Source: Dyadobacter sp.
GTDB lineage: Bacteria; Bacteroidota; Bacteroidia; Cytophagales; Spirosomataceae
DNA length: 64,000 nucleotides
NCBI RefSeq assembly: GCF_017744695.1
Contig: NZ_JAGIAS010000008.1
Location: 327,082-391,081, forward strand
Reading direction: 5' to 3'
The notes under the pieces were generated by a model. It did no database searches. It was not told the origin of the DNA and saw nothing but the letters and a program-made list of their open reading frames with translations. Positions 1 through 64,000 of this stretch are shown here, in pieces (positions within the stretch are counted from its first letter, which is position 1; each line of letters begins with the position of its first letter). Both the position numbers and the translations under genes were made by a program.

Positions 1-1094
1 ATATGAACACCCTTTTCGCGGGAGTAGTCTACCAGAGCTTTCAGCTCGCCATCCGGCCATTTTTTCCAAAAGCCTTCAAGAATGTTGTGCTTGAAACCCA
101 ATTCGGCTGCCTGCCGGGAATATTCCTTCATGGTTTCCAGGGTGCCCCCGCCCCCATTATCCAGGTATTTCCAAACTGCGGAGCCCGGTTGGATCCAGTC
201 GGTCTTAATGCCCTGCGGGAAAAGTTTTTTGTCTGGCGGCGGACACAGATTATGTACGATATCGCTATTAACCAGGGTATTCAGCCCATCGGCGATCAAG
301 ATCACCCGCCAGGGCGTTGTAATGGTCCCGGTAATAGCGGCAGGCTGCGAGAGCCGGAGCACGTCCTCGGCACTGTAGCGCAATTTGTAGGGATAGGAAG
401 TCGGTTGGTTTTGAGGCAATCTCAATACCATTCCCCTGTTTCCGTCGGTCTGCAAAGCCATTCCACCATAATTTTTAAGATCTGCTTCCGTCACCGACAA
501 ATAGAGCTGGCTATCGGACAACCGGAACGTCACCGAAGGGGCAGCCCATTGTCCGGCTTTCACGGTATCCATACTTTTCCGGACATATTCGCCTTCGTAA
601 TGCATATTCAGGTCGTGGTACCAGGAGGTGGTTCCGACCGGTAACCTGAAAACGGTGGACTCGTCCGCAATGCGTTTTGCGTCGGGTTTACCGGGCACGA
701 TCAATTGAAATGCAGCTCCGTCGTTAAACACCCTGACATCAACAGTGTATCGCAATGCACCCTGGCTGACGCTGATTTTCGAGCCGTTACAATGGTTGCG
801 CGCGACGGAATGAACGCCATTCCAGGGATATTCTTCCTTTACCTGGTAGCTTTCTGATTTACCAATCCTGACTTTGTCGGCAATCGCCTTCGCGTCCAGT
901 GACATACGGACGGGCGAAGCTTCTATGACGTCCTTGTCTGCATAGGAAACACGATAAAAAAGGGAATCACTTTTTGTAAAAAGGTGGAATGAAATCCTGT
1001 TATCGGGGCTATTGACAGTCAGATTTTGCGCAGACAGTAGCCGGGCGGATGCCAGAAGTACCAGCACCACCAATCTTTTTATACCAAACATCAT
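1..1094 (-). CDS. Glycoside hydrolase family 97 protein (SusB-like), 3' end outside window
   Basis: This is the last visible gene of the first Sus-type locus. It begins nine bases after the SusD stop and runs off the left edge, so only about 364 codons are seen. It opens with a signal peptide (MMFGIKRLVVLVLLASARLL, then SAQ). A beta-rich GH97 N-terminal domain follows at about residues 25-265, then the start of the catalytic barrel with the family-like stretch WIQPGSAVWKYLDNGGGG. GH97 enzymes are periplasmic or surface alpha-glucosidases or alpha-galactosidases (SusB is the type member). The catalytic carboxylates lie beyond the edge, so inverting versus retaining type cannot be told. Two ATGs are adjacent (1094 and 1091); I took the first. 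Family call is firm, substrate unknown. Confidence 0.85.
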   Translation of the reverse strand, partial: MMFGIKRLVVLVLLASARLLSAQNLTVNSPDNRISFHLFTKSDSLFYRVSYADKDVIEASPVRMSLDAKAIADKVRIGKSESYQVKEEYPWNGVHSVARNHCNGSKISVSQGALRYTVDVRVFNDGAAFQLIVPGKPDAKRIADESTVFRLPVGTTSWYHDLNMHYEGEYVRKSMDTVKAGQWAAPSVTFRLSDSQLYLSVTEADLKNYGGMALQTDGNRGMVLRLPQNQPTSYPYKLRYSAEDVLRLSQPAAITGTITTPWRVILIADGLNTLVNSDIVHNLCPPPDKKLFPQGIKTDWIQPGSAVWKYLDNGGGGTLETMKEYSRQAAELGFKHNILEGFWKKWPDGELKALVDYSREKGVH

Positions 1095-1103
1095 TTTCAG
1101 TGA

Positions 1104-2570
1104 TCAGTAATTTTCGTTTTGCGTCCAAACCCCTTTCATAATATCCATTTGCCCCAGCGGGATCGGTAACAGATAGGCTTTGAACTTTCTTTTCGTGCCT
1201 TTCGCGTCGTATGCTACCTGGGGGATCACCTTCTCGGCCAGTTTCCAGCGTACGAGGTCGTTGTAACGCAAACCTTCGAAGGCCAGCTCCACTCTCCGTT
1301 CGTTACGGATCACCTCGCGCGTGAGGGCAGTTTTAGCAGGCATTTCCACACCCGGCCTCGCCCGCACGTCGTTCAACGCTTTCAATGCATTGGCATCGCT
1401 TCCCTTCCCGCTTTCGAACATGGCTTCGGCATACATGAGCAGCAGGTCGGCATAGCGGATCTTCACCATATGCTGCTCGCTCAATGTGGAGCCCGACCCG
1501 TTGTTGATCGCCGGATTAACCCATTTCTTGAAGGCCATGCCGGTGTAAGGGATCTGTCCTTCGGCAAGACTCCCGGTCTGTTTAAAACCGGCCGGGTTGT
1601 AAGCCCACGGGTCTCCTGCTTCGAAGATGGTCATCTTCCGGCGCGGGTCATTGGGCTCATAAGCATCGCGGAGTTCAAGTGTAGGAAAGACGGACATCCG
1701 CGCGCCGATAATCTGGTCCAGTGAATGATAGTCGTCGGGCGCCTTAAATTGAACAGAAAACATGATCTCCCGATTGTTGATCTGATTTCCAAAGAACACG
1801 CCTGAGTAATTGTCCGAGAGTTTGAACGGGTTAGTCGCATCGCCGATCAGGCTCCATGCGGCATCCGCAGCGTCGGCATAACGCTCGCTATTCAGCAATA
1901 CCCTCGTTTTTAATGCAATGGCCGAGCCCTTCACGGCACGCCCGTCCGTATACGCAACTGCGGGGAGGTATGAAATCGCCAGGTCCAGGTCTTTCAATAT
2001 TTGGGCTACCACCTCCGCTTTGGGTGCTCTCGGTGTTGCCCGGATGTTGTCATCGAGCTCGGCCGGTTTCAGCATAATGGGCAGGTCACCGTAGAGTTGT
2101 GCAAGATCATTATAATAAAAAGCCCTCAGAAACAAGGCCTCCCCCTTCATCCGGTTCCGGACGGCGTCGGTAGTGGCCGTTACGCGGTCGATGTTCGCCA
2201 GGAAATAGTTGCAGGCGGCAATACCCTGGAATCCGATCGTGAACGACTTGCTGACGATCCCGGTAGTAGCCGAGTTATGCTCGCCACGCATTACGACATC
2301 GAATGCCTCGTAATTGGAAGTATTGGAAGCATTATCGGATAGCGATTCCCAAAAGAGAAAGTTTCCGCTCTGCGCAGGACCGTTGGATATAATCGGTTCT
2401 TTGAGCTTGGCATAACAGGCGATGAGGGCCTTGTTGGCTTCTGTTTCTGTTTTCCAGAAATTCTCGGAATTGGGATTGGCAAGCGGATTTTTATCCAGCG
2501 TGTCCTTGCAGGCGAACACAACCGTGGTCAATATCAGGAGGAATATATTTTTTATGAATCTGGTCGTCAT
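1104..2570 (-). CDS. SusD/RagB family nutrient-binding outer-membrane lipoprotein
   Basis: A 488-residue surface lipoprotein that caps a SusC transporter and binds the glycan before import. The N-terminus is a lipoprotein signal ending in VVFAC, with Cys21 as the lipidation site, followed by the usual SusD opening DTLDKNPLANPNSENFW. TPR-type helices occupy the first half, including the common motif GEALFLRAFYYNDLAQLYGD. The C-terminal half has the family signature IRNERRVELAFEGLRYNDLV. It sits 11 bases after the SusC stop and 9 bases before the GH97 gene, so the three form one operon. Ligand cannot be predicted beyond the GH97 context (alpha-linked glucoside or galactoside). Confidence 0.93.
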   Translation of the reverse strand: MTTRFIKNIFLLILTTVVFACKDTLDKNPLANPNSENFWKTETEANKALIACYAKLKEPIISNGPAQSGNFLFWESLSDNASNTSNYEAFDVVMRGEHNSATTGIVSKSFTIGFQGIAACNYFLANIDRVTATTDAVRNRMKGEALFLRAFYYNDLAQLYGDLPIMLKPAELDDNIRATPRAPKAEVVAQILKDLDLAISYLPAVAYTDGRAVKGSAIALKTRVLLNSERYADAADAAWSLIGDATNPFKLSDNYSGVFFGNQINNREIMFSVQFKAPDDYHSLDQIIGARMSVFPTLELRDAYEPNDPRRKMTIFEAGDPWAYNPAGFKQTGSLAEGQIPYTGMAFKKWVNPAINNGSGSTLSEQHMVKIRYADLLLMYAEAMFESGKGSDANALKALNDVRARPGVEMPAKTALTREVIRNERRVELAFEGLRYNDLVRWKLAEKVIPQVAYDAKGTKRKFKAYLLPIPLGQMDIMKGVWTQNENY

Positions 2571-2581
2571 AGCATTACGAA

Positions 2582-5500
2582 TTAAAATGTGACTTTAACC
2601 CCAAATGAGTAGATCTTGGCTTGCGGATAAATGGCCGCTCTGCCGCTGGCAGCGGCGCGCTCGGGATCTATACCCTTAAAAAACTTAGTGAATGTCAGCA
2701 AATTATCACCCGACACATACACCCTGAGCATCTGCACTTTCACGCGGTTAATCAGCTTGGCAGGGAAGCTGTACCCCAGCTGAAAATTCTTCAACCTCAA
2801 ATAGGATGCATCTTGCAGCCACCAGTCGGAAACCTGGGTGTTAGGTGCGTAATTTTCGTTGAAGATATGCGGGATCGTGTTCGATGTTCCTTCGCCGTCC
2901 CAGGCCTTTTCCCAGAATGTAGGAGGCGGTCCCGCTTGCCGGAAAGGTGCTATCCCCCACTCCTTGATGTAAATCTTGCGGCCTTCTACGCCTTGCAGGA
3001 AGATTCCCAGGTCGAAGTTTTTATAATCCGCATTGAAAGTCAGACCGTAATTGAATTTCGGAAATGCGCCGCTGACCACCATCCGGTCGTCGGTGGTAAT
3101 CTTACCATCCGGCACGCCATCAGGCCCACTGATATCCCGGTACTTCATATCTCCGGGTTTGGGTTTCACGAGTGGTGTCGGGCCATTGTCAATCTCTCCC
3201 TGATTTTGATAAATACCGTCGAAAACGTACATGAAATAGGAATTGTAAGGCAAGCCCTCCTGCGTTACGGTACCATTCCCGTTGTTCACTTCCCGTGCGC
3301 CAAACTTCAAGACCTTGTTTTTGTAGGTTTCAAAATTCCCCTGGATTTTGTACCGGAAATCCTTGATCCTGTTCTGGTAACCCAATGAGATTTCGACACC
3401 GGTATTGCTCATTTCCCCCAAATTGACCGTCGGACCAGCTACTCCGATAAAATCAGGCACTTGCAAAGGTCTCAGGATGTTCGTCGTCTTTTTGGAATAC
3501 CAGTCAACGCTCCCGAACACGGATGCCCGGAACAGCCCGAAGTCGAAACCGACATCGGTCACCGTCGTGGTTTCCCAGGTAATGTTGCGGTTAATGAGGT
3601 CGGTTTGCGTTACACCTTGCTGCAATGAACCGCCGATATTGTACACCACAGGGTTCAGTACCTGCTGGTACGGGTAAGGCACCGATTCGCCGCTCAGTGT
3701 CCGGTTCACGTTTTGGTTACCTACCTGTCCCCATGATACACGTGCTTTCAAGCTTTCAAGCCAGCTGACCTGTTTCAGGAATTGCTCTTCCGAAAGCCTC
3801 CACCCTGCCGACGCCGACGGGAAAAAGCCCCATTTGTTGCCTTTCGGAAAGCGCGACGAGCCGTCGTACCGGAAATTCCCCTCGAGCAGGTATTTCTCCT
3901 TGAAATTGTAGCTCACCCGCCCGAACACCGATTGCAATGCCCATTCGTAAGCCAGCCCATCGGCCAGTTGCCCGCCAGGGGAATATGCGCCCAGTTCCAG
4001 AATGTCGTTCGAGGGCGCATTCCGTTTAAAGCCCTGCAAGCGGTCATACCGGAATGTCTCCTGGCTTACACCCAGCAATGCGTTCAGGTCATGGTTTTCT
4101 CCAATTTTTTTGGTGTAGTTCAAAGTACCAAATACCGTGTACTGCACGTCATTTTCTTTCCGGACCGTCAGGTTGTTTTCACCCACCGTACCATTCCATT
4201 GCGTGTTGTACAAATACTGCCCGCTGGCGTCCGGCAAAAACATATAAGCCGGAATGCCTACCACATGGACTTTGGTTTGCCGGTCATTGAACTTGACGGC
4301 GCCCTTGATCTGCCCTTTCAAACCCGGCAAAATATGGATATCCATAAATGCCGATGCCAGCGCGTAGTAATTTCTGACATACCGGCCCCCGTTTTCCGCG
4401 AGCGCAACCGGATTCTTGTTCCCTCCTTCCTGAATGTAAGCCTTGGCGGCATAGCGACCGCTTCCATCGGGGAGCTTAGGCGTAAATGTGGGGTGCGCTG
4501 CCAATGCGCTCAAAATCTGGTCCTCCGTTGAATTTCCGTCGAACTGCGTATTCAATGCCGTCTCATTCCGGTCGCCTTTCGAAAAAGCCAGGTTGGTACC
4601 GAAGGTAATTATCTTGTTCAAGCTTGTTTTGAAATTGAACTGCGCGTCGTACCGTTTGTAGCCCGTCGCAATCAGGATACCCTCCTGATTCAGGTAACCC
4701 GCTCCGAAATTGTAGGTCGTATTTTCTTTGCCGCCATTCACGCTTACGTAATGCTGCTGCATCGGGGACGTCCGGAAAATGGCGTCCATCCAGTCGTAAC
4801 TCGGATATTGTGCGGGATTGGTAATGCTTCCCTGCCGGTATTCCTCGATCTGCGCAGGCGTATAAAGCTGGTTGGCATTCGTACCCGTGTGGGCAATAGC
4901 CTTGTTGAGCAACTCCATAAACTGCACCGAGTTCGTGATCCTGTCATAAACCGACGTCGCCCGCTGGCTGCCGAAGTTGTAGCTGTAATCGACATTCAGC
5001 CGCCCCGCTGTACCCGTTTTCGTCGTCACCAAAATCACCCCGTTGGCTGCCCGCGAGCCATAAATAGCAGCCGAAGCCGCATCCTTCAACACGGAAATGC
5101 TTTCGATCTGGTTCGGGTTGACGTTGTTGAGGTTACCTTCCACGCCGTCGATCAAAATGAGCGGATCGTTTCCCGCACCACTAAATGTGCCCTGCCCGCG
5201 GATCTGGATACTCGCGTTCTCTGCGCCCGGCTGCCCCGAGTTCTGCGTTACCTGCACCCCGGGCATTCGGCCCTGCAAGAGTGAAGTGGTATTCGGCGCT
5301 TGCCGGGTCGTGAGTTCCGAGCCCGTCACATTGCTGACCGCGCCGGTCAGGTTCACCTTTTTCTGCGTACCATAACCTACCACAACCACCTCCTCCAAAG
5401 CTTTTTCATCCGTTGCCAGTACGACGTCCAGCACGTCCCGCTTACCCACTTCCACCTCCTGGGCTACGTAGCCTACGAAACTGAATATCAGGACCGGGTT

Positions 5501-6058
5501 TTCTTCCCGCAACTCAAGATTATAACTGCCGTTCTGGTCGGTAATAGTCCCGTGGCTGGTTCCTTTGATAATGACGCTCACGCCCGGCAGCCCCTGCCCA
5601 TCCTTGTCCGTGACTTTACCCCTGACCGGTGCCCGGGTCTTCGTTTCCGGAATGACGACCTCTCTTTCCGTGAGAATGATATTTTTCCCCTCCTGCCTGA
5701 AAGCAAGGTTCGTTCTGTCCAGAATCAATTCCAGTGTTTTCTGAACAGTGCGGGATTCCTTTCGGAGGGTAATGTTGTCAAAAGGCGAAACTGCCTTTGA
5801 AAGATAGAAGATATTGTAGCCCGATTCCACCTGAAGCGTTTGAAGTGCTTCCCTTAAAGAAGACTTTTCCAAACCCATGGTGACATTGGCATCCCGGATG
5901 TCCTGCGCGCCGCTCACCCCCGCAAGCAGCAGCTGGGTTGCCATGATCAAAACACCGATACCATAAACGCTGATCTTCATTAAATTGCAAAGATATCGGC
6001 ACAAGATACCTTGCCGGATAGGCATAGTTCTTCTGCCTACGGATATAGGTTTTTTCAT
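2582..6058 (-). CDS. SusC/RagA TonB-linked outer-membrane transporter with STN signalling domain
   Basis: A 1158-residue TonB-dependent glycan importer. Visible domains in order: a long signal region (about 1-50), an STN domain (about 60-130) that contacts a FecR anti-sigma factor, a carboxypeptidase-regulatory-like domain (about 145-215), the SusC signature EEVVVVGYGTQKK near residue 222, the plug with LILIDGVEGN and ISVLKDAASAAIYGSRAANG, then a 22-strand-type barrel ending in the typical aromatic SFGVKVTF. The STN domain together with the FecR and ECF genes just upstream implies transmembrane signalling on substrate binding. Start codon is uncertain: later ATGs at residues 12 and 27 are possible, and no clear ribosome site is visible. 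Confidence 0.93.
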   Translation of the reverse strand: MKKPISVGRRTMPIRQGILCRYLCNLMKISVYGIGVLIMATQLLLAGVSGAQDIRDANVTMGLEKSSLREALQTLQVESGYNIFYLSKAVSPFDNITLRKESRTVQKTLELILDRTNLAFRQEGKNIILTEREVVIPETKTRAPVRGKVTDKDGQGLPGVSVIIKGTSHGTITDQNGSYNLELREENPVLIFSFVGYVAQEVEVGKRDVLDVVLATDEKALEEVVVVGYGTQKKVNLTGAVSNVTGSELTTRQAPNTTSLLQGRMPGVQVTQNSGQPGAENASIQIRGQGTFSGAGNDPLILIDGVEGNLNNVNPNQIESISVLKDAASAAIYGSRAANGVILVTTKTGTAGRLNVDYSYNFGSQRATSVYDRITNSVQFMELLNKAIAHTGTNANQLYTPAQIEEYRQGSITNPAQYPSYDWMDAIFRTSPMQQHYVSVNGGKENTTYNFGAGYLNQEGILIATGYKRYDAQFNFKTSLNKIITFGTNLAFSKGDRNETALNTQFDGNSTEDQILSALAAHPTFTPKLPDGSGRYAAKAYIQEGGNKNPVALAENGGRYVRNYYALASAFMDIHILPGLKGQIKGAVKFNDRQTKVHVVGIPAYMFLPDASGQYLYNTQWNGTVGENNLTVRKENDVQYTVFGTLNYTKKIGENHDLNALLGVSQETFRYDRLQGFKRNAPSNDILELGAYSPGGQLADGLAYEWALQSVFGRVSYNFKEKYLLEGNFRYDGSSRFPKGNKWGFFPSASAGWRLSEEQFLKQVSWLESLKARVSWGQVGNQNVNRTLSGESVPYPYQQVLNPVVYNIGGSLQQGVTQTDLINRNITWETTTVTDVGFDFGLFRASVFGSVDWYSKKTTNILRPLQVPDFIGVAGPTVNLGEMSNTGVEISLGYQNRIKDFRYKIQGNFETYKNKVLKFGAREVNNGNGTVTQEGLPYNSYFMYVFDGIYQNQGEIDNGPTPLVKPKPGDMKYRDISGPDGVPDGKITTDDRMVVSGAFPKFNYGLTFNADYKNFDLGIFLQGVEGRKIYIKEWGIAPFRQAGPPPTFWEKAWDGEGTSNTIPHIFNENYAPNTQVSDWWLQDASYLRLKNFQLGYSFPAKLINRVKVQMLRVYVSGDNLLTFTKFFKGIDPERAAASGRAAIYPQAKIYSFGVKVTF

Positions 6059-6102
6059 ATATTTGTATTGTCTAGAAATTTGTTTTTACGAATTTTCTAT
6101 TC

Positions 6103-6137
6103 AAAGCTCCCTATTGCTGTCCAAGGCCGGGGAGCTT
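6103..6137. terminator. Hairpin between FecR and SusC genes
   Basis: AAAGCTCCC at 6103-6111 pairs with GGGAGCTT at 6130-6137, followed by a T run on the plus strand only. On the minus strand, where the genes are read, the hairpin is followed by TTTGAATAG, so it could be a weak attenuator between fecR and susC. It could also just be a stable structure in the leader of susC. Confidence 0.4.
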
Positions 6138-6219
6138 TTTCATATGATTGCCGGGAAGCTACGGTGCCCGGCCCGAATGGATGGAGATTTGTTTCATAAG
6201 AATTTAGTTATCAGTCAGT

Positions 6220-7230
6220 TTAGCGGCATCCTTCACCACTCAATATCAATTCGCCGCTCTCCAGGGAATATTTCGTATTGCTGGTCAGTGTCAGCACCTT
6301 AAAGACTTCATCCAGGGTTTCTGTCCCTGAAAACCTTCCGGTAATCAGGCATTGTTGCATTTGCGGGTTTTGAAAAGAGATTTTTACGCCATAGCGTTTT
6401 TCCAGCATTTCGGCCAGCGCTCCGAAAGGCATTTCCTGAAACACCATATCGGCTTGTACCCAGGCCGTCAGCTCCTGGGATTTCACCACTTTCTCGTCCG
6501 CAATGGTCGTTTGGGTGTTGTATGTTACCTGCTGGTTCGCAGTCAGCAGACTGGTGTGTTTGTCACCGTCGTCCACCCGCACTTTACCCCGGGTAACCGT
6601 CACCACAACCTCCTTTTCCGAGGGAAGTGACTTGATGCTGAATGCCGTTCCCAGTACAGTCGTCCTGATTTTTCCCGTCTTGATTACAAAAGAAGCCGGT
6701 TTCCGGCCTTGCACATTTAAATGCACTACATCGAAATAGGCTTCACCAGTAAGCGATACTTCCCTGGTTTCCTGATTAAAATCCCGGTCGTACTCGATCT
6801 GCGTATCGCCATGGAGCACGACCCGGCTTCCGTCAGGCAGTACGACGAATTTCGTCTGGCCTTTCACAGACCGGTGAACCACCGTGCGCGCGACTGAACG
6901 GTTGACTCCGGGCTTCCGCTCCTCCCTTACCACAAAGAAAACCCAACCCGTTCCGATCAGAATGAGAACAGCCGCCGCCACGCGCCAGAATATGCCAGGC
7001 AGCAGTGGGCGCGCTCGCACAGGCTCGGGCGTAATGCGTTTGGAGATATTCCCCTTCATTCTTTCCCGGACCCCGGCAAGCTCGTCGGCCGACAGCTTCG
7101 AAAGCCGGTCTGGTTTCCCTGCGAAAAGTTCATAGTATTTTTCGACCATATCCGATTCCTCTTCATCGGCACTACCATTGAGGTACCTGGCGACAATCGA
7201 CCTGAACTTATTCCTATTTCCGCTTGGCAT
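6220..7230 (-). CDS. FecR family anti-sigma factor
   Basis: An inner-membrane anti-sigma factor of about 336 residues. A short cytoplasmic N-terminal region (1-75) would bind the ECF sigma factor. One membrane segment follows around residues 78-100 (FWRVAAAVLILIGTGWVFFV). Next comes a periplasmic FecR domain containing VVLPDGSRVVLHGDTQIEYD and VTRGKVRV, then a C-terminal DUF4974-type domain that contacts the STN domain of SusC. An open frame extends upstream to 7287, but the ATG at 7230 (MPSGNRNKF) begins the conserved part and is preferred. It lies between the sigma gene and susC, the standard order for cell-surface signalling. Confidence 0.9.
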   Translation of the reverse strand: MPSGNRNKFRSIVARYLNGSADEEESDMVEKYYELFAGKPDRLSKLSADELAGVRERMKGNISKRITPEPVRARPLLPGIFWRVAAAVLILIGTGWVFFVVREERKPGVNRSVARTVVHRSVKGQTKFVVLPDGSRVVLHGDTQIEYDRDFNQETREVSLTGEAYFDVVHLNVQGRKPASFVIKTGKIRTTVLGTAFSIKSLPSEKEVVVTVTRGKVRVDDGDKHTSLLTANQQVTYNTQTTIADEKVVKSQELTAWVQADMVFQEMPFGALAEMLEKRYGVKISFQNPQMQQCLITGRFSGTETLDEVFKVLTLTSNTKYSLESGELILSGEGCR

Positions 7231-7342
7231 GTTTATAGAATGCTGTTTATATACCAGTGAAGGAATTCCCGAAAAAGTCCCAGGCAAACTTCTAATTTTT
7301 TAAAAAAATTTCCGGGAAAGTTTAAAAACTGCCGCGAAGGCG

Positions 7343-7918
7343 CTACGGGCGAAGGAGCAAAATGGCCATGGCAAGAAGTTTCCCAATGCTTTCTCGCAGG
7401 CTTTGCTGTGAAGTATTGAGCTGATTTTGAACCGTTTTCCTCGAAATATCGAGCTGCTCTGCGATTTCGAGGGTAGAAAGCCCTTCCAGGTAGCGTAGTC
7501 TGAAAATTTCGCGTCGCTTTTCCGGCTGTGTTTCCAGCCAGAGATGAATGCTGGACAGCAGTTCGTCCCTCATGTAGTTGGAATCGGCGTCATCACTGGA
7601 AAACGCCATATAATCCAGCGGCTCTTCGAAGGCCGGCAAATTCTTCCGCCTGTGGTAGACGGCAAAGACCTGGTATCTAACCGCACCCAGCAAATATCCC
7701 CGCAGGTTATCGATCTGTCTGCTCTCCCGCTTGTTCCAAAGGTCAACGAAAACATCCTGCACAATTTCCTCGCTATCCGAAGAATCGCTGAGCCTTTTAT
7801 ACGCTTCATTGTAGAGCTTTTTCCAGTAACGCTCATAAATCAAGTCGAATGCCGCCTCCGAGCCGTCCATAAGCATGGCCACCAGATCGTCGTCCGCTGC
7901 ATTTTCGTCGATATACAT
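7343..7918 (-). CDS. ECF-type RNA polymerase sigma factor
   Basis: A 191-residue ECF sigma-70 factor. Region 2 spans about residues 18-75 (AFDLIYERYWKKLYNEAYKR, then EEIVQDVFVDLWNKR). Region 4 near the C-terminus has the helix-turn-helix LSTLEIAEQLDISRKTVQNQ. It is partnered with the FecR gene immediately downstream and probably turns on the adjacent susC-susD-GH97 genes. The last dozen residues (GKLLAMAILLLRP) are strikingly hydrophobic, a feature shared with the second ECF factor in this window. A TATTTTTG minus-7-like element lies at 7944-7951, 26 bases before the ATG. Confidence 0.93.
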   Translation of the reverse strand: MYIDENAADDDLVAMLMDGSEAAFDLIYERYWKKLYNEAYKRLSDSSDSEEIVQDVFVDLWNKRESRQIDNLRGYLLGAVRYQVFAVYHRRKNLPAFEEPLDYMAFSSDDADSNYMRDELLSSIHLWLETQPEKRREIFRLRYLEGLSTLEIAEQLDISRKTVQNQLNTSQQSLRESIGKLLAMAILLLRP

Positions 7919-7943
7919 ATAAGGGAGTGTCGAGATACGAAAA

Positions 7944-7951
7944 CAAAAATA
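7944..7951 (-). promoter_or_regulatory. Minus-7 element of the ECF sigma gene
   Basis: TATTTTTG read on the minus strand matches the Bacteroidota TAnnTTTG element and lies 26 bases before the sigma-factor ATG. I see no good TTTG at the expected upstream distance, so support is partial. Confidence 0.4.
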
Positions 7952-8215
7952 ACAAAAAAATAAAGACGATATGTCCTATTTTTCTTCGCGACGGGGTTTG
8001 TAAGACCGTAGCAATCAGTTAAAATCCAAAGGAATCAACTACCGATTCAATATATACGTCTATCGATAATCTGGTCCGTCAAAGGCGTCGTTGGCATAAT
8101 GAATGACACCGCGATGTTTTATCCTACTCGGGGAGGCAACGTAGCAAGCGAACAAACCCGTCTGTATTTTGGTTGACATGAGACTCAGCTTCATTCGAAC
8201 ATTTTCCTTAAAGCA

Positions 8216-9289
8216 TTGACTAATTCCTTAAAAACTAATCCTGCGATCTGTTTGTCGAAACATAGTCGCACATCCGGTTGGCTAACCTCGCTCGTATTTC
8301 TCCTGCTTCCACTGATATATGGTTGTACGATGAAGGAAGCCGCTCCAAACAGCAGTCTGGTGATTTCTGAACATGCACGACGTTTAGTCTATGAGAAATT
8401 TCCCAATGCCAGGAACCTGACGGGCGCCGTCATCGAAAAAGGAAAGGTGTTCGAATTCTCTTTCAACGTGGATGACGAACGGTACTCGGCCATTGTCAAT
8501 AATAGTGAAATCATTTCGACGGCCAGAACCAACGGAGAGGAAGTACCGGACTCTTTAGTTAACAGACTTCAAAACGCAACGATAAAGGGCGGCGCAATCT
8601 CGGATTACCGGACCATTACTTTGTTCGATGGCTACGTCTCCAATCCCGCGGTAAACTATCGATTAAACGGAATGGATTTCGTGGCGTCTTTTGGCGTATC
8701 GTCGATTTACATGTCTCCTTATCCAAGATGGTATTATATAAAAAACATCAACGATTTGCCGGATCCGATTATCGACTTCATCCAAAAGCGAAGCAAACCC
8801 AATCCTGCATTTGTCAACACACTCACCAATTTCAATGAAGAAACCAGAAAATCGATCGCCCAAAATAACGAATTTGAGTTCGGAGGGGCCACGGTATACA
8901 CCAACCTCGACGGAACAAAAACATATGATGTCGCAGTCAGATATTTGGGCACCGATTCACAGAATCTGCTCTTCGATAAGGATTACAATTTGATCTGGGT
9001 AGGTAGTTTTAACCAGATCCGGCAATACAATGAGGATTTCTCCGGGCGCAACTTCGATACCAACCTGACACGAAAAGAGATATCAACCTTTACCGATATT
9101 TTCGGAGCTCCCTCTCATTTTCTCAATTTCGGGCTGGATGTAGGCTATAACCTCATGAGAAGTTACCGGAATGAATACGAGGGAGTCACAAGCTACATCT
9201 TCTGGCTGGATAACGGCCGGGGCGAACAATGGATGCTTCGTTATAATGCCGACAAAAAAATCGTGTTTTCTTCTTATTCGAAGCCGTGA
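8216..9289 (+). CDS. Uncharacterised lipoprotein
   Basis: I do not recognise a family. The product is a lipoprotein: a hydrophobic stretch SLVFLLLPLIYGC ends in a lipobox cysteine, giving a mature protein of about 320 residues. It appears built of repeated beta-rich units around 80-100 residues that resemble PepSY-like or BLIP-like folds (short segments such as YPRWYYIKNINDLPDPIIDF), but this is only an impression. No ATG lies in frame before the lipobox. TTG at 8216 or TTG at 8252 are the candidate starts; the latter gives a 25-residue signal, a more normal length. It stands alone between the divergent sigma gene and a convergent tRNA cluster and ends at a bidirectional hairpin terminator. 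Confidence 0.6.
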   Translation: MTNSLKTNPAICLSKHSRTSGWLTSLVFLLLPLIYGCTMKEAAPNSSLVISEHARRLVYEKFPNARNLTGAVIEKGKVFEFSFNVDDERYSAIVNNSEIISTARTNGEEVPDSLVNRLQNATIKGGAISDYRTITLFDGYVSNPAVNYRLNGMDFVASFGVSSIYMSPYPRWYYIKNINDLPDPIIDFIQKRSKPNPAFVNTLTNFNEETRKSIAQNNEFEFGGATVYTNLDGTKTYDVAVRYLGTDSQNLLFDKDYNLIWVGSFNQIRQYNEDFSGRNFDTNLTRKEISTFTDIFGAPSHFLNFGLDVGYNLMRSYRNEYEGVTSYIFWLDNGRGEQWMLRYNADKKIVFSSYSKP

Positions 9290-9310
9290 ACTGCAAATTG
9301 GCAACAAAAA

Positions 9311-9336
9311 AGCACTTAGAAGTTAATCTAAGTGCT
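9311..9336. terminator. Bidirectional rho-independent terminator
   Basis: A perfect 10-bp inverted repeat, AGCACTTAGA and TCTAAGTGCT, with a 6-base loop. It is preceded by a run of A on the plus strand, so minus-strand transcripts from the tRNA genes end in a U run. It also lies 22 bases after the stop of the lipoprotein gene and can serve both directions. Confidence 0.85.
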
Positions 9337-9347
9337 TGATTTTCAAG

Positions 9348-9421
9348 TGATCCCGTTTGGATTCGAACCAAAGACCTACTGCTTAGAAGGCAGTTGCTCT
9401 ATCCAGCTGAGCTACGGGACC
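9348..9421 (-). tRNA. tRNA-Arg(TCT)
   Basis: A 74-base cloverleaf can be folded by hand. The acceptor GGTCCCG pairs with CGGGATC and the discriminator is A. The D arm is GCTC/GAGC. The anticodon stem ACTGC/GCAGT closes the loop CTTCTAA with anticodon TCT. The T arm is TTTGG-TTCGAAT-CCAAA. CCA is not encoded. It is the last of three minus-strand tRNA genes and is followed by a terminator hairpin. Confidence 0.95.
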
Positions 9422-9427
9422 GGTCAT

Positions 9428-9480
9428 AAAAAAAGGCAGTCAGCAGTGCAGTTTTACTGCATACGGCTTACTGCCTTTTT
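9428..9480. terminator. Bidirectional hairpin between tRNA-Pro and tRNA-Arg genes
   Basis: AAAAGGCAGT at 9431-9440 pairs with ACTGCCTTTT at 9470-9479, with an inner GCAGT/ACTGC pairing. A and T runs on both sides make it a terminator in either direction. It lies between tRNA-Pro and tRNA-Arg, so it would separate or attenuate tRNA-Arg from the upstream tRNAs. Confidence 0.75.
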
Positions 9481-9487
9481 GCTTGTT

Positions 9488-9562
<75 letters not shown>

Positions 9563-9619
9563 ATAATTTTCCCTTTCTACTTTAAGAAAGAGCACTTTTC
9601 AGAACGTTCGGAAACCGCG

Positions 9620-9706
9620 TGGAGGAAGCGGGATTCGAACCCGCGGTACCCTTGCGAGTACGGCAGTTTAGCAAACTACTGGTTTCAGCCACTCACCCAT
9701 CCCTCC
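9620..9706 (-). tRNA. tRNA-Ser(GCT)
   Basis: An 87-base class II tRNA with a long variable arm. The acceptor GGAGGGA pairs with TTCCTCC. The anticodon loop reads TTGCTAA with anticodon GCT. The T arm is GCGGG-TTCGAAT-CCCGC. It is the first of three minus-strand tRNA genes and has a good promoter just upstream. Confidence 0.95.
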
Positions 9707-9727
9707 TTCGTCCGTCGTTCTTGGGTG

Positions 9728-9760
9728 CAAATATAGCTGGTTCATTTTCAGAAAAGCAAA
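9728..9760 (-). promoter_or_regulatory. Promoter of the tRNA-Ser/Pro(/Arg) cluster
   Basis: Read on the minus strand: TTTG at 9760-9757, a 21-base spacer, and TATATTTG at 9735-9728. This is a full match to the Bacteroidota housekeeping promoter. It ends 21 bases before the 5' end of tRNA-Ser(GCT). Confidence 0.8.
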
Positions 9761-9800
9761 CATTCCAAGAAAAAAAACTTCGCCAGAAGCGTGAAATGCC

Positions 9801-9808
9801 TATTTTTG
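9801..9808 (+). promoter_or_regulatory. Minus-7 element of the VWA protein gene
   Basis: TATTTTTG matches TAnnTTTG and lies 30 bases before the chosen ATG at 9839. No convincing TTTG lies at the upstream distance, only TTCG. The element falls after the alternative upstream start at 9791, which argues for the ATG at 9839. Confidence 0.45.
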
Positions 9809-9838
9809 CCCAAGTTTAAATCACACAATACGTTCATT

Positions 9839-10801
9839 ATGAACTGGAATTACCCCTTTGAGAGCACTGAATATTTTTTTATATTTTTTTTCATTTTCGC
9901 TTATACAGCCTATATCATACGTACCGTTCGGATCGCCCGACAGCTTCAAACGACCGCCCGGACACTCATCATCAAACTCTTTTTACGCACCATTACCTTT
10001 TCACTTTTGATCATTAGCCTGCTCGGCCCGTCGTTCGGAGAAGCCGAGCGCGACATCCAGGCGAAAGGGAAGGACATATTTATGGTAGTCGACCTTTCGA
10101 AGTCGATGGACGCCGCGGACGTGATACCCTCCCGGCTGGAAAAAGTAAAATTTGAGCTGAACCGCTTTGTGGAGAATGAACGGGCGAACCGGATCGGGAT
10201 TATTATTTTTTCAAACGACGCGTACATACACGTACCGCTCACGTATGACGTAGCCGCGCTCGAACTTTTCATTCAATCGCTGCAAACGGATCTGCTCCCC
10301 ACCAATGGTACCAATGTATGTGGCGCCATTGAAATGGCTTATAACAAGCTGATGAACGCGGCTGATCCCACAAGCCGGGCTAAGATGATGGTGCTTTTCA
10401 CGGACGGCGAGAACAGTACGGGTTGCAGCAATGCCTTGTTCAACAATCTCCGCCGATTCGGGATCGGGGTATATTCAGTGGGCGTGGGAACAAAAGTCGG
10501 TATCAGCATTCAACAGAATGGCAAGCCGCTGATGGACAAAAACGACAAACTGGTGATCAGCAAGCTGGACGAGAATTTCCTTCGCGGTGTGGCCGCTTCG
10601 GCGCGCGGCTCGTATTATGAGCTCAACAATTCTAAAAACGATGTCCAGAAGCTGATCAGCGACATCAACCAGGCGGAAGGCGCTTTGGTGGATTCGCGGA
10701 CGATCACGGTTGTTTCAAACAAGTACTATTATTTCCTGGGGGCGGCACTGATACTGATCCTGCTCGACGTTTTAATTACCATCGGAACGTTCCGACTCTA
10801 A
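9839..10801 (+). CDS. VWA domain membrane protein (BatA/BatB-like)
   Basis: A 320-residue inner-membrane protein. Two N-terminal hydrophobic segments (about 8-30 and 44-64) and one near the C-terminus (about 295-315) flank a von Willebrand factor A domain. The metal-site motif DLSKSMD is at residues 85-91, with TNGT and the later LFTDGEN completing the site. This matches the Bat (Bacteroides aerotolerance) VWA proteins. The next gene is a TPR protein like BatC, but no MoxR ATPase or DUF58 gene is nearby, so this is only a partial Bat set. The ATG at 9839 is preferred over an in-frame start at 9791 because a promoter element lies between them. Confidence 0.85.
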   Translation: MNWNYPFESTEYFFIFFFIFAYTAYIIRTVRIARQLQTTARTLIIKLFLRTITFSLLIISLLGPSFGEAERDIQAKGKDIFMVVDLSKSMDAADVIPSRLEKVKFELNRFVENERANRIGIIIFSNDAYIHVPLTYDVAALELFIQSLQTDLLPTNGTNVCGAIEMAYNKLMNAADPTSRAKMMVLFTDGENSTGCSNALFNNLRRFGIGVYSVGVGTKVGISIQQNGKPLMDKNDKLVISKLDENFLRGVAASARGSYYELNNSKNDVQKLISDINQAEGALVDSRTITVVSNKYYYFLGAALILILLDVLITIGTFRL

Positions 10802-10812
10802 GCGCAATTCCC

Positions 10813-10820
10813 TATTTTTG
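10813..10820 (+). promoter_or_regulatory. Minus-7 element before the TPR gene
   Basis: TATTTTTG, in the common context CTATTTTTGCA, sits 19 bases before the ATG of the TPR gene. No clear minus-33 TTTG is present. Confidence 0.4.
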
Positions 10821-10839
10821 CACGCAAATGTGAACCGAT

Positions 10840-11559
10840 ATGACGTCTTTGATCCTTTATGTCCTGCTTTGGCTTTGGGATAACCGTACGTTTGATTCCA
10901 TTACCAAGGCGAACCAGAGAAAGCTGGATGCCGAACAGGCCTTCCGGAAAAAAGAGTTTACCAAATCGGCCGAGCTGTACCGTCAAATCACCTACGGCTC
11001 GCTCTTTTCGGATCCGGCCGCACGGTTGAACCTGGCCCATTCCCTGTACAAGGCGGGCGACTACAAACAGGCTTTGAAACACTACCGCCTGTTAAGCGAC
11101 ATTGACAATAACAGCATTGCCTCGATAGCAAACGCACAAATCGCATTGATCCTGGTCAACCGAAAAGATACCGCCAGCGCATTGACGAACCTGAGAACCG
11201 CATTACGCCTCGAACCAGGCAATGCACTGGCAAGGACCAACTATATTATCCTGAAAAAGAGCTTCTCCGGTATTGACGAGCAATCGGACGTAACCACCCG
11301 AAAACGCCAGTCGAACCAGCAGCAGACGAACCAGGTGCAACCGGCACCTCCTCCGGCCCCGCCGCAGGAAATACGCGAGGTGAGCGAAGATCTTAAAAAG
11401 GAAGAATTGCTTAAGAGTCTCAAGGCCATGAACATGTCCGAAGAGCAGGCGCGGGCGATCCTCGATGCCATGAAATCGAACGAATCCCAATATATTTACC
11501 AGCTCCGGCGCAAACAATACAATACCAGGCCCGGACAAAAGAGCGAAATCGAATGGTAA
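10840..11559 (+). CDS. Tetratricopeptide repeat protein (BatC-like)
   Basis: A 239-residue protein. A short hydrophobic N-terminus ([13 protein letters not shown]) could be an uncleaved anchor or signal. TPR helices fill about residues 25-145, for example [20 protein letters not shown] and [21 protein letters not shown] Gln/Pro-rich linker follows at about 150-180 with PAPPPAPPQ, then a charged helical C-terminus. It starts 38 bases after the VWA gene, the same pairing as BatB-BatC, and ends 16 bases before purC, so it is probably co-transcribed with purC. It is a likely scaffold or partner of the VWA protein; exact role unknown. Confidence 0.75.
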
Positions 11560-11575
11560 TTTTACCAATAATCTA

Positions 11576-12984
<1,409 letters not shown>

Positions 12985-13382
12985 TATTTGAATAGTATAA
13001 TTTTCAGCATTTAGAAAAGCGTCCCGCCGGGTTTTGGCGGGACGCTTTTCTTATGTTATTCCAACACTTTTTATATTTTCCTTAGGCGCTTTTTGTAATC
13101 CTCCAAGTTACCGAAAACGGCGTTTGCGGCTTTTCAAAATGGTAACCAATACGGGTATTCGTTACATGTTTATCAATATTTTGATAATAATTGTGATTAA
13201 TCGGCCAAATGCATATTGGTGATAGAAAATTTTGCCATTCCCATAATAAGCCAAATATTTTTTATGGGTATATTGCGTGGCTTTACCCAAAACATCACAC
13301 ACTGGCGTTTTCGCTTTCCTTTTAAAGTGCTTATTTAAACAGATTCTAATTACGAATTTGTTAATTACCTACAATTCGATAA
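12985..13382 (+). other. Intergenic region upstream of gltB
   Basis: About 400 bases without a convincing gene. It holds the terminator of the purC-STAS transcript near its left end, then an AT-rich stretch that must carry the gltB promoter. I could not find a clean TTTG/TAnnTTTG pair. A 62-codon open frame at 13034 overlaps the terminator and looks spurious. Confidence 0.6.
13015..13049 (+). terminator. Rho-independent terminator after the STAS gene
   Basis: AAAAGCGTCCCGCC at 13015-13028 pairs perfectly with GGCGGGACGCTTTT at 13036-13049 around a 7-base loop. It lies 30 bases after the STAS stop codon and has A and T runs for both directions. Confidence 0.9.
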
Positions 13383-16300
13383 ATGTCGCAAATGTCTGAA
13401 CAAATGGTAGAAAATCAGGGACTGTACCGCCCGGAATTTGAGCATGATGCATGTGGAATCGGTTTCCGGGCTAACATCAAGGGTCGTAAGTCGCACCAGA
13501 TCGTGGCTGATGCCATTCATATGCTCGAAAGGATGGAGCATAGAGGTGCTACTGGTTTTGACCCTAACACCGGTGACGGTGCTGGTATTTTAATTCAGAT
13601 CCCTCACGAGTTCTTTGTAGAAGAATCTACCAAGTTGGGCTTCCACCTGCCGCCGGCAGGTGAGTATGGTGTGGGAATGATCTTTTTCCCGGGCAACGAG
13701 CTTGCCAGGGAGGAAAGCAGGGATATCCTGAACCGAAAGATCAAGATGCTGGGCCTGCAACTGCTCGGCTACCGAAAGGTACCTACCCTGAACAACACCC
13801 TGGGTGAAGGCTCTCTCTCCGTTGAACCCAACGTAGAGCAGGTTTTCATTAAACGTCCGGACGACATTACGGACGATATGGCGTTTGAACGCAAGCTGTT
13901 CATTCTCCGCCAGGTTTCTGCAAGATTGATTAAAGACACGGTAAAAGGCGCCAAGAATTTCTATTACTCGTCGCTTTCATGCCGCACGATCTCATATAAG
14001 GGACAGCTTACGACTGCCCAGTTGAAATATTACTTCCCGGACCTGGAAAACGAATCGGTGGTGTCTGCATTGGCCGTAGTACACTCGCGTTTTTCGACCA
14101 ATACTTTCCCTTCATGGGAGCTGGCCCAACCATTCCGCTACATTGCGCACAATGGGGAGATCAACACAGTGAAAGGTAACGTGAACTGGATCCGCGCCGG
14201 GGAAAAATCTTTTGAATCGAAATTCTTCACGAAAGAAGAAATGGACATGCTCCTGCCGATCTGCGACAGGAACCAGTCCGACTCTGCGAACCTCGACAAC
14301 GCGATCGAATTGCTGCACCTTTCGGGCCGCTCATTGCCACACGTGATGATGATGCTCATCCCCGAAGCATGGGACGGCAACGAACAAATGGATGCTGAGC
14401 GCAAGGCATTCTACGAATACCACGCGGCTATTATGGAGCCATGGGACGGTCCTGCGTCAATCTCTTTCACCGACGGTAAAATGGTAGGCGCTACGCTCGA
14501 CCGCAACGGTCTGCGCCCGTCGCGCTACTGGGTACTCGACGACGATACCATCATCATGGGCTCGGAAGCGGGTGTATTGGAGGTAGATCAGTCACGCGTT
14601 GTTACGAAAGGCCGCCTGCAACCCGGACGTATGTTCGTAGTGGATATGGAGCAGGGCCGCATCGTTCCTGACGAAGAAATCAAGAAACAAATCTGTACCG
14701 CGCAGCCTTACCAGCAATGGCTGGACGAGAACAAGCTGCACGTGGACGCGCTTGATCACCCGATCCGCACCTACCGCGCATACGACGAAAATGCATTGCT
14801 GAAACGTCAGGTAGCATTCGGTTATACTTCGGAAGACTTGCGCATGATCCTCGGGCCAATGGCTCAGACGGGTATGGAAGCGATCGGTTCAATGGGTACT
14901 GATAGCCCGCTGGCAGTCCTTTCGGATCAGTCGCAGCATTTGTCTACGTATTTCAAACAGCTGTTCGCGCAGGTTACCAACCCGCCGATCGACTCGATCC
15001 GCGAGCGTGCGATCATGTCACTGATCTCTTTCGTAGGCAGCACCGAGAACATTCTCACAGAAACGCCAAAACATTGCCGCCAGATCGCATTACCTCACCC
15101 TATCCTTTCGGTACAGGAATTCGATAAGCTGCGTTTTGTGGATAAAGACGGCTTCCAGGCCAAAACCATCAATACCTACTTCCGTGCTGACGAAGGCGGA
15201 AAAGCACTGGAAAGAGCTTTGGAAAGAATCTGCCGTTACGCGGTAGACGCTATCGAAGACGGATTTGAAATCTTGATCCTCTCCGACCGCGCCATCGACT
15301 CCGACCACGCGCCGATCCCTTCATTGCTTGCAACGGCGACCATCCACCACCACCTGATCCGCGAAGGATTGCGTGGTAAAGTGGGTCTGTTGGTAGAAGC
15401 GGGAGACGTTTGGGAAACCCATCACGTAGCGACGCTGATCGGCTACGGTGCTGCGGGTATTTGCCCTTACATGGCATTCGAAACGCTTTCGTACATGAAC
15501 CGCAAGGGCATGATCGAAGGTGAATTCACCGACGAAAAACTGCATTACAACTACATCAAGGCCGTTAACAAGGAGCTTTTAAAGATTTTCTCAAAAATGG
15601 GAATCTCTACCCTGCAATCGTACCAGGGTGCACAGATCTTCGAATGCGTGGGCTTGAACAAGGATGTAATCGACAAATATTTCACAGGAACCATCTCGCG
15701 TATCAGCGGTATGGGCATTCCTGAGATTGCACGCGAGATTTTGGTGCGTCACAAAGTGGCTTACCACGAAAGCGCGGAGCAAAAGCCACGACTCGAAGTA
15801 GGTGGTGTTTACCAGTGGAAACAACGTGGTGAAGCACACATCTTCAACCCGCAGTCGGTGCATTTGCTGCAACAATCTACCCGCAATGCAAGCTACGAGC
15901 AGTTCAAGAAATACTCTAAACTGATCGACGACCAGAGCCACAAAGCGCTGACATTACGTGGATTGCTAAGATTCAAAAAAGGTAACCCTGTTCCATTGGA
16001 AGAGGTAGAACCGGTTGAAAACATCTTCAAACGCTTCGCGACCGGTGCGATGTCCTTCGGATCGATTTCGTGGGAAGCGCACACTACCCTGGCGATTGCG
16101 ATGAACCGCATTGGCGGTAAGTCCAACTCCGGTGAAGGTGGTGAAGACGAACTGCGCTACAACCCGCTCGCGAATGGCGACAGCATGAACTCGCAGATCA
16201 AACAGGTTGCTTCGGGACGTTTTGGCGTAACAAGCCACTACCTGAGCAATGCGGGCGAGCTGCAAATCAAAACTGCGCAAGGTGCCAAGCCGGGTGAAGG

Positions 16301-17963
16301 TGGTCAGCTCCCTGGCTTCAAGGTGGACGACTGGATCGGCCGTACGCGTCACTCAACCCCGGGCGTAGGTTTGATCTCCCCTCCTCCGCACCACGACATT
16401 TACTCGATCGAGGACTTGGCGCAGCTGATTTTCGATCTTAAAAATGCCAACCGTGCGGCACGTATCAGCGTGAAGCTGGTATCCGAAGCCGGTGTAGGAA
16501 CCGTGGCATCCGGTGTAGCGAAAGCACACGCTGACCACATCCTGATCTCGGGTTACGACGGTGGTACAGGTGCCTCTCCATTGAGCTCGATCCGCCACGC
16601 GGGTCTGCCTTGGGAGCTTGGTCTGGCGGAAACGCACCAGACTTTGGTGAGAAACAAATTGCGCGGCCGGGTAACCGTTCAGGCCGACGGACAGCTCCGT
16701 ACCGGTCGCGACCTCGCGATCGCCGCATTACTTGGTGCCGAAGAATGGGGTGTAGCAACCGCTGCACTGGTAGCAGCAGGCTGCATCATGATGCGTAAAT
16801 GCCACCTGAATACCTGCCCTGTGGGTGTGGCTACGCAGCGCAAAGAACTCCGCGCATTGTTCTCGGGCAAGCCTGAGCACGTGGTGAACATGTTTACCTA
16901 CATGGCGGAAGAGCTGCGCGAGATCATGGCACAGCTTGGTTTCAGAACTGTAAATGAAATGGTTGGTCAGGCCCAGTATCTCGAACTGCGCAATGATATC
17001 AAACATTGGAAATACAAAAACCTGAACTTCGACGCGATCCTGTACAAAGAAGGAGACCTTTCGGTAGCTCAATTCAAGCAGGAAGAGCAAGATCACGGTA
17101 TCGACGCCATTCTCGACCTCGACCTGATCCGCTCGGCGCAGCCGGCGCTCGATAGCAAGGAAGAGATTTACGCTGAGTACCCGATCAACAACCTTAACCG
17201 GTCGGTGGGAACGATGCTTTCGAACGAAATCTCGAAGAAATACGGTGGTGTGGGCTTGCCAAACGGCAATGTACACTTCAAATTCCGCGGTACTGCCGGA
17301 CAGAGCTTTGGTGCATTCAACACATTGGGTGTACGCCTCGAACTGGAAGGTGACGCGAACGACTATTTCGGAAAAGGCCTTTGCGGCGCCGAACTGATCG
17401 TGTACCCCGACCGGGACGCGAAGTTCAAGCCGGAAGAGAACATCATCATCGGTAACGTGGCCTTCTACGGTGCTACTTCGGGTGACGCCTACATCCGCGG
17501 AACCGCGGGCGAACGCTTCTGCGTGCGTAACTCGGGTGCGAAAGTAGTGGTGGAAGGTGTCGGCGACCACGGTCTGGAATACATGACGGGCGGTCTGGCG
17601 ATCATCCTCGGCGAAACAGGCCGCAACTTCGCGGCAGGTATGTCCGGCGGTGTGGCTTACGTGCTCGACAAAGCAGGCAATTTCGAAGAGAAAGTAAATA
17701 AAGAAATGGTGACGCTGGAAGCATTGAACGAAGAAGACCAGGGCATTCTTCGCGAGTATCTGGATAAACACTTCCAGTACACGACCAGCAACATCGCTTT
17801 CCAACTGATCCAGAACTGGGAAGAATCTGTGAAGCAATTTGTGAAAGTAATGCCGTCCGACTTCCGCAAAGCGCTGGAAGGACGCGGTATCACGCTCGCA
17901 CAGCAGATTGCCGACAAGAACGTGGTGTACAAAGACATCGTCGTAGACGTAGTGCACCAGTAA
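13383..17963 (+). CDS. gltB: Glutamate synthase large (alpha) subunit
   Basis: A 1526-residue ferredoxin/NADPH-type glutamate synthase large subunit. It transfers the amide of glutamine to 2-oxoglutarate in ammonia assimilation. Class II glutaminase domain comes first, with the nucleophile cysteine at residue 24 in EHDACGIGF, so about 23 residues would be removed as propeptide. A central domain and FMN-binding synthase barrel follow (about 480-1200), with VKLVSEAGVGTVASGVAKA. The 3Fe-4S cluster motif is CIMMRKCHLNTCP at about residue 1134. The C-terminal glutamate-synthase GXGXG helix domain is at about 1260-1500. The gltD subunit follows 49 bases downstream. Confidence 0.97.
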   Translation: MSQMSEQMVENQGLYRPEFEHDACGIGFRANIKGRKSHQIVADAIHMLERMEHRGATGFDPNTGDGAGILIQIPHEFFVEESTKLGFHLPPAGEYGVGMIFFPGNELAREESRDILNRKIKMLGLQLLGYRKVPTLNNTLGEGSLSVEPNVEQVFIKRPDDITDDMAFERKLFILRQVSARLIKDTVKGAKNFYYSSLSCRTISYKGQLTTAQLKYYFPDLENESVVSALAVVHSRFSTNTFPSWELAQPFRYIAHNGEINTVKGNVNWIRAGEKSFESKFFTKEEMDMLLPICDRNQSDSANLDNAIELLHLSGRSLPHVMMMLIPEAWDGNEQMDAERKAFYEYHAAIMEPWDGPASISFTDGKMVGATLDRNGLRPSRYWVLDDDTIIMGSEAGVLEVDQSRVVTKGRLQPGRMFVVDMEQGRIVPDEEIKKQICTAQPYQQWLDENKLHVDALDHPIRTYRAYDENALLKRQVAFGYTSEDLRMILGPMAQTGMEAIGSMGTDSPLAVLSDQSQHLSTYFKQLFAQVTNPPIDSIRERAIMSLISFVGSTENILTETPKHCRQIALPHPILSVQEFDKLRFVDKDGFQAKTINTYFRADEGGKALERALERICRYAVDAIEDGFEILILSDRAIDSDHAPIPSLLATATIHHHLIREGLRGKVGLLVEAGDVWETHHVATLIGYGAAGICPYMAFETLSYMNRKGMIEGEFTDEKLHYNYIKAVNKELLKIFSKMGISTLQSYQGAQIFECVGLNKDVIDKYFTGTISRISGMGIPEIAREILVRHKVAYHESAEQKPRLEVGGVYQWKQRGEAHIFNPQSVHLLQQSTRNASYEQFKKYSKLIDDQSHKALTLRGLLRFKKGNPVPLEEVEPVENIFKRFATGAMSFGSISWEAHTTLAIAMNRIGGKSNSGEGGEDELRYNPLANGDSMNSQIKQVASGRFGVTSHYLSNAGELQIKTAQGAKPGEGGQLPGFKVDDWIGRTRHSTPGVGLISPPPHHDIYSIEDLAQLIFDLKNANRAARISVKLVSEAGVGTVASGVAKAHADHILISGYDGGTGASPLSSIRHAGLPWELGLAETHQTLVRNKLRGRVTVQADGQLRTGRDLAIAALLGAEEWGVATAALVAAGCIMMRKCHLNTCPVGVATQRKELRALFSGKPEHVVNMFTYMAEELREIMAQLGFRTVNEMVGQAQYLELRNDIKHWKYKNLNFDAILYKEGDLSVAQFKQEEQDHGIDAILDLDLIRSAQPALDSKEEIYAEYPINNLNRSVGTMLSNEISKKYGGVGLPNGNVHFKFRGTAGQSFGAFNTLGVRLELEGDANDYFGKGLCGAELIVYPDRDAKFKPEENIIIGNVAFYGATSGDAYIRGTAGERFCVRNSGAKVVVEGVGDHGLEYMTGGLAIILGETGRNFAAGMSGGVAYVLDKAGNFEEKVNKEMVTLEALNEEDQGILREYLDKHFQYTTSNIAFQLIQNWEESVKQFVKVMPSDFRKALEGRGITLAQQIADKNVVYKDIVVDVVHQ

Positions 17964-18012
17964 TTTTCAGTTTCAAGATCAACTATCAGAATTTTTTAAA
18001 TCAGTAATAAGA

Positions 18013-19521
18013 ATGGGAAAACCAACCGGATTTTTAGAGTTTGAAAGGGAGTTGCCGAAAAAAAGAAGCGTAGAAGAGCGTTTGAAGGACTACCGTGAGA
18101 TTGAAACCGCACCGACCGACTCTAATTCCAAACAGCAGGCAGCCCGTTGTATGGACTGCGGAATTCCTTTTTGCCATAATGGTTGTCCGCTGGGCAACAT
18201 CATACCCGAGTTCAACGACGCGGTGTATGATGAAAACTGGGGACTGGCCTACGAAATATTAGCGTCTACCAACAACTTCCCTGAATTCACAGGCCGCATT
18301 TGCCCCGCTCCTTGCGAAGCATCCTGCGTACTGGGTATCAACAAGCCGCCGGTAGCGATCGAGTACATCGAGAAATCGATCATCGAAAAGGCATTCGAGT
18401 TAGGTTTGGTGAAACCGCGCATTCCTAAAACCCGTACCGGCAAAAAAGTGGCTGTGGTAGGTTCAGGCCCTGCGGGTATGGCGGCTGCTTACCAGCTCAA
18501 CCAGGCCGGTCACTCGGTGGTATTGCTCGAAAGAGCGGATCAAATCGGTGGTCTGGTACGCTACGGTATCCCCGATTTCAAACTCGAAAAAAGCATTATC
18601 GACCGTCGTATCGAGGTAATGGCAGCCGAGGGCGTTGAATTCCGTACCGGCGTGAACGTAGGTGTGGATATCAAAGCAGAAGAACTGCAAAACGAATTCG
18701 ACGCGGTGTTGCTGACCGTTGGTTCGACTGTTCCTCGTGATGTAAAAATCCAGGGCCGTCATTTCAAAGGCGTACACTTCGCAATGGAATTCCTGAGCCA
18801 GCAAAACAAACGCGTAGCCGGTATCGACCGCGTGGTAGATCACCGCGGCGTGGCTTATTCAAACGGTGAAATCCTCGCTACCGACAAGCACGTTGTCGTA
18901 ATTGGTGGTGGTGATACGGGTTCCGACTGCGTGGGTACTTCTGGCCGTCACGGCGCGAAATCCGTAACGCAGATCGAGCTCATGCCAATTCCGCCAAAAG
19001 AACGCGATGCAAGCACCCCATGGCCGAACTGGCCGATGATGCTCCGCACATCGACTTCGCACGAGGAAGGCTGCGACAGACATTGGTCTATCAACACCAA
19101 AGAATTTGTTGGTGATGAAAACGGCAATCTGGTTGCATTGAAAATCGTAGACCTCGACTGGCAGAAAGACCCTGAATCGGGCCGTATGCAAATGAGAGAG
19201 GTGGAAGGCAGCGAGCGTACCATTCCTTGCGACCTGGCGTTCCTGGCGGCCGGCTTCCTGCACCCGCAGCAAGAAGGCCTGCTGAGTGACCTCGACCTGG
19301 AATTCGACGAGCGTGGTAATATCAAAACCAACGGGTACCAATCGACTTCCAACGAGAAAGTATTCGCAGCAGGCGACTGCCGCCGCGGACAATCACTCGT
19401 GGTATGGGCGATCAGCGAAGGTCGTGAAGCGGCACGTTCGGTGGACGAGTACCTGATGGGCGAGTCATTCCTCGAAGCCAAGGCTGTGTCCATGCTGAAT
19501 CCTGTATTTGCTCACGCATAA
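18013..19521 (+). CDS. gltD: Glutamate synthase small (beta) subunit
   Basis: A 502-residue FAD/NADPH subunit that passes electrons to GltB. The N-terminal region has cysteine clusters for 4Fe-4S centres (CMDCGIPFCHNGCPLGN and CPAPCEASC). The first dinucleotide fold is VAVVGSGPAGMAAAYQLNQA near residue 150 for FAD. The second, VIGGGDTGSDC near residue 298, binds NADPH. The C-terminal AAGDCRRGQSLVVWAISEGR is the usual FAD motif. It is 49 bases after gltB and clearly in the same operon, and it ends before a strong terminator. Confidence 0.97.
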   Translation: MGKPTGFLEFERELPKKRSVEERLKDYREIETAPTDSNSKQQAARCMDCGIPFCHNGCPLGNIIPEFNDAVYDENWGLAYEILASTNNFPEFTGRICPAPCEASCVLGINKPPVAIEYIEKSIIEKAFELGLVKPRIPKTRTGKKVAVVGSGPAGMAAAYQLNQAGHSVVLLERADQIGGLVRYGIPDFKLEKSIIDRRIEVMAAEGVEFRTGVNVGVDIKAEELQNEFDAVLLTVGSTVPRDVKIQGRHFKGVHFAMEFLSQQNKRVAGIDRVVDHRGVAYSNGEILATDKHVVVIGGGDTGSDCVGTSGRHGAKSVTQIELMPIPPKERDASTPWPNWPMMLRTSTSHEEGCDRHWSINTKEFVGDENGNLVALKIVDLDWQKDPESGRMQMREVEGSERTIPCDLAFLAAGFLHPQQEGLLSDLDLEFDERGNIKTNGYQSTSNEKVFAAGDCRRGQSLVVWAISEGREAARSVDEYLMGESFLEAKAVSMLNPVFAHA

Positions 19522-19560
19522 ACGATACAGGTTTAAGCCAGCCTCTATATATTGTTATTG

Positions 19561-19592
19561 CAAGAAAGCTGCCGGAAAGGGCAGCTTTCTTG
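19561..19592 (+). terminator. Rho-independent terminator after gltD
   Basis: A perfect 13-bp inverted repeat (CAAGAAAGCTGCC and GGCAGCTTTCTTG) with a 6-base loop, 39 bases after the gltD stop. A weaker second hairpin with a long T run follows at about 19630-19655. Confidence 0.85.
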
Positions 19593-19701
19593 TTGAATGA
19601 TTCATATATAATCCTCTATAAAATCGCAAGGCTGTCTGATAAAGCAGCTTTTTTTATTTTATTTGAATGATTATATATGAATCATATCGTCCGTTTACGG
19701 C

Positions 19702-20325
19702 ATGTTCTTGCATCACTCCCCATTCTGGCTGAAAGCCTTTTTCCCCGGTTTTACCTGGCACATTCCTGTCAGGGAAAAGACCATCTTCCTCACATTCGAT
19801 GATGGCCCTATTCCCGATATTACCGAGCAAGTGCTTGAATTATTAGCCAAATTCGACGCCAAAGCCACTTTTTTCAGCATTGGCGCCAATGTGCAGAAAC
19901 ACCCGGATGTTTACGAATTGGTCAAAAACGGCGGCCACTCGATTGGCAACCACACGTTCAACCATATGAACGGCTGGAAAACCGAAGACGCCATTTACCT
20001 TGAAAACATTCAGCAATGCACCGAGCAACTGAACCTCGAAACAAAGCTCTTCCGCCCGCCTTACGGACGCATTAAGAAGAGCCAGTCGAAAGTCGTTTTG
20101 CGCGACAAACAGATCATCATGTGGGATGTACTCAGCGGCGACTTTTCCGCCGAAATCAGTCCGGATATCTGTTTAAAAAAATCCATTCAACACACCCGAC
20201 CTGGCTCGATCGTGCTTTTCCACGACAGCATTAAGGCGTCAAAGAACATGCTTTATGCATTACCGAGATACCTCGAAACTTTTACGGAACGCGGTTACAG
20301 GTTTGAAGCGTTGGAAATGCGGTAG
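19702..20325 (+). CDS. Polysaccharide deacetylase family protein (NodB domain)
   Basis: A 207-residue NodB-fold deacetylase that removes N- or O-acetyl groups from cell-wall or extracellular polysaccharide. The five family motifs are visible: TFDDGP (metal Asp pair), HTFNH (metal His), RPPYGR, the D-x-x-x-x-D region DVLSGD, and LFHDS with the catalytic His. The N-terminus (LKAFFPGFTWHIP) lacks a classical cleavable signal. It is probably transcribed alone; the stop codon TAG is the first triplet of an intergenic repeat element. Confidence 0.9.
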   Translation: MFLHHSPFWLKAFFPGFTWHIPVREKTIFLTFDDGPIPDITEQVLELLAKFDAKATFFSIGANVQKHPDVYELVKNGGHSIGNHTFNHMNGWKTEDAIYLENIQQCTEQLNLETKLFRPPYGRIKKSQSKVVLRDKQIIMWDVLSGDFSAEISPDICLKKSIQHTRPGSIVLFHDSIKASKNMLYALPRYLETFTERGYRFEALEMR

Positions 20326-20467
20326 GCTGTAAGCTATAAGCTATAAGCCGTAGGTAAAAAAGCCGAAAGCCGACTGCCGACTGCCGACTGCCGAAGTCCA
20401 ACAAACCCTTTCCTTAAAAACCAACCACAAAAAAGCATACAGCCTAAGGCTTACAGCTTAAAGCCCC
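20323..20467. repeat. Dispersed intergenic repeat, copy 1
   Basis: The left arm (20323-20355) is made of units such as GGCTGTAAGCTATAAGC. The right arm (20434-20467) is the inverted kind, CATACAGCCTAAGGCTTACA then GCTTAAAGCCCC. The same right-end ACAGCTTAAAGCCCC recurs exactly in copy 2 at 40698-40712, with similar left-arm units. It fills the gap between the deacetylase and tatD genes and includes the deacetylase stop codon. Confidence 0.65.
20369..20396 (+). repeat. Short tandem repeat of GCCGACT
   Basis: Three exact copies of the 7-base unit GCCGACT (20369, 20376, 20383) and a fourth degenerate copy GCCGAAG. It lies in the interior of the intergenic repeat and has no counterpart in copy 2. 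Confidence 0.8.
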
Positions 20468-20473
20468 ATAACA

Positions 20474-21241
20474 ATGATCGACACCCACGCCCACATATAC
20501 AGCGACGACTACACCGAAGACCGTACCGAAATGCTCGATCGCGCCTGGAATGCCGGTATCGAGCAGATATGGATGCCCAACTGCGACCACGAGACCATCG
20601 AAGGCATGCTCGCACTCGCCGAAAAATACCCCGGCAAATGCCTCCCGATGATCGGCCTGCACCCTACTTACGTGAAGGAAGATTTTGAAAAGGAATTGCA
20701 GATCATGGAAGAATGGCTCGGTAAATACCAGTTCATCGCCGTCGGTGAGATCGGAATGGACCTTTTCTGGGATGTCACATTCAAAGAGCAGCAGGAAAAG
20801 GCATTCCTCTACCAATGCGGCCTCGCGCGCAAGCATAACCTCTGGATCGACATTCACAGCCGGAGCGCATTCCGGGAAACTGTAAAATTGATTGAAGATT
20901 TCGCCGACCCCGCATTGACCGGCATTTTCCATTGCTTTACCGGCACATTGGAAGAAGCGCAGAAAGCCATTGAACTCGGTTTCAAACTCGGCATCGGCGG
21001 CGTGGCTACATTTAAGAACGGGGGATTGGACAAAGTGATCCCGCACGTCGGCATCGAGCATTTGGTACTGGAAACCGACGCGCCTTACCTCGCACCTGTC
21101 CCCTTTCGCGGTAAACGCAACGAAGTCGCTTATATCGATCTCGTAGCCCAGCGCGTGGCCGATCTCAAAGAAATGACCAAAGCCGACGTGATCGTCGCCA
21201 CTACCGCAAATGCGAAAAGCATGCTTGCTAAGGTGCCTTAA
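20474..21241 (+). CDS. TatD family metal-dependent hydrolase (deoxyribonuclease)
   Basis: A 255-residue TIM-barrel metallohydrolase of the TatD family, which act as 3'-5' exonucleases in DNA repair or RNA turnover. Metal and catalytic motifs are visible in order: DTHAHIYSD at the N-terminus, GEIGMDLFWD, IHSR, HCFTGT and ETDAPYLAP near the C-terminus. The protein has full family length. It begins 7 bases after the end of the intergenic repeat and precedes the asparaginase gene by 39 bases, so the two are probably co-transcribed. Confidence 0.92.
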   Translation: MIDTHAHIYSDDYTEDRTEMLDRAWNAGIEQIWMPNCDHETIEGMLALAEKYPGKCLPMIGLHPTYVKEDFEKELQIMEEWLGKYQFIAVGEIGMDLFWDVTFKEQQEKAFLYQCGLARKHNLWIDIHSRSAFRETVKLIEDFADPALTGIFHCFTGTLEEAQKAIELGFKLGIGGVATFKNGGLDKVIPHVGIEHLVLETDAPYLAPVPFRGKRNEVAYIDLVAQRVADLKEMTKADVIVATTANAKSMLAKVP

Positions 21242-21280
21242 TAAGTTATATCAAATGCGCGTCGTCAACAGACTATCAAA

Positions 21281-22354
21281 ATGAGTTATACCAAAATACA
21301 TATCAACCCCATTTCCCCCGAACCAACTAGTGGTTCCGTGCTCGTGATCTACACCGGAGGCACACTGGGCATGGTGTACGAAACCAAAGGCAAGCAGCTC
21401 GTCCCATTTGACTTCCAACAGATCATCGAAAAAGTCCCCGAGATCAGCCGGCTGGATTTCGACATTACCTTTCTCTCATTACCCGAGCCTATTGATTCCT
21501 CGAATATGCACCCGTCGATCTGGATCGAGCTGGCCTGCATTATCGAGGAGCATTACGAGCGGTTCGACAGCTTCGTGATCCTGCACGGCACGGACACAAT
21601 GGCTTACACCGCCTCCGCATTGAGTTACCTGCTCGAAAACCTCAACAAGCCCGTCATTCTCACGGGTGCGCAGCTGCCCATAGGCGTAGCGCGCTCGGAC
21701 GCGCGTGAGAACGTAATAACAGCGTTGGAACTGGCCGCCGCCAAAAACGAGGAAGGCCGTCCCATTATCACCGAGGTTTGCATTTATTTCAATTCCAACC
21801 TGCTCCGCGGCAACCGTTCCAAAAAGCAGGAAAGCTCGGATTTCAATGCATTCCATTCTGAAAACTATCCCGCGCTCGCGAATGCAGGTGTGCGCATTGA
21901 ATACAACCTTCCGTATATCAAACCCTATAAACCAGGCCTGACACTGAAAGTCCACAAAAGTTTCGACAACAATGTGGCGTTCCTGAAAATGTTCCCAGGC
22001 ATTAGTCAGCAAGTAGTGGAATCGATTCTGAACATCGCCGGCCTGCGCGGCATCGTGCTCGAAACTTACGGTGCCGGCAACGCTACTACTGAGCCCTGGT
22101 TTCTGAACGCCATCAGCAATGCCATCGAGCGCGACATCGTCATATTTAACGTCTCCCAGTGCGACGGCGGCCGCGTATCGCAAGGGCAGTACCAGACCAG
22201 CAAGTTCCTGCAACAGATCGGCGTCATCAGCGGCTCCGACATCACTGCCGAAGCCGCCATCACCAAAATGATGTACGTTTTCGCCTGTGAAAGCCGAGGC
22301 GGGGCGTGCATCGACATGCTCGGTAAGCCATTACGCGGAGAAATGAGCATTTGA
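21281..22354 (+). CDS. ansA: Type I (cytoplasmic) L-asparaginase
   Basis: A 357-residue asparaginase that hydrolyses asparagine to aspartate and ammonia. The first threonine motif is VIYTGGTLGMV, the second catalytic motif is LHGTDTMAYTASAL, and TGAQLPIG follows. There is no signal peptide, which points to the low-affinity cytoplasmic type I form. It follows tatD by 39 bases. Its 3' end overlaps the region where the next tRNA promoter begins, 14 bases on. Confidence 0.93.
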   Translation: MSYTKIHINPISPEPTSGSVLVIYTGGTLGMVYETKGKQLVPFDFQQIIEKVPEISRLDFDITFLSLPEPIDSSNMHPSIWIELACIIEEHYERFDSFVILHGTDTMAYTASALSYLLENLNKPVILTGAQLPIGVARSDARENVITALELAAAKNEEGRPIITEVCIYFNSNLLRGNRSKKQESSDFNAFHSENYPALANAGVRIEYNLPYIKPYKPGLTLKVHKSFDNNVAFLKMFPGISQQVVESILNIAGLRGIVLETYGAGNATTEPWFLNAISNAIERDIVIFNVSQCDGGRVSQGQYQTSKFLQQIGVISGSDITAEAAITKMMYVFACESRGGACIDMLGKPLRGEMSI

Positions 22355-22367
22355 TTTTGCTGCTGCA

Positions 22368-22398
22368 TTTGGAAACAACAATCTGTTCACTATATTTG
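22368..22398 (+). promoter_or_regulatory. Promoter of tRNA-Ser(GGA)
   Basis: TTTG at 22368-22371, a 19-base spacer and TATATTTG at 22391-22398 give a complete Bacteroidota promoter. The tRNA 5' end is 9 bases downstream, as expected for a tRNA gene with a very short leader. Confidence 0.85.
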
Positions 22399-22407
22399 CA
22401 GCCCGAT

Positions 22408-22494
22408 AGAGAGGTGCCCGAGTGGTTGAAGGGGCCACCCTGGAAAGGTGGTATGTGGGTAACTGCATCGAGAGTTCGAATCTCTTCCTCTCTG
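22408..22494 (+). tRNA. tRNA-Ser(GGA)
   Basis: An 87-base class II tRNA. The acceptor AGAGAGG pairs with CCTCTCT and the discriminator is G. The anticodon stem CCACC/GGTGG closes the loop CTGGAAA with anticodon GGA. The long variable arm is followed by the T loop TTCGAAT. It has its own promoter and terminator. Confidence 0.95.
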
Positions 22495-22508
22495 CTGATA
22501 AGAGTAAC

Positions 22509-22541
22509 AAAATCCTGTAAATAAACCATTTACAGGATTTT
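22509..22541 (+). terminator. Terminator of tRNA-Ser(GGA)
   Basis: AAAATCCTGTAAAT pairs perfectly with ATTTACAGGATTTT around a 5-base loop, followed by further T. It starts 15 bases after the tRNA and has A and T runs for both directions. Confidence 0.9.
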
Positions 22542-22663
22542 TCTTTTTTATAACCCAGTCAATATACTTGCTTGCGAAGGGATTCTACAATCCTGTCCAT
22601 GGCTTCTATTTGTTATTTCCCTGTTTACCTTGAAATTCATTTGTCATGATGTACTCAAACCCC

Positions 22664-25096
22664 TTACTCACTACGCAAGCTTTTCACCGGATTGGTCAAT
22701 GCGGCTTTGAGACTCTGGAAGCTCACTGTGAGTAATGCAATGCCAATGGCCAGCAATCCCGCCAGCGCATAAACCCACCAGCCGATGGTAACCCTGTAAG
22801 CGAAATCGTTCAGCCATTGGTTCATCCCCCACCACGCAACCGGCGACGCAAGTACGAAACCTATCAGCACCAGTTTGACAAAATCTTTCGAAAGTAAAGC
22901 AACCACGCTGCCCGTGGAAGCGCCCAGGACTTTCCGGACACCTATTTCTTTCGTGCGCTGCGCAGCGGTGTAAGTGGCTAATCCGAATAATCCCAGGCAA
23001 GCGACGAAAATAGTCAGGCTGGAAAAAAGGGTTAATACTTGTCTCATTTTTTGATCGGCTGCATAAACCTGCTCAAAGCGGTCGTCCAGAAATGAATACG
23101 AGAATGGGGCGGCAAGTGAAAATGACTCCCACTGTTGTTTCAAAGAAGCCAATAACTGAGGAAGGTGATCCGTACGGGTTTTGAGAAGAATATTACCGGA
23201 ATTATTCCCCAAAAACAGCACGAGCGGCCCGATCTTATGCCGCAAGGATTCGAAATGAAAGTCGCTCACCACGCCGATAACGCGGTAGATTCTTTTAGTT
23301 CCGTCATCGTCGGTGTGCCCTATTAGCTCTTTACCGATTGGTCCCTGCGTCCATCCCAGCGCACGCACAGCGGTTTCATTCAAGAGGACGGCGGACGAAT
23401 CGCTGGCCAATTCCTTTGAAAAGTTGCGTCCCTGCACAATGTGCATTCCAAGCGTAGGAATGTATTCATAGTCAATATGATACAAGCGACTGGCCACTCC
23501 TATTTCGGGATTTTCTTTCGGCATGACGGCCGCATTATCGGAACTAACACTCCCCACAGGCACGTCCCCCGAAAGAGTTGTGGCAACGACCTGGGGAATC
23601 TGGGCAATCTGATCCCGAAATATTGCTTCATTCTTGCGAAGCATATACGTTTCATGAATCACCAGTACCCTCTCACGATCAAAACCGACTTTTTTGGATT
23701 GCATAAAGCGCAGTTGCTCGTCAGCCGTGAGGGTGGCAATGATGAGCGTGATGGTGATAAAAAATTGAAAAATTACCAAAACGCTTCTAAAATTGAGCCC
23801 CCCGCCCCCACCGCTATCAACACGTCCTTTCAATGCCGACACAGGCTTAAATGACGAGAGGTAAAACGCCGGATAACTGCCAGCTAACAGCCCCACCATT
23901 AGCGCAACCACTAATGATGCAGCCATCAGCAGCGGACTGGCCGAATCACGCAATGCAAATGCGCTACCCGTCAGCTGGCTGAAATAGGGTTGTGCGGCAA
24001 TCGCAATAAGCATTCCGATAAACAGCGCCATCAATGCCAGCAGAACCGATTCTGTCAGGAACTGCTGACGCAACTGTGTTTTCTGCGAGCCCAGTACCTT
24101 GCGTACGCCTATCTCGCGCGAGCGTCTGACAGCCCTGGCCGTTGAGAGATTCATAAAGTTCACACAGGCAATCATGAGCATAAAAATGGCTATCGCTATC
24201 AGCACATACACATTTTGAATGTCGCCTCCTGGTTTCAGCTCGGCTCCGGCAAACGGGGATCGAAGGTGAATATCGGTAATGGGTTGAAGAAAAATCTCGA
24301 ATTTATCGCCTCTTGCACAGAACTGTTCGAGGCTGACACTTAGAAACTTACGCAACTCACCTTCTATTTGCTTCTCAGCGAGTTGCGGGCTTTTCACAAT
24401 CAATTTCTTATAGTCATATTTTTCGGGCAGCAGCACATAGGTATAGAAATTCATATTGTCAAGCCAGCCAACAGTTTGTGCTTCTTTGAAACCGGCCAGC
24501 GAAGCGAGCATATCGAACTCAAAATGGGAATTCGTTGGCACGCTTCCGACCACCGCCGTAACCCGATAGGGCGCCTTTTCACTCCCAAACAGCAACACTT
24601 TTCCGATTGGCTCCTGATCTCCAAAGTATTTCCGCGCAATTTCTGCGGTAATTATCACTGTATTGGGTTCAGTCAGCGCTTTCTTTGGATTTCCTTTGAT
24701 GAAATGAAGGGTAAAAACATCAAAAAAAGTCGAGTCGGCATACAGCAACCTTTCTTCCTTGAATGCTGTGGTCCCATTGCTAACAAACTTTCCTCCCTGA
24801 TTCCGCACACGCGTGGTTTGCAGCACCTCTGGAAACTCCTGTTGCAGATCCCTGGCGGCGGTAGGCCCCAACGTCGGTCCATTCACATCCTTGCCATTCA
24901 AACGCAGATTAACTCCCACCCGGAAAATACGTTCCGCATATTCGTGGCAGCGATCATAGGAAAATTCCTGCTGCACGTACGCCATGATCAACAGGCATGT
25001 AGCTAGCCCAATAGCCAACCCAATCACATTGATAACCGTCGAAACCTTCTCCCGTTTCAGGTTCCGTAACGCGATTTTCAGATAATTACGAATCAT
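22664..25096 (-). CDS. FtsX/MacB-type ABC transporter permease
   Basis: An 810-residue permease with the duplicated MacB layout. An N-terminal membrane segment (NVIGLAIGLATCLLIMAYV) is followed by a MacB-type periplasmic domain (about 45-240) and three membrane segments with an FtsX domain (about 280-420). A second periplasmic domain (about 440-640) and a C-terminal FtsX domain with ARTKEIGVRKVLGASTGSVV-like coupling motif follow; the protein ends in NPVKSLRSE. No ATPase gene is adjacent, as is common for the many such permeases of Bacteroidota, where one ATPase may serve several. Substrate is unknown. A second, similar protein is encoded at 61149-63503. Confidence 0.88.
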   Translation of the reverse strand: MIRNYLKIALRNLKREKVSTVINVIGLAIGLATCLLIMAYVQQEFSYDRCHEYAERIFRVGVNLRLNGKDVNGPTLGPTAARDLQQEFPEVLQTTRVRNQGGKFVSNGTTAFKEERLLYADSTFFDVFTLHFIKGNPKKALTEPNTVIITAEIARKYFGDQEPIGKVLLFGSEKAPYRVTAVVGSVPTNSHFEFDMLASLAGFKEAQTVGWLDNMNFYTYVLLPEKYDYKKLIVKSPQLAEKQIEGELRKFLSVSLEQFCARGDKFEIFLQPITDIHLRSPFAGAELKPGGDIQNVYVLIAIAIFMLMIACVNFMNLSTARAVRRSREIGVRKVLGSQKTQLRQQFLTESVLLALMALFIGMLIAIAAQPYFSQLTGSAFALRDSASPLLMAASLVVALMVGLLAGSYPAFYLSSFKPVSALKGRVDSGGGGGLNFRSVLVIFQFFITITLIIATLTADEQLRFMQSKKVGFDRERVLVIHETYMLRKNEAIFRDQIAQIPQVVATTLSGDVPVGSVSSDNAAVMPKENPEIGVASRLYHIDYEYIPTLGMHIVQGRNFSKELASDSSAVLLNETAVRALGWTQGPIGKELIGHTDDDGTKRIYRVIGVVSDFHFESLRHKIGPLVLFLGNNSGNILLKTRTDHLPQLLASLKQQWESFSLAAPFSYSFLDDRFEQVYAADQKMRQVLTLFSSLTIFVACLGLFGLATYTAAQRTKEIGVRKVLGASTGSVVALLSKDFVKLVLIGFVLASPVAWWGMNQWLNDFAYRVTIGWWVYALAGLLAIGIALLTVSFQSLKAALTNPVKSLRSE

Positions 25097-25459
25097 ATGG
25101 AATGCGAGGTTAACACACCAGAGAATATAGTTGCCAATATCCGGAAGATGTCAGAAAGACATTCCAGGTTGCTTGCAATGGTGGCGTGCCGGAAATAATA
25201 ATCCTCGCACGGCTGTTGATTCCCCGCAATCAGGACAATGCAGGATTGGGCCCTAAAAGAACTTGACGTCCTCCCAGGTATTCAGACGGTTAAAGTCCGA
25301 TGTTTTGATTTAACAAAGCTGCCAACGGGAAACAGACCTGACCTATTTCCAATGACTTGAAGATCACCTTTAAGTCTGTATCCGTTGGTATTCGCGGATT
25401 CATCGCCATGTATGCCCATTGCAGGCCGGCTGCGTATTACCAAACCTCCCTCCAATCAC
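25097..25459. other. Intergenic region with no recognised feature
   Basis: About 360 bases between the permease and the glycosyltransferase-like gene, both read leftwards. I see no open frame of note, no strong hairpin and no complete promoter. Confidence 0.5.
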
Positions 25460-26482
25460 CTATTTACCCAATACACGCTTAAAGAAACCGTAGGTATGTA
25501 TAATCGCTAACCATGCGTTCCTTTTCACGGCATCAAACCAGTTCGCGATACCGACGTATGGCGTCTGCCTGATCTCCCCAAAATTTTGTTCGATATAGGC
25601 TTTGGCATTTCGTTCGGCATTCTCGTAAATATCCCGACTGGTATTCGCCTGCGTGCCGCTTCCGGTTCTATCGAATGGAGCGTGTAACGCATAGTCCTCC
25701 AAACACAAATGTTTGAAAACATATCCTTTTTTATACATGTCGTGCGACCAGACCGTGGCCGTATCTACGCCGCCCCAGTTTCCCCCATAACAGCCGATGT
25801 TCCCGTTGGGTACGGTTTCGAGCCGGTATTTGTCGACATCGATAAGGGCACAATACTCATTTAACCGACATTCCGGTAGCATGTGAACCCTGCCGTGTTT
25901 GATAACCTCCATCTGGAGTTTTTGCCTGGGAGTGGCATAGGCGGCCGTTATTTCCAGGGCTTCCTCCATCGACGGAACATACTCCCGATATATATACGAG
26001 TTGCATTTATTCCCCCAGGCAGGACCGGCAGGGCAAGACCAGCATTGGCCGATCGACCCGACACCGGCTAAATTGGGTTCGCCGGCATCAAATTCTTTGA
26101 GCATGTCCCCGATCATATCTTTGGAATAGAGCATATCATTGTGCATGATGCACAAATACCGCTTATCCGTGGTTTCCAAGGCATACTGGTACATAATGCT
26201 CTGCCGCCAGCGTGTATCGGTTTTTGCCCGCTCAATATCCATCACGCCTAACCCCAGATGGTGGTAAGGGTATTGAACGACCAGCCGTACATCGGGGTCA
26301 TTCCGGAAGTAGTCGATAACTTTGAAAATGCCCACATAATCGTTGTGAGGCTGCTTTCTTTCCCTTGAAAAATAGATTTTGTCAATGTGCGCACCACTGT
26401 ATTTCATCAGTGTCTTTATGGTAACAATTGCCTGGTAAGGTTTACCATAAAATGCGATGCTAACATCTACCCTTTTGCTCAT
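25460..26482 (-). CDS. Glycosyltransferase-like protein
   Basis: A 340-residue cytoplasmic protein with the layout of a GT-A nucleotide-diphosphosugar transferase. A first strand-helix unit is VDVSIAFYGKPYQAIVTIKT, and a central LCIMHNDMLYSKDMIGDML carries an acidic His-Asn-Asp motif where family 2 enzymes have DxD. A Cys/Gly/Trp-rich stretch follows (GQCWSCPAGPAWGNKC), then a late LCLEDYALH and a basic, hydrophobic C-terminus (LAIIHTYGFFKRVLGK) that may touch the membrane. I cannot assign a donor or acceptor. It stands alone, with no polysaccharide genes nearby. Assignment rests on pattern only. Confidence 0.55.
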   Translation of the reverse strand: MSKRVDVSIAFYGKPYQAIVTIKTLMKYSGAHIDKIYFSRERKQPHNDYVGIFKVIDYFRNDPDVRLVVQYPYHHLGLGVMDIERAKTDTRWRQSIMYQYALETTDKRYLCIMHNDMLYSKDMIGDMLKEFDAGEPNLAGVGSIGQCWSCPAGPAWGNKCNSYIYREYVPSMEEALEITAAYATPRQKLQMEVIKHGRVHMLPECRLNEYCALIDVDKYRLETVPNGNIGCYGGNWGGVDTATVWSHDMYKKGYVFKHLCLEDYALHAPFDRTGSGTQANTSRDIYENAERNAKAYIEQNFGEIRQTPYVGIANWFDAVKRNAWLAIIHTYGFFKRVLGK

Positions 26483-26751
26483 CGTTAAAACTTTGATCTA
26501 TGATGGTCACAGTTCTCCGGGGACCTGAATGGTCCCTCTGATTTATACTTTTATGAACAATAGATTGAAATAGTGATCGCGGCCCTTTCTCCTTCCGGAT
26601 TTCATGCCCTTAAATTAAAGAAATACTACCGAACTGTCATGGAAGCTCGTCCGATGATACAAAGTAATTAGGTGCTATCCGCTAAATTTATAAACTAATG
26701 TCTTTGTAACCAAACAACACTTAAACATTAAACCATCAAGACCTTAACCTT

Positions 26752-27096
26752 ATGGAGCAATACCAAAACCCAGGTGACAGAGCCTATACCCAAACGCTGA
26801 TCGATGCTGCTAAAAAGGAGGCAGTGGCTTTTCTGAATTTGAAGCACACCGCGGAACGTGCGGACGGAGTAATCCCCGTCAAATACCGCGAATTGATGTC
26901 TATCGCCGTTGCGCTGACGACCCAGTGTTCTTTCTGCATTGAGTCGCATATCGAAAACGCCGTTAAAGCGGGTGCAAGCCGCGAAGAAATTGCAGAAACA
27001 GTTTTCATCGCTGCGGCTTTACGTGCCGGCGGCGCAGTCGGGAATGGGTTGTTTGCTATGCGACTATTTGAAGAAATTAGTCAGAAGCAATCTTAG
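26752..27096 (+). CDS. AhpD-like carboxymuconolactone decarboxylase family protein
   Basis: A 114-residue all-helical protein of the AhpD/CMD superfamily. The redox motif CSFCIESHIENA (CxxC with the following His) is at about residues 63-70, as in AhpD-like peroxidase-linked disulfide proteins. The C-terminal ETVFIAAALRAGGAVGNG is also typical. It probably acts in peroxide or organic-radical detoxification, but no ahpC or sigma partner is adjacent. It appears to be a single-gene unit. Confidence 0.88.
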   Translation: MEQYQNPGDRAYTQTLIDAAKKEAVAFLNLKHTAERADGVIPVKYRELMSIAVALTTQCSFCIESHIENAVKAGASREEIAETVFIAAALRAGGAVGNGLFAMRLFEEISQKQS

Positions 27097-27229
27097 CATA
27101 GCTCCCAATATGCCCTCTGATAGCTTTCAAAAGTGCAAGTTTGTCCAAACATTCATACATTTACAGATTATTTAATAAAAAATCTACTTTTCTTCTAAGT
27201 GTTTCCGGCGGTGAGAACGACATTATATA

Positions 27230-27252
27230 AAAAGCCGCTTGAACCGGCTTTT
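27230..27252 (+). terminator. Rho-independent terminator before the second ECF sigma gene
   Basis: AAAAGCCG at 27230-27237 pairs with CGGCTTTT at 27245-27252 around a 7-base loop. It lies 133 bases after the AhpD-like gene and 25 bases before the sigma-factor ATG, so it may instead attenuate the sigma gene. Confidence 0.6.
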
Positions 27253-27277
27253 GTCGGCATTTTTTAACCCGCTAATC

Positions 27278-27946
27278 ATGGATAGTTTGGAATTGTCTGA
27301 TCATCACGAGGATGGTCCCGGCCAGCCCGCTCCTCCCGGCCACGGTCCGGACCGGCTTTCGCCCCGGCCGGCATTTCCTGCCGAATCGGAGATGTTGCTG
27401 AAAAAGGCATTTGAATCGGACACCAATACCGGGATCGAGCTCCTTTTCCGCTGGTACTACCGGCCTTTGTGCAGCCACGTGGTACGCTATGTATCATCGA
27501 AGGAAATAGCGGAGGATATCGTATCCGAAGTTTTCTACAAATTCCATAAGGACAAGGTTTTTGCGAACGTAGAGACATCTTTCCGTAACTACCTGTTTTC
27601 GGCCGTGCGATACAGTGCATTCGATTATGCCAGGTTGGAAATGAAGCGGAATACCTCGCTGGAACATGCCGAATATGTGACGCTTCAGCCGGAACAGCAG
27701 CCCGACCATATTACGCAATATGAAGACCTGTACAACGATGTACAGAATGCCATCAACGCGCTTCCGCAAAAGCAGCGCCGGGTGTACCTCATGCACCGCT
27801 ATGAGGGCAAAAAATACAGTGAGATTGCCACAGAACTGGGCGTATCCTACCGGACGGTGGAGTCGCAGATGTACACGGCGATGCAGGAGCTCAGGAGGAT
27901 TATCAAGGCCAAATGGCTGTTCGCGCTGTTCTTCCTATTCAACTAG
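27278..27946 (+). CDS. ECF-type RNA polymerase sigma factor
   Basis: A 222-residue ECF sigma factor heading the second Sus-type locus. A 35-residue Pro/Gly/His-rich N-terminal extension comes before region 2 (GIELLFRWYYRPLCSHVVRY, then AEDIVSEVFYKFHKDK). Region 4 has the helix-turn-helix KYSEIATELGVSYRTVESQM. The last residues KWLFALFFLFN are hydrophobic, as in the first ECF factor. A TTG 13 codons upstream is in frame, but the ATG at 27278 is the better start. FecR begins 45 bases downstream. It probably activates the adjacent susC-susD genes. Confidence 0.92.
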   Translation: MDSLELSDHHEDGPGQPAPPGHGPDRLSPRPAFPAESEMLLKKAFESDTNTGIELLFRWYYRPLCSHVVRYVSSKEIAEDIVSEVFYKFHKDKVFANVETSFRNYLFSAVRYSAFDYARLEMKRNTSLEHAEYVTLQPEQQPDHITQYEDLYNDVQNAINALPQKQRRVYLMHRYEGKKYSEIATELGVSYRTVESQMYTAMQELRRIIKAKWLFALFFLFN

Positions 27947-27991
27947 TCCCAGCCTTTACCGCGCGGGAACACATTATCCGTAAAATTAACC

Positions 27992-28993
27992 ATGAAAGAT
28001 CCAATAAACAAAGAACTGATTTTCAACTACTTTTCAGGAAATGCAACCGCACTCGAAAAGGACCTGATCGATCGCTGGAGTACCGATCCCCGGGCCAGGG
28101 AACAATTGTTCATCTGGCTGGTGGAATGGGAAAATCAGAACATTCAGTACAATGCGGACGTCGAGCAAGCACTTACGCGCCATTTCGCGCGCATGGACGA
28201 GCTGGCGGTGGAAAGCGATGAACCACCTGCCGTGGCACGACCGGTACTGAGGTTACGGGCACAAAAGTCCCGGCTCATCGCAGCGGCGGTTGCATTGGTG
28301 GTACTCGCAGGTGGATGGCTCGTGCGCGATCGCATGCGCTATGAGATTCACACGACCGGTTTTGGTCAGATTGAAAGGCTGGTACTGCCAGATGGCAGCA
28401 AGGTCGTGCTCAACGCCAACTCCACACTCCGGGTTCCGCGATTTGGCTTTGGAAAAACCACCCGGGATGTATACATGACCGGTGAGGCGGATTTTGCTAT
28501 CACACACACGGCCAGTCATCAGAAATTCATCGTGCACACGGAAAAGAATTTTGATGTGGAGGTGCTGGGCACGGAGTTTAACGTATATGCACGACCGCGG
28601 CGTTCACGTGTTGTGCTCAACAAGGGTAAAGTCAAACTGCATTACCTGAAAGGCTCGGAGACCGATCAGATCGTGATGAGGCCCGGAGACCTTGTCACTT
28701 TCGATGCCCCCGGACATGCATCCCTCAGGAAAACAACCAATCCGGCCAACTATTCGGCCTGGAAGGCCCATCGGTTTGTTTTTGAGAATGAAAGCCTGCG
28801 CGAGATATGCGACCTGTTTGAAGACAATTTTGGTTTGAAAATCCAAATACCCGACTCCACCCTCGCCGCACAAACGGTTTCCGGCTCCTTCACGGCTCTG
28901 AATGCCGAAGAACTCTTTGAAATACTGGCCGACGACTCCGGACTGTCCTATTCCCGTTCGGAGGATGGAAAAGTCATCACACTCGATTATTAA
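27992..28993 (+). CDS. FecR family anti-sigma factor
   Basis: A 333-residue membrane regulator partnered with the ECF factor just upstream. The cytoplasmic part is residues 1-88, starting MKDPINKELIFNYFSGNATA. One membrane helix follows (about 90-110: LIAAAVALVVLAGGWLV). The periplasmic FecR domain has RLVLPDGSKVVLNANSTLRV and VVLNKGKVKL, and the C-terminal DUF4974 region has FENESLREICDLFEDNFGLK. It would sense the STN domain of the SusC encoded 74 bases downstream. Confidence 0.92.
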   Translation: MKDPINKELIFNYFSGNATALEKDLIDRWSTDPRAREQLFIWLVEWENQNIQYNADVEQALTRHFARMDELAVESDEPPAVARPVLRLRAQKSRLIAAAVALVVLAGGWLVRDRMRYEIHTTGFGQIERLVLPDGSKVVLNANSTLRVPRFGFGKTTRDVYMTGEADFAITHTASHQKFIVHTEKNFDVEVLGTEFNVYARPRRSRVVLNKGKVKLHYLKGSETDQIVMRPGDLVTFDAPGHASLRKTTNPANYSAWKAHRFVFENESLREICDLFEDNFGLKIQIPDSTLAAQTVSGSFTALNAEELFEILADDSGLSYSRSEDGKVITLDY

Positions 28994-29067
28994 TGCCATT
29001 CATCTAAACCTCTGACTACCATACCAACCCCTTAATCTTTTCTTACCCTGCTTAAAACCCATTTTCT

Positions 29068-32000
29068 ATGAAAAGACCGTTACGATCCCTTCTATTCGTG
29101 TTGGCAGCAGCGGGCGCCGGTTCGCCCGGCCACGCACAGTTGCTGGCGGCCATCGGACAGCGGCAACATCCGTTCGTTGCCCAGCAATCTACCAGAAGTC
29201 TGAAATCAGTATTGCAGGATTTCAAAACCCATTACAAAGTCGACATCCTCTATTTCGACAGCGTCGTGCAAGGCTACGAGGTGCCGTTAAGCGCACTCGA
29301 TTTTCAGGCCAATGCGGAAAAATCCCTCGCCCGGATTCTGAAACCGCTCGGCTTGAAATACCGGAAGTCCAAAACCGGCGGGTATATCGTGATCAAACCG
29401 TTGAAGGGCGATAAGAAACCCCCACAGGCCCCGGTATCCAATGCGGCCGAACAGCCAGCCGACAGCCCGCTCCGCGCATTGTCTTTCATCGCCTCTACGG
29501 GTGGACAAACTACCGGCGCAACAGCCGAAATCGTGCTTAAAGGCAAAGTGTCCGACGACAAAGGCGCAGGATTACCCGGCGTAAGCGTGGTAGTGAAGGG
29601 TACGCAGCGCGGGACGATCACCGACGAAAACGGCGAATTCAAAGTGGAGGCGGCTGACAAAGATGCGGTTCTGGTTTTTTCGTTTGTTGGATTTTTGTCG
29701 CAGGAAATCGTTGTCGGAAATAAAACACGCATCGACGTAACGCTGGCCTCCGACACCAAAGCCCTTGAAGAGCTCGTGGTCGTCGGTTATAGTTCACAGA
29801 AAAAGTCGCTGATGACCGGCTCCGTAGCTTCGATGAATGTCACGGAGGAAATGCAGAATATCCCTACGACTTCTACCGGCAATTTGCTCTCCGGCAAGCT
29901 GGCCGGCGTCTACATCGGTACGCCCAACGGTATACCCGGTACGAACCCGCAAATCAGCATTCGAACGGGCTCCTCGCTCAATGCGCAGCCGGTGACTTAC
30001 GTCATCGACGGCATTATCAGAACCTGGGAGGACTTCAACAATTTGAGTCCTAACGAAATAGAAACCATCTCCGTTTTGAAGGATGCCGCCTCGGCCGCCG
30101 TCTATGGGTCGCGCTCTGCCGGTGGGGTAATCCTGGTCACCACGAAAAGAGGAAAAACGGGAATCCCATCTTTCAATTATTCCTTCAATACCGGGTTCGA
30201 TACCCGCACCAAAAATGTGCCCCTTACCAGCGCAGTGCAGGCAGGTGAGCTATACAACCGCATCAACGGCAACTCCGACCCCGCAGGCTGGGCGTGGTCG
30301 CAGGAGGAGATCGACCATTACAAAACCATCAACAACGGATGGGGCTACGATCAGCTGGAATCGGTTTGGCGCAACCCCTCCACATCGCAGCATAACCTGA
30401 ACGTCTCCGGCGGCACCGAGAAAGTAAAATATTTCGCCGGCGCTTCCTATGTCAAACAGAATGGCTTTTTAAAACCGCTGACGTACGACAAATACAATAT
30501 CCGTCTGAACACGACCGTCGACGCGACCAAGGATCTGCAATTCTTTGTCGGTCTGGGCCTGAGCAATAATCTTCAGGGGAATGTCACCTGGGAAGGCCCG
30601 CAATCACTTTACAGAAAATTGCTCGTGTGGCAGCCTGACCAGCCTGTGTACACCGACAGCGGCAAACTGCTCGACTACGGCTGGATCGCCAACGTGGGCG
30701 GAACCGTAAACGGACATGGCGGGTACGATAAGAGCAATTTCCTGAGACCGCAGGTCGTCCTGAATGCCACTTATAATATTCCGGTCATCAAGGGCCTTAG
30801 CGCGAAAGCCATATTCAGCAAGAATTTCAGCAGCTACCGCCGTAAGGTTTTCCAGAAGAGCTATCAGATGAATATCATGAAGCGGGACGGTGCTAACAAG
30901 CACATTATCCATACCGACGATGCCAGCATTATCGGTACCAAGGCATCAACCAACATCTCCAAGGATTACCTGCGAACCGACGCGTCGTGGGGGCAGGATT
31001 ACCAGCTTGACCTCCAACTGAACTATGAAAATACGTTCAACAATATCCATCACGTGCAAGGCATTCTGGTGTATGAAAAAGCGGAGACCAGCGGAAGCGG
31101 TATTTATGCGGGCCGTGAAACGTTCCCCGTTTACACGACCGACCAGTGGTGGGCAGCCAGCAACGCACGCGCCGACGATTATGCAGGCGGAAGCAGCGAC
31201 TACGTAAATGGCCGGGCTTCATACATTGGCCAGTTCAACTACGATTACGACGAGAAGTACCTGGCTACCTTCTCATTCCGGAAAGATGGTTCGATGAACT
31301 TCGCGCCCGATAAAAGGTGGGGCTTTTTCCCCGCTGGCGCACTGGGGTGGGTGGTGTCCAAAGAGCCCTTCTTTCCGGCATCCTCCGGCATCGATCAGCT
31401 GAAACTCCGCGTATCGGCCGGTCTTACCGGAAACGACGCAATCGGCTGGTTGAATGGCAGCCCGGTACTGACCAGCTGGCTCTGGCAGGAATCCTACAAG
31501 CAGGGAACTTCCGCTTATTTTGGTACAGAACCTAAAACCGCAACAGGGATAACCTATGGCTCGGTGGTGAACCCGAACCTGACCTGGGAGAAAGCATTGA
31601 CCTATAATGCGGCCGCCGACATCTCCTTCCTGAAAAACTGGACGGCAACAATAGAATACTGGAAGCGAAAGTCCTACGATATTCTCGGCCCGAGAACCCT
31701 ATCCATTCCACCGACATTCAGTCTCAACTTGCCGGCAGAAAACTATGGGGTGATCAAAGCACAGGGATTCGACCTGAGTGTAGGTTATGAAAACAAAAAG
31801 GACAAGGCATTCAGCTACTACGGCGCTGTCAATGCTTCGTATGGTTGGAACAAAGTTGTCACGCAAGATTACGCGCAAAACGCGCTATCTATCGACGTAC
31901 CGACAGGCAGGTCCATGACCGTCATCAGAGGTTTTCAGTTCGACCGTATTATCCGCACGCAGGCAGACCTTGACAAGTTCAACGCAGAACATCCCAAGTA

Positions 32001-32583
32001 TTCGTACAATGGCATTGCCCCTGAGCTCGGCATGATGACCTACAAGGACCTGAGCGGCCCACAAGGTACTCCTGACGGCATCATCGACACCTACGACCGT
32101 GTGGTGATCAAAGCGAGCAATTTCCCGATCGTGTACGGGCTAAACCTCGGTGGTACGTGGAAAGGGTTCAGCGTAGACCTGATGTTCAACGGGAGTCTGA
32201 AACAACAGAAGTCATTCCGCGACCTGGCAGCCGGCGTGGAATGGAACCGGATGTACTCTGCGTGGTACGATGACAGCTGGACGCCCGAAAACCCCAATGC
32301 GACTTTGCCTAAGCGGGTCTCGGCCAATCAATCCAACACCTACGGCGCGGAGTCCAACTTCTGGTACCGTAATGCGGGTTTTGTCCGGCTGAAATACCTC
32401 ACAGTAGGCTACACCATCCCTAAGCACCTGTACAACAAGGCACTGGAAAACGTGAAGCTCTATTTTTCAGGTACCAACCTGTTTAACCTGACCGGCTTCT
32501 CGTACTACGATCCCGAAATCGGCGACGGCACGGCATATCCTGTCATGCGGAATTTCAACTTCGGTATCAATGTCACATTCTGA
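29068..32583 (+). CDS. SusC/RagA TonB-linked outer-membrane transporter with STN domain
   Basis: A 1171-residue glycan transporter. After a signal peptide (about 1-24) comes an STN domain (about 40-115: SLKSVLQDFKTHYKVDILYF). A Pro/Ala-rich linker and a carboxypeptidase-regulatory-like domain follow (about 155-235: GVSVVVKGTQRGTITDENG). The SusC signature EELVVVGYSSQKK comes next, then the plug with YVIDGIIR and ISVLKDAASAAVYGSRSAGG, and the barrel ending in NFGINVTF. The STN domain ties it to the FecR/ECF pair. The SusD gene begins 21 bases after its stop. Confidence 0.94.
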   Translation: MKRPLRSLLFVLAAAGAGSPGHAQLLAAIGQRQHPFVAQQSTRSLKSVLQDFKTHYKVDILYFDSVVQGYEVPLSALDFQANAEKSLARILKPLGLKYRKSKTGGYIVIKPLKGDKKPPQAPVSNAAEQPADSPLRALSFIASTGGQTTGATAEIVLKGKVSDDKGAGLPGVSVVVKGTQRGTITDENGEFKVEAADKDAVLVFSFVGFLSQEIVVGNKTRIDVTLASDTKALEELVVVGYSSQKKSLMTGSVASMNVTEEMQNIPTTSTGNLLSGKLAGVYIGTPNGIPGTNPQISIRTGSSLNAQPVTYVIDGIIRTWEDFNNLSPNEIETISVLKDAASAAVYGSRSAGGVILVTTKRGKTGIPSFNYSFNTGFDTRTKNVPLTSAVQAGELYNRINGNSDPAGWAWSQEEIDHYKTINNGWGYDQLESVWRNPSTSQHNLNVSGGTEKVKYFAGASYVKQNGFLKPLTYDKYNIRLNTTVDATKDLQFFVGLGLSNNLQGNVTWEGPQSLYRKLLVWQPDQPVYTDSGKLLDYGWIANVGGTVNGHGGYDKSNFLRPQVVLNATYNIPVIKGLSAKAIFSKNFSSYRRKVFQKSYQMNIMKRDGANKHIIHTDDASIIGTKASTNISKDYLRTDASWGQDYQLDLQLNYENTFNNIHHVQGILVYEKAETSGSGIYAGRETFPVYTTDQWWAASNARADDYAGGSSDYVNGRASYIGQFNYDYDEKYLATFSFRKDGSMNFAPDKRWGFFPAGALGWVVSKEPFFPASSGIDQLKLRVSAGLTGNDAIGWLNGSPVLTSWLWQESYKQGTSAYFGTEPKTATGITYGSVVNPNLTWEKALTYNAAADISFLKNWTATIEYWKRKSYDILGPRTLSIPPTFSLNLPAENYGVIKAQGFDLSVGYENKKDKAFSYYGAVNASYGWNKVVTQDYAQNALSIDVPTGRSMTVIRGFQFDRIIRTQADLDKFNAEHPKYSYNGIAPELGMMTYKDLSGPQGTPDGIIDTYDRVVIKASNFPIVYGLNLGGTWKGFSVDLMFNGSLKQQKSFRDLAAGVEWNRMYSAWYDDSWTPENPNATLPKRVSANQSNTYGAESNFWYRNAGFVRLKYLTVGYTIPKHLYNKALENVKLYFSGTNLFNLTGFSYYDPEIGDGTAYPVMRNFNFGINVTF

Positions 32584-32604
32584 TCAATGTTAAAGGATTT
32601 AATC

Positions 32605-34410
32605 ATGCGAAAATATTTTAAAAACCTTCCGTTCTCATTGCTGTTTGCGGCCGTTATGATGGTACCGCAAGCCTGCGAACCCAACCTCGACTACGAGAAT
32701 ACGAATGCGATCAACCCGGATAACGTCTGGAATGACGAAAAGCTGATTACCGCGTTTCTCACGGACATTCACGGCAATATGATCCCATCCTGGCCTGTCA
32801 ACGGCAATAGCAGCGATGAGGGCATGAACTCCCCCGGGTCCATGGGCACTTACCTGCGGGGAATCATCAGCGTAGCTTCGGACGGACAGAACCTGGTTTA
32901 TACCAATATCGACAAGATCAACTTTTTCCTCGCACGAATCGCGGATGTGTCGCCCGCGATACTTTCCGAAGAGAAGCAGCAGCAAATGACCGGTCAGGCG
33001 CTTTTCTGGCGGGCATGGGATTACTTTGGCAAGGTGACGATCTTCGGAGGGGTGCCGCTGATACTGAAACCTCAGGATCCTGCCAACAAGGAGAGCCTCT
33101 TCGTACCAAGGAGCAAAACATCCGAATGCATGACGCAGATTCTCGCCGACCTCGACGCCGCCATCGCCGCATTGCCCGACCAATGGGATAATGCCAACTA
33201 TGGACGGATCGACAAAGGAACAGCCATGGCTTTCAAAGGGAAAGTGTTGCTTTGGTACGCGAGCCCGTTGTTCAACCCATCGAACGACCAGTCGCGTTGG
33301 CAAAAGGCCTATGAGGCCAACAAAGCTGCCGTTGATTTCCTGAAAACGCAGGGAAAAGGCCTGCTCGGCGCATACGGGCAAATCTGGAAACAGGAGCGCA
33401 ATAAAGAGGTGATTATGGTCAGTCAGTTCTCCTACCCCGATCATCCCTTCAACCAGGCGGGCATCCGCCCCCAACCACTCACCCAGGGCGACGCGAATAA
33501 GAACCAGCCGTTGCTGCCGCTATTGAATGCCTATCCGAAAAAGGACGGCTCACCGATGCAGTTCGATGCGGCAAAACTGGCGACCGACCCGGCTTACAAT
33601 GAGCAGTACCTGACAGATTTTGTCACCAATCGCGACGACCGGTTCTACGCAACGATTTTCACCGGTGGTACGCCCTATCCCACCCCCGATCTCCCCACAG
33701 GCACCCGTTACTGGAGCGCTTGGAGGAAAGCCGCAGATGCCTCCGCGCCCGGCGGTTTCAAATATGTTTCGCTCGCGAGTGACCAGAAAGCCGTTACGAT
33801 CGGCGCTGGCGTTTCAGGGTTCTTTTGTATCAAAGGGCTCGATAATACACTTACCAGTACAGTCATCGGCAATGCATCAACCGACTGGGTGGAAATACGT
33901 TTCGCGGAAGTGCTGATGCATTACGGCGAAGCAGCCAATGAGGTGGGTAAGCAGGAGGAAGCTCTGCAGGTGTTGAAGGATATCCGTGCGCGGGCAGGCA
34001 TTACGCCGGGCACATCGGGCAAGTACGGCATTACGGCTACCACGCAGGCAGGCATCCGCGAAGCCTACATGGCGGAGCGGTTCGTGGAGTTCGCATTTGA
34101 AAACAAGCGGTGGAACGATCTGCGGCGATGGAAGCGATTCGACGTGGTGAATAAAACCGGGTTTCGTCAGGGTATCTATTTTGTATTGAAGGATGGCGCC
34201 AAAATTGACTGGACCGACGACATTTCCGACGCCCCAGTCCGCAAGAAATTCACGGCGGTATTCATCGAAAACCTCGATGGCGACCCGCAATACAAGTTCA
34301 ATCTTGATACGAACCATTGGTTTTACCCCATCAGTCAGACAGACCTCGAAGCCAGCTCCGCATTGAAGCAAAATGTCGAATGGGGTGGTACATTTAACCC
34401 ATTGGAATAA
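32605..34410 (+). CDS. SusD/RagB family outer-membrane lipoprotein
   Basis: A SusD-type glycan-binding lipoprotein of 601 residues, paired with the preceding SusC. The signal ends in MMVPQAC, with Cys as lipidation site, although the residue pattern before the Cys is unusual. The N-terminal SusD-like region includes GQALFWRAWDYFGKVTIFGG. The C-terminal family motif is YMAERFVEFAFENKRWNDLR. An ATG at 32587 is also in frame; the one at 32605 has AAAGGA about 8 bases upstream and gives a normal signal peptide, so it is preferred. A strong terminator follows 20 bases after the stop. Confidence 0.93.
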   Translation: MRKYFKNLPFSLLFAAVMMVPQACEPNLDYENTNAINPDNVWNDEKLITAFLTDIHGNMIPSWPVNGNSSDEGMNSPGSMGTYLRGIISVASDGQNLVYTNIDKINFFLARIADVSPAILSEEKQQQMTGQALFWRAWDYFGKVTIFGGVPLILKPQDPANKESLFVPRSKTSECMTQILADLDAAIAALPDQWDNANYGRIDKGTAMAFKGKVLLWYASPLFNPSNDQSRWQKAYEANKAAVDFLKTQGKGLLGAYGQIWKQERNKEVIMVSQFSYPDHPFNQAGIRPQPLTQGDANKNQPLLPLLNAYPKKDGSPMQFDAAKLATDPAYNEQYLTDFVTNRDDRFYATIFTGGTPYPTPDLPTGTRYWSAWRKAADASAPGGFKYVSLASDQKAVTIGAGVSGFFCIKGLDNTLTSTVIGNASTDWVEIRFAEVLMHYGEAANEVGKQEEALQVLKDIRARAGITPGTSGKYGITATTQAGIREAYMAERFVEFAFENKRWNDLRRWKRFDVVNKTGFRQGIYFVLKDGAKIDWTDDISDAPVRKKFTAVFIENLDGDPQYKFNLDTNHWFYPISQTDLEASSALKQNVEWGGTFNPLE

Positions 34411-34430
34411 AAACAAAGTAGGTCACGGGG

Positions 34431-34473
34431 GCGATGATGCTTACTCTTAATGAATAGGCATCATCGCTTTTTT
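34431..34473 (+). terminator. Rho-independent terminator after the second SusD gene
   Basis: GCGATGATGC at 34431-34440 pairs perfectly with GCATCATCGC at 34458-34467, followed by six T. It separates the susC-susD transcript from the next gene. Confidence 0.9.
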
Positions 34474-34520
34474 ATGAAGGTCACCTTTCAGGAAGCGTGT
34501 TTATTAATTATTACCCAGCT

Positions 34521-36803
34521 ATGCGATTCCAATTTTCCAAAACATTTGTTTCAAGCCTGATTGCCGTTTTTCTGGCATCCTGTGCCTATGCCCAGCATGA
34601 TTTCAGTACCCGTTATTTTAAGATCCACATCAACAACAAGGGATGGATCACGAGTATGAAAAATGTCACGGGTAAAACGCACCAGCGCGAGTTCAGCCCC
34701 ACCGACAAGCCGTCGCCCCTATTATCACTTTTCGACAGTAAAAACAACAAGCATTACCAGCCGACAAAAGCCGTTTTTAACAAAACCAAACAGGCATTTA
34801 CGCTGCATTATGCCAATGGCTCGGTGGCTACGGTTGCGCTCGTCCCGCAACAGAAATACTTCAAACTGACCCTGCAATCGCTCCACCCCCGCAACGGCAT
34901 CGATAATGTGCAGTGGGGCGCTTATCATACCAATATCACCAACCTTTTCGGCGAGATCATCGGTGTGGCGCGGGATACGAGCGAAGCGGTCAACTACGCC
35001 ATCGGAATGCTGGCGCTTAATGACAACACCCTCGGTGGCACGTCCGAAACCGTGGCCGACGCGGCGCCATTCCAATACATCATCCACAGCCCGGACAAGA
35101 AGCGTTTCCCGCTTCCCGCCCAACTGCATGAAGGCCAGATATTCCCCATCGGCGGCGATGGGATCAGCGATGTGGCGTTTTATGCCCATAAGGAGCCCTA
35201 TTACCGGATTCTGTATGGTAATGCTGCGCAGATCGACGCACAGGGCAGAATATCCATTGCATACAACTCCAGGGACAGGGCCCCCAAAAGAACCGTATTC
35301 TTTTCCCTGATCCCCAACATGGAAGCCAATATCCCGAACCACCTGGATGTACAACCACTCCCAGGTATCGATTATGTGGGCTCTTCGGTGGCATTCTGGG
35401 GCAGTCCCGATAGTACTGCCCTGCTGGATGTCGTCCGGAATATCGTATTATCCGAAGGCTTGCCCTACCCTACCTTTAATGGCAAATGGGTCAAAGACCC
35501 TTCCGCGTACAGGCCCGACGTACTCACCAGCGGCGGTGTGTACGATAGCATTGTACCTTATACCCATCAATTGGGTTTCAAGGCTATCAGCCTGTACGAT
35601 CAGGGTTTTATCCGCCCCGACCGCGGCAATGGAGGATACATCGATGGAAAGAACTTTGAGAAAAAACCTTTGAAAATGGCGGCAGGGGATAAATCCCACA
35701 AGGAACTTTCCGAAATCGCCGCCCGGCTCGGCATTATCATCGGCCGCACACCCATCACCACCGCGCTCGCACCCGGTACCCACGACGCCAGCCCTTTCCC
35801 GAGCGACAGCCTTTGTTATCAGCAAAAGCGCATTCTCACGCAAAGCATCACGGCCTCCGACACCCTGATATTCGTCAACGATCCCCAGTACCTGGATGAA
35901 ATAGCCAGCTGGGAAGGCCATTGCAAGAACCTGAACATGATCAAGATCGGCAAGGAGCTCATTCATTACCTGGGCATTTCCAAAGAGGCCCCATACCGGT
36001 TGCTCAACGTGAAACGAGGCTACTGGAACACCACAACCACCCATCACGCGGCCGGTGACACCATTTACAAGCTGCAAGTGACGATCAATTACGGTTACGA
36101 CGGGCTGATCCCCAATATGCAGTTGCAGGACCAGATCGCCGCGTATTATGCGACGGTTTGTAAAGTCAACGGCATGGCCTACTACGATTTCGACGGTCAG
36201 GAGTTTTTGTTCAACAACGGCCACGGGTACTACTCCGTCAAACGCTTTTTCCGTCACATGTTTGAAAAAGCCCAATCGCTGGGTGTGCCTTACATCCGAT
36301 TCACCGGATCGACGCTTTCCGAAGGTTCCTGGCATTACCAGAGTGTGTGGAATGTGGGTGGGGGTAAAAACCTATACGATGTGGATACACGGGAATGGGG
36401 CAGCAGCACGAGCCAGGGCAAGGATCTCCGCGACGTTACCTATGCCAATTTCTTCCCGTCGGGAATGGGCGGCAACTTCCCGATCAAGGCGGGCTCGACA
36501 GTGGCGCAATATGAGCACATTCAGGCCATCTCCGTAGGTATTGGCTCTACTTACAGCCTTCAAATCAACCAGAAAGATGTAGAAGCCTGCACGGAGAAAT
36601 ATGCGATTTTCAAAGCCATCAGGACCTGGGAAAATGCCCGGGCCGCCAATGCGTTCCCCAGGTGGCTCAAAAAGCAGCTTGCCGACCCTGTTAACCAGTT
36701 CCACCTCGAAGAACTTGACAAGGATACCTGGAAGCTCTACAAAACCGACCTTGACGGCCGAAACAGCAAGCCGTTCTGCGTACTCAAAAGGCAGGCTCTT
36801 TAA
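34521..36803 (+). CDS. Large secreted protein, glycosidase-like, family not recognised
   Basis: A secreted protein of 760 residues with the signal MRFQFSKTFVSSLIAVFLAS, then CAYAQ. I do not recognise the family with certainty. The N-terminal 250 residues look like a beta-sandwich, as in the supersandwich domain in front of many glycosidases. The rest has features of a TIM barrel, including GFKAISLYDQGFIRP, a strand YYDFDGQEFLF with candidate catalytic acids, and IRFTGSTLSEGSWHYQ. A GTG start at 34497 is in frame; the ATG at 34521 is preferred. Despite lying beside SusD, it follows a strong terminator and may have its own promoter. Likely a glycan-active enzyme by context. Confidence 0.55.
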   Translation: MRFQFSKTFVSSLIAVFLASCAYAQHDFSTRYFKIHINNKGWITSMKNVTGKTHQREFSPTDKPSPLLSLFDSKNNKHYQPTKAVFNKTKQAFTLHYANGSVATVALVPQQKYFKLTLQSLHPRNGIDNVQWGAYHTNITNLFGEIIGVARDTSEAVNYAIGMLALNDNTLGGTSETVADAAPFQYIIHSPDKKRFPLPAQLHEGQIFPIGGDGISDVAFYAHKEPYYRILYGNAAQIDAQGRISIAYNSRDRAPKRTVFFSLIPNMEANIPNHLDVQPLPGIDYVGSSVAFWGSPDSTALLDVVRNIVLSEGLPYPTFNGKWVKDPSAYRPDVLTSGGVYDSIVPYTHQLGFKAISLYDQGFIRPDRGNGGYIDGKNFEKKPLKMAAGDKSHKELSEIAARLGIIIGRTPITTALAPGTHDASPFPSDSLCYQQKRILTQSITASDTLIFVNDPQYLDEIASWEGHCKNLNMIKIGKELIHYLGISKEAPYRLLNVKRGYWNTTTTHHAAGDTIYKLQVTINYGYDGLIPNMQLQDQIAAYYATVCKVNGMAYYDFDGQEFLFNNGHGYYSVKRFFRHMFEKAQSLGVPYIRFTGSTLSEGSWHYQSVWNVGGGKNLYDVDTREWGSSTSQGKDLRDVTYANFFPSGMGGNFPIKAGSTVAQYEHIQAISVGIGSTYSLQINQKDVEACTEKYAIFKAIRTWENARAANAFPRWLKKQLADPVNQFHLEELDKDTWKLYKTDLDGRNSKPFCVLKRQAL

Positions 36804-36809
36804 TAAATC

Positions 36810-36840
36810 AGGCCCGGGGGCTTTCGTCTCCGGGCCTTTT
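36810..36840 (+). terminator. Rho-independent terminator after the large secreted protein gene
   Basis: AGGCCCGG at 36810-36817 pairs with CCGGGCCT at 36830-36837, with a T run after it. It starts 6 bases after the stop codon. Confidence 0.85.
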
Positions 36841-36848
36841 CATTATAA

Positions 36849-36877
36849 AAGCCCGCAAGTCAATGACCTGCGGGCTT
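36849..36877. terminator. Second hairpin between convergent genes
   Basis: AAGCCCGCA at 36849-36857 pairs perfectly with TGCGGGCTT at 36869-36877. It sits between the convergent secreted-protein and cytochrome genes. On the minus strand it is followed by TTATAATG, so it may end the cytochrome operon as well. Confidence 0.65.
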
Positions 36878-36932
36878 ATGCATCACCGATTAACCTAATG
36901 GACTAAATAGCATGAATATGCCATAACAGCCT

Positions 36933-39122
36933 TTAATTTACAATTACTTCGTCGACAAACAGCCAACCTTTGTTGCCTTTACCCGAATGCCAGGCTGGTA
37001 TTTTTGAAAGCGGTTTCGCAACCAGTTTGATGCAGCTCAGCTGTTGAGGCTCAAATCCGGCTTCATAAACAATATTCTCCGTGCCCGGAATGTCTTTGGC
37101 CGGGATTTCCGGGGTGATTACTTTCAATAATTTCAGTGTTTTCGGATCGGCACCGCCCCACACCTCGATCCTGGTGGGCTCGAAGATGAAGCTCCCGAAA
37201 CTCCGCAACGTACTCAGCGTCACAACACTGGCTTTTACCGGTTTTTTAAAGAACAGATAGCTCTGGAAATCATTCTCGACATAGCCCAGCCAGGTGCCGC
37301 TTACGCGCTCGGTGTCGCCAACTTTGCCGTCGGAGACCGAAGCGGCCCCTTTGGCATGGTACCGCTGATCTACCGGCGTGATCAGCTGCGCACTATCGAC
37401 GTGAAAACCTTCTTTGAAAAACAACTTGCTCACCTGTGTGCTGCCATACCATCCTTTCCTGAATGCCCTTGCTTTGAGCTTTAAGTTTCCGTTGATGGAA
37501 ATCGGCTTGTCATAAATAGGAGATGTCGCGCTATCAGGCTCGGAGCCATCCAGCGTGTAACGGACGACGGTGCCGGCAATCTGATGTTTCATGGCCACCG
37601 TTTCTCCCTTGCCTATCAGCTGCTTCTCGTTGATGATCACCGGCGGGTTAAGCGCCATCACGAGTGTGTCGCTGCGGAAACCGGTTTCAAATGCGATCTT
37701 TTGGCCCTTTTTCAAAGTTTCCAGTTCCTGCGGGCTAATGCCGGTGCTCCACAGATAAACCCTTCTGAGCGCGGGAAAACCATCGAGCGATTTGACATGT
37801 GCCATGGTAATGCCGGTGCCGCTCAGCGAAAGCTCCCGCAGATTAGCCAGTTTTTTAAGCTCAGGCAGGTTGCCGCCGGTAATATCTGTGAAATTCAATA
37901 TCAACCTGCGGAGTTCGGGGAACTTGGCCAGCGTTTTGATATCCTCGTCCTTCACGGGCATTTTACTCAAATCCATCGATACGATCTGATCTTTCAATGG
38001 CAGCAGCCCTTCGATGTCCTGGCTTTTGAAACTAGCCCTGTTATAAAAATTCACGAACAATGCCGGAGATCCTGCCGACAATGGTTTAATCAGGCGATAG
38101 TTGGTGTTGAGCTTCCTCACCTCGTCGGCGGATGCGGCGCTGAACGTGTATTGCTCCTCGGTACGATCCCCGCCCAGCACATTCTGCGCGTAAGCATACA
38201 CCGGACTTTGGGGCGAAAGCGAACTCACCAGTTGGTCGAAGCGCGAACCGCTTTTTACCCAGGCCGCGAGCAATACCACTTCCTCTTCCGTCAATTGTAC
38301 TTTACCGCGCGGCGGCATATGCTTTTTATCGTCCAGCGGCAAATGCAGGCGGCTGATCAGCAGTCCCAGATCCGCTTTGGTGGTATCCCAAAGCACCCCG
38401 CCTTTTCCGCCCTTTTGGAGCAAGGCTTGCGTCTGCATTTGTAATCCGCCTTTCGATTTTTCTTCGTTATGACAGGAAAGACATTTCTGTTCAATTACCG
38501 GTTTTACCAGGTGCTCGTATACTTTGGCCTCCTCGAAAGCCACATGCTGGGCAGGCTCGGCCGATGGCCCCAGCGGAGAGATCAGGAAATCCTCGCCATG
38601 GGTGAGATTACCGCCCAAATGCCCGCCTACGAAAAGCAGCACCAGGAATGCCCCCGCAACCACCTTTGCCCCGGCCGTCCACGGCAACAGGGACTTTCTT
38701 ATCCCGTACCAGATCACGGCAGCAATGGAAATGGCGATACCCAGCCATTTGTGCCAAAGCAGTGTGTCGGATTCATAACCGTCCTCGTGCGATAAAACAA
38801 AGCCGGAAAACGCCGCTACTGCGGCCGTAAATGTGCCAATGACAAGCAGACTCTCGGCGAGCCCTTCATTCCAGGCGGGAGAATCCGGCTTCCGCACAAT
38901 CAGTACCCAGAGGCTGTAAAGGATCAGCACAACCAATGGAAAGTGCAACACGAGCGGGTGCATTCTTCCCAACGCCTGCATCCACTGCGGAACAGCAAAC
39001 CGGCTTTCGAAGAATAGCAGAAATACGAGCAATCCATTCAGGAAAAAGGCCATGTTATATACGTACCCTTTCCAATCCGACAAAATTCTACTCACTGTAT
39101 TAGAGGTTTGTACTTTACGCAA
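36933..39122 (-). CDS. Membrane-bound cytochrome c protein with DUF2231-like, LRR and chitobiase-C-like domains
   Basis: A 729-residue multi-domain protein ending the kinase-led operon. Five or so membrane helices (about 20-190) resemble the DUF2231-type membrane domain, including MHPLVLHFPLVVLILYSLWV. A planctomycete-type cytochrome c domain follows, with one haem motif CLSCH at about residue 213 and KHMPPRG further on, the likely Met ligand. A short leucine-rich segment (about 385-470: LPELKKLANLRELSLSGTGI) comes next, then a chitobiase-C-terminal-like domain (YTLDGSEPDSATSPIYDKP) and a C-terminal beta-domain. It overlaps the DUF1501 gene by 8 bases. Such proteins are usually found with PSD1 and DUF1501 genes; the electron donor is unknown. 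Confidence 0.8.
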   Translation of the reverse strand: MRKVQTSNTVSRILSDWKGYVYNMAFFLNGLLVFLLFFESRFAVPQWMQALGRMHPLVLHFPLVVLILYSLWVLIVRKPDSPAWNEGLAESLLVIGTFTAAVAAFSGFVLSHEDGYESDTLLWHKWLGIAISIAAVIWYGIRKSLLPWTAGAKVVAGAFLVLLFVGGHLGGNLTHGEDFLISPLGPSAEPAQHVAFEEAKVYEHLVKPVIEQKCLSCHNEEKSKGGLQMQTQALLQKGGKGGVLWDTTKADLGLLISRLHLPLDDKKHMPPRGKVQLTEEEVVLLAAWVKSGSRFDQLVSSLSPQSPVYAYAQNVLGGDRTEEQYTFSAASADEVRKLNTNYRLIKPLSAGSPALFVNFYNRASFKSQDIEGLLPLKDQIVSMDLSKMPVKDEDIKTLAKFPELRRLILNFTDITGGNLPELKKLANLRELSLSGTGITMAHVKSLDGFPALRRVYLWSTGISPQELETLKKGQKIAFETGFRSDTLVMALNPPVIINEKQLIGKGETVAMKHQIAGTVVRYTLDGSEPDSATSPIYDKPISINGNLKLKARAFRKGWYGSTQVSKLFFKEGFHVDSAQLITPVDQRYHAKGAASVSDGKVGDTERVSGTWLGYVENDFQSYLFFKKPVKASVVTLSTLRSFGSFIFEPTRIEVWGGADPKTLKLLKVITPEIPAKDIPGTENIVYEAGFEPQQLSCIKLVAKPLSKIPAWHSGKGNKGWLFVDEVIVN

Positions 39123-40575
39123 TAATTCCCTTCACCAACTTACCAGCCACGTCCGTAAGGCGGTAGCGGCGGCCCTGATGTTTGTACACCAACTTTTCGT
39201 GATCCAGTCCCAGCTGATTGAGAATGGTTGCATGAAAATCGTGGACATGGACAGGGTCTTTGACAATATTGTAGCCAAATTCGTCGGTTTCGCCGTAAAC
39301 GATGCCCGGTTTGATACCGCCGCCGGCCATCCACACCGTGAACGCCCTTGGATGGTGGTCGCGGCCATAGTTGTCTTTGGTAAGCGTTCCCTGACAGTAA
39401 TTGGTACGCCCGAACTCCCCTCCCCAGATCACCAGCGTTTCGTCCAGCAATCCGCGTTGTTTAAGGTCGGTAACCAATGCGGCCGACGCCTGGTCTACAT
39501 CCATGCATTGCCCTTTGATTTCCGTCGGCAACCCGCCGTGGCTATCCCATCCCTGGTGATAAAGCTGCACAAACCGTACGCCCTGCTCGGAAAGTTTCCG
39601 CGCCAAAAGACAGTTGGCTGCATAAGTACCGGGTACAAGGCATTCGGGGCCATACATTTTCACGATCGATTCCGGTTCCTTGCTCATATCAGTGATTTCC
39701 GGAACGGCTGTCTGCATGCGGAACGCCATTTCATACTGCTGTACTTTGGCCGTGATTTCCGGATCGCCAAAATCATTGAATGTGCCTGCGTTCAATTCCG
39801 CCAGGTTATCAAGCATTTTACGGCGCTGGGTACGGTCCATCCCGTCGGGATCATTGAGATACAACACGGGATTCTCGCCGCTGCTGAACTGCACGCCCTG
39901 GTGTACCGAATCCAGGAAGCCGTTGGTCCAGAGTTTGGAATAAACCCCCTGCCCGTTCCCCTTTCCACGCGAGAGTAATACGCAGAAACCCGGCAAATTC
40001 TGGTTTTCACTACCCAACCCATAGCTCAGCCAGGCGCCGAAGCTGGGCCTGTTCCCCACCTGTGCACCCGTCTGAAAGAACGTAAGTGCGGGGTCGTGGT
40101 TAATGGCTTCGGTATTAAGGGTTTTGATAATGCAAAGATCGTCGGCAATGCCCGCCATATGCGGCAGGAGCTCGCTCATCCAGGCACCGCTTTTCCCGTG
40201 CTGTTTGAAATTAAAAATCGAACCTGCCAAAGGGAATTTGGCCTGATTGGCGGTCATACCCGTCAGGCGCTGCCCGCCCCGGATCGATTCCGGCAGGTCC
40301 TGCCCGTGCATTTTGTTGAGCATCGGCTTATAATCGAACAGGTCGAGCTGCGATGGTGCCCCGTTCTGGAACAGGTAAATCACCCGCTTTGCTTTCGGGG
40401 CGAAATGCGGCAGGCCGGCCATCAGCTCATTCACATCCGGTTCACCGCCGCCACCTTTGAAAAGATCCGGTATGAGCAGCGATCCCAGCGCCGCGCTGCC
40501 GAGCCCGAGGCTGAGTTTGGATAAAAAATGCCTGCGTGTAGTGTTGACTCCGTAGTCAAATATTGGCTTTTCCAT
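39115..40575 (-). CDS. DUF1501 domain protein with Tat signal
   Basis: A 486-residue protein of the DUF1501 family, which has an alkaline-phosphatase/sulfatase-like fold of unknown activity. The N-terminus carries a twin-arginine signal (TRRHFLSKLSLGLGSAALGS), so the protein is exported folded and may carry a metal. Family motifs include KRVIYLFQNGAPSQLDLFDY, the region with FVQLYHQGWDSHGG, VIWGGEFGRTNYCQG and DHHPRAFTVWMAGGGIKPG. It overlaps the cytochrome gene by 8 bases and follows the PSD1 gene across a repeat element of about 140 bases. DUF1501 and PSD1 genes regularly travel together in Planctomycetes and Bacteroidota. Confidence 0.9.
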   Translation of the reverse strand: MEKPIFDYGVNTTRRHFLSKLSLGLGSAALGSLLIPDLFKGGGGEPDVNELMAGLPHFAPKAKRVIYLFQNGAPSQLDLFDYKPMLNKMHGQDLPESIRGGQRLTGMTANQAKFPLAGSIFNFKQHGKSGAWMSELLPHMAGIADDLCIIKTLNTEAINHDPALTFFQTGAQVGNRPSFGAWLSYGLGSENQNLPGFCVLLSRGKGNGQGVYSKLWTNGFLDSVHQGVQFSSGENPVLYLNDPDGMDRTQRRKMLDNLAELNAGTFNDFGDPEITAKVQQYEMAFRMQTAVPEITDMSKEPESIVKMYGPECLVPGTYAANCLLARKLSEQGVRFVQLYHQGWDSHGGLPTEIKGQCMDVDQASAALVTDLKQRGLLDETLVIWGGEFGRTNYCQGTLTKDNYGRDHHPRAFTVWMAGGGIKPGIVYGETDEFGYNIVKDPVHVHDFHATILNQLGLDHEKLVYKHQGRRYRLTDVAGKLVKGIIA

Positions 40576-40581
40576 ATTTTT

Positions 40582-40712
40582 AAGGCTGCAAGCGTTAGGC
40601 TATAAGCTGTAAGCTCTAAGCTGTCTGCTTTAATTGACATATTCCTTTTACTTTACTATCTCAGTTCTTTATTCAAAAAGCTTAAAGCTTATAGCATACA
40701 GCTTAAAGCCCC
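40582..40712. repeat. Dispersed intergenic repeat, copy 2
   Basis: The left arm (40582-40626) has units such as GGCTATAAGCTGTAAGCTCT. The right arm (40676-40712) reads AAGCTTAAAGCTTATAGC then ATACAGCTTAAAGCCCC. Its final 15 bases are identical to the right end of copy 1. It occupies the gap between the PSD1 and DUF1501 genes, inside a probable operon. Confidence 0.65.
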
Positions 40713-40717
40713 TCACA

Positions 40718-43039
40718 TCAACTCTTCGTTATCGTCTCCTCCATATTATACAGCGTGTTGATCACACGCATCAGTGCTGCTGCACGCACGGTATCGGCCT
40801 TTGCTTCGTGCGGGAATTCGCCTACATTCAGGACTTTGGCTGCATTGTCTTTTTGTTTCGAGAACATGGAGGCCTCTTCATGGTAATATTTTTTGAGCAA
40901 TTCCACTTCCTTGTCTGTGGGCTGGCGGCACACAATCGCCTGGAAGGACGAACGGATATTGGTCTCGACATCGGTCGATTTCGCTACCAGGCGTTCGGCC
41001 ATCACACGGGAAGCTTCCAGCACGGTCGGGTCGTTCAGCATCACCAGCGCCTGCAAAGGGGTATTGGTTTTGGAACGTTTTACCTCGCAATGGTCGCGGT
41101 TGCTGGCATCGAAAATGATCATCGACGGCGGCGGCACGGTCAGTTTGATGAACGTGTACATCCCTCTGCGGTACAACGCATCGCCTTTGTCCTGCTGGTA
41201 GGTGCGCAGGGTGCCCCGTCCCGAGGTCGCGGCTTCCCACAAGCCTTTCGGCTGGTAAGGTTTTACACTCGGCCCACCGATTTTGGGATTCAGCAAACCA
41301 CTGGTCGACAGCACCATATCACGGACCAGCTCCGCCGGCAGGCGGTAGCGCGGGCCGCGCGAGAGGTAAATATTTTCCGGGTCGGCTTTTAGCTTTTCGT
41401 CGGTGACTTTGGCGGATTGCCGGTAGGTGGCGGAAGTCACGATCTGCTTGACAAGCCTTTTAATGTCCCAACCGTGGTTCATGAAGTCGACGGCAAGCCA
41501 GTCGAGCAATGCGGGGTTCGTAGGCAAGTCGCCCTGCATTCCAAAGTCCCCCGTGCTTTTCACGATTCCCCTTCCGAAAAACTCCTGCCATATCTGATTA
41601 ATAAACACCCTGGCTGTAAGCGGATTGCTCTTACTGGTTGTCCATTTGGCCAATCCTAACCGGTTTTGCGGTAGTTTGATGGTGTCAAAACGCATTACCG
41701 CCGGTAATGCAGAGGCGGTAACCACCCTACCCGGCGCATCGTACGAACCACGGTTGAGGATATGCGTAGGCCTGAGTGTATCCAGGTCGCCCAGCACCGA
41801 TACCATCAGACGGCTGGTATCCGGCCGGTTGATGAACGAGAGCAGCGTCCGGGCCTCTTCGTCCGAGATGGTCATGATCGGGTTTTTAGCCGGTTTTGTC
41901 TGCGAGATATCCCCCTCAAAACCGGACTCTTTGGAATTATTAAAAAATGCGAACATCCGGTAGTAGTCTTCCTGCGAAATAGGATCATACTTGTGGTCGT
42001 GGCATTGCGCGCACTCGACAGTAAGCCCCAGCACGCCCGTACTGAATGTCTTTGTTTTATCGATATTGTATTCGATTCGGTATTCTTCGGGGATCACCCC
42101 GCCTTCTTCGGTGTATTTATGGTTTCTGAAAAATGCCGTAGCCAGTATCTGCTCCTTATTGGCATTAGGCAGCATATCGCCTGCTATCTGCCACATCAGG
42201 AACTGGTCATACTTCATATTCTTGTTGAATGCGTTGATCAGCCAGTCGCGCCACGGCCATTGTGTACGCACTTCGTCGTCCTGGTAACCATAGGAATCGG
42301 CGTAACGCGCTACGTCCAGCCAATGAACAGCCATCTTTTCGCCATAAGTTTTCTGTGCCAGCAACTGATCCACTACTTTTTCGTAGGCTTTGTCGCTTTT
42401 ATCGGCTTCGAACTGCTGCTGCATTTCCACGGTCGGCGGTAACCCTGTCAGGTCCAGTGCCACCCTTTTCAGCAGGTGACTTTTGGCCGCTTCATCGTTG
42501 GGTGCCAATCCGGCGCCCTCCATTTTGCGCGACACGAAATGGTCTATTTCGTTTTTGGGCCAGTCTTCATTGGAAACTTCGGGCACCGCCGGCAACACCG
42601 GTGCGGTGAACGCCCAGTGCCGCTCGTACTTGGCACCTTCTTCGATCCATTTCTTCACCAACCCGATTTCGTTTTCATTCAGCAATCCCAGGTGCGACTC
42701 AGGCGTGGGCATTTGGTAAGACGGGTCCGGCGAGGTAATTCTTCTGTACACTTCCGACTGCTCCGGCTTGCCCGGGAAAATCGCCACGCCTTTTCCGTCT
42801 TTCAGCTTGGCATAGGCGCTTTCAGCCAGATCGAGCCTCAGCCCGGCCTCCCGCTTTTTGGCATCGGGGCCATGGCATGCGAAACATTTATCGGATAAAA
42901 TGGGCCGGATATCAAAATTATAACTCACGGCTTCACTACCCGACTGGGACTGCAACACGCCGTTCTTTTTGAAACAAGAAACCGCCAGAAAAGCAACGGC
43001 GCCGGATAGTACCCCCAGATACAAGAACTTCTTTTTCAT
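40718..43039 (-). CDS. PSD1 (DUF1549/DUF1553) planctomycete-type cytochrome lipoprotein
   Basis: A protein of 773 residues. The signal ends in FLAVSC, so it is probably a lipoprotein. A planctomycete cytochrome c domain carries CFACHGPDAKKR at about residue 50. A DUF1549 (PSCyt2) domain follows with HWAFTAP, RVALDLTGLPP and a second haem-like motif CAQCHDHKYDPIS. The DUF1553 (PSD1) domain is C-terminal, with NPLTARVFINQIWQEFFGRG. The activity of this family is not established. Neighbours are a sugar permease upstream (18-base gap) and a DUF1501 gene downstream. A TTG start at 43057 is possible; the ATG at 43039 is preferred. Confidence 0.88.
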   Translation of the reverse strand: MKKKFLYLGVLSGAVAFLAVSCFKKNGVLQSQSGSEAVSYNFDIRPILSDKCFACHGPDAKKREAGLRLDLAESAYAKLKDGKGVAIFPGKPEQSEVYRRITSPDPSYQMPTPESHLGLLNENEIGLVKKWIEEGAKYERHWAFTAPVLPAVPEVSNEDWPKNEIDHFVSRKMEGAGLAPNDEAAKSHLLKRVALDLTGLPPTVEMQQQFEADKSDKAYEKVVDQLLAQKTYGEKMAVHWLDVARYADSYGYQDDEVRTQWPWRDWLINAFNKNMKYDQFLMWQIAGDMLPNANKEQILATAFFRNHKYTEEGGVIPEEYRIEYNIDKTKTFSTGVLGLTVECAQCHDHKYDPISQEDYYRMFAFFNNSKESGFEGDISQTKPAKNPIMTISDEEARTLLSFINRPDTSRLMVSVLGDLDTLRPTHILNRGSYDAPGRVVTASALPAVMRFDTIKLPQNRLGLAKWTTSKSNPLTARVFINQIWQEFFGRGIVKSTGDFGMQGDLPTNPALLDWLAVDFMNHGWDIKRLVKQIVTSATYRQSAKVTDEKLKADPENIYLSRGPRYRLPAELVRDMVLSTSGLLNPKIGGPSVKPYQPKGLWEAATSGRGTLRTYQQDKGDALYRRGMYTFIKLTVPPPSMIIFDASNRDHCEVKRSKTNTPLQALVMLNDPTVLEASRVMAERLVAKSTDVETNIRSSFQAIVCRQPTDKEVELLKKYYHEEASMFSKQKDNAAKVLNVGEFPHEAKADTVRAAALMRVINTLYNMEETITKS

Positions 43040-43057
43040 TTGCAATTTTTTACACAA

Positions 43058-44467
43058 TCAACCAATCTTTACTTCGCCTTTCACAGTCTCCGAACTCAGG
43101 AACTGTTCTATTTCTTCCAGCCGCTTTCCTTTCGTTTCAAACAGGTTCCGCTTCGCGTACACGTACGAGCAAACGCAGAAGAAGGAGAAAACAAAAAATG
43201 TATTAGCCACACCCAATCCGTCGCGCATAAGCGGAAAAAGCAGGTTTACGATCCAATCCGACACCCACATCGTCATAATGCAGATCGATAATGCGGTCCC
43301 TCTGATATGATTTGGAAATACTTCCGTAGCAATGACAAACTTTAAAGGCCCGAGCGAGAAGGCGAAAAAAAGCAGGAACAGCATGATGCACACCAGCATT
43401 CCCCACCCATTGATGCCATAGGTGAAACACAGGCCGGTCAATGCAAGGGATACCGCCGCCCCGGCAGAGCCTATCAGGTACAGCGACCTGCGACCCAGCG
43501 TATCGACCTTCCAGATGGCAATCAGCGTGAAGACCATACTGGCCAGGCCCAGCATGACCTGGTACAACAGCACGTCGCCGATCACAATGCCGGCCGACCG
43601 CAGGATGGTCGGGCCGTAGAATATCACGCCATTAATTCCGCTGAATTGTGAAAGGGCCGTCAGGACCATGGTCATCACCAGTAGTCCGCGCAAAGGATAT
43701 TGCATCAGCTCCTTCGCCCCACCCTCCTTTTGCAGGAAGGCCTTTTTGATTGCCCCGAATTCGGCACGGGCATCGTCCTCCCCATTTATTTTGATCAGTA
43801 TCGCGAGCGCTTCTTCGTTTCTGTCGTGCTTAGCCAGCCAGCGCGGACTTTCCGGCACCGTCACCAGCAACACGCAAAACACGGCGGCCGGGATCACGCT
43901 CACAAAGAACATCCCGCGCCACACCTCTTCTACAAACAGCCAATGCAAAATGCCGCTTCCCATACTCGCATGCGCAAGCGAGTACCTGTGCAGGAACAAG
44001 TTGCTGATATAGGCCGCCAGCACGCCTATCGTGATCGCCAACTGATAAAACGTGACCAGCCCACCGCGCTTAGGGGCGGGCGCAATCTCGGAAATGTAGA
44101 GCGGCGATACATTGGAAGCCACTCCTACCCCCGCTCCGGCGAGTATGCGGAATAAAATGAGAATTGTATAGGTATTTGAAAATGAAAATCCTATGGCACT
44201 CACCAGAAAGAGTAATGCCGCCACAAACAGGACTTTCTTCCGCCCTATCTTATCGGCCAGATACCCCGAGAACGCTACCCCAATAATGCAACCCAGCAAC
44301 GCAAACGAAACAAACAACCCCTCTTCTGCGGCCGACAAGCCATATTGGGTCCTGACTGGCTCGATGATCCCGCTCACGACCGCCATATCGAACCCGAACA
44401 GAAAGCCTCCCAACGCCGCGATGAGCGTGATGAGAAAGGTAAAATGTTTTACGTGTTGTGTTTGCAA
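43058..44467 (-). CDS. MFS sugar:proton symporter (sugar porter family)
   Basis: A 469-residue inner-membrane permease with twelve hydrophobic segments. Sugar-porter signatures are visible: GFLFGFDMAVVSG in helix 1, the loop GYLADKIGRKKVL after helix 2, PESPRWLAKHDR before the central loop, and QFSGINGVIFYGPTI in helix 7. It resembles XylE, AraE and glucose transporters. It lies 44 bases after the ROK-like kinase and 18 bases before the PSD1 gene, so imported sugar is probably the kinase substrate. The exact sugar is not predictable. Confidence 0.92.
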   Translation of the reverse strand: MQTQHVKHFTFLITLIAALGGFLFGFDMAVVSGIIEPVRTQYGLSAAEEGLFVSFALLGCIIGVAFSGYLADKIGRKKVLFVAALLFLVSAIGFSFSNTYTILILFRILAGAGVGVASNVSPLYISEIAPAPKRGGLVTFYQLAITIGVLAAYISNLFLHRYSLAHASMGSGILHWLFVEEVWRGMFFVSVIPAAVFCVLLVTVPESPRWLAKHDRNEEALAILIKINGEDDARAEFGAIKKAFLQKEGGAKELMQYPLRGLLVMTMVLTALSQFSGINGVIFYGPTILRSAGIVIGDVLLYQVMLGLASMVFTLIAIWKVDTLGRRSLYLIGSAGAAVSLALTGLCFTYGINGWGMLVCIMLFLLFFAFSLGPLKFVIATEVFPNHIRGTALSICIMTMWVSDWIVNLLFPLMRDGLGVANTFFVFSFFCVCSYVYAKRNLFETKGKRLEEIEQFLSSETVKGEVKIG

Positions 44468-44511
44468 GATGTTCTTTGATTAAGGGCTTTCTGAGTATGA
44501 CCAGTTTTGTG

Positions 44512-45777
44512 TTACAAAACTGCATTCGTTTCAATAGCAGAATCGAGGTTCACCAGCTTTCCCTCCCAGCCACACAAGGCAGCGCCGGTGCCGTAAACAA
44601 TGCACAGATCCATGGAAGCGTCGGGGCGCAATACCCTCATTTTCTGATCATCCAGCGAATGAAATCCGTTTCCTAAACTTGCGACGCCCCCTTCGTCGGC
44701 GGAGGCTTTCAGGCAGGCATCGATGTCGTACCAAAGCACACGCCGGCCAGCCGCCGTCAGCGCGGCATGCAGCTTCTGCCGGGCGACCTCCCAGGAATGC
44801 ACCTGAAAACCGTCGATCGCCGCTGTTTTCTCAAGACGGAGCTGCTCTACCAAATGATCGGTGTCATATACAGGTACCGGAGTCGCGGCACCCTCGTCGT
44901 TAATATCCCCTTCCCGGTTGGCCAGGCCTGCCGCTCCGGTCAGTATGCACGCTTCGGTGTCATCGCAAAAAGTCACATGTACTTTACTATCAAGCGATTT
45001 CAACTCATTTTCTAATGCATTGCCAAACAAATGGCCAGCCTTTGCGATGTTCCCGCCGATCACCAGCTCATCGCACCCGAAGTTTTTCAGCCATGGAAGC
45101 AGAAATTCGCCCAGGTTGGCGCCAAATTCGTGGAAAATACCTTTCGAAAGTTCCGAGTCCGTTTCAGCCAGTTCGCGTACACCTTTGATCGTCTGACCGG
45201 CAGCATGGTAGAACCAACGCGTTGAAAAGTAGTCGTCGGCAATGGAGTCCCTGAACGGCTCATTATAGAATGCCCCCGGCAATGCAGGATGACGCTCCAA
45301 CAGTTGGCCGTTTTCCATAAACGATGATCCGAAACCCGATCCGAGCGTAAGAAAAACGGTCCGTTTACTTGCCAGGCCATGCCTCGCGTAAGCACCGACG
45401 GCAAAACAATGCGCATCATTGAAAAACCGGAATGCGGTGTCGGGCATGCCGGTAGCATCTTTGAGTGCCTGCCCAAGGTGAAGCCCAAACATTTGCTCGA
45501 ACTTCCCGCCCACATCGAGGACCGTACAAACTCCCTTGGGGTAGTTGAACGGCCCGGGAAACGCGATTCCGATTCGGTCAACAGCCCCCCTGCCTGCAAG
45601 CGCCTCCGTGATACAACCACCTATGACGGCGACGATCGCCGACGCAGCGGCAAAACTATCCATCTCCTTTCGCACCAGCGGAAGCGACAGCCCGCCAGCG
45701 AGAGACATATCCACGACTCCAGCCGTAACATGGCTTCCTCCGACATCCAACCCCAGACTGACTTTCGGCGCTTTCAT
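44512..45777 (-). CDS. ROK-like sugar kinase with C-terminal accessory domain
   Basis: A 421-residue protein. Residues 1-285 form a ROK-type kinase: phosphate-binding LGLDVGGSHVTAGVVD, IAFPGPFNYPKG, the catalytic-Asp motif FFNDAHCFAVGAY, LTLGSGFGSSF and LVIGGNIAKAGHLFGNAL. The zinc-binding CxCGxxGC motif of glucokinase/NagC-type ROK proteins is missing. Residues about 300-421 are an extra domain (WYDIDACLKAS, IVYGTGAALCGWEGK) that resembles the N-terminal domain of the isomerase-like protein at 52799-54550. It heads the five-gene operon and its promoter overlaps an operator-like palindrome. The probable role is phosphorylating the imported sugar. Confidence 0.8.
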   Translation of the reverse strand: MKAPKVSLGLDVGGSHVTAGVVDMSLAGGLSLPLVRKEMDSFAAASAIVAVIGGCITEALAGRGAVDRIGIAFPGPFNYPKGVCTVLDVGGKFEQMFGLHLGQALKDATGMPDTAFRFFNDAHCFAVGAYARHGLASKRTVFLTLGSGFGSSFMENGQLLERHPALPGAFYNEPFRDSIADDYFSTRWFYHAAGQTIKGVRELAETDSELSKGIFHEFGANLGEFLLPWLKNFGCDELVIGGNIAKAGHLFGNALENELKSLDSKVHVTFCDDTEACILTGAAGLANREGDINDEGAATPVPVYDTDHLVEQLRLEKTAAIDGFQVHSWEVARQKLHAALTAAGRRVLWYDIDACLKASADEGGVASLGNGFHSLDDQKMRVLRPDASMDLCIVYGTGAALCGWEGKLVNLDSAIETNAVL

Positions 45778-45799
45778 AAGGGACTTTGTAATATATGTT

Positions 45800-45830
45800 C
45801 AAATATACAAACATATCACTAACAGTCAAA
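45800..45830 (-). promoter_or_regulatory. Promoter of the kinase-permease-cytochrome operon
   Basis: On the minus strand: TTTG at 45830-45827, a 19-base spacer, TATATTTG at 45807-45800. It matches the Bacteroidota consensus fully and lies 22 bases before the kinase ATG at 45777. The operator-like site overlaps the minus-7 element and part of the spacer, so a bound repressor would block it. Confidence 0.75.
45801..45816. promoter_or_regulatory. Operator-like site 1 (GntR candidate)
   Basis: AAATATACAAACATAT matches the consensus ATATGT-N4-ACATAT with two mismatches in the left half; the right half is exact. It overlaps the minus-7 element of the kinase promoter. Confidence 0.6.
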
Positions 45831-45990
45831 AAAGTTGCATTAAATCAACATGTAAAAATAATCAAAAATTAATATAACTAATTCATTTAAAATTAATTAT
45901 AAAAATTAATCAAAATATAGTTTTGCATTTTAGTTCTACAAGCCTCCGCAAAAGTGAAAATTTTTCGTCGAAATTTAGCCAATATGTATG

Positions 45991-46006
45991 ATATGTATAT
46001 ACATAT
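45991..46006. promoter_or_regulatory. Operator-like site 2 (GntR candidate)
   Basis: ATATGTATATACATAT is a perfect 16-bp palindrome and an exact match to ATATGT-N4-ACATAT. Its core GTATATAC fits the GTnTAnAC pattern reported for the HutC group of GntR regulators. It is 190 bases from site 1, centre to centre, upstream of the same promoter. Confidence 0.65.
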
Positions 46007-46110
46007 TAAATGCACCAGCTATACATATCTCACAAAGCTCATTTCATCCAACCCTCGAAACCTTGTCGCCCTGGCGGCAACCCGAGGTTTCATTGAGACC
46101 GGCTATAAAA

Positions 46111-46139
46111 ACCAATGGCGGGTATACCCCGCCATTGGT
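46111..46139 (-). terminator. Terminator of the third SusC-SusD operon
   Basis: ACCAATGGCGGG pairs perfectly with CCCGCCATTGGT around a 5-base loop. On the minus strand it is followed by TTTTAT. It starts 54 bases after the SusD stop and isolates susC-susD from the kinase operon. Confidence 0.88.
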
Positions 46140-46192
46140 CCCAAATACCTCAACTATTTACTAATTCACTCTATGAGATTCTGTGCCATCGA

Positions 46193-48049
46193 TCAGTAGC
46201 CCGGATTCTGTTTAAGCGCGCCATTGCTTTTCCGGATCTCGGTATTCGGGATCGGGAAGAGGTAGTAGTGGTCGCCTTTCCAGGGCTTCCGTACCTCGGC
46301 TTCGGGAATCACCCCGTAGGTATAAGCCAATTTCCCCAAAGCATCCCCGGGCTTCGCGCCTGTCCAGTCCATGGTAACCTTTGTAAGCCCTCTGATTGCT
46401 ATATCCACATTTCCGGGGGCCGCTTTCCATCGCATGAGGTCGAAGAAGCGCGAGTCTTCCAGATGCAGCTCGATAGCCCTTTCGTTCCGGTACACCCGTA
46501 CCAGCTCTGCCCCGGCACTTTTGACATCCGGCATGTTCACGGATGCCCGCTTTCTGACCTTGTTGATGTATTCCCTCGCGACTGCCTCGTTACCCAGCGC
46601 CATCTGGATTTCGGCATAGTTCAGATAAAACTCGGTCAATCTCATGAACACCACCACCTGGTTATAGTCATAGTCAAAGCTCGCACGCGGGCCGACAAAA
46701 TCGTCAGTCTTTTTGAAAGTATAACCCGTTTGTACCCGCCAGTGGAAAGGCGTGAGGCCTTTTACCCAGTAGGTTTTCGAATCGCGGCCGAAATCGAACA
46801 GGTTCTGGCCGTTTTTAGGATCCACCTTATTCGGATTGATATAAGGAGGCGCATTGTCGGGATTCGGATTAGCATCCTCCCAGTATTCGTAGAGGCGCTC
46901 GGTACTTTTCGAACCATCGACGATGTTCAGCGGACCAGCCCCCGGGTAGATCACCGCGTCATAAAACCTCGGATCCCTGTTTTTCTCCGGTTTCTGCGGA
47001 TCGTAACCCGAAGCCGCATTCACCGTTACACCATCCGCCAGGTAGGGATACTCGCCGTTGGCCATCTGGAACATATTTACAAAGTTCTGTGTAGGCACAA
47101 TCCGTTGTTGCGCATCGAAACCACTGGGCCAGTAGTCGTAGTTGTAACCCCAGCCGGGTATACGCGTAGCCGGTGTGAACGACTTTCCGAAAATCGTTTC
47201 GTCTGTTTTCAAAGGTTTTTTGAACAATGCCGCATATTCCGGGTGCAACGTAAATCCCAGATCCAGCACAGCTTTGGTAGCCGTTTCGGCCGCCTTCCAT
47301 TTGGTCAGGTCGTTAGATGGATTGTTCAGCGGGCTTGCCAGAAAAAGCAGCACCCTCGCTTTGAGTGCCATCGCCGCAGCTTTGCTGATCTTCCCGGTAT
47401 TGACCGGCACCCCATTCAAAAATCCGATAGCCTTATCCGACTCTTCCAATACAAACTTCGCGCATTCATCGAACGTATTCCGGGGCACATCAAAACTCTC
47501 CGAGTTCAGCTGAAAACCGTTTGTAATAATGGGTACGCCACCAAATGTGCGCATCAACTCGAAATACATCCAGGCACGAAGAAAATGCATCTCGCCCTTC
47601 ATGGGATCCAGCTTCTCGGCAGGAATGCTCGATTTTTCGATATTCTCAAAAAATACGTTCGTCTTTCTGATATAACCATATTCATAATCCCAAAGCGGCG
47701 TGGCATCTTGCATGGCCGCCAGATCCGAAACATTGTCCGCGGTCATATTCCCTTCGATGTAGTTACGGATACCTGCCGAGCGCTCATGGGTTTCGGGCTG
47801 GTTCACGGCAATATCCGTCAGCGCATCGTAACCGCCGGTGCCCGGTGCCCAGGGAGGCTTGATACCATTGTAAACGTTATACACATAGTTCTGAAGAAAA
47901 ACCGCATCGTTAAACACCGCCTCATCCGATATCGCGTCCAGCGGCTTCTTGTCAAGCACGTTACAGGAAGTAGCCGCGGCAATGATCCCGACGACCGACA
48001 TCGTGAAAGCCCGCTTCATGACCTGATTTTTTATAACTAAATATTTCAT
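46193..48049 (-). CDS. SusD/RagB family outer-membrane lipoprotein
   Basis: A 618-residue SusD-type glycan-binding lipoprotein, partner of the SusC just upstream (12-base gap). The lipobox is IIAAATSC, followed by the usual NVLDKKPLDAISDEAVFND. TPR-like helices include KGEMHFLRAWMYFELMRTFG. The C-terminal motif is YRNERAIELHLEDSRFFDLM. A start at the second ATG (48019, MKRAFTM) would give a more typical signal peptide than the first. It belongs to the locus with operator-like sites rather than to an ECF/FecR pair. Confidence 0.93.
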   Translation of the reverse strand: MKYLVIKNQVMKRAFTMSVVGIIAAATSCNVLDKKPLDAISDEAVFNDAVFLQNYVYNVYNGIKPPWAPGTGGYDALTDIAVNQPETHERSAGIRNYIEGNMTADNVSDLAAMQDATPLWDYEYGYIRKTNVFFENIEKSSIPAEKLDPMKGEMHFLRAWMYFELMRTFGGVPIITNGFQLNSESFDVPRNTFDECAKFVLEESDKAIGFLNGVPVNTGKISKAAAMALKARVLLFLASPLNNPSNDLTKWKAAETATKAVLDLGFTLHPEYAALFKKPLKTDETIFGKSFTPATRIPGWGYNYDYWPSGFDAQQRIVPTQNFVNMFQMANGEYPYLADGVTVNAASGYDPQKPEKNRDPRFYDAVIYPGAGPLNIVDGSKSTERLYEYWEDANPNPDNAPPYINPNKVDPKNGQNLFDFGRDSKTYWVKGLTPFHWRVQTGYTFKKTDDFVGPRASFDYDYNQVVVFMRLTEFYLNYAEIQMALGNEAVAREYINKVRKRASVNMPDVKSAGAELVRVYRNERAIELHLEDSRFFDLMRWKAAPGNVDIAIRGLTKVTMDWTGAKPGDALGKLAYTYGVIPEAEVRKPWKGDHYYLFPIPNTEIRKSNGALKQNPGY

Positions 48050-48061
48050 AGGTTCTCTGAA

Positions 48062-51000
48062 TTAGAAAGTAAGATTGAGGCCAAAGCTCAGGGTCTTCAT
48101 GTTAGGGTACGCCCCACCGTTGCCACTGAGGAATTCAGGGTCGCCGTTGCCATACTTTTTAAGCGAATTGAATAGCATGAATGCATTATCCCCGGAAACG
48201 TAGATCCGCAGAGCAGCAATCCTTGCTTTCGAAAGCAGGCTTTTAGGAAGCGTATAACCCAGCTGCACGTTTTTCATGCGCATCCAGGTGGCCTTGTGGT
48301 AATAGAAGTCGCTGTCCGAGTTTGCCAGACCGGTCGGAGCGATCATCGGTAATTCAGCATTCACATTTTCCTTGGAATAACTATTCAGCGCTACGTATTC
48401 CAGGCCGTTACCGCCCGCACCGGAGTTAAATCCTGTGCTCAGCCGGAACTTGGCACCGCTCTGTCCTTGCAGCAACATCGTCAGATCGAAATCTTTGTAG
48501 TTCAATCCTATGCTTACGCCGTATTGGGTGCTGGGGAAAATGGTTGTAACATCCAATCCTGTGACGGGGTCCTTGGCCGTATTATTGGTAGTATTGAACA
48601 TGTAACGGTCGTTGCTGTCGATTTTCCCGTCGTTATTCAAGTCGGCAAAAATCAGCCCGCCCAAGGTCGCACCCGGATACTTCACGCTGTTGTCCAGATC
48701 CTGCTGCGTCCGGTAAATACCGATGGCCTTGTACACCAGGCGGGAGCCGAATGGCTGGCCTTCCAGCTTTTGATAAGGCTCCGCCTGAGGGGTTTCATCG
48801 AAATAGATGATCTCATTTTTGTTGTAGGAGATATTTCCGTTGATACGCAGCGTGAGGTTCGAGAAGTTGTGCCGGTACCCCGCCTGCAACTCGATACCCT
48901 GGCTGTTCATCTTACCAATGTTCTCATCCGGCAGAATTAGCCCTGTGTAGCTGGGAATAGAGGCCTGCCTTCTGCCGAGGATGTGGGAAGTTTTGTTTTT
49001 GAAAATATCCGCTTCAAAAGTCAGGCGGTTATCCAGAAATGCCGCTTCCAGGCCCAAATCGGTCTTCTCGCTCACCTCCCAGGTGATATTAGGATTGGGC
49101 GTCGACTTGACGGCAATTCCGCGGGCATCTACCCCGTTCACCACCCATCCGGCGTCATAACCATAGGCGGCGATGTACTGGAACGGATTTACCCTGTCGT
49201 TACCAAGTCGTCCCCATGACGCTCTCAGTTTCAAATTACTGATGATATTCTTCGGAATGAATGCCTCGTTGCTGATCACCCAGCCAGCCGATACCTGTGG
49301 AAAAAAGCCGAAACGGGTTTCTTTCGGAAAGATCGGCGAGCCGTCATACCTCGCGCTGAAACCGAAAAGGTATTTTTCCTTAAAGTCGTAGCTGACCCGT
49401 CCGAAAAAGTTCTGACGCCCGGATTCGGTAGCAGTACCGTCGTTATTCCAGTTCGCCCGGTTGGTACTACCCGCAAAAAGCTGGTCGATCAACGGAGAAT
49501 CGTAGCCAAGGCGCTGTGCCCAAAACAGGTTGTCATTATAGCTCATCTGCTCATAGGCCACAAATGCGCTTACTTTATGGTCCCTTGCGAACGTCGTAGC
49601 GTACGAAAGCTTCACGTTTCCGGTGGTACGCAAGCTTTGTTTGAAATCCTCTCGCAGACCGATGTCCTCCACCGTCCTGGATTGCTTTTTAACGATCGAT
49701 CCATCCGGAGCGCGCTCATAGTAAGGCCACACGTAGTTAAATTGCTTGTTGTAATCCACTGTTTTGACCAGTGAGAGGTAGCCGTCCAACGCCAGTCCTT
49801 TCACGAACGGAATGTTGTACTTGGCCCGAAGCGTTCCGCTGGCTACATCGGCCTTATACCTGCGGTAGCCCGGGCTTTGCAGGCGTGCGGCCGGGTTCAA
49901 ATGCGACCATCCTTCACCCGGATACCGGTAATCGCCACCGATATAGGCTTCCTGCAACGGGCTCGTGCTCGCGAGCGACCCAACCTCCCCGCCGGCACCG
50001 CCCTGGGGCGTTTGGGTATATTTTTCGCGAACCGAAAGATCGAGGCCCACCTCAAAATCTTTGGTCACCGTTACATCGATATTACTTCTTACATTGTACT
50101 GTCTGAGCTTCGATTTAGTGTCGCCACGCAGGATACCGCCCTGGGAGGCCGTACCCAGCGACAAGAAGTACCTTACCCGGTCGGTTCCGCCACGCATCGT
50201 CAGCGAGTAACGCGTTTGGTGCACCGGAGGGCCTATCAGAGCATTCCACCAGTTTTCGGGCCTGCGCTCACCTTTCCTGAAGGCTTCTACCAATGCATCG
50301 GGGAAATCAGGCGGCGTTCCTTCCAGCGCCCTTCGGTCATTCAGCACCTTCATATATTGAAATGCGTCGGCCGACTTCACTTTCATCGTCGGAGACTGCC
50401 ACGACTGGGTCGTCGAGAAATCGAATGCAGGCTTTCCGGTAGTCCCTCTTTTGGTCGTGACCAGAATAACCCCACCCGCGGACTGCGCACCGTAAATGGC
50501 CGCAGAAGCATCTTTCAGTACCGAAATAGACTCGATATCGTTGGGATCCAGGCGATTCAAACCATCTGGATCAGCATTGGCTACCCCATCGATTACGATT
50601 AGAGCCGAAGTATTACGATAGGTACCCGCACCTCTCACGAGGATTTGCGAATCGTCAAAACCCGGCGCGGCGCTTCGCTGTGTCACATACACCCCTGCCA
50701 TGCGTCCGGCCAGCGAGTTGGAAAGCGATACTGCATTGGATTTCTTGATCTCCGCACCGGTTGTCTGCACCACGGCATTGGTCAACTCCGATCGCTTTTG
50801 CGTACCATACCCTACCACCACCACGTCGTTCAACTCCTGGGGCGATACATCCAGCTTCACCGCAATCGTCGACTGCGAACCAACCTTCACTTCTTTGCTA
50901 GTGTAGCCAATGTAAGAAAAAACCAGCACGCTGTTTTCGTCTTTCACCCGGATAGCGTAGTTCCCGTCCTGATCGGACACCACCCCATTATTGGTACCTT

Positions 51001-51244
51001 TTTCCAGGATGTTAACGCCCGGAATCCCAGCATTGTTTTCATCCGTAACCTTTCCGGAGACGGCTTGTTCGGCACGGGTTCGGTGTGCAGCATGTGTGGC
51101 AATGCCGGACGCCCGCCCGCCCGGTGCGCGACTGAGCGGGCCGGCATTCGCCCACGTCATGGGAGCGAGAAACCCCATCAACGCAATCCCCCATAAGGCG
51201 CACGAGGCACCGTGCCCCTTGTCAGTCAGTAGTTTTGGTTTCAT
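48062..51244 (-). CDS. SusC/RagA TonB-linked outer-membrane transporter without STN domain
   Basis: A 1060-residue glycan transporter. After the signal peptide and a Gly/Arg-rich linker (about 1-60), the carboxypeptidase-regulatory-like domain begins directly (AVSGKVTDENNAGIPGVNIL). The signature NDVVVVGYGTQKR is at about residue 140, then the plug with LIVIDGVANAD and ISVLKDASAAIYGAQSAGG, and the barrel ending in SFGLNLTF. It lacks the STN domain present in the other two SusC proteins, consistent with control by a one-component regulator and not by FecR. SusD follows 12 bases downstream. Confidence 0.94.
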   Translation of the reverse strand: MKPKLLTDKGHGASCALWGIALMGFLAPMTWANAGPLSRAPGGRASGIATHAAHRTRAEQAVSGKVTDENNAGIPGVNILEKGTNNGVVSDQDGNYAIRVKDENSVLVFSYIGYTSKEVKVGSQSTIAVKLDVSPQELNDVVVVGYGTQKRSELTNAVVQTTGAEIKKSNAVSLSNSLAGRMAGVYVTQRSAAPGFDDSQILVRGAGTYRNTSALIVIDGVANADPDGLNRLDPNDIESISVLKDASAAIYGAQSAGGVILVTTKRGTTGKPAFDFSTTQSWQSPTMKVKSADAFQYMKVLNDRRALEGTPPDFPDALVEAFRKGERRPENWWNALIGPPVHQTRYSLTMRGGTDRVRYFLSLGTASQGGILRGDTKSKLRQYNVRSNIDVTVTKDFEVGLDLSVREKYTQTPQGGAGGEVGSLASTSPLQEAYIGGDYRYPGEGWSHLNPAARLQSPGYRRYKADVASGTLRAKYNIPFVKGLALDGYLSLVKTVDYNKQFNYVWPYYERAPDGSIVKKQSRTVEDIGLREDFKQSLRTTGNVKLSYATTFARDHKVSAFVAYEQMSYNDNLFWAQRLGYDSPLIDQLFAGSTNRANWNNDGTATESGRQNFFGRVSYDFKEKYLFGFSARYDGSPIFPKETRFGFFPQVSAGWVISNEAFIPKNIISNLKLRASWGRLGNDRVNPFQYIAAYGYDAGWVVNGVDARGIAVKSTPNPNITWEVSEKTDLGLEAAFLDNRLTFEADIFKNKTSHILGRRQASIPSYTGLILPDENIGKMNSQGIELQAGYRHNFSNLTLRINGNISYNKNEIIYFDETPQAEPYQKLEGQPFGSRLVYKAIGIYRTQQDLDNSVKYPGATLGGLIFADLNNDGKIDSNDRYMFNTTNNTAKDPVTGLDVTTIFPSTQYGVSIGLNYKDFDLTMLLQGQSGAKFRLSTGFNSGAGGNGLEYVALNSYSKENVNAELPMIAPTGLANSDSDFYYHKATWMRMKNVQLGYTLPKSLLSKARIAALRIYVSGDNAFMLFNSLKKYGNGDPEFLSGNGGAYPNMKTLSFGLNLTF

Positions 51245-51523
51245 AAAAGGATAGTTTAATTAATAAAGTCCCGCCCTGCTGGTCGGAAGGCCTGCCGGGT
51301 TATGATGCTAAATTCTTCGGGTTTGCTGATGATACGTATAACGGTAATAGGTAAACGTCAATGCATCCTACCAGGCTCGCATGCGGTCGCTATGCCGCAA
51401 TTGCTCCATCTGGCAGTCCTTTGGGCTTTCTGCTTCGCTTTATACTGAAATACAAACAATGCAGCAGCCATCGGAGCGGGGCTCACGTTATTCGGTTATG
51501 ATATTATCGGTAATCGCATTTTA

Positions 51524-51539
51524 ATATGTACAAACATAT
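51524..51539. promoter_or_regulatory. Operator-like site 3 (GntR candidate)
   Basis: ATATGTACAAACATAT is an exact match to ATATGT-N4-ACATAT. It overlaps the minus-7 element of the predicted susC promoter. Further half-sites AACATAT (51541-51547) and GAACATA lie beside it. Confidence 0.65.
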
Positions 51540-51562
51540 AAACATATAATCGAACATACAAA
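51531..51562 (-). promoter_or_regulatory. Promoter of the third SusC-SusD operon
   Basis: On the minus strand: TTTG at 51562-51559, a 20-base spacer, TATGTTTG at 51538-51531. The match to the Bacteroidota consensus is complete. It lies about 290 bases before the susC ATG and overlaps operator-like site 3. Confidence 0.65.
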
Positions 51563-51776
51563 TATTATCAGAAATAATAATTCATGGATTTTGTATGAAT
51601 TTTATAAGTAAACCTCATGGCACAAAACTGAAACCCGTAGAAGTATACGTGCAGAATGGCGGTAAATGTATCTACAATTGCCGTGAGAGATTAATACGCA
51701 TTTAACCATTTACGATAGCCTATTATCAATGCGATTCAAGATGGGCCGTTAGTACCGCAGCATTTAACAAAACAAT

Positions 51777-51814
51777 GAGCCGGCCAATCCGGCTATGTCC
51801 GGACCTGGCGGCTC
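51777..51814 (-). terminator. Probable terminator of the GntR gene
   Basis: On the minus strand GAGCC at the 5' side pairs with GGCTC at the 3' side, with an inner TCCGGACATAGCCGGA hairpin, then ATTGTTTTGTT. The stem is imperfect and the U run is interrupted. Confidence 0.45.
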
Positions 51815-51841
51815 ACAAATGATGCGCAAAGATAGCGACGG

Positions 51842-52573
51842 CTACTCTCTTACACTTTCAACTGTATACACAAAGCTATCGGCGCGATAATAGCCAATGT
51901 TATACTCAATAGGACGTTCTCCCTGGTCAAACACGAAACGTTTTCTGAAAAGAATCGGACTTCCGGGTTCGACTTCCAGTTTCGCGGCCGTGAATTTGTC
52001 GGCGGCAATCGCGCTGACCTCTTCCTTCGAAAGGGTCGCGATCACCATATGGTCTTTTTCAAGAATATCGTATAATGGTCGTTTGAAATCTTCTTCACCT
52101 GTTAGTCCAACCCGTGGATGGAAATAGGAGATAAAATAGACAAACGGACCTTCGGCCTTGCCTCTGAGCCGCTCCAATTTCAGCACCTTTTTGTCGGTTC
52201 CGATATCAAAGAAGTTCGCGATTTTCTCGTCGGGCGTTACCCAGGTCACATGCAGCTCGAAATTTTTGACGATGATCCCGCGCGCATTCATTTCCTGCGT
52301 AAAACTCAGCCAGTTTTTTGATTTTGAACTAATTACAGGCTCCGTCACCTTTGTACCGACCCCTTTTTTGCGGATAAGCAATCCTTCATAAACCAGCTTA
52401 TTGAGCGCCTGGCGCAAGGTTGACCGGGAAATGGCCAGCCGCTTTGCCAGCTCCACCTCATTCGGCAAGAACTTCCCATCCAGGTGCTCCGGAGAGTTGA
52501 TCATGTTGCGCAATAGGTTCTCTGCCTGGATATGCAAGGGAACAGGACTCTTGTGATCGATACTAAATTTCAT
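51842..52573 (-). CDS. GntR family transcriptional regulator with UTRA domain (HutC type)
   Basis: A 243-residue one-component regulator. The N-terminal winged helix (about 1-70) has LPNEVELAKRLAISRSTLRQ and ALNKLVYEGLLIRKKGVGT. The C-terminal UTRA effector domain (about 90-243) has VLKLERLRGKAEGPFVYFIS and RPIEYNIGYYRADSFVY. UTRA domains usually bind small ligands such as sugar phosphates. An in-frame ATG at 52654 would add 27 residues, but a minus-7 element lies between the two starts, so 52573 is chosen. It sits between the susC-susD operon and the isomerase operon; the palindromic sites upstream of these operons are its likely targets. Confidence 0.9.
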   Translation of the reverse strand: MKFSIDHKSPVPLHIQAENLLRNMINSPEHLDGKFLPNEVELAKRLAISRSTLRQALNKLVYEGLLIRKKGVGTKVTEPVISSKSKNWLSFTQEMNARGIIVKNFELHVTWVTPDEKIANFFDIGTDKKVLKLERLRGKAEGPFVYFISYFHPRVGLTGEEDFKRPLYDILEKDHMVIATLSKEEVSAIAADKFTAAKLEVEPGSPILFRKRFVFDQGERPIEYNIGYYRADSFVYTVESVRE

Positions 52574-52599
52574 ATTGACGGATTGCAGATAGACAAAAG

Positions 52600-52607
52600 C
52601 AAAAATA
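52600..52607 (-). promoter_or_regulatory. Minus-7 element of the GntR gene
   Basis: TATTTTTG on the minus strand, 26 bases before the ATG at 52573. The minus-33 position has only TTTC. No operator-like palindrome is seen here, so self-regulation is not supported. Confidence 0.4.
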
Positions 52608-52798
52608 GCAATTTTGACCACGCCCGGAAATAATAAGCAAAACGATCCCTTCAAAGTCCCGAAACCCGCGACCTGTTATTCCAGTAAAAAACTCGCGGGC
52701 TGGTATGCGCCGAGGAGAAAACCGAGCTTACGATGCGTTACGGGAACAGGTTTTCCCATCACCTCTCCGCGCCGCGGACTATCGAAATTCCAATCCCT

Positions 52799-54550
52799 TT
52801 ATTTTCTCACATAGGCTTTCAGCGTGGCACATTTCTCCCCTATGCTCTTTCCGGACGGGGTTATCGTGTACGACGGCACATCTGCCGGCACGATAAAAGT
52901 CTCGGCATAATGGATCACATACGGCTCAAAAAGCCCGTCGGGACTCTCGACGACAGCTTCTTCGCCCTCCACCAGATTAACCACATTCAGGTTGCCATAG
53001 GTATAGTGGGTCACTTTGCTGTCGAACCAGTGCCTTCTGGTTTCAATGAACTGGGTATTGAACAGCCCGGTCGATTCTTCCATCGAATGGCCATTCATCG
53101 AAATCCGCTCAACATTATTGAAGAGGTTTTCCTTCACCCAATCCTCATCACGCCCCCAATCGATCACGTTTTTACCATGCTCGATGTTGATGGGGCGTGG
53201 CTTTCCGTCCAGCCCCAGCCTGCCCCAATCCCATAATTTGAACGTAAAAATGTAAGGGGTAGCCGAAATTTCGAGTACCACCGCATTCTTGCCGGAGCAA
53301 TGGATCGTACCGGCCGGGATCAGAATGTGGTCATGCTTTTTGACCGGTAACTTATTGACATACTTTTCCGCATCGAAATCTTCCAGCCCGCTCTGGGCTT
53401 TTTCGAGATCAGCGATCATATCGGCCGCCTTCACGCCCCTGCGCGTACCCAGGTATACGCAGGCATCCTGCCCGGCTTCGAGGAAGTAATAGCTTTCATC
53501 CTGGGTATAATCCATTCCAAAATGCTCCTTGATGTACTGCCTCGTGGGGTGTACCTGCAAGCTCAGATTGCCGCCATCCATGGTATCGAGGAAGTCGAAA
53601 CGGATTGGGAACTCGGCACCAAACAAACCGTAAATATGCTTCCCGAGCAACTGGCGGGGCCGGGTAAGCACCAGGTTGATTGAAGGCAGCTCAAAAATAC
53701 ATTCTCCAAACTTGAAGAGCAGGCTGTTTTCCTCCGGAACACAATCGAACCCCCAGGCATAGTTCACCTCTACCCGATCCAGGTCAGCGACTTCCTTCAA
53801 CCATTGCCCCCCCCATGGCCCCGGATCAAAAAACGGGACAACACGGAATGGCCGCCTGACGGCCTCATCCAATCCCTTATGGTAAAGCTGTGCATTCACC
53901 ATTTTAGGTTCGTCGTCGTGACAGGCATCAATGAAAAAATCGATTTTATCAAAGAACAGGAGCTTGTGGCGGTCGAAAACCCGCCAGTCGAGGAAATAGC
54001 CCTGCTTGTATTTCAGGGCAAATGGATCATCGGCATTATCCATGCCGAAGTTACCGACTACGCCGCGCTTCATTCTTTTCTGAATTTCCCACCGGGCCAG
54101 ATCGGCATAAATCAGCACGTCGGGCTCGGTAAAAAGGGCCGCTCCCTCTCCGTAAACAACGACTGTTCCCGAGGTAACGCTGCGAATCCGCCCGCGCGCC
54201 CGTTCCAGCTGGTCCGCATCAAAAAAATCGGCTATTTCCAGGTCATTCATTTTTCCGAAGACCTGGTCGTCGGTCACAAACGGGTACACCATCGTTCCGA
54301 TCTCGCCCGCACTTTTGAGCACATCGGTGGTATGGATTACCGTGGCGCCGGCTATGTACCGTGCGATCGCCTCACGCACCGGCCGTGTATCTACCCCGTG
54401 GTACACATCTATGCAAATCACACATTTCGGCTGGCTCGTTTCCTGAACAAAGCGCGTTATTTCCCCAAAAATATCATCCCAGCCCACAAAGCACATGTCG
54501 GAAGTTTTGCTTACTTCTATAAAGGGGTATTTATCGTAATTCGAAGACAT
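52799..54550 (-). CDS. Class I mannose-6-phosphate isomerase-like protein with extra N-terminal domain
   Basis: A 583-residue protein. Residues about 240-583 form a ManA-type cupin isomerase: GGNLSLQVHPTRQYIKEHFG gives the Gln and His zinc ligands, QDESYYFLEAG the Glu, and ILIPAGTIHCSG the His. Residues about 1-230 are an additional domain with VICIDVYHGVDTR and VVVYGEGAALFTEPDVLIYA. That domain looks like a nucleoside-kinase-type alpha/beta fold without a P-loop, and is related to the C-terminus of the ROK-like kinase at 44512-45777. It starts 2 bases after the stop of the DUF4185-like gene, so translation is probably coupled. The likely role is aldose/ketose-phosphate isomerisation of the same sugar. 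Confidence 0.8.
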   Translation of the reverse strand: MSSNYDKYPFIEVSKTSDMCFVGWDDIFGEITRFVQETSQPKCVICIDVYHGVDTRPVREAIARYIAGATVIHTTDVLKSAGEIGTMVYPFVTDDQVFGKMNDLEIADFFDADQLERARGRIRSVTSGTVVVYGEGAALFTEPDVLIYADLARWEIQKRMKRGVVGNFGMDNADDPFALKYKQGYFLDWRVFDRHKLLFFDKIDFFIDACHDDEPKMVNAQLYHKGLDEAVRRPFRVVPFFDPGPWGGQWLKEVADLDRVEVNYAWGFDCVPEENSLLFKFGECIFELPSINLVLTRPRQLLGKHIYGLFGAEFPIRFDFLDTMDGGNLSLQVHPTRQYIKEHFGMDYTQDESYYFLEAGQDACVYLGTRRGVKAADMIADLEKAQSGLEDFDAEKYVNKLPVKKHDHILIPAGTIHCSGKNAVVLEISATPYIFTFKLWDWGRLGLDGKPRPINIEHGKNVIDWGRDEDWVKENLFNNVERISMNGHSMEESTGLFNTQFIETRRHWFDSKVTHYTYGNLNVVNLVEGEEAVVESPDGLFEPYVIHYAETFIVPADVPSYTITPSGKSIGEKCATLKAYVRK

Positions 54551-54552
54551 TT

Positions 54553-55749
54553 CTATTTTGATTTGGAGCTTTGGCTAAATCTGATCCGCACAAAGCGTGG
54601 ACGGTATAAGTTAGGTTGCTTGGGTAAAACTTCCAGAAACTTGAAAGTATTGACATTATAGGAAATGAGTAATTCACCCGGTGCCGACAATGCGGGATGC
54701 GCTTTGGCATTGTAAGTAAACAAGTCCGGGTCGCGGATATCCGCTGACGTTTTGTACAATACCATTCTCGGCCCGAAAGGTCCATAAGGCGTTGGCGCCA
54801 CCTGCATACAAATTTCAGGAAAAATACTGCTCAGTTGATATACCAATACGTACTTCCCTGGGGCCAACATACTCACACTTAACTCATTCGAAACGGAATC
54901 ACTCAACGCTGTAACCGCCCTTACGTCTTTCGACCAACCCTTGTCGCCGCGGAATTCCCACTGCTCAAACGATGTAATCCGGTCCGGTTTCACCCTTGCC
55001 GCAACCAGCTTTTTGGCAGGCCCTTTAGTACCATACATGTAAACGAACCCATCGGGCGAGGCTTCCCCGGCAGCTTTGCTATTATTGTAGATACCCGCAC
55101 CGAAAGAAATCGTTTCTCCGCCGGCGTGGTAGTCATTGAACGGTAGCGCAAACTGCTCCTGATCCTCATAGGGGAAATGGCTACCTGCCGGTACCCTGAT
55201 CACCGAATTCCCGGTTTCTTTAAATGGGAATGGAGAGTTATCGTGTGTGTTGGTGATTTTGTAAGCAAAAATGAAAAGATCTTTGCCCGCATCCGGATTG
55301 ACAAACCCGTCGCCCAACCAGAAATAAGTATCCTTGTCCGGCTTATCAGTTTTAGGGATAAATACGGCCCGGTCCCCTTCCGCACCGCGTGCGATCCTGA
55401 ATGCCGCTTTGGCCGGGTCGGGTGATTTCTCCCTCAACAATGCGACCGAATTGTTTACCATCGAGAGTCCCGATTTCAGCACAGTTCCGTCAATTTCTCC
55501 CAATACCGTGTCGCTGAAAAGGAAAAGAATACTGTCCCTTTCCTGCGCATCGCGGCCCGAAAACGGGATCGCAAATATGCCATCGCCGCCCAGCCAGCCT
55601 GATTTTCGCAGGAACAGATCCGACCACTCCGGTGCCGGCGAAGCTGTGAATTCGTTCACATTCAGCTCGGGTACACCTTTCCGCGTTTGCCCGAAGGCGT
55701 ACCCGAGGCAAGATAAAGTTATCCCCAAAATCAGCGTGGTGTTCCTCAT
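54553..55749 (-). CDS. Secreted DUF4185/DUF5005-like beta-propeller protein
   Basis: A 398-residue exported protein. The signal is MRNTTLILGITLSCLGYAFG and the mature protein begins at QTRKG. The first blade has SILFLFSDTVLGEIDG, the Asp-containing FxDT motif of this family, whose fold is related to five-bladed glycosidases. Later segments include DTYFWLGDGFVNP, PYGPFGPRMVLYKTS and ELLISYNVNTFKFLEVLPKQ. It is probably a glycan-binding or glycan-cleaving protein acting outside the cytoplasm, but no activity is established. It is first in a two-gene operon with the isomerase-like gene, and an operator-like site lies about 40 bases upstream. Confidence 0.7.
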   Translation of the reverse strand: MRNTTLILGITLSCLGYAFGQTRKGVPELNVNEFTASPAPEWSDLFLRKSGWLGGDGIFAIPFSGRDAQERDSILFLFSDTVLGEIDGTVLKSGLSMVNNSVALLREKSPDPAKAAFRIARGAEGDRAVFIPKTDKPDKDTYFWLGDGFVNPDAGKDLFIFAYKITNTHDNSPFPFKETGNSVIRVPAGSHFPYEDQEQFALPFNDYHAGGETISFGAGIYNNSKAAGEASPDGFVYMYGTKGPAKKLVAARVKPDRITSFEQWEFRGDKGWSKDVRAVTALSDSVSNELSVSMLAPGKYVLVYQLSSIFPEICMQVAPTPYGPFGPRMVLYKTSADIRDPDLFTYNAKAHPALSAPGELLISYNVNTFKFLEVLPKQPNLYRPRFVRIRFSQSSKSK

Positions 55750-55787
55750 CCCTTATCCAATTTTTCCTAAATATAGTTTATATGTAC

Positions 55788-55803
55788 ATATGTATATACA
55801 TTA
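55788..55803. promoter_or_regulatory. Operator-like site 4 (GntR candidate)
   Basis: ATATGTATATACATTA matches ATATGT-N4-ACATAT except for the last two bases, and its first 14 bases are identical to site 2. An overlapping palindrome ATATGTACATAT lies at 55780-55791. It is 39 bases upstream of the DUF4185-like ATG and just upstream of a TATATTTA element that may be the minus-7. It lies about 90 bases from the nearest promoter element of the divergent receptor gene. Confidence 0.6.
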
Positions 55804-55890
55804 TTTCAGTAACCGGCTTCTTTTCATTTTTCCTTATCACCGGGCAGAGGTCACGATCAGCTCCTATGTTACCGGAATATTACAAAAATC

Positions 55891-55922
55891 CTTGGAACTC
55901 TTGTGTTCAGGAAATACTTTTG
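55891..55922 (+). promoter_or_regulatory. Promoter of the TonB-dependent receptor gene
   Basis: CTTG at 55891-55894, a 20-base spacer and TACTTTTG at 55915-55922 give a near-consensus Bacteroidota promoter. The receptor ATG at 55953 is 30 bases on. Confidence 0.55.
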
Positions 55923-55952
55923 CGGCACTCAAATTATAATAAGTCTAAATAA

Positions 55953-58373
55953 ATGAAAAAGCTATTATCACTATCCATTTGGTTGCTTTTACCCTCACTG
56001 GTATTTGCTCAAATGGGAAAAGTAAGAGGGAAGGTTATTGACAATACCCAAAGTGGCCTGCCGGGTGTAAGCATCGTCATTAAAAGCACCGGGCTCGGCA
56101 CCCTCACGGACGAAAATGGCGTATTTGAAATATCCAATATCAATGATGGAGGTTATACTTTATCCGTTTCATCCGTCGGTTTTAAAACCCGGGAATTGCC
56201 GCTGGCTATTTCGCAGAATGAAGTCGAGCTTGGGGCCATTACGCTTTATGAAGGTGACGAAATATTGCGTGAAGTAGTGGTGGAAGGCGAAAGGGAGAAT
56301 AAATTCTCGCGGAGCAACACGGCATACGTAGCTAAGCTGCCCTTAAAGGATTTTGAAAACACCCAGGTGTACAGCACGATCACCAACTACCTTTTGCAAT
56401 CGCAGATCGTTACCAATTTCGACGACGCGCTCAAAAACGCGGCGGGGGTCGATAACCTCTGGACATCCACAGGTCGCGGTGGCGATGGTGCCGGCTACTA
56501 TTCGCTTCGCGGGTTTTCGGTGCAGCCAAAACTCGTGAATGGCCTTCCGGGGTTAACAAACGGAACGATCAACCCGGCCAATATCGAGCGGATCGAGGTA
56601 CTGAAAGGGCCTTCCGCGACGCTGTTCGGCAATGCGGTGAGTTCTTATGGCGGGCTTATCAATGTAGTGACGAAAAAGCCTTACGTCGGAACAGGTGGCG
56701 AGCTGTCTTTTACGACCGGCTCTTTCGGCCTGAACCAGATCACCGGCGATTTCAACACAGCCCTGAACAAGGAGAAGAACCTTTACTTCCGGCTGAACAC
56801 TTCATATGCGACCGAGCGCAGCTTCCAGGACGCAGGTTTCAGGAAATCCTTCTTTGTGGCGCCTTCCCTTTCCTATAAAGTGAACAACAAATTGTCCTTC
56901 TCGTTTTACGGCGAAATCACCCAGACAGAGCAGACCAACCCGATGTTCCTCTTCCTGAACAGGGCTGCTCCTTCGGTCGCGAAAAATATGAAGGAATTAG
57001 GATACAACTACAAATTGTCGTTCACCAGCAACGATCTGACTTTGCAAAACCCGACCCAGAATTACCGGGTTGAAATGGATTACAAGCTGTCCGATACCTG
57101 GCAATCGCAAACACTGGTTTCTAAAAGTGCTACTTCCACCAAAGGCTACTACACCTATCTCTTCGACTACGGTATCCTGAAAGGCAACACATTTTCGCGC
57201 TTCCTGAACAAACAGAATGAGTATACCGGCACATCCGATATCCAGCAGAACTTCATCGGGGATTTCAAACTGGGCTCATTAAGGAACCGCGTCGTGCTAG
57301 GCCTGGATTATTTTACAGCTACTTCCACCAGCAACGGTACCGGCTATGCGTTTTACGGGAATGTTACTGCCGACGGCGGTTCCAATGGCGACAACCCATT
57401 TACGCCCGCTGTGGAAACGACCGCCTACCCACTTTCCGCAGCGGCCGTCGACGCTGTGCTGGCGTCACAACCCGTGGCGAACGCCAAATCGAAATACAAT
57501 ATTTACAGCGCCTACGCTTCGGATGTGTTGAACATTACCAAAGCATTGTCCGTCATGGTAGGCCTTCGCCTCGACCATTTCGACAACATAGGCAGCGTAT
57601 CAAGTTCCGACGACGATTATAACCAAACCACGCTCTCACCGAAATTCGGGATCTTGTACCAGCCCGTGATGGACAAGCTCTCAGTTTTCGCCAATTACCA
57701 GAACGGTTTCACCAACGTGGCGCCCGAACTCGTAGGAAACCCCGAGGACGGCCCTCAAACCATTAAGTCGTTCAGGCCAGAGCAGGCAAACCAGATCGAG
57801 TTCGGTTTTAAAACCAATATCATCAAAAATAAACTGAACCTGACCGTCAGCTACTACGACATCAAGGTAAAAGACCAGGTAATTACCGATCCGGCCTCGC
57901 CTTTTAACAAAATCCAGGGCGGAGAGGCTTACAGCCGGGGATTCGAAGTAGAGTTGAATGCTAACCCCGTGAGCGGACTGAATATCCGGGCTGGGTTCAG
58001 CAACAACGAAAGCAAGACAACTAAATCGGATAACGAGCAGATCCTGAACAAGCGTCCGTTGGGCGCTGGCCCCAAGACACTCTACAACATGTGGGCCAAC
58101 TACGAGTTACCGGCAGGAAAACTGAAAGGCTTCGGCGTGGGTGCCGGTTTCAACGGCGCAAGCGAACGGTACGCGATCAACTATGCCTCGACGGGCGACT
58201 TTATGTTGCCTGCTTACACGGTCGCCAATGCCTCTCTGTTTTACCAGGCTGCGCATTACCGCATCGGATTGAAACTCAACAATGCATTTGATAAAGAATA
58301 TTACAAAGGATGGTCAACAATAGCCCCGCAGACGCCGCGTGCATTCCTGGCCAACTTTACTTATACCTTTTAA
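55953..58373 (+). CDS. TonB-dependent siderophore-type receptor
   Basis: An 806-residue outer-membrane receptor of the FhuA/FpvA-like siderophore class, not a SusC. The signal peptide is MKKLLSLSIWLLLPSLVFAQ. A carboxypeptidase-regulatory-like domain follows (about 24-105: GVSIVIKSTGLGTLTDENG). The plug has YYSLRGFSVQPKLVNGLPGL, IERIEVLKGPSATLFGNAVS and YGGLINVVTKKPY. The barrel ends in TPRAFLANFTYTF. No siderophore synthesis or ferric reductase genes are nearby. It is divergent from the DUF4185-like gene and has its own promoter and terminator. Confidence 0.92.
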   Translation: MKKLLSLSIWLLLPSLVFAQMGKVRGKVIDNTQSGLPGVSIVIKSTGLGTLTDENGVFEISNINDGGYTLSVSSVGFKTRELPLAISQNEVELGAITLYEGDEILREVVVEGERENKFSRSNTAYVAKLPLKDFENTQVYSTITNYLLQSQIVTNFDDALKNAAGVDNLWTSTGRGGDGAGYYSLRGFSVQPKLVNGLPGLTNGTINPANIERIEVLKGPSATLFGNAVSSYGGLINVVTKKPYVGTGGELSFTTGSFGLNQITGDFNTALNKEKNLYFRLNTSYATERSFQDAGFRKSFFVAPSLSYKVNNKLSFSFYGEITQTEQTNPMFLFLNRAAPSVAKNMKELGYNYKLSFTSNDLTLQNPTQNYRVEMDYKLSDTWQSQTLVSKSATSTKGYYTYLFDYGILKGNTFSRFLNKQNEYTGTSDIQQNFIGDFKLGSLRNRVVLGLDYFTATSTSNGTGYAFYGNVTADGGSNGDNPFTPAVETTAYPLSAAAVDAVLASQPVANAKSKYNIYSAYASDVLNITKALSVMVGLRLDHFDNIGSVSSSDDDYNQTTLSPKFGILYQPVMDKLSVFANYQNGFTNVAPELVGNPEDGPQTIKSFRPEQANQIEFGFKTNIIKNKLNLTVSYYDIKVKDQVITDPASPFNKIQGGEAYSRGFEVELNANPVSGLNIRAGFSNNESKTTKSDNEQILNKRPLGAGPKTLYNMWANYELPAGKLKGFGVGAGFNGASERYAINYASTGDFMLPAYTVANASLFYQAAHYRIGLKLNNAFDKEYYKGWSTIAPQTPRAFLANFTYTF

Positions 58374-58409
58374 AATTCCGCCTGAAACAATTCCGGTTAG
58401 TAACCGGAC

Positions 58410-58434
58410 GCCGCCTTTAACAGGCGGCTTTTTT
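58410..58434 (+). terminator. Terminator of the receptor gene
   Basis: GCCGCCT at 58410-58416 pairs with AGGCGGC at 58422-58428 around a 5-base loop, followed by six T. It starts 36 bases after the receptor stop. Confidence 0.9.
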
Positions 58435-58488
58435 GTTTATCCGCACTTTGGCACAATATTTCTAGCCATATTTGCCAAAACAACCTTG

Positions 58489-60996
58489 ATGCCTATGAAA
58501 AGGATCTCTGAATTAATGAGTGGTATCTTGTTTACACTTCTAGCGGTCTCATTGTCTGCTTCAGGACAAAATTCCGGCCTTCAAATCACAACCACGTCTT
58601 CCAGCGAATACAGTAAAAGTCCCCAAACCTCGATATATCCCGCATTCGTCGACAACATCCTCTACCAGTCATGGACGGAGGCCGGGCCATCGCCCTTCTT
58701 TCAACTGACGGCCGAAGGTGGTACACCGCCCTACACCTGGGCCCTGGACGGCGGCGAATTACCGAAGGGACTCCGGTTGGATAAGTCCGGAAAAATCCGG
58801 GGCATGGCCAGTAAGGAGGGCAACTACGCGTTCACCGCCCGCGTCACCGATTCCAAAGGTGCTTCCGTTACCAAACCACTCGTTTTCGAAGCAGCCCCAT
58901 ATCGGTCCAAATGGTTTTCTGACGCTAAATTCGGCTTCTTCATACAATGGGGAGTATTCACACAACCGTCGCTCAAGGGCAAGGACGGCATAGCGCAGTT
59001 TGAGAAAAGAATCACCAAGTTCGATGCCGACAAGTGGGCACAAAACGTGGTCGACCTGGGTGGCAAGGTACTGACAGTGACAATCAACGCGGGCGACGGG
59101 GTACGCCTCTGGCCCTCAACGACGCCGAGTAAGCTTGAACTGAAAACAAAGCGAAACCTTGTCAAGGAACTGGTTGATGCCTGCCACAAAAAGGGAATCA
59201 AGTTCATTGCCTATTTTGCACCCGATAAGGCCTGGAACAAGGACGTTGTCGACACGGGCCTCGACGGCACCTACGGCACCTTAAACCTGGGACTCATCAA
59301 AGAACTGGTGTTAATGGGTGTGGACGGCTTATGGATCGACATGACCTCTGCTACGGAACTTTACCAGGGCTTCGACTACAACTGGTTTCCCTGGAACAAG
59401 ATGATCCCGATCATGCGGGCCAATAATCCCAAGCTTATATTTGCCAACAATACAGGCATATACAACGGCGGCACGGTATTGCAATATCCCAATACCGATA
59501 TCATTATTTATGAAGGCGGTACGTCCTCATCTGAAACAGCGCTGGAAGTGGCGAAACCAACTACCGTCAAGAAAAAACTGGCTATCGAGGTTGACAATTT
59601 GCTGGACAATACCTGGTCCTGGCGGGAAGATCCCAAACTCAGGTCTCCGAAACCGCTGGATATGATGATCCGGAACATCAAAAAAAACTGGGAAGTAGGC
59701 GCCACTTACATACTTAGTTATCCGGTGCCTGCAAATGGGGACATTTTACCGGAAATCTATCAGGAAGAGCTGAAACAGATTGCCGATTTTGTTAAGAAGA
59801 ATCAAGGGTGGAGTGAGACGCCCCGTGCCTCACTTTCCGATACAGTTGACTACGATAAAGGCCAAAAGTTAGTTTTGACAGCGTCTGCACGTTCAAAGAT
59901 ATACTACACTATTGACGGAAATCGGCCGACGACCGCGTCGAAGCTCTACAAAACACCGATACCCATCAATAAGACCACCCGCATTCAGGCTATTTCCGTG
60001 GAACCGGGAAAACCTGCCAGCAAGGTCTTTGACCAGACATTTACCGTTTTGACCAATTCCAACAAGGTTGCGGCCAATGCCCGTTCGGCCGCAACCACCC
60101 CGGCCCTGGCCGCCACTAACATCGCCGGGAAAACCGAACCAAAAGGGTTTTACAGAGGAATGCGTATTACGGTGGGCTCCACGCCCATCCGGCTCACAGA
60201 TATCGGCCGAAAATATTTACCGGGCAACAACGACCGCCATCCAATCATCATCACACGCTTCACGGACGATCGTCCCGTACTGACCGCTTCGTTGAATACA
60301 GCGTTGCTACCGGTCGCAGATGACGGTTATCAATATGCGCCGATTCCTCCGCTCGTGTTGGAGGCCGGAAAGTCGTACATCATCAGTATCGGTGAAAATG
60401 GCAACGATAAATTTGCACCGGAAGATTTTAAAAACATCCCCTCTTTCGCAGACTATCGAATTATCGAATACAACATTCTGAGCCCGCAAGGCACCAAGCG
60501 GCCGATTGTAGACGATAAAATAGGGCAGTTGCTTAGTTTGAAATACGAAAAGGTGAACATCGGTGGAGCAAAAGTTGACCTTGCGCTTGGTAAACAGGCA
60601 TTTTTGCGAGCTAACAATGAAGCCGCTCTCGGCCCGTCCAGCCAGATATATTTTGCCGAAAATGCTGTCGACGGTGATCCCGCCACAATGGCGATGGCCG
60701 GAGGGCAATATCCCTGGACACTATTCGTAGACCTTACGAAGGTTGAAACCGGTATCAAGCAAGCAAAAATTACCTTTGCTCAATCAGGTTACTCGACAGA
60801 GTTCCAGGTGATGGCTTCTCAGGATAACAAAACCTGGACGACACTATTGGAAAAAAAGAACAACTCAGACCGGGTCATCGACCTGAAATTCGATCCTATC
60901 GATGCGCGCTATTTCAAAATCCGGTCATTTAAACCTGAGAAAAAAGGTGATGTAGGCGGTGCGATGGCTATACTCGAATTCGAACTGTACCGGTAA
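58489..60996 (+). CDS. GH29 (alpha-L-fucosidase)-like secreted protein with altered active site
   Basis: An exported protein of about 835 residues; ATGs at 58489 and 58495 are both possible. An open frame extends upstream to 58339 but crosses the terminator. After the signal comes a putative-Ig domain (GTPPYTWALDGGELPKGLRL, about 55-135). A GH29-type barrel follows (about 140-440), then a chitobiase-C-like domain (KIYYTIDGNRPTTASKLYK) and a C-terminal F5/8-type carbohydrate-binding domain. The usual FIHWG motif reads FIQWG, and the usual KHHDGF reads NAGDGV, so the three sugar-binding histidines are absent. The Asp of GVDGLWIDM, the expected nucleophile position, is kept. Activity on fucose is therefore doubtful. 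Confidence 0.8.
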   Translation: MPMKRISELMSGILFTLLAVSLSASGQNSGLQITTTSSSEYSKSPQTSIYPAFVDNILYQSWTEAGPSPFFQLTAEGGTPPYTWALDGGELPKGLRLDKSGKIRGMASKEGNYAFTARVTDSKGASVTKPLVFEAAPYRSKWFSDAKFGFFIQWGVFTQPSLKGKDGIAQFEKRITKFDADKWAQNVVDLGGKVLTVTINAGDGVRLWPSTTPSKLELKTKRNLVKELVDACHKKGIKFIAYFAPDKAWNKDVVDTGLDGTYGTLNLGLIKELVLMGVDGLWIDMTSATELYQGFDYNWFPWNKMIPIMRANNPKLIFANNTGIYNGGTVLQYPNTDIIIYEGGTSSSETALEVAKPTTVKKKLAIEVDNLLDNTWSWREDPKLRSPKPLDMMIRNIKKNWEVGATYILSYPVPANGDILPEIYQEELKQIADFVKKNQGWSETPRASLSDTVDYDKGQKLVLTASARSKIYYTIDGNRPTTASKLYKTPIPINKTTRIQAISVEPGKPASKVFDQTFTVLTNSNKVAANARSAATTPALAATNIAGKTEPKGFYRGMRITVGSTPIRLTDIGRKYLPGNNDRHPIIITRFTDDRPVLTASLNTALLPVADDGYQYAPIPPLVLEAGKSYIISIGENGNDKFAPEDFKNIPSFADYRIIEYNILSPQGTKRPIVDDKIGQLLSLKYEKVNIGGAKVDLALGKQAFLRANNEAALGPSSQIYFAENAVDGDPATMAMAGGQYPWTLFVDLTKVETGIKQAKITFAQSGYSTEFQVMASQDNKTWTTLLEKKNNSDRVIDLKFDPIDARYFKIRSFKPEKKGDVGGAMAILEFELYR

Positions 60997-61007
60997 AGCG
61001 GAGGAGC

Positions 61008-61041
61008 GTCCGGCGCGAACGCGCATTGTTCGTTACCGGAC
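61008..61041 (+). terminator. Possible terminator after the GH29-like gene
   Basis: GTCCGG at 61008-61013 pairs with CCGGAC at 61036-61041, with inner GAAC/GTTC pairing. The T run is poor (GTGATTGCGCTTTTA), so support is limited. Confidence 0.4.
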
Positions 61042-61148
61042 AGTGATTGCGCTTTTAATATTTAACAATACATTGATTATCAAATATTTATTTTTTTGGC
61101 AGACTATTTGATTCAAAATATTTCAGATTTGTCTGGAAGAACAAAAAG

Positions 61149-63503
61149 ATGCTAAAAAACTATCTCAAAATCGCATTCAGGAACCTGCTCCGAAACAAGG
61201 CTTTTTCGGCAATCAATATTCTGGGGTTATCTGTGGGTATGGCGAGCGCCGTGCTTATCCTGTTTTGGATGTATAATGAAATCGGCTACGACCGCTTTCA
61301 CAAGAACAGGGATTACCTGTACGAAGCTTGGAACCGTGGGACGTTCGACGGTAAATTACAATGCTGGAATTCCACACCGCAAGTCCTCGGCCCGGCCCTC
61401 CAAGCCGAGTACCCCGAAGTCGCTCACATTTCGCGTAACTACTCGAGATGGTTTGTGACACGCGTGGGTGACAAGAAAATTTCGAGCGAAGCCATTATTA
61501 CCGATCCTGCATTCCTGAGCATGTTTGACTTCCCACTCTTGCAGGGAAATGCTCAAACAGCCCTCAATTCAGTCGGCTCGATGGTAGTTACGCAGAAGAT
61601 GGCTATTAAGATGTTCGGCACGGAGGATGCGCTGGGCAAAGTGATTTCGATCGACAAGGATAATTTCACGGTCACGGGTGTAATGCAGAATCTCCCCCCT
61701 AATACCGCATTCCGGTTTGAGTACATTCTCCCGATCGAGTACCTGAAAAAAATCGGCTCGGCCGACGACGGGTGGACGTTCAATACCGTTCATACTTATG
61801 TCCAACTGAAACCGGGCACCAATCCGGAAGCATTTGCGGGGAAAATAAAGGATATTACGATTCGCCATTCCAACAAAACGGAAGAACACGAAGTATTCCT
61901 CCACCCCATTAGTCAGTGGCATTTGTATTCCAATTTTGAGAACGGCAAGGTCGTTGGCGGGCGTATTGCCATTGTGCGACTATTCGGTATTATTGCCGCA
62001 TTTATTCTGCTGATCGCCTGCATCAATTTCATGAACCTTAGTACCGCCCGCAGCGAAAAACGCGCCAAAGAGGTGGGAATCCGGAAAACAGCCGGTGCAG
62101 CGAAAGGTCTCCTGGTAGGCCAGTTTATCGGCGAATCGATCCTGATAGCGACGATCGCTGGTGCAATTGCTTTGCTGGCTATTTACCTTACCCTGCCTGC
62201 ATTTAACACGCTGATCGGGAAGGAACTCGAAGTACCGGTCACTAATCCGGCGTTTTGGGCAGCCGCATTGGCCTTTATCCTTTTCACGGGTATAGTTGCG
62301 GGCAGTTACCCGGCATTCTACCTGTCGTCGTTCAAGCCCATCAGCGTGTTAAAAGGAGCATTTAAAAAGACGCATTCCGCATTCAGTCCCCGGAAAATAC
62401 TGGTGGTCGTGCAGTTTAGTTTTGCTATTGTGTTAATCATTTCCACGCTCATTGTGGTGGAACAGATTCGCCACGCCCAGAACCGCGACGCGGGTTACGA
62501 CCGTGGGCACGTGGTGTACCATTGGATTACCGGTGATTTGGGTAAACAATATCAGCAAATCAAACGCGAGCTATTGAGCGCGGGAATTGCCACGTCGGTA
62601 ACTAAAACTTCCTCTCCGCTGAGCAGCGTCTCCTCCGATACGTGGGGAATTGAATGGCGGGGCAAAAACATGGCCGAAAAGATTGATTTCGACATTTTCA
62701 CCGAAGATGAAGGGCTTGTAAAAACTGCCGGTTTACAGCTCATCCAGGGCCGTGATATGGATCTTACCAAGTTCCCCTCCGACTCTGCGGCTGTCCTGCT
62801 TAATGAAACCGCAGCCAAAATCCTGGGCTTCAAAGATCCGATTGGGCAAACGCTCAAAGACAACGGCGTTCAGTTTCACATCATTGGTGTAGTAAAGGAC
62901 TTTGTGATCCGCTCGCCTTATGACCGCCCGAGCCCGCTGATCATCGAAGGGGGGCAAAGCTATTTCAATGTCATCCACATGAAACTCAGTGCCGACAAAC
63001 CTACCGATGAAGTGATGCCGGCCGTGGAAGCTATTTTCCGTCGCTATAACCCCGAATACCCCTTCGAATACCATTTTGTAGACGAAGATTATGCCTTGAA
63101 ATTCGAGGACACCCGCCGGGTTGCCAAGCTAACAGGCATTTTCGCCGGCCTTACTATTTTCATCTCCTGTCTGGGGTTATTCGGACTGGCTGCTTATATG
63201 GCCGAAAACCGCGTAAAAGAAATTGGTGTGCGCAAAGTACTTGGCGCCAGCGTGATGAGCATTACCGCTTTGCTTTCCGGCGAATTCATGGCGCTCGTGG
63301 TCGTCTCGATTGTTATAGCGGTACCGGTCGCATGGTATGTTATGAACCTCTGGCTCAATGATTTTGAATACAGGATCGGCATTCAGTGGTGGATATTTGC
63401 CGTGTCGGGCATTCTGGCGATCGTCGTGTCGCTGGCGACCGTCAGCTACCAGGCAATCCGTGCGGCGCTGCTCAACCCTGTTAAAAGCCTTCGCAGCGAA
63501 TAG
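61149..63503 (+). CDS. FtsX/MacB-type ABC transporter permease
   Basis: A 784-residue permease with the same duplicated layout as the protein at 22664-25096. The N-terminal segment is MLKNYLKIAFRNLLRNKAFS, then AINILGLSVGMASAVLILFW. A MacB-like periplasmic domain and an FtsX domain with AKEVGIRKTAGAAKGLLVGQ follow. The second half has VKEIGVRKVLGASVMSITAL and the protein ends in NPVKSLRSE. No ATPase lies next to it. It is convergent with a small XRE regulator. Substrate unknown. Confidence 0.88.
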   Translation: MLKNYLKIAFRNLLRNKAFSAINILGLSVGMASAVLILFWMYNEIGYDRFHKNRDYLYEAWNRGTFDGKLQCWNSTPQVLGPALQAEYPEVAHISRNYSRWFVTRVGDKKISSEAIITDPAFLSMFDFPLLQGNAQTALNSVGSMVVTQKMAIKMFGTEDALGKVISIDKDNFTVTGVMQNLPPNTAFRFEYILPIEYLKKIGSADDGWTFNTVHTYVQLKPGTNPEAFAGKIKDITIRHSNKTEEHEVFLHPISQWHLYSNFENGKVVGGRIAIVRLFGIIAAFILLIACINFMNLSTARSEKRAKEVGIRKTAGAAKGLLVGQFIGESILIATIAGAIALLAIYLTLPAFNTLIGKELEVPVTNPAFWAAALAFILFTGIVAGSYPAFYLSSFKPISVLKGAFKKTHSAFSPRKILVVVQFSFAIVLIISTLIVVEQIRHAQNRDAGYDRGHVVYHWITGDLGKQYQQIKRELLSAGIATSVTKTSSPLSSVSSDTWGIEWRGKNMAEKIDFDIFTEDEGLVKTAGLQLIQGRDMDLTKFPSDSAAVLLNETAAKILGFKDPIGQTLKDNGVQFHIIGVVKDFVIRSPYDRPSPLIIEGGQSYFNVIHMKLSADKPTDEVMPAVEAIFRRYNPEYPFEYHFVDEDYALKFEDTRRVAKLTGIFAGLTIFISCLGLFGLAAYMAENRVKEIGVRKVLGASVMSITALLSGEFMALVVVSIVIAVPVAWYVMNLWLNDFEYRIGIQWWIFAVSGILAIVVSLATVSYQAIRAALLNPVKSLRSE

Positions 63504-63527
63504 GTCCTGTTTAAATACCTGCAAACA

Positions 63528-63857
63528 TTATTCGGAGCTGGTCTTGCCTTTCAGGGCGATGATCAGCTCTTGTTGTGTTTGGATCAACTGGTGCAATACC
63601 TGATGGTCTTCGTTTTGAAATCCCGTTTTCAAAAACTTTACCTTATGCAGGCTTACCAGAGTTTCAATATCCGTTTCCAGGACTGCCGCGATCTCAGAAA
63701 GCCGGCCCATTGTAATTGAATCCTGTTCTTCATTTTCCAGTTGCCGGTAGCGTTGCTTGGAAATCCCTAGCCGCCCGGCCACGTACTCCTGCGAATAACC
63801 TAACCGGTTTCGCACCAGACGTATATTATCGCCAATGGGAATTTTGTTCTCTTTCAT
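63528..63857 (-). CDS. XRE family helix-turn-helix regulator
   Basis: A 109-residue DNA-binding protein. Residues about 8-62 form the XRE helix-turn-helix domain (NIRLVRNRLGYSQEYVAGRL, then GISKQRYRQLE). A helical tail of about 40 residues follows (QVLHQLIQTQQELIIALKG), probably for dimerisation. Its stop is 24 bases from the stop of the convergent permease gene. Target genes are unknown. Confidence 0.88.
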   Translation of the reverse strand: MKENKIPIGDNIRLVRNRLGYSQEYVAGRLGISKQRYRQLENEEQDSITMGRLSEIAAVLETDIETLVSLHKVKFLKTGFQNEDHQVLHQLIQTQQELIIALKGKTSSE

Positions 63858-64000
63858 GGGGTGCCAGTAACAGATCTTTACATGATAAAGGCCGGTTGTT
63901 ACCCGTCGCTCCTATTCCCACTTTTCAATCGGCAACGGATTGATTAGCCTGTGTACACTCCTATTTCTACTCCTGTAAAGAACTAGTTAAATGTACCACC

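What the first reader, a model, noticed from the sequence alone, without database searches (positions are those of the whole stretch)
45778..55803. A four-site palindromic motif links three operons into one candidate GntR regulon
Seen directly: ATATGT-N4-ACATAT occurs at 45991-46006 and 51524-51539 exactly, and at 45801-45816 and 55788-55803 with two mismatches each. All four are intergenic and lie upstream of the kinase operon, susC-susD and the DUF4185/isomerase operon. Two overlap predicted minus-7 elements. A GntR/UTRA gene sits between them. Family knowledge: HutC-type GntR proteins favour GTnTAnAC cores, and two sites contain GTATATAC. Inference: this regulator represses the locus until a sugar phosphate binds its UTRA domain.
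Basis: partly seen in the sequence, partly recalled or inferred. Interest (0 to 1): 0.7.

Follow-up and report, generated by a model that had tools for sequence, protein, structure and literature searches.

The report
Conserved GntR operator controlling mannoside genes
A short mirror-image DNA motif in front of three sugar-use operons is very probably the landing site of the repressor whose gene lies among them; the same motif accompanies the same repressor, often beside mannose-type sugar genes, in related bacteria, so this is a real but ordinary kind of sugar switch.

Summary
ATATGT-N4-ACATAT is exact at 45991 and 51524 and nowhere else in the 7.83-Mb genome. A matrix trained only outside Dyadobacter ranks exactly the four reported regions first in the window, and sites A, B and D are conserved footprints in related loci. 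Of 48 Dyadobacter genomes, 16 of 19 with the regulator (>=88% identity) carry ATATGTTTGTACATAT beside it; 0 of 19 without any relative of it carry it at all. The one-regulon reading is supported; no binding was measured. New here: (1) sites A and C are built into Bacteroidota promoters, the -7 box lying inside the operator (TTG 19-20 bp upstream in 69 of 85 such sites); (2) a third half-site often lies 8 bp from the pair; (3) a GH92 alpha-mannosidase gene on another contig has a conserved site; (4) targets in relatives include GH38 and GH92 genes, and the kinase and isomerase are fused in a Chitinophaga, suggesting alpha-mannosides, with mannose 6-phosphate as inducer. Closest known: predicted ManR (BT2103) of Bacteroides. 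New member of a known kind.

The parts
45793..45816 (-). Site A: composite operator, three half-sites, in the proximal promoter of the kinase operon (pair 45793-45808 plus third half-site 45811-45816)
   Evidence: Matrix 15.9 at 45793; conserved in L016, L018, L020, L027
45800..45807 (-). -7 box TATATTTG inside site A
   Evidence: Sequence; TTTG at 45827-45830 gives a 19-bp spacer
45827..45830 (-). -33 box TTTG of the proximal kinase promoter
   Evidence: Sequence; conserved in the alignment
45982..46006 (-). Site B: composite operator upstream of the kinase operon, exact pair 45991-46006, third half-site 45982-45987; 198 bp centre to centre from site A
   Evidence: (22.9)
45970..45977 (-). 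possible weak -7 box TAAATTTC, 4 bp beyond the third half-site of B
   Evidence: Sequence; TAnnTTT at this distance in 12 of 38 oriented class II arrangements
51524..51547 (-). Site C: composite operator in the susC-susD promoter, exact pair 51524-51539, third half-site 51542-51547
   Evidence: (25.1)
51531..51538 (-). -7 box TATGTTTG inside site C
   Evidence: Sequence; TTTG at 51559-51562 gives a 20-bp spacer
51559..51562 (-). -33 box TTTG of the susC promoter
   Evidence: Sequence
55780..55803 (-). Site D: composite operator of the DUF4185/isomerase operon, pair 55788-55803, third half-site 55780-55785
   Evidence: Matrix 17.4; a site upstream of the gene in 12 of 12 other Dyadobacter loci where the gene was found
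55768..55775 (-). probable -7 box TATATTTA of the DUF4185 promoter, 4 bp beyond the third half-site of D
   Evidence: Sequence; same TATATTTA in 7 of the 12 aligned relatives (L016-L020, L023, L027)
51842..52573 (-). GntR/UTRA (HutC-type) regulator, 243 aa
   Evidence: Pfam GntR 4.9e-15 and UTRA 6.1e-28; NagR/YvoA nearest solved structure by sequence
44512..45777 (-). ROK sugar kinase, 421 aa
   Evidence: Pfam ROK; fused to the isomerase in L089
43058..44467 (-). MFS sugar transporter (sugar porter family)
   Evidence: Pfam Sugar_tr, TIGR00879 above cut-off
40718..43057 (-). large conserved protein (label DUF1553 recalled, not tested); its orthologue has its own site in four Dyadobacter loci where no kinase was found
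39115..40575 (-). DUF1501 protein, presumed last gene of the kinase operon
   Evidence: Pfam
48062..51244 (-). SusC-like outer-membrane receptor
   Evidence: TIGR04056 above cut-off
46193..48049 (-). SusD-like lipoprotein
   Evidence: Pfam SusD_RagB
52799..54550 (-). mannose-6-phosphate-isomerase-like protein with an extra N-terminal part, 583 aa
   Evidence: Weak manA hit, 9.9e-5 and far below its cut-off; 39% identical to the isomerase part of a kinase-isomerase fusion
54553..55749 (-). DUF4185/DUF5005 protein, first gene of the isomerase operon
   Evidence: Pfam

Best explanation
The four palindromes are operators of the GntR/UTRA (HutC-type) protein encoded at 51842-52573. In its sugar-free form the dimer sits on the operators and keeps RNA polymerase off: at the kinase-proximal and susC promoters it covers the -7 box itself; at the DUF4185 promoter and the upstream kinase site it covers the region where a -33 box would lie. 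When a sugar phosphate, most likely mannose 6-phosphate, fills the UTRA domain, the dimer lets go, and outer-membrane uptake (SusC/SusD), inner-membrane uptake (MFS), phosphorylation (ROK) and isomerisation to fructose 6-phosphate are switched on together, along with a distant GH92 alpha-mannosidase. Shown by computation: the motif, its conservation, its link to the regulator, the promoter overlap at A and C, the shared targets. Inferred: physical binding, repression, the effector and the substrate.
For: A matrix from 88 sites in 67 non-Dyadobacter loci ranks the four regions first in the window; 4 Mb of simulated sequence gives no hit of 14 or more. Exact motif 35 times in 80 regulator loci, its mirror control 0; one mismatch 68 against 8. 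26 of the 35 exact and 42 of the 68 one-mismatch sites lie outside predicted ORFs, which leave only 8.3% of these loci free. 20 of 28 exact sites in the 19 genomes with the regulator (>=88% identity) lie within 12 kb of it, about 0.1 expected; canonical site near it in 16 of 19, nowhere in the 19 genomes without a relative. Footprints of A, B, D in Dyadobacter. Of ten loci with 46-77% identical regulators from a separate search, 9 have sites near the regulator and one before the isomerase gene. TTG at spacer 19/20 in 69 of 85 class I sites; third half-site at -8 in 44 of 85 against 0-6 at the other offsets from -14 to -1. NagR mapping: Arg48 (reads G at -4) kept in 80 of 80, Arg38 (reads G at -5) replaced by V/I/L/M in 80 of 80, matching G at -4 and T at -5 here; Arg133, Arg135 and Tyr167 kept in 80 of 80, Thr90 T or S. 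Downstream genes include GH38, GH92, isomerase, ROK.
Against: No binding or expression data. Of 80 regulator loci 14 have no site with up to one mismatch and 7 no matrix hit of 14 or more. Three of 19 genomes lack an exact site near the regulator; their loci (L113, L114, L029) hold matrix hits of 21.8, 14.1 and 18.0, the last two before DUF4185. 8 of the 28 exact sites lie far from the regulator. In the phylum sample 11 of 198 genomes have the regulator (E <= 1e-60) and only 2 of these have the exact 14-mer TATGTTTGTACATA; 3 others have it without the regulator. L120 has no hit of 11 or more in the 20 kb fetched. Sites B and D lack a TTTG -33 box, so occlusion is less plain there. No site precedes the regulator gene itself. 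NagR positions Ser165 (Pro in 78 of 80) and Glu145 (Phe in 80 of 80; its pocket role is recalled) differ. 8 of 23 GH92 genes have no upstream hit of 12 or more. Related loci are not independent samples.
Confidence: 0.83

Rival explanations
1. The regulator uses these sites as an activator or as a dual regulator: at promoters lacking a -33 box (B, D) the bound protein recruits polymerase.
For: B and D lack TTTG at the right spacing; NagR of Bacillus thuringiensis is called a dual regulator in its title (PMC6141813, search listing only).
Against: At A and C the operator contains the -7 box, as in 85 of 160 sites; a protein there should block. NagR of B. subtilis is described as blocking transcription (start of the abstract of PMC4333415).
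Confidence: 0.12
2. The palindromes belong to another factor, such as the Crp-like global sugar regulator whose Bacteroides motif is wwwTATGTTnTAnAACATAwww.
For: Both motifs have TATGT/ACATA arms and lie before sugar genes (passages of PMC3878776).
Against: The arms are two bases further apart in the Crp-like motif. A global factor should put sites across the genome and in genomes without the regulator; the canonical site is absent from 19 of 19 such genomes and exact sites in this genome are confined to this locus.
Confidence: 0.04
3. The repeats are only AT-rich promoter sequence: TATGTTTG is the Bacteroidota -7 box and the palindrome is chance.
For: Sites lie in AT-rich intergenic DNA, and class I sites do contain -7 boxes.
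Against: 75 of 160 sites have the palindrome without that box; the mirrored control pattern has no exact match in the same loci; footprints stand out against diverged flanks.
Confidence: 0.02

Closest known systems
ManR (BT2103), predicted GntR-family regulator of Bacteroides thetaiotaomicron (Ravcheev 2013, PMC3878776; passages seen)
   Same: GntR family; [quoted passage not shown]
NagR (YvoA) of Bacillus subtilis and DasR, GntR/HutC repressors with sugar-phosphate effectors (PMC4333415, PMC4918961; passages seen)
   Same: Same two-domain build, aligned along nearly the whole length (E 2.2e-27); half-sites six bases apart; DNA-reading Arg48 and the two phosphate-binding arginines kept.
   Different: Arg38 is V/I/L/M and the operator has T, not G, at -5; Ser165 and Glu145 differ; targets here are mannoside-type genes and the promoters are of the Bacteroidota type.
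Crp-like palindrome of Bacteroides sugar operons (PMC3878776, passage)
   Same: TATGT...ACATA arms before sugar genes.
   Different: Arms two bases further apart; up to 30 target genes per genome according to that passage.

Membership tests
GntR family, HutC subfamily | N-terminal GntR winged helix plus C-terminal UTRA domain | tested here: met
   Pfam GntR 55.4 bits (cut-off 27) and UTRA 97.8 bits (cut-off 23.8)
GntR family, HutC subfamily | Operator core GTnTAnAC (consensus recalled and as given in the finding) | tested here: inconclusive
   Sites B and D have GTATATAC; site C has GTACAAAC and site A departs further; the departing pair contain a -7 box
GntR family, HutC subfamily | Recognition-helix arginine reading G at -4 and phosphate-binding arginines, as in NagR | tested here: met
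   Positions 50, 135 and 137 are Arg in 80 of 80 relatives (NagR residues from PMC4333415)
GntR family, HutC subfamily | Binds operator and is released by a sugar phosphate | not testable with these tools
   Needs purified protein
ManR regulon of Bacteroides | Orthology of the regulator to BT2103 and shared motif | not testable with these tools
ManR regulon of Bacteroides | Targets: mannose uptake, conversion to fructose 6-phosphate, alpha-mannosidases, SusC/SusD | tested here: inconclusive
   Gene types match: MFS, ROK, isomerase-like, SusC/SusD in the window, GH92 with a conserved site on contig C2; the sugar itself is untested and the isomerase label rests on weak hits and a fusion
Bacteroidota promoter (TTTG-N19/21-TAnnTTTG, recalled) | -33 and -7 boxes at the right spacing | tested here: met
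   Sites A and C: spacers 19 and 20; TTG at 19/20 in 69 of 85 class I sites. Not met at B and D

The most novel reading that the evidence does not exclude
An old, widely spread alpha-mannoside repressor of the Bacteroidota whose operator has merged with the core promoter: three half-sites in a row (ATATGT-N2-ATATGT-N4-ACATAT) in which the -7 box supplies one arm and the spacer, so that two overlapping dimer registers compete with polymerase for the same bases, while GTATATAC-type sites upstream (B, 198-200 bp from A in five loci) add a second grip, perhaps by looping.
Probability: 0.3. Interest if true: 0.55.

Novelty: new member of a known kind. Interest (0 to 1): 0.42.

Why it matters
It turns an eyeballed palindrome into a testable operator for a regulator found in Dyadobacter, Chitinophaga, Pedobacter, Mucilaginibacter and other Bacteroidota. 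It predicts which genes respond to mannosides, adds unlinked GH92 genes to the regulon, and gives a promoter with operator and -7 box in one block, useful for reading other Bacteroidota promoters.

Tried and rejected
Looked for further sites in the own genome. C1:28234 (matrix 14.0) lies inside a 457-aa gene whose start looks like a response regulator; C10:691394 (13.0) lies between two minus-strand genes, about 220-240 bp before a 525-aa gene of no evident link (labels from sequence starts, not tested). Neither was taken as a member. The second UTRA protein of the genome (C2:114082) has no good site around it (best 1.2 in the stretch holding its gene, L100; 6.3 in the neighbouring L099). The matrix was not run over the whole genome, only over the window and fetched stretches; genome-wide evidence rests on the pattern searches, whose place lists are cut at two mismatches. 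GH38 has no match in the own genome at E <= 0.001. The other three GH92 genes of the own genome have no site of 9 or more in the stretches fetched.

Literature: Dyadobacter + GntR + mannose gave no paper; GntR/mannose/Bacteroidetes/mannosidase/operator/Pedobacter gave two listings, not opened; the search for site sequences found 32 papers with at least one of four strings; in the 15 rows shown only the short TGTATATACA occurs, the other 17 were not seen. One search listed all its 16 papers; some searches listed 15 of 2,132, 8 of 23 and 12 of 61. Of all these only PMC3878776, PMC4333415 and PMC4918961 were opened, as passages. I saw no other description of this regulon in those rows; that is not proof that none exists, and most subscription papers are not in the library.

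A first attempt to find the GH92 starts by a peptide anchor failed for 12 of 23 loci and misplaced two; it was redone with tblastn and only the latter is used, except the Fisher test of co-occurrence printed (23 of 29 against 0 of 19, p 1.6e-8), whose counts come. The test treats genomes as independent, which they are not.

Limits: one search kept the best 80 of 326 relatives, and these include many close species. The matrix is symmetric and was trained on sites with up to one mismatch, so it favours that shape. Pfam labels of downstream genes come from 55 of the 91 listed and from 9 proteins. In one search gene starts were set crudely, so its coding/intergenic labels are rough.
Full report
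CHECK OF THE OBSERVATION. The pattern ATATGT-N4-ACATAT is exact at 45991 and 51524 and has two mismatches at 45801 and 55788. In the whole genome (7.83 Mb, 17 contigs; the window is C16:327082-391081) the exact pattern occurs at two places, both in this locus; eight further places have one mismatch, and 218 places in all have up to two, against 163 for the reversed control. Of the eight, four lie inside ORFs of 180 aa or more, one in a 97-aa ORF and three outside such frames; by ORF starts none adjoins recognisable genes of this pathway. The variant TATGTTTGTACATA is exact only at site C. So two sites are strong on sequence alone and two are not.

INDEPENDENT MATRIX. The regulator was used to fetch related loci from GTDB genomes: 326 relatives, the best 80 kept, 70-100% identical, from Dyadobacter, Chitinophaga, Pedobacter, Mucilaginibacter and others. 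In them the exact motif occurs 35 times in 31 loci and with one mismatch 68 times; the mirrored control occurs 0 and 8 times. 66 of 80 loci have a site with up to one mismatch, 14 have none, and 7 have no matrix hit of 14 or more. Predicted ORFs leave 8.3% of these loci free, yet 26 of 35 exact and 42 of 68 one-mismatch sites lie there (crude gene starts). A symmetric matrix from the 88 sites in the 67 loci outside Dyadobacter scores the window: 51524 25.1, 45991 22.9, 55788 17.4, 45793 15.9; the best hit outside the four regions is 10.7. Four megabases of order-2 simulated sequence hold no hit of 14 or more.

FOOTPRINTS. In Dyadobacter loci a site precedes DUF4185 in 12 of 12 loci where that gene was found; site C precedes susC in 11 of 11 where the susC orthologue follows the regulator (L029 has a 28% identical susC there and no site at it); sites A and B precede the kinase in 4 of 4 (L016, L018, L020, L027). 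Around A, B and D the flanks differ while the composite stays. In L022, L024, L025 and L026 the downstream DUF1553-type gene has its own site (17.4, 14.9, 14.2, 14.9) although no kinase was found there. L021, with a 95% identical regulator, has no site; at matching contig coordinates G206 has that copy too, and G206 carries a second, 90% identical copy with the exact site and the operons.

PRESENCE TEST. Of 48 Dyadobacter genomes 19 have the regulator at 88% or more, 10 only 55-72% relatives, 19 neither at E <= 1e-60. Exact sites: 28 in the first group, 20 of them within 12 kb of the regulator (about 0.1 expected) and 8 elsewhere; 9 in the second, 1 near; 10 in the third. The canonical ATATGTTTGTACATAT lies near the regulator in 16 of 19 and is absent from 19 of 19 genomes of the third group; it also occurs far from a regulator once in G224 and once in G239. 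In a spread of 198 genomes of the phylum 11 have the regulator; the exact 14-mer TATGTTTGTACATA occurs in 5, in 2 by the regulator (G000, G122) and in 3 without it, so the exact form alone is a weak marker at that distance. The other ten regulator loci of that spread, 46-77% identical, were fetched: 9 have a matrix hit of 11 or more within 300 bp of the regulator and the tenth has one before the isomerase gene. Of nine further Dyadobacter regulator loci fetched, one (L120) has no hit of 11 or more in the stretch.

ARCHITECTURE. Of 160 sites of 14 or more in the 80 loci plus window, 85 contain TAnnTTTG in one orientation (class I). In 69 of these TTG lies 19 or 20 bp upstream, against 0-5 at other spacers. 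The operator is thus the -7 region of a Bacteroidota promoter (consensus recalled). In 44 of 85 a third half-site ATATGT lies 8 bp upstream of the pair, against 0-6 at the other offsets from -14 to -1. Of the 75 other sites (class II) 36 have a third half-site at 8 or 9 bp; in 12 of 38 such arrangements TAnnTTT starts 4 bp beyond it, against 0-2 at other distances. These flanks were not part of the 18-bp matrix, but related loci are not independent. Sites A (register 45793) and C are class I, B and D class II. The centres of A and B are 198, 198, 198, 199 and 200 bp apart in five loci including the window.

PROTEIN. The regulator has GntR and UTRA domains and aligns with NagR/YvoA along nearly its whole length. 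In NagR Arg38 reads G at -5, Arg48 reads G at -4, and the phosphate is held by Thr90, Arg133, Arg135, Ser165, Ile166 and Tyr167 (passages of PMC4333415). Here Arg48 is kept in 80 of 80, Arg38 is V/I/L/M in 80 of 80, and the operator has G at -4 and T at -5, with the same six bases between. Thr90 is T (41) or S (39), both arginines and Tyr167 are kept in 80 of 80, Ile166 is Leu in 80 of 80, Ser165 is Pro in 78 of 80, and Glu145 (pocket role recalled) is Phe in 80 of 80. A phosphate-bearing effector is likely; its sugar need not be NagR's.

TARGETS. Downstream genes in relatives include GH38 (9 of 55 scanned), GH92 (4), MGH1-like enzymes (4) and ROK kinases (3), besides isomerase and MFS genes. 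In L089 one 887-aa protein, 119 bp behind a canonical site, joins both activities: the window's kinase matches residues 1-458 (43%) and its isomerase 319-883 (39%). This suggests that two of the three operons serve one pathway. Far from the locus, C2:206390 carries a site (17.3) about 35 bp before a 1051-aa GH92 gene (L142); it is kept in G209, G214, G226, G224 and G241 (14.9-17.5). Overall 15 of 23 such genes have a hit of 12 or more within 500 bp and 8 do not. That GH92 occurs in 23 of 29 genomes with a regulator of either group and in 0 of 19 without. In G224 the one other canonical site lies about 75 bp before another GH92 gene.

MECHANISM. Best reading: repression by covering core promoter, relieved by a sugar phosphate, probably mannose 6-phosphate made by the ROK kinase that the regulator controls. 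An inverted repeat with a T-run after susD (46111-46139) may separate that operon from the kinase operon, which then needs A and B. The regulator gene has no site of its own; it follows the isomerase on the same strand after 225 bp and may be read through from D.

WHAT IS KNOWN. Ravcheev et al. 2013 (PMC3878776, passages) predict ManR (BT2103), a GntR regulator of mannose and mannoside genes in Bacteroides, with the same kind of target set. Whether this is its orthologue could not be tested. I saw no description of this operator in the searches named under Tried and rejected. It is a new member of a known kind with an uncommonly clear operator-in-promoter layout.

Noticed in passing
46111-46139: Inverted repeat with perfect 12-base arms, followed on the minus strand by a T-run, after susD; also present in L016, L018 and (with changes) L027: a probable terminator.
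   Followed up: partly
44512-45777 and 52799-54550: The kinase's C-terminal part and the isomerase's N-terminal part match the same middle region of the L089 fusion protein (residues about 319-458), although the two window proteins hardly match each other directly (E 0.49): each may keep a copy of a linking domain of unknown role.
   Followed up: partly
51244-51531: About 280 bases lie between the predicted susC promoter and the start codon; 237-283 in six Dyadobacter loci but 93-152 in five others: a long leader of unknown use.
   Followed up: no
L142:5391 and L142:5501 (own genome, C2): The distant GH92 promoter has two sites about 110 bp apart; the upstream one (10.1) contains TTTG followed 20 bp on by TATACTTG, so it may cover a -33 box.
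   Followed up: partly
L141:7238 (G239): A canonical site lies about 230 bp before a sigma-factor-like gene that heads a susC/susD-like cluster (labels from a look at the sequence only), in a genome with only the 55-72% type regulators.
   Followed up: no
58411-60996: Alpha-L-fucosidase-type glycoside hydrolase with F5/8 and Ig-like domains beside the locus; no matrix hit near it among the window's best 14.
   Followed up: no
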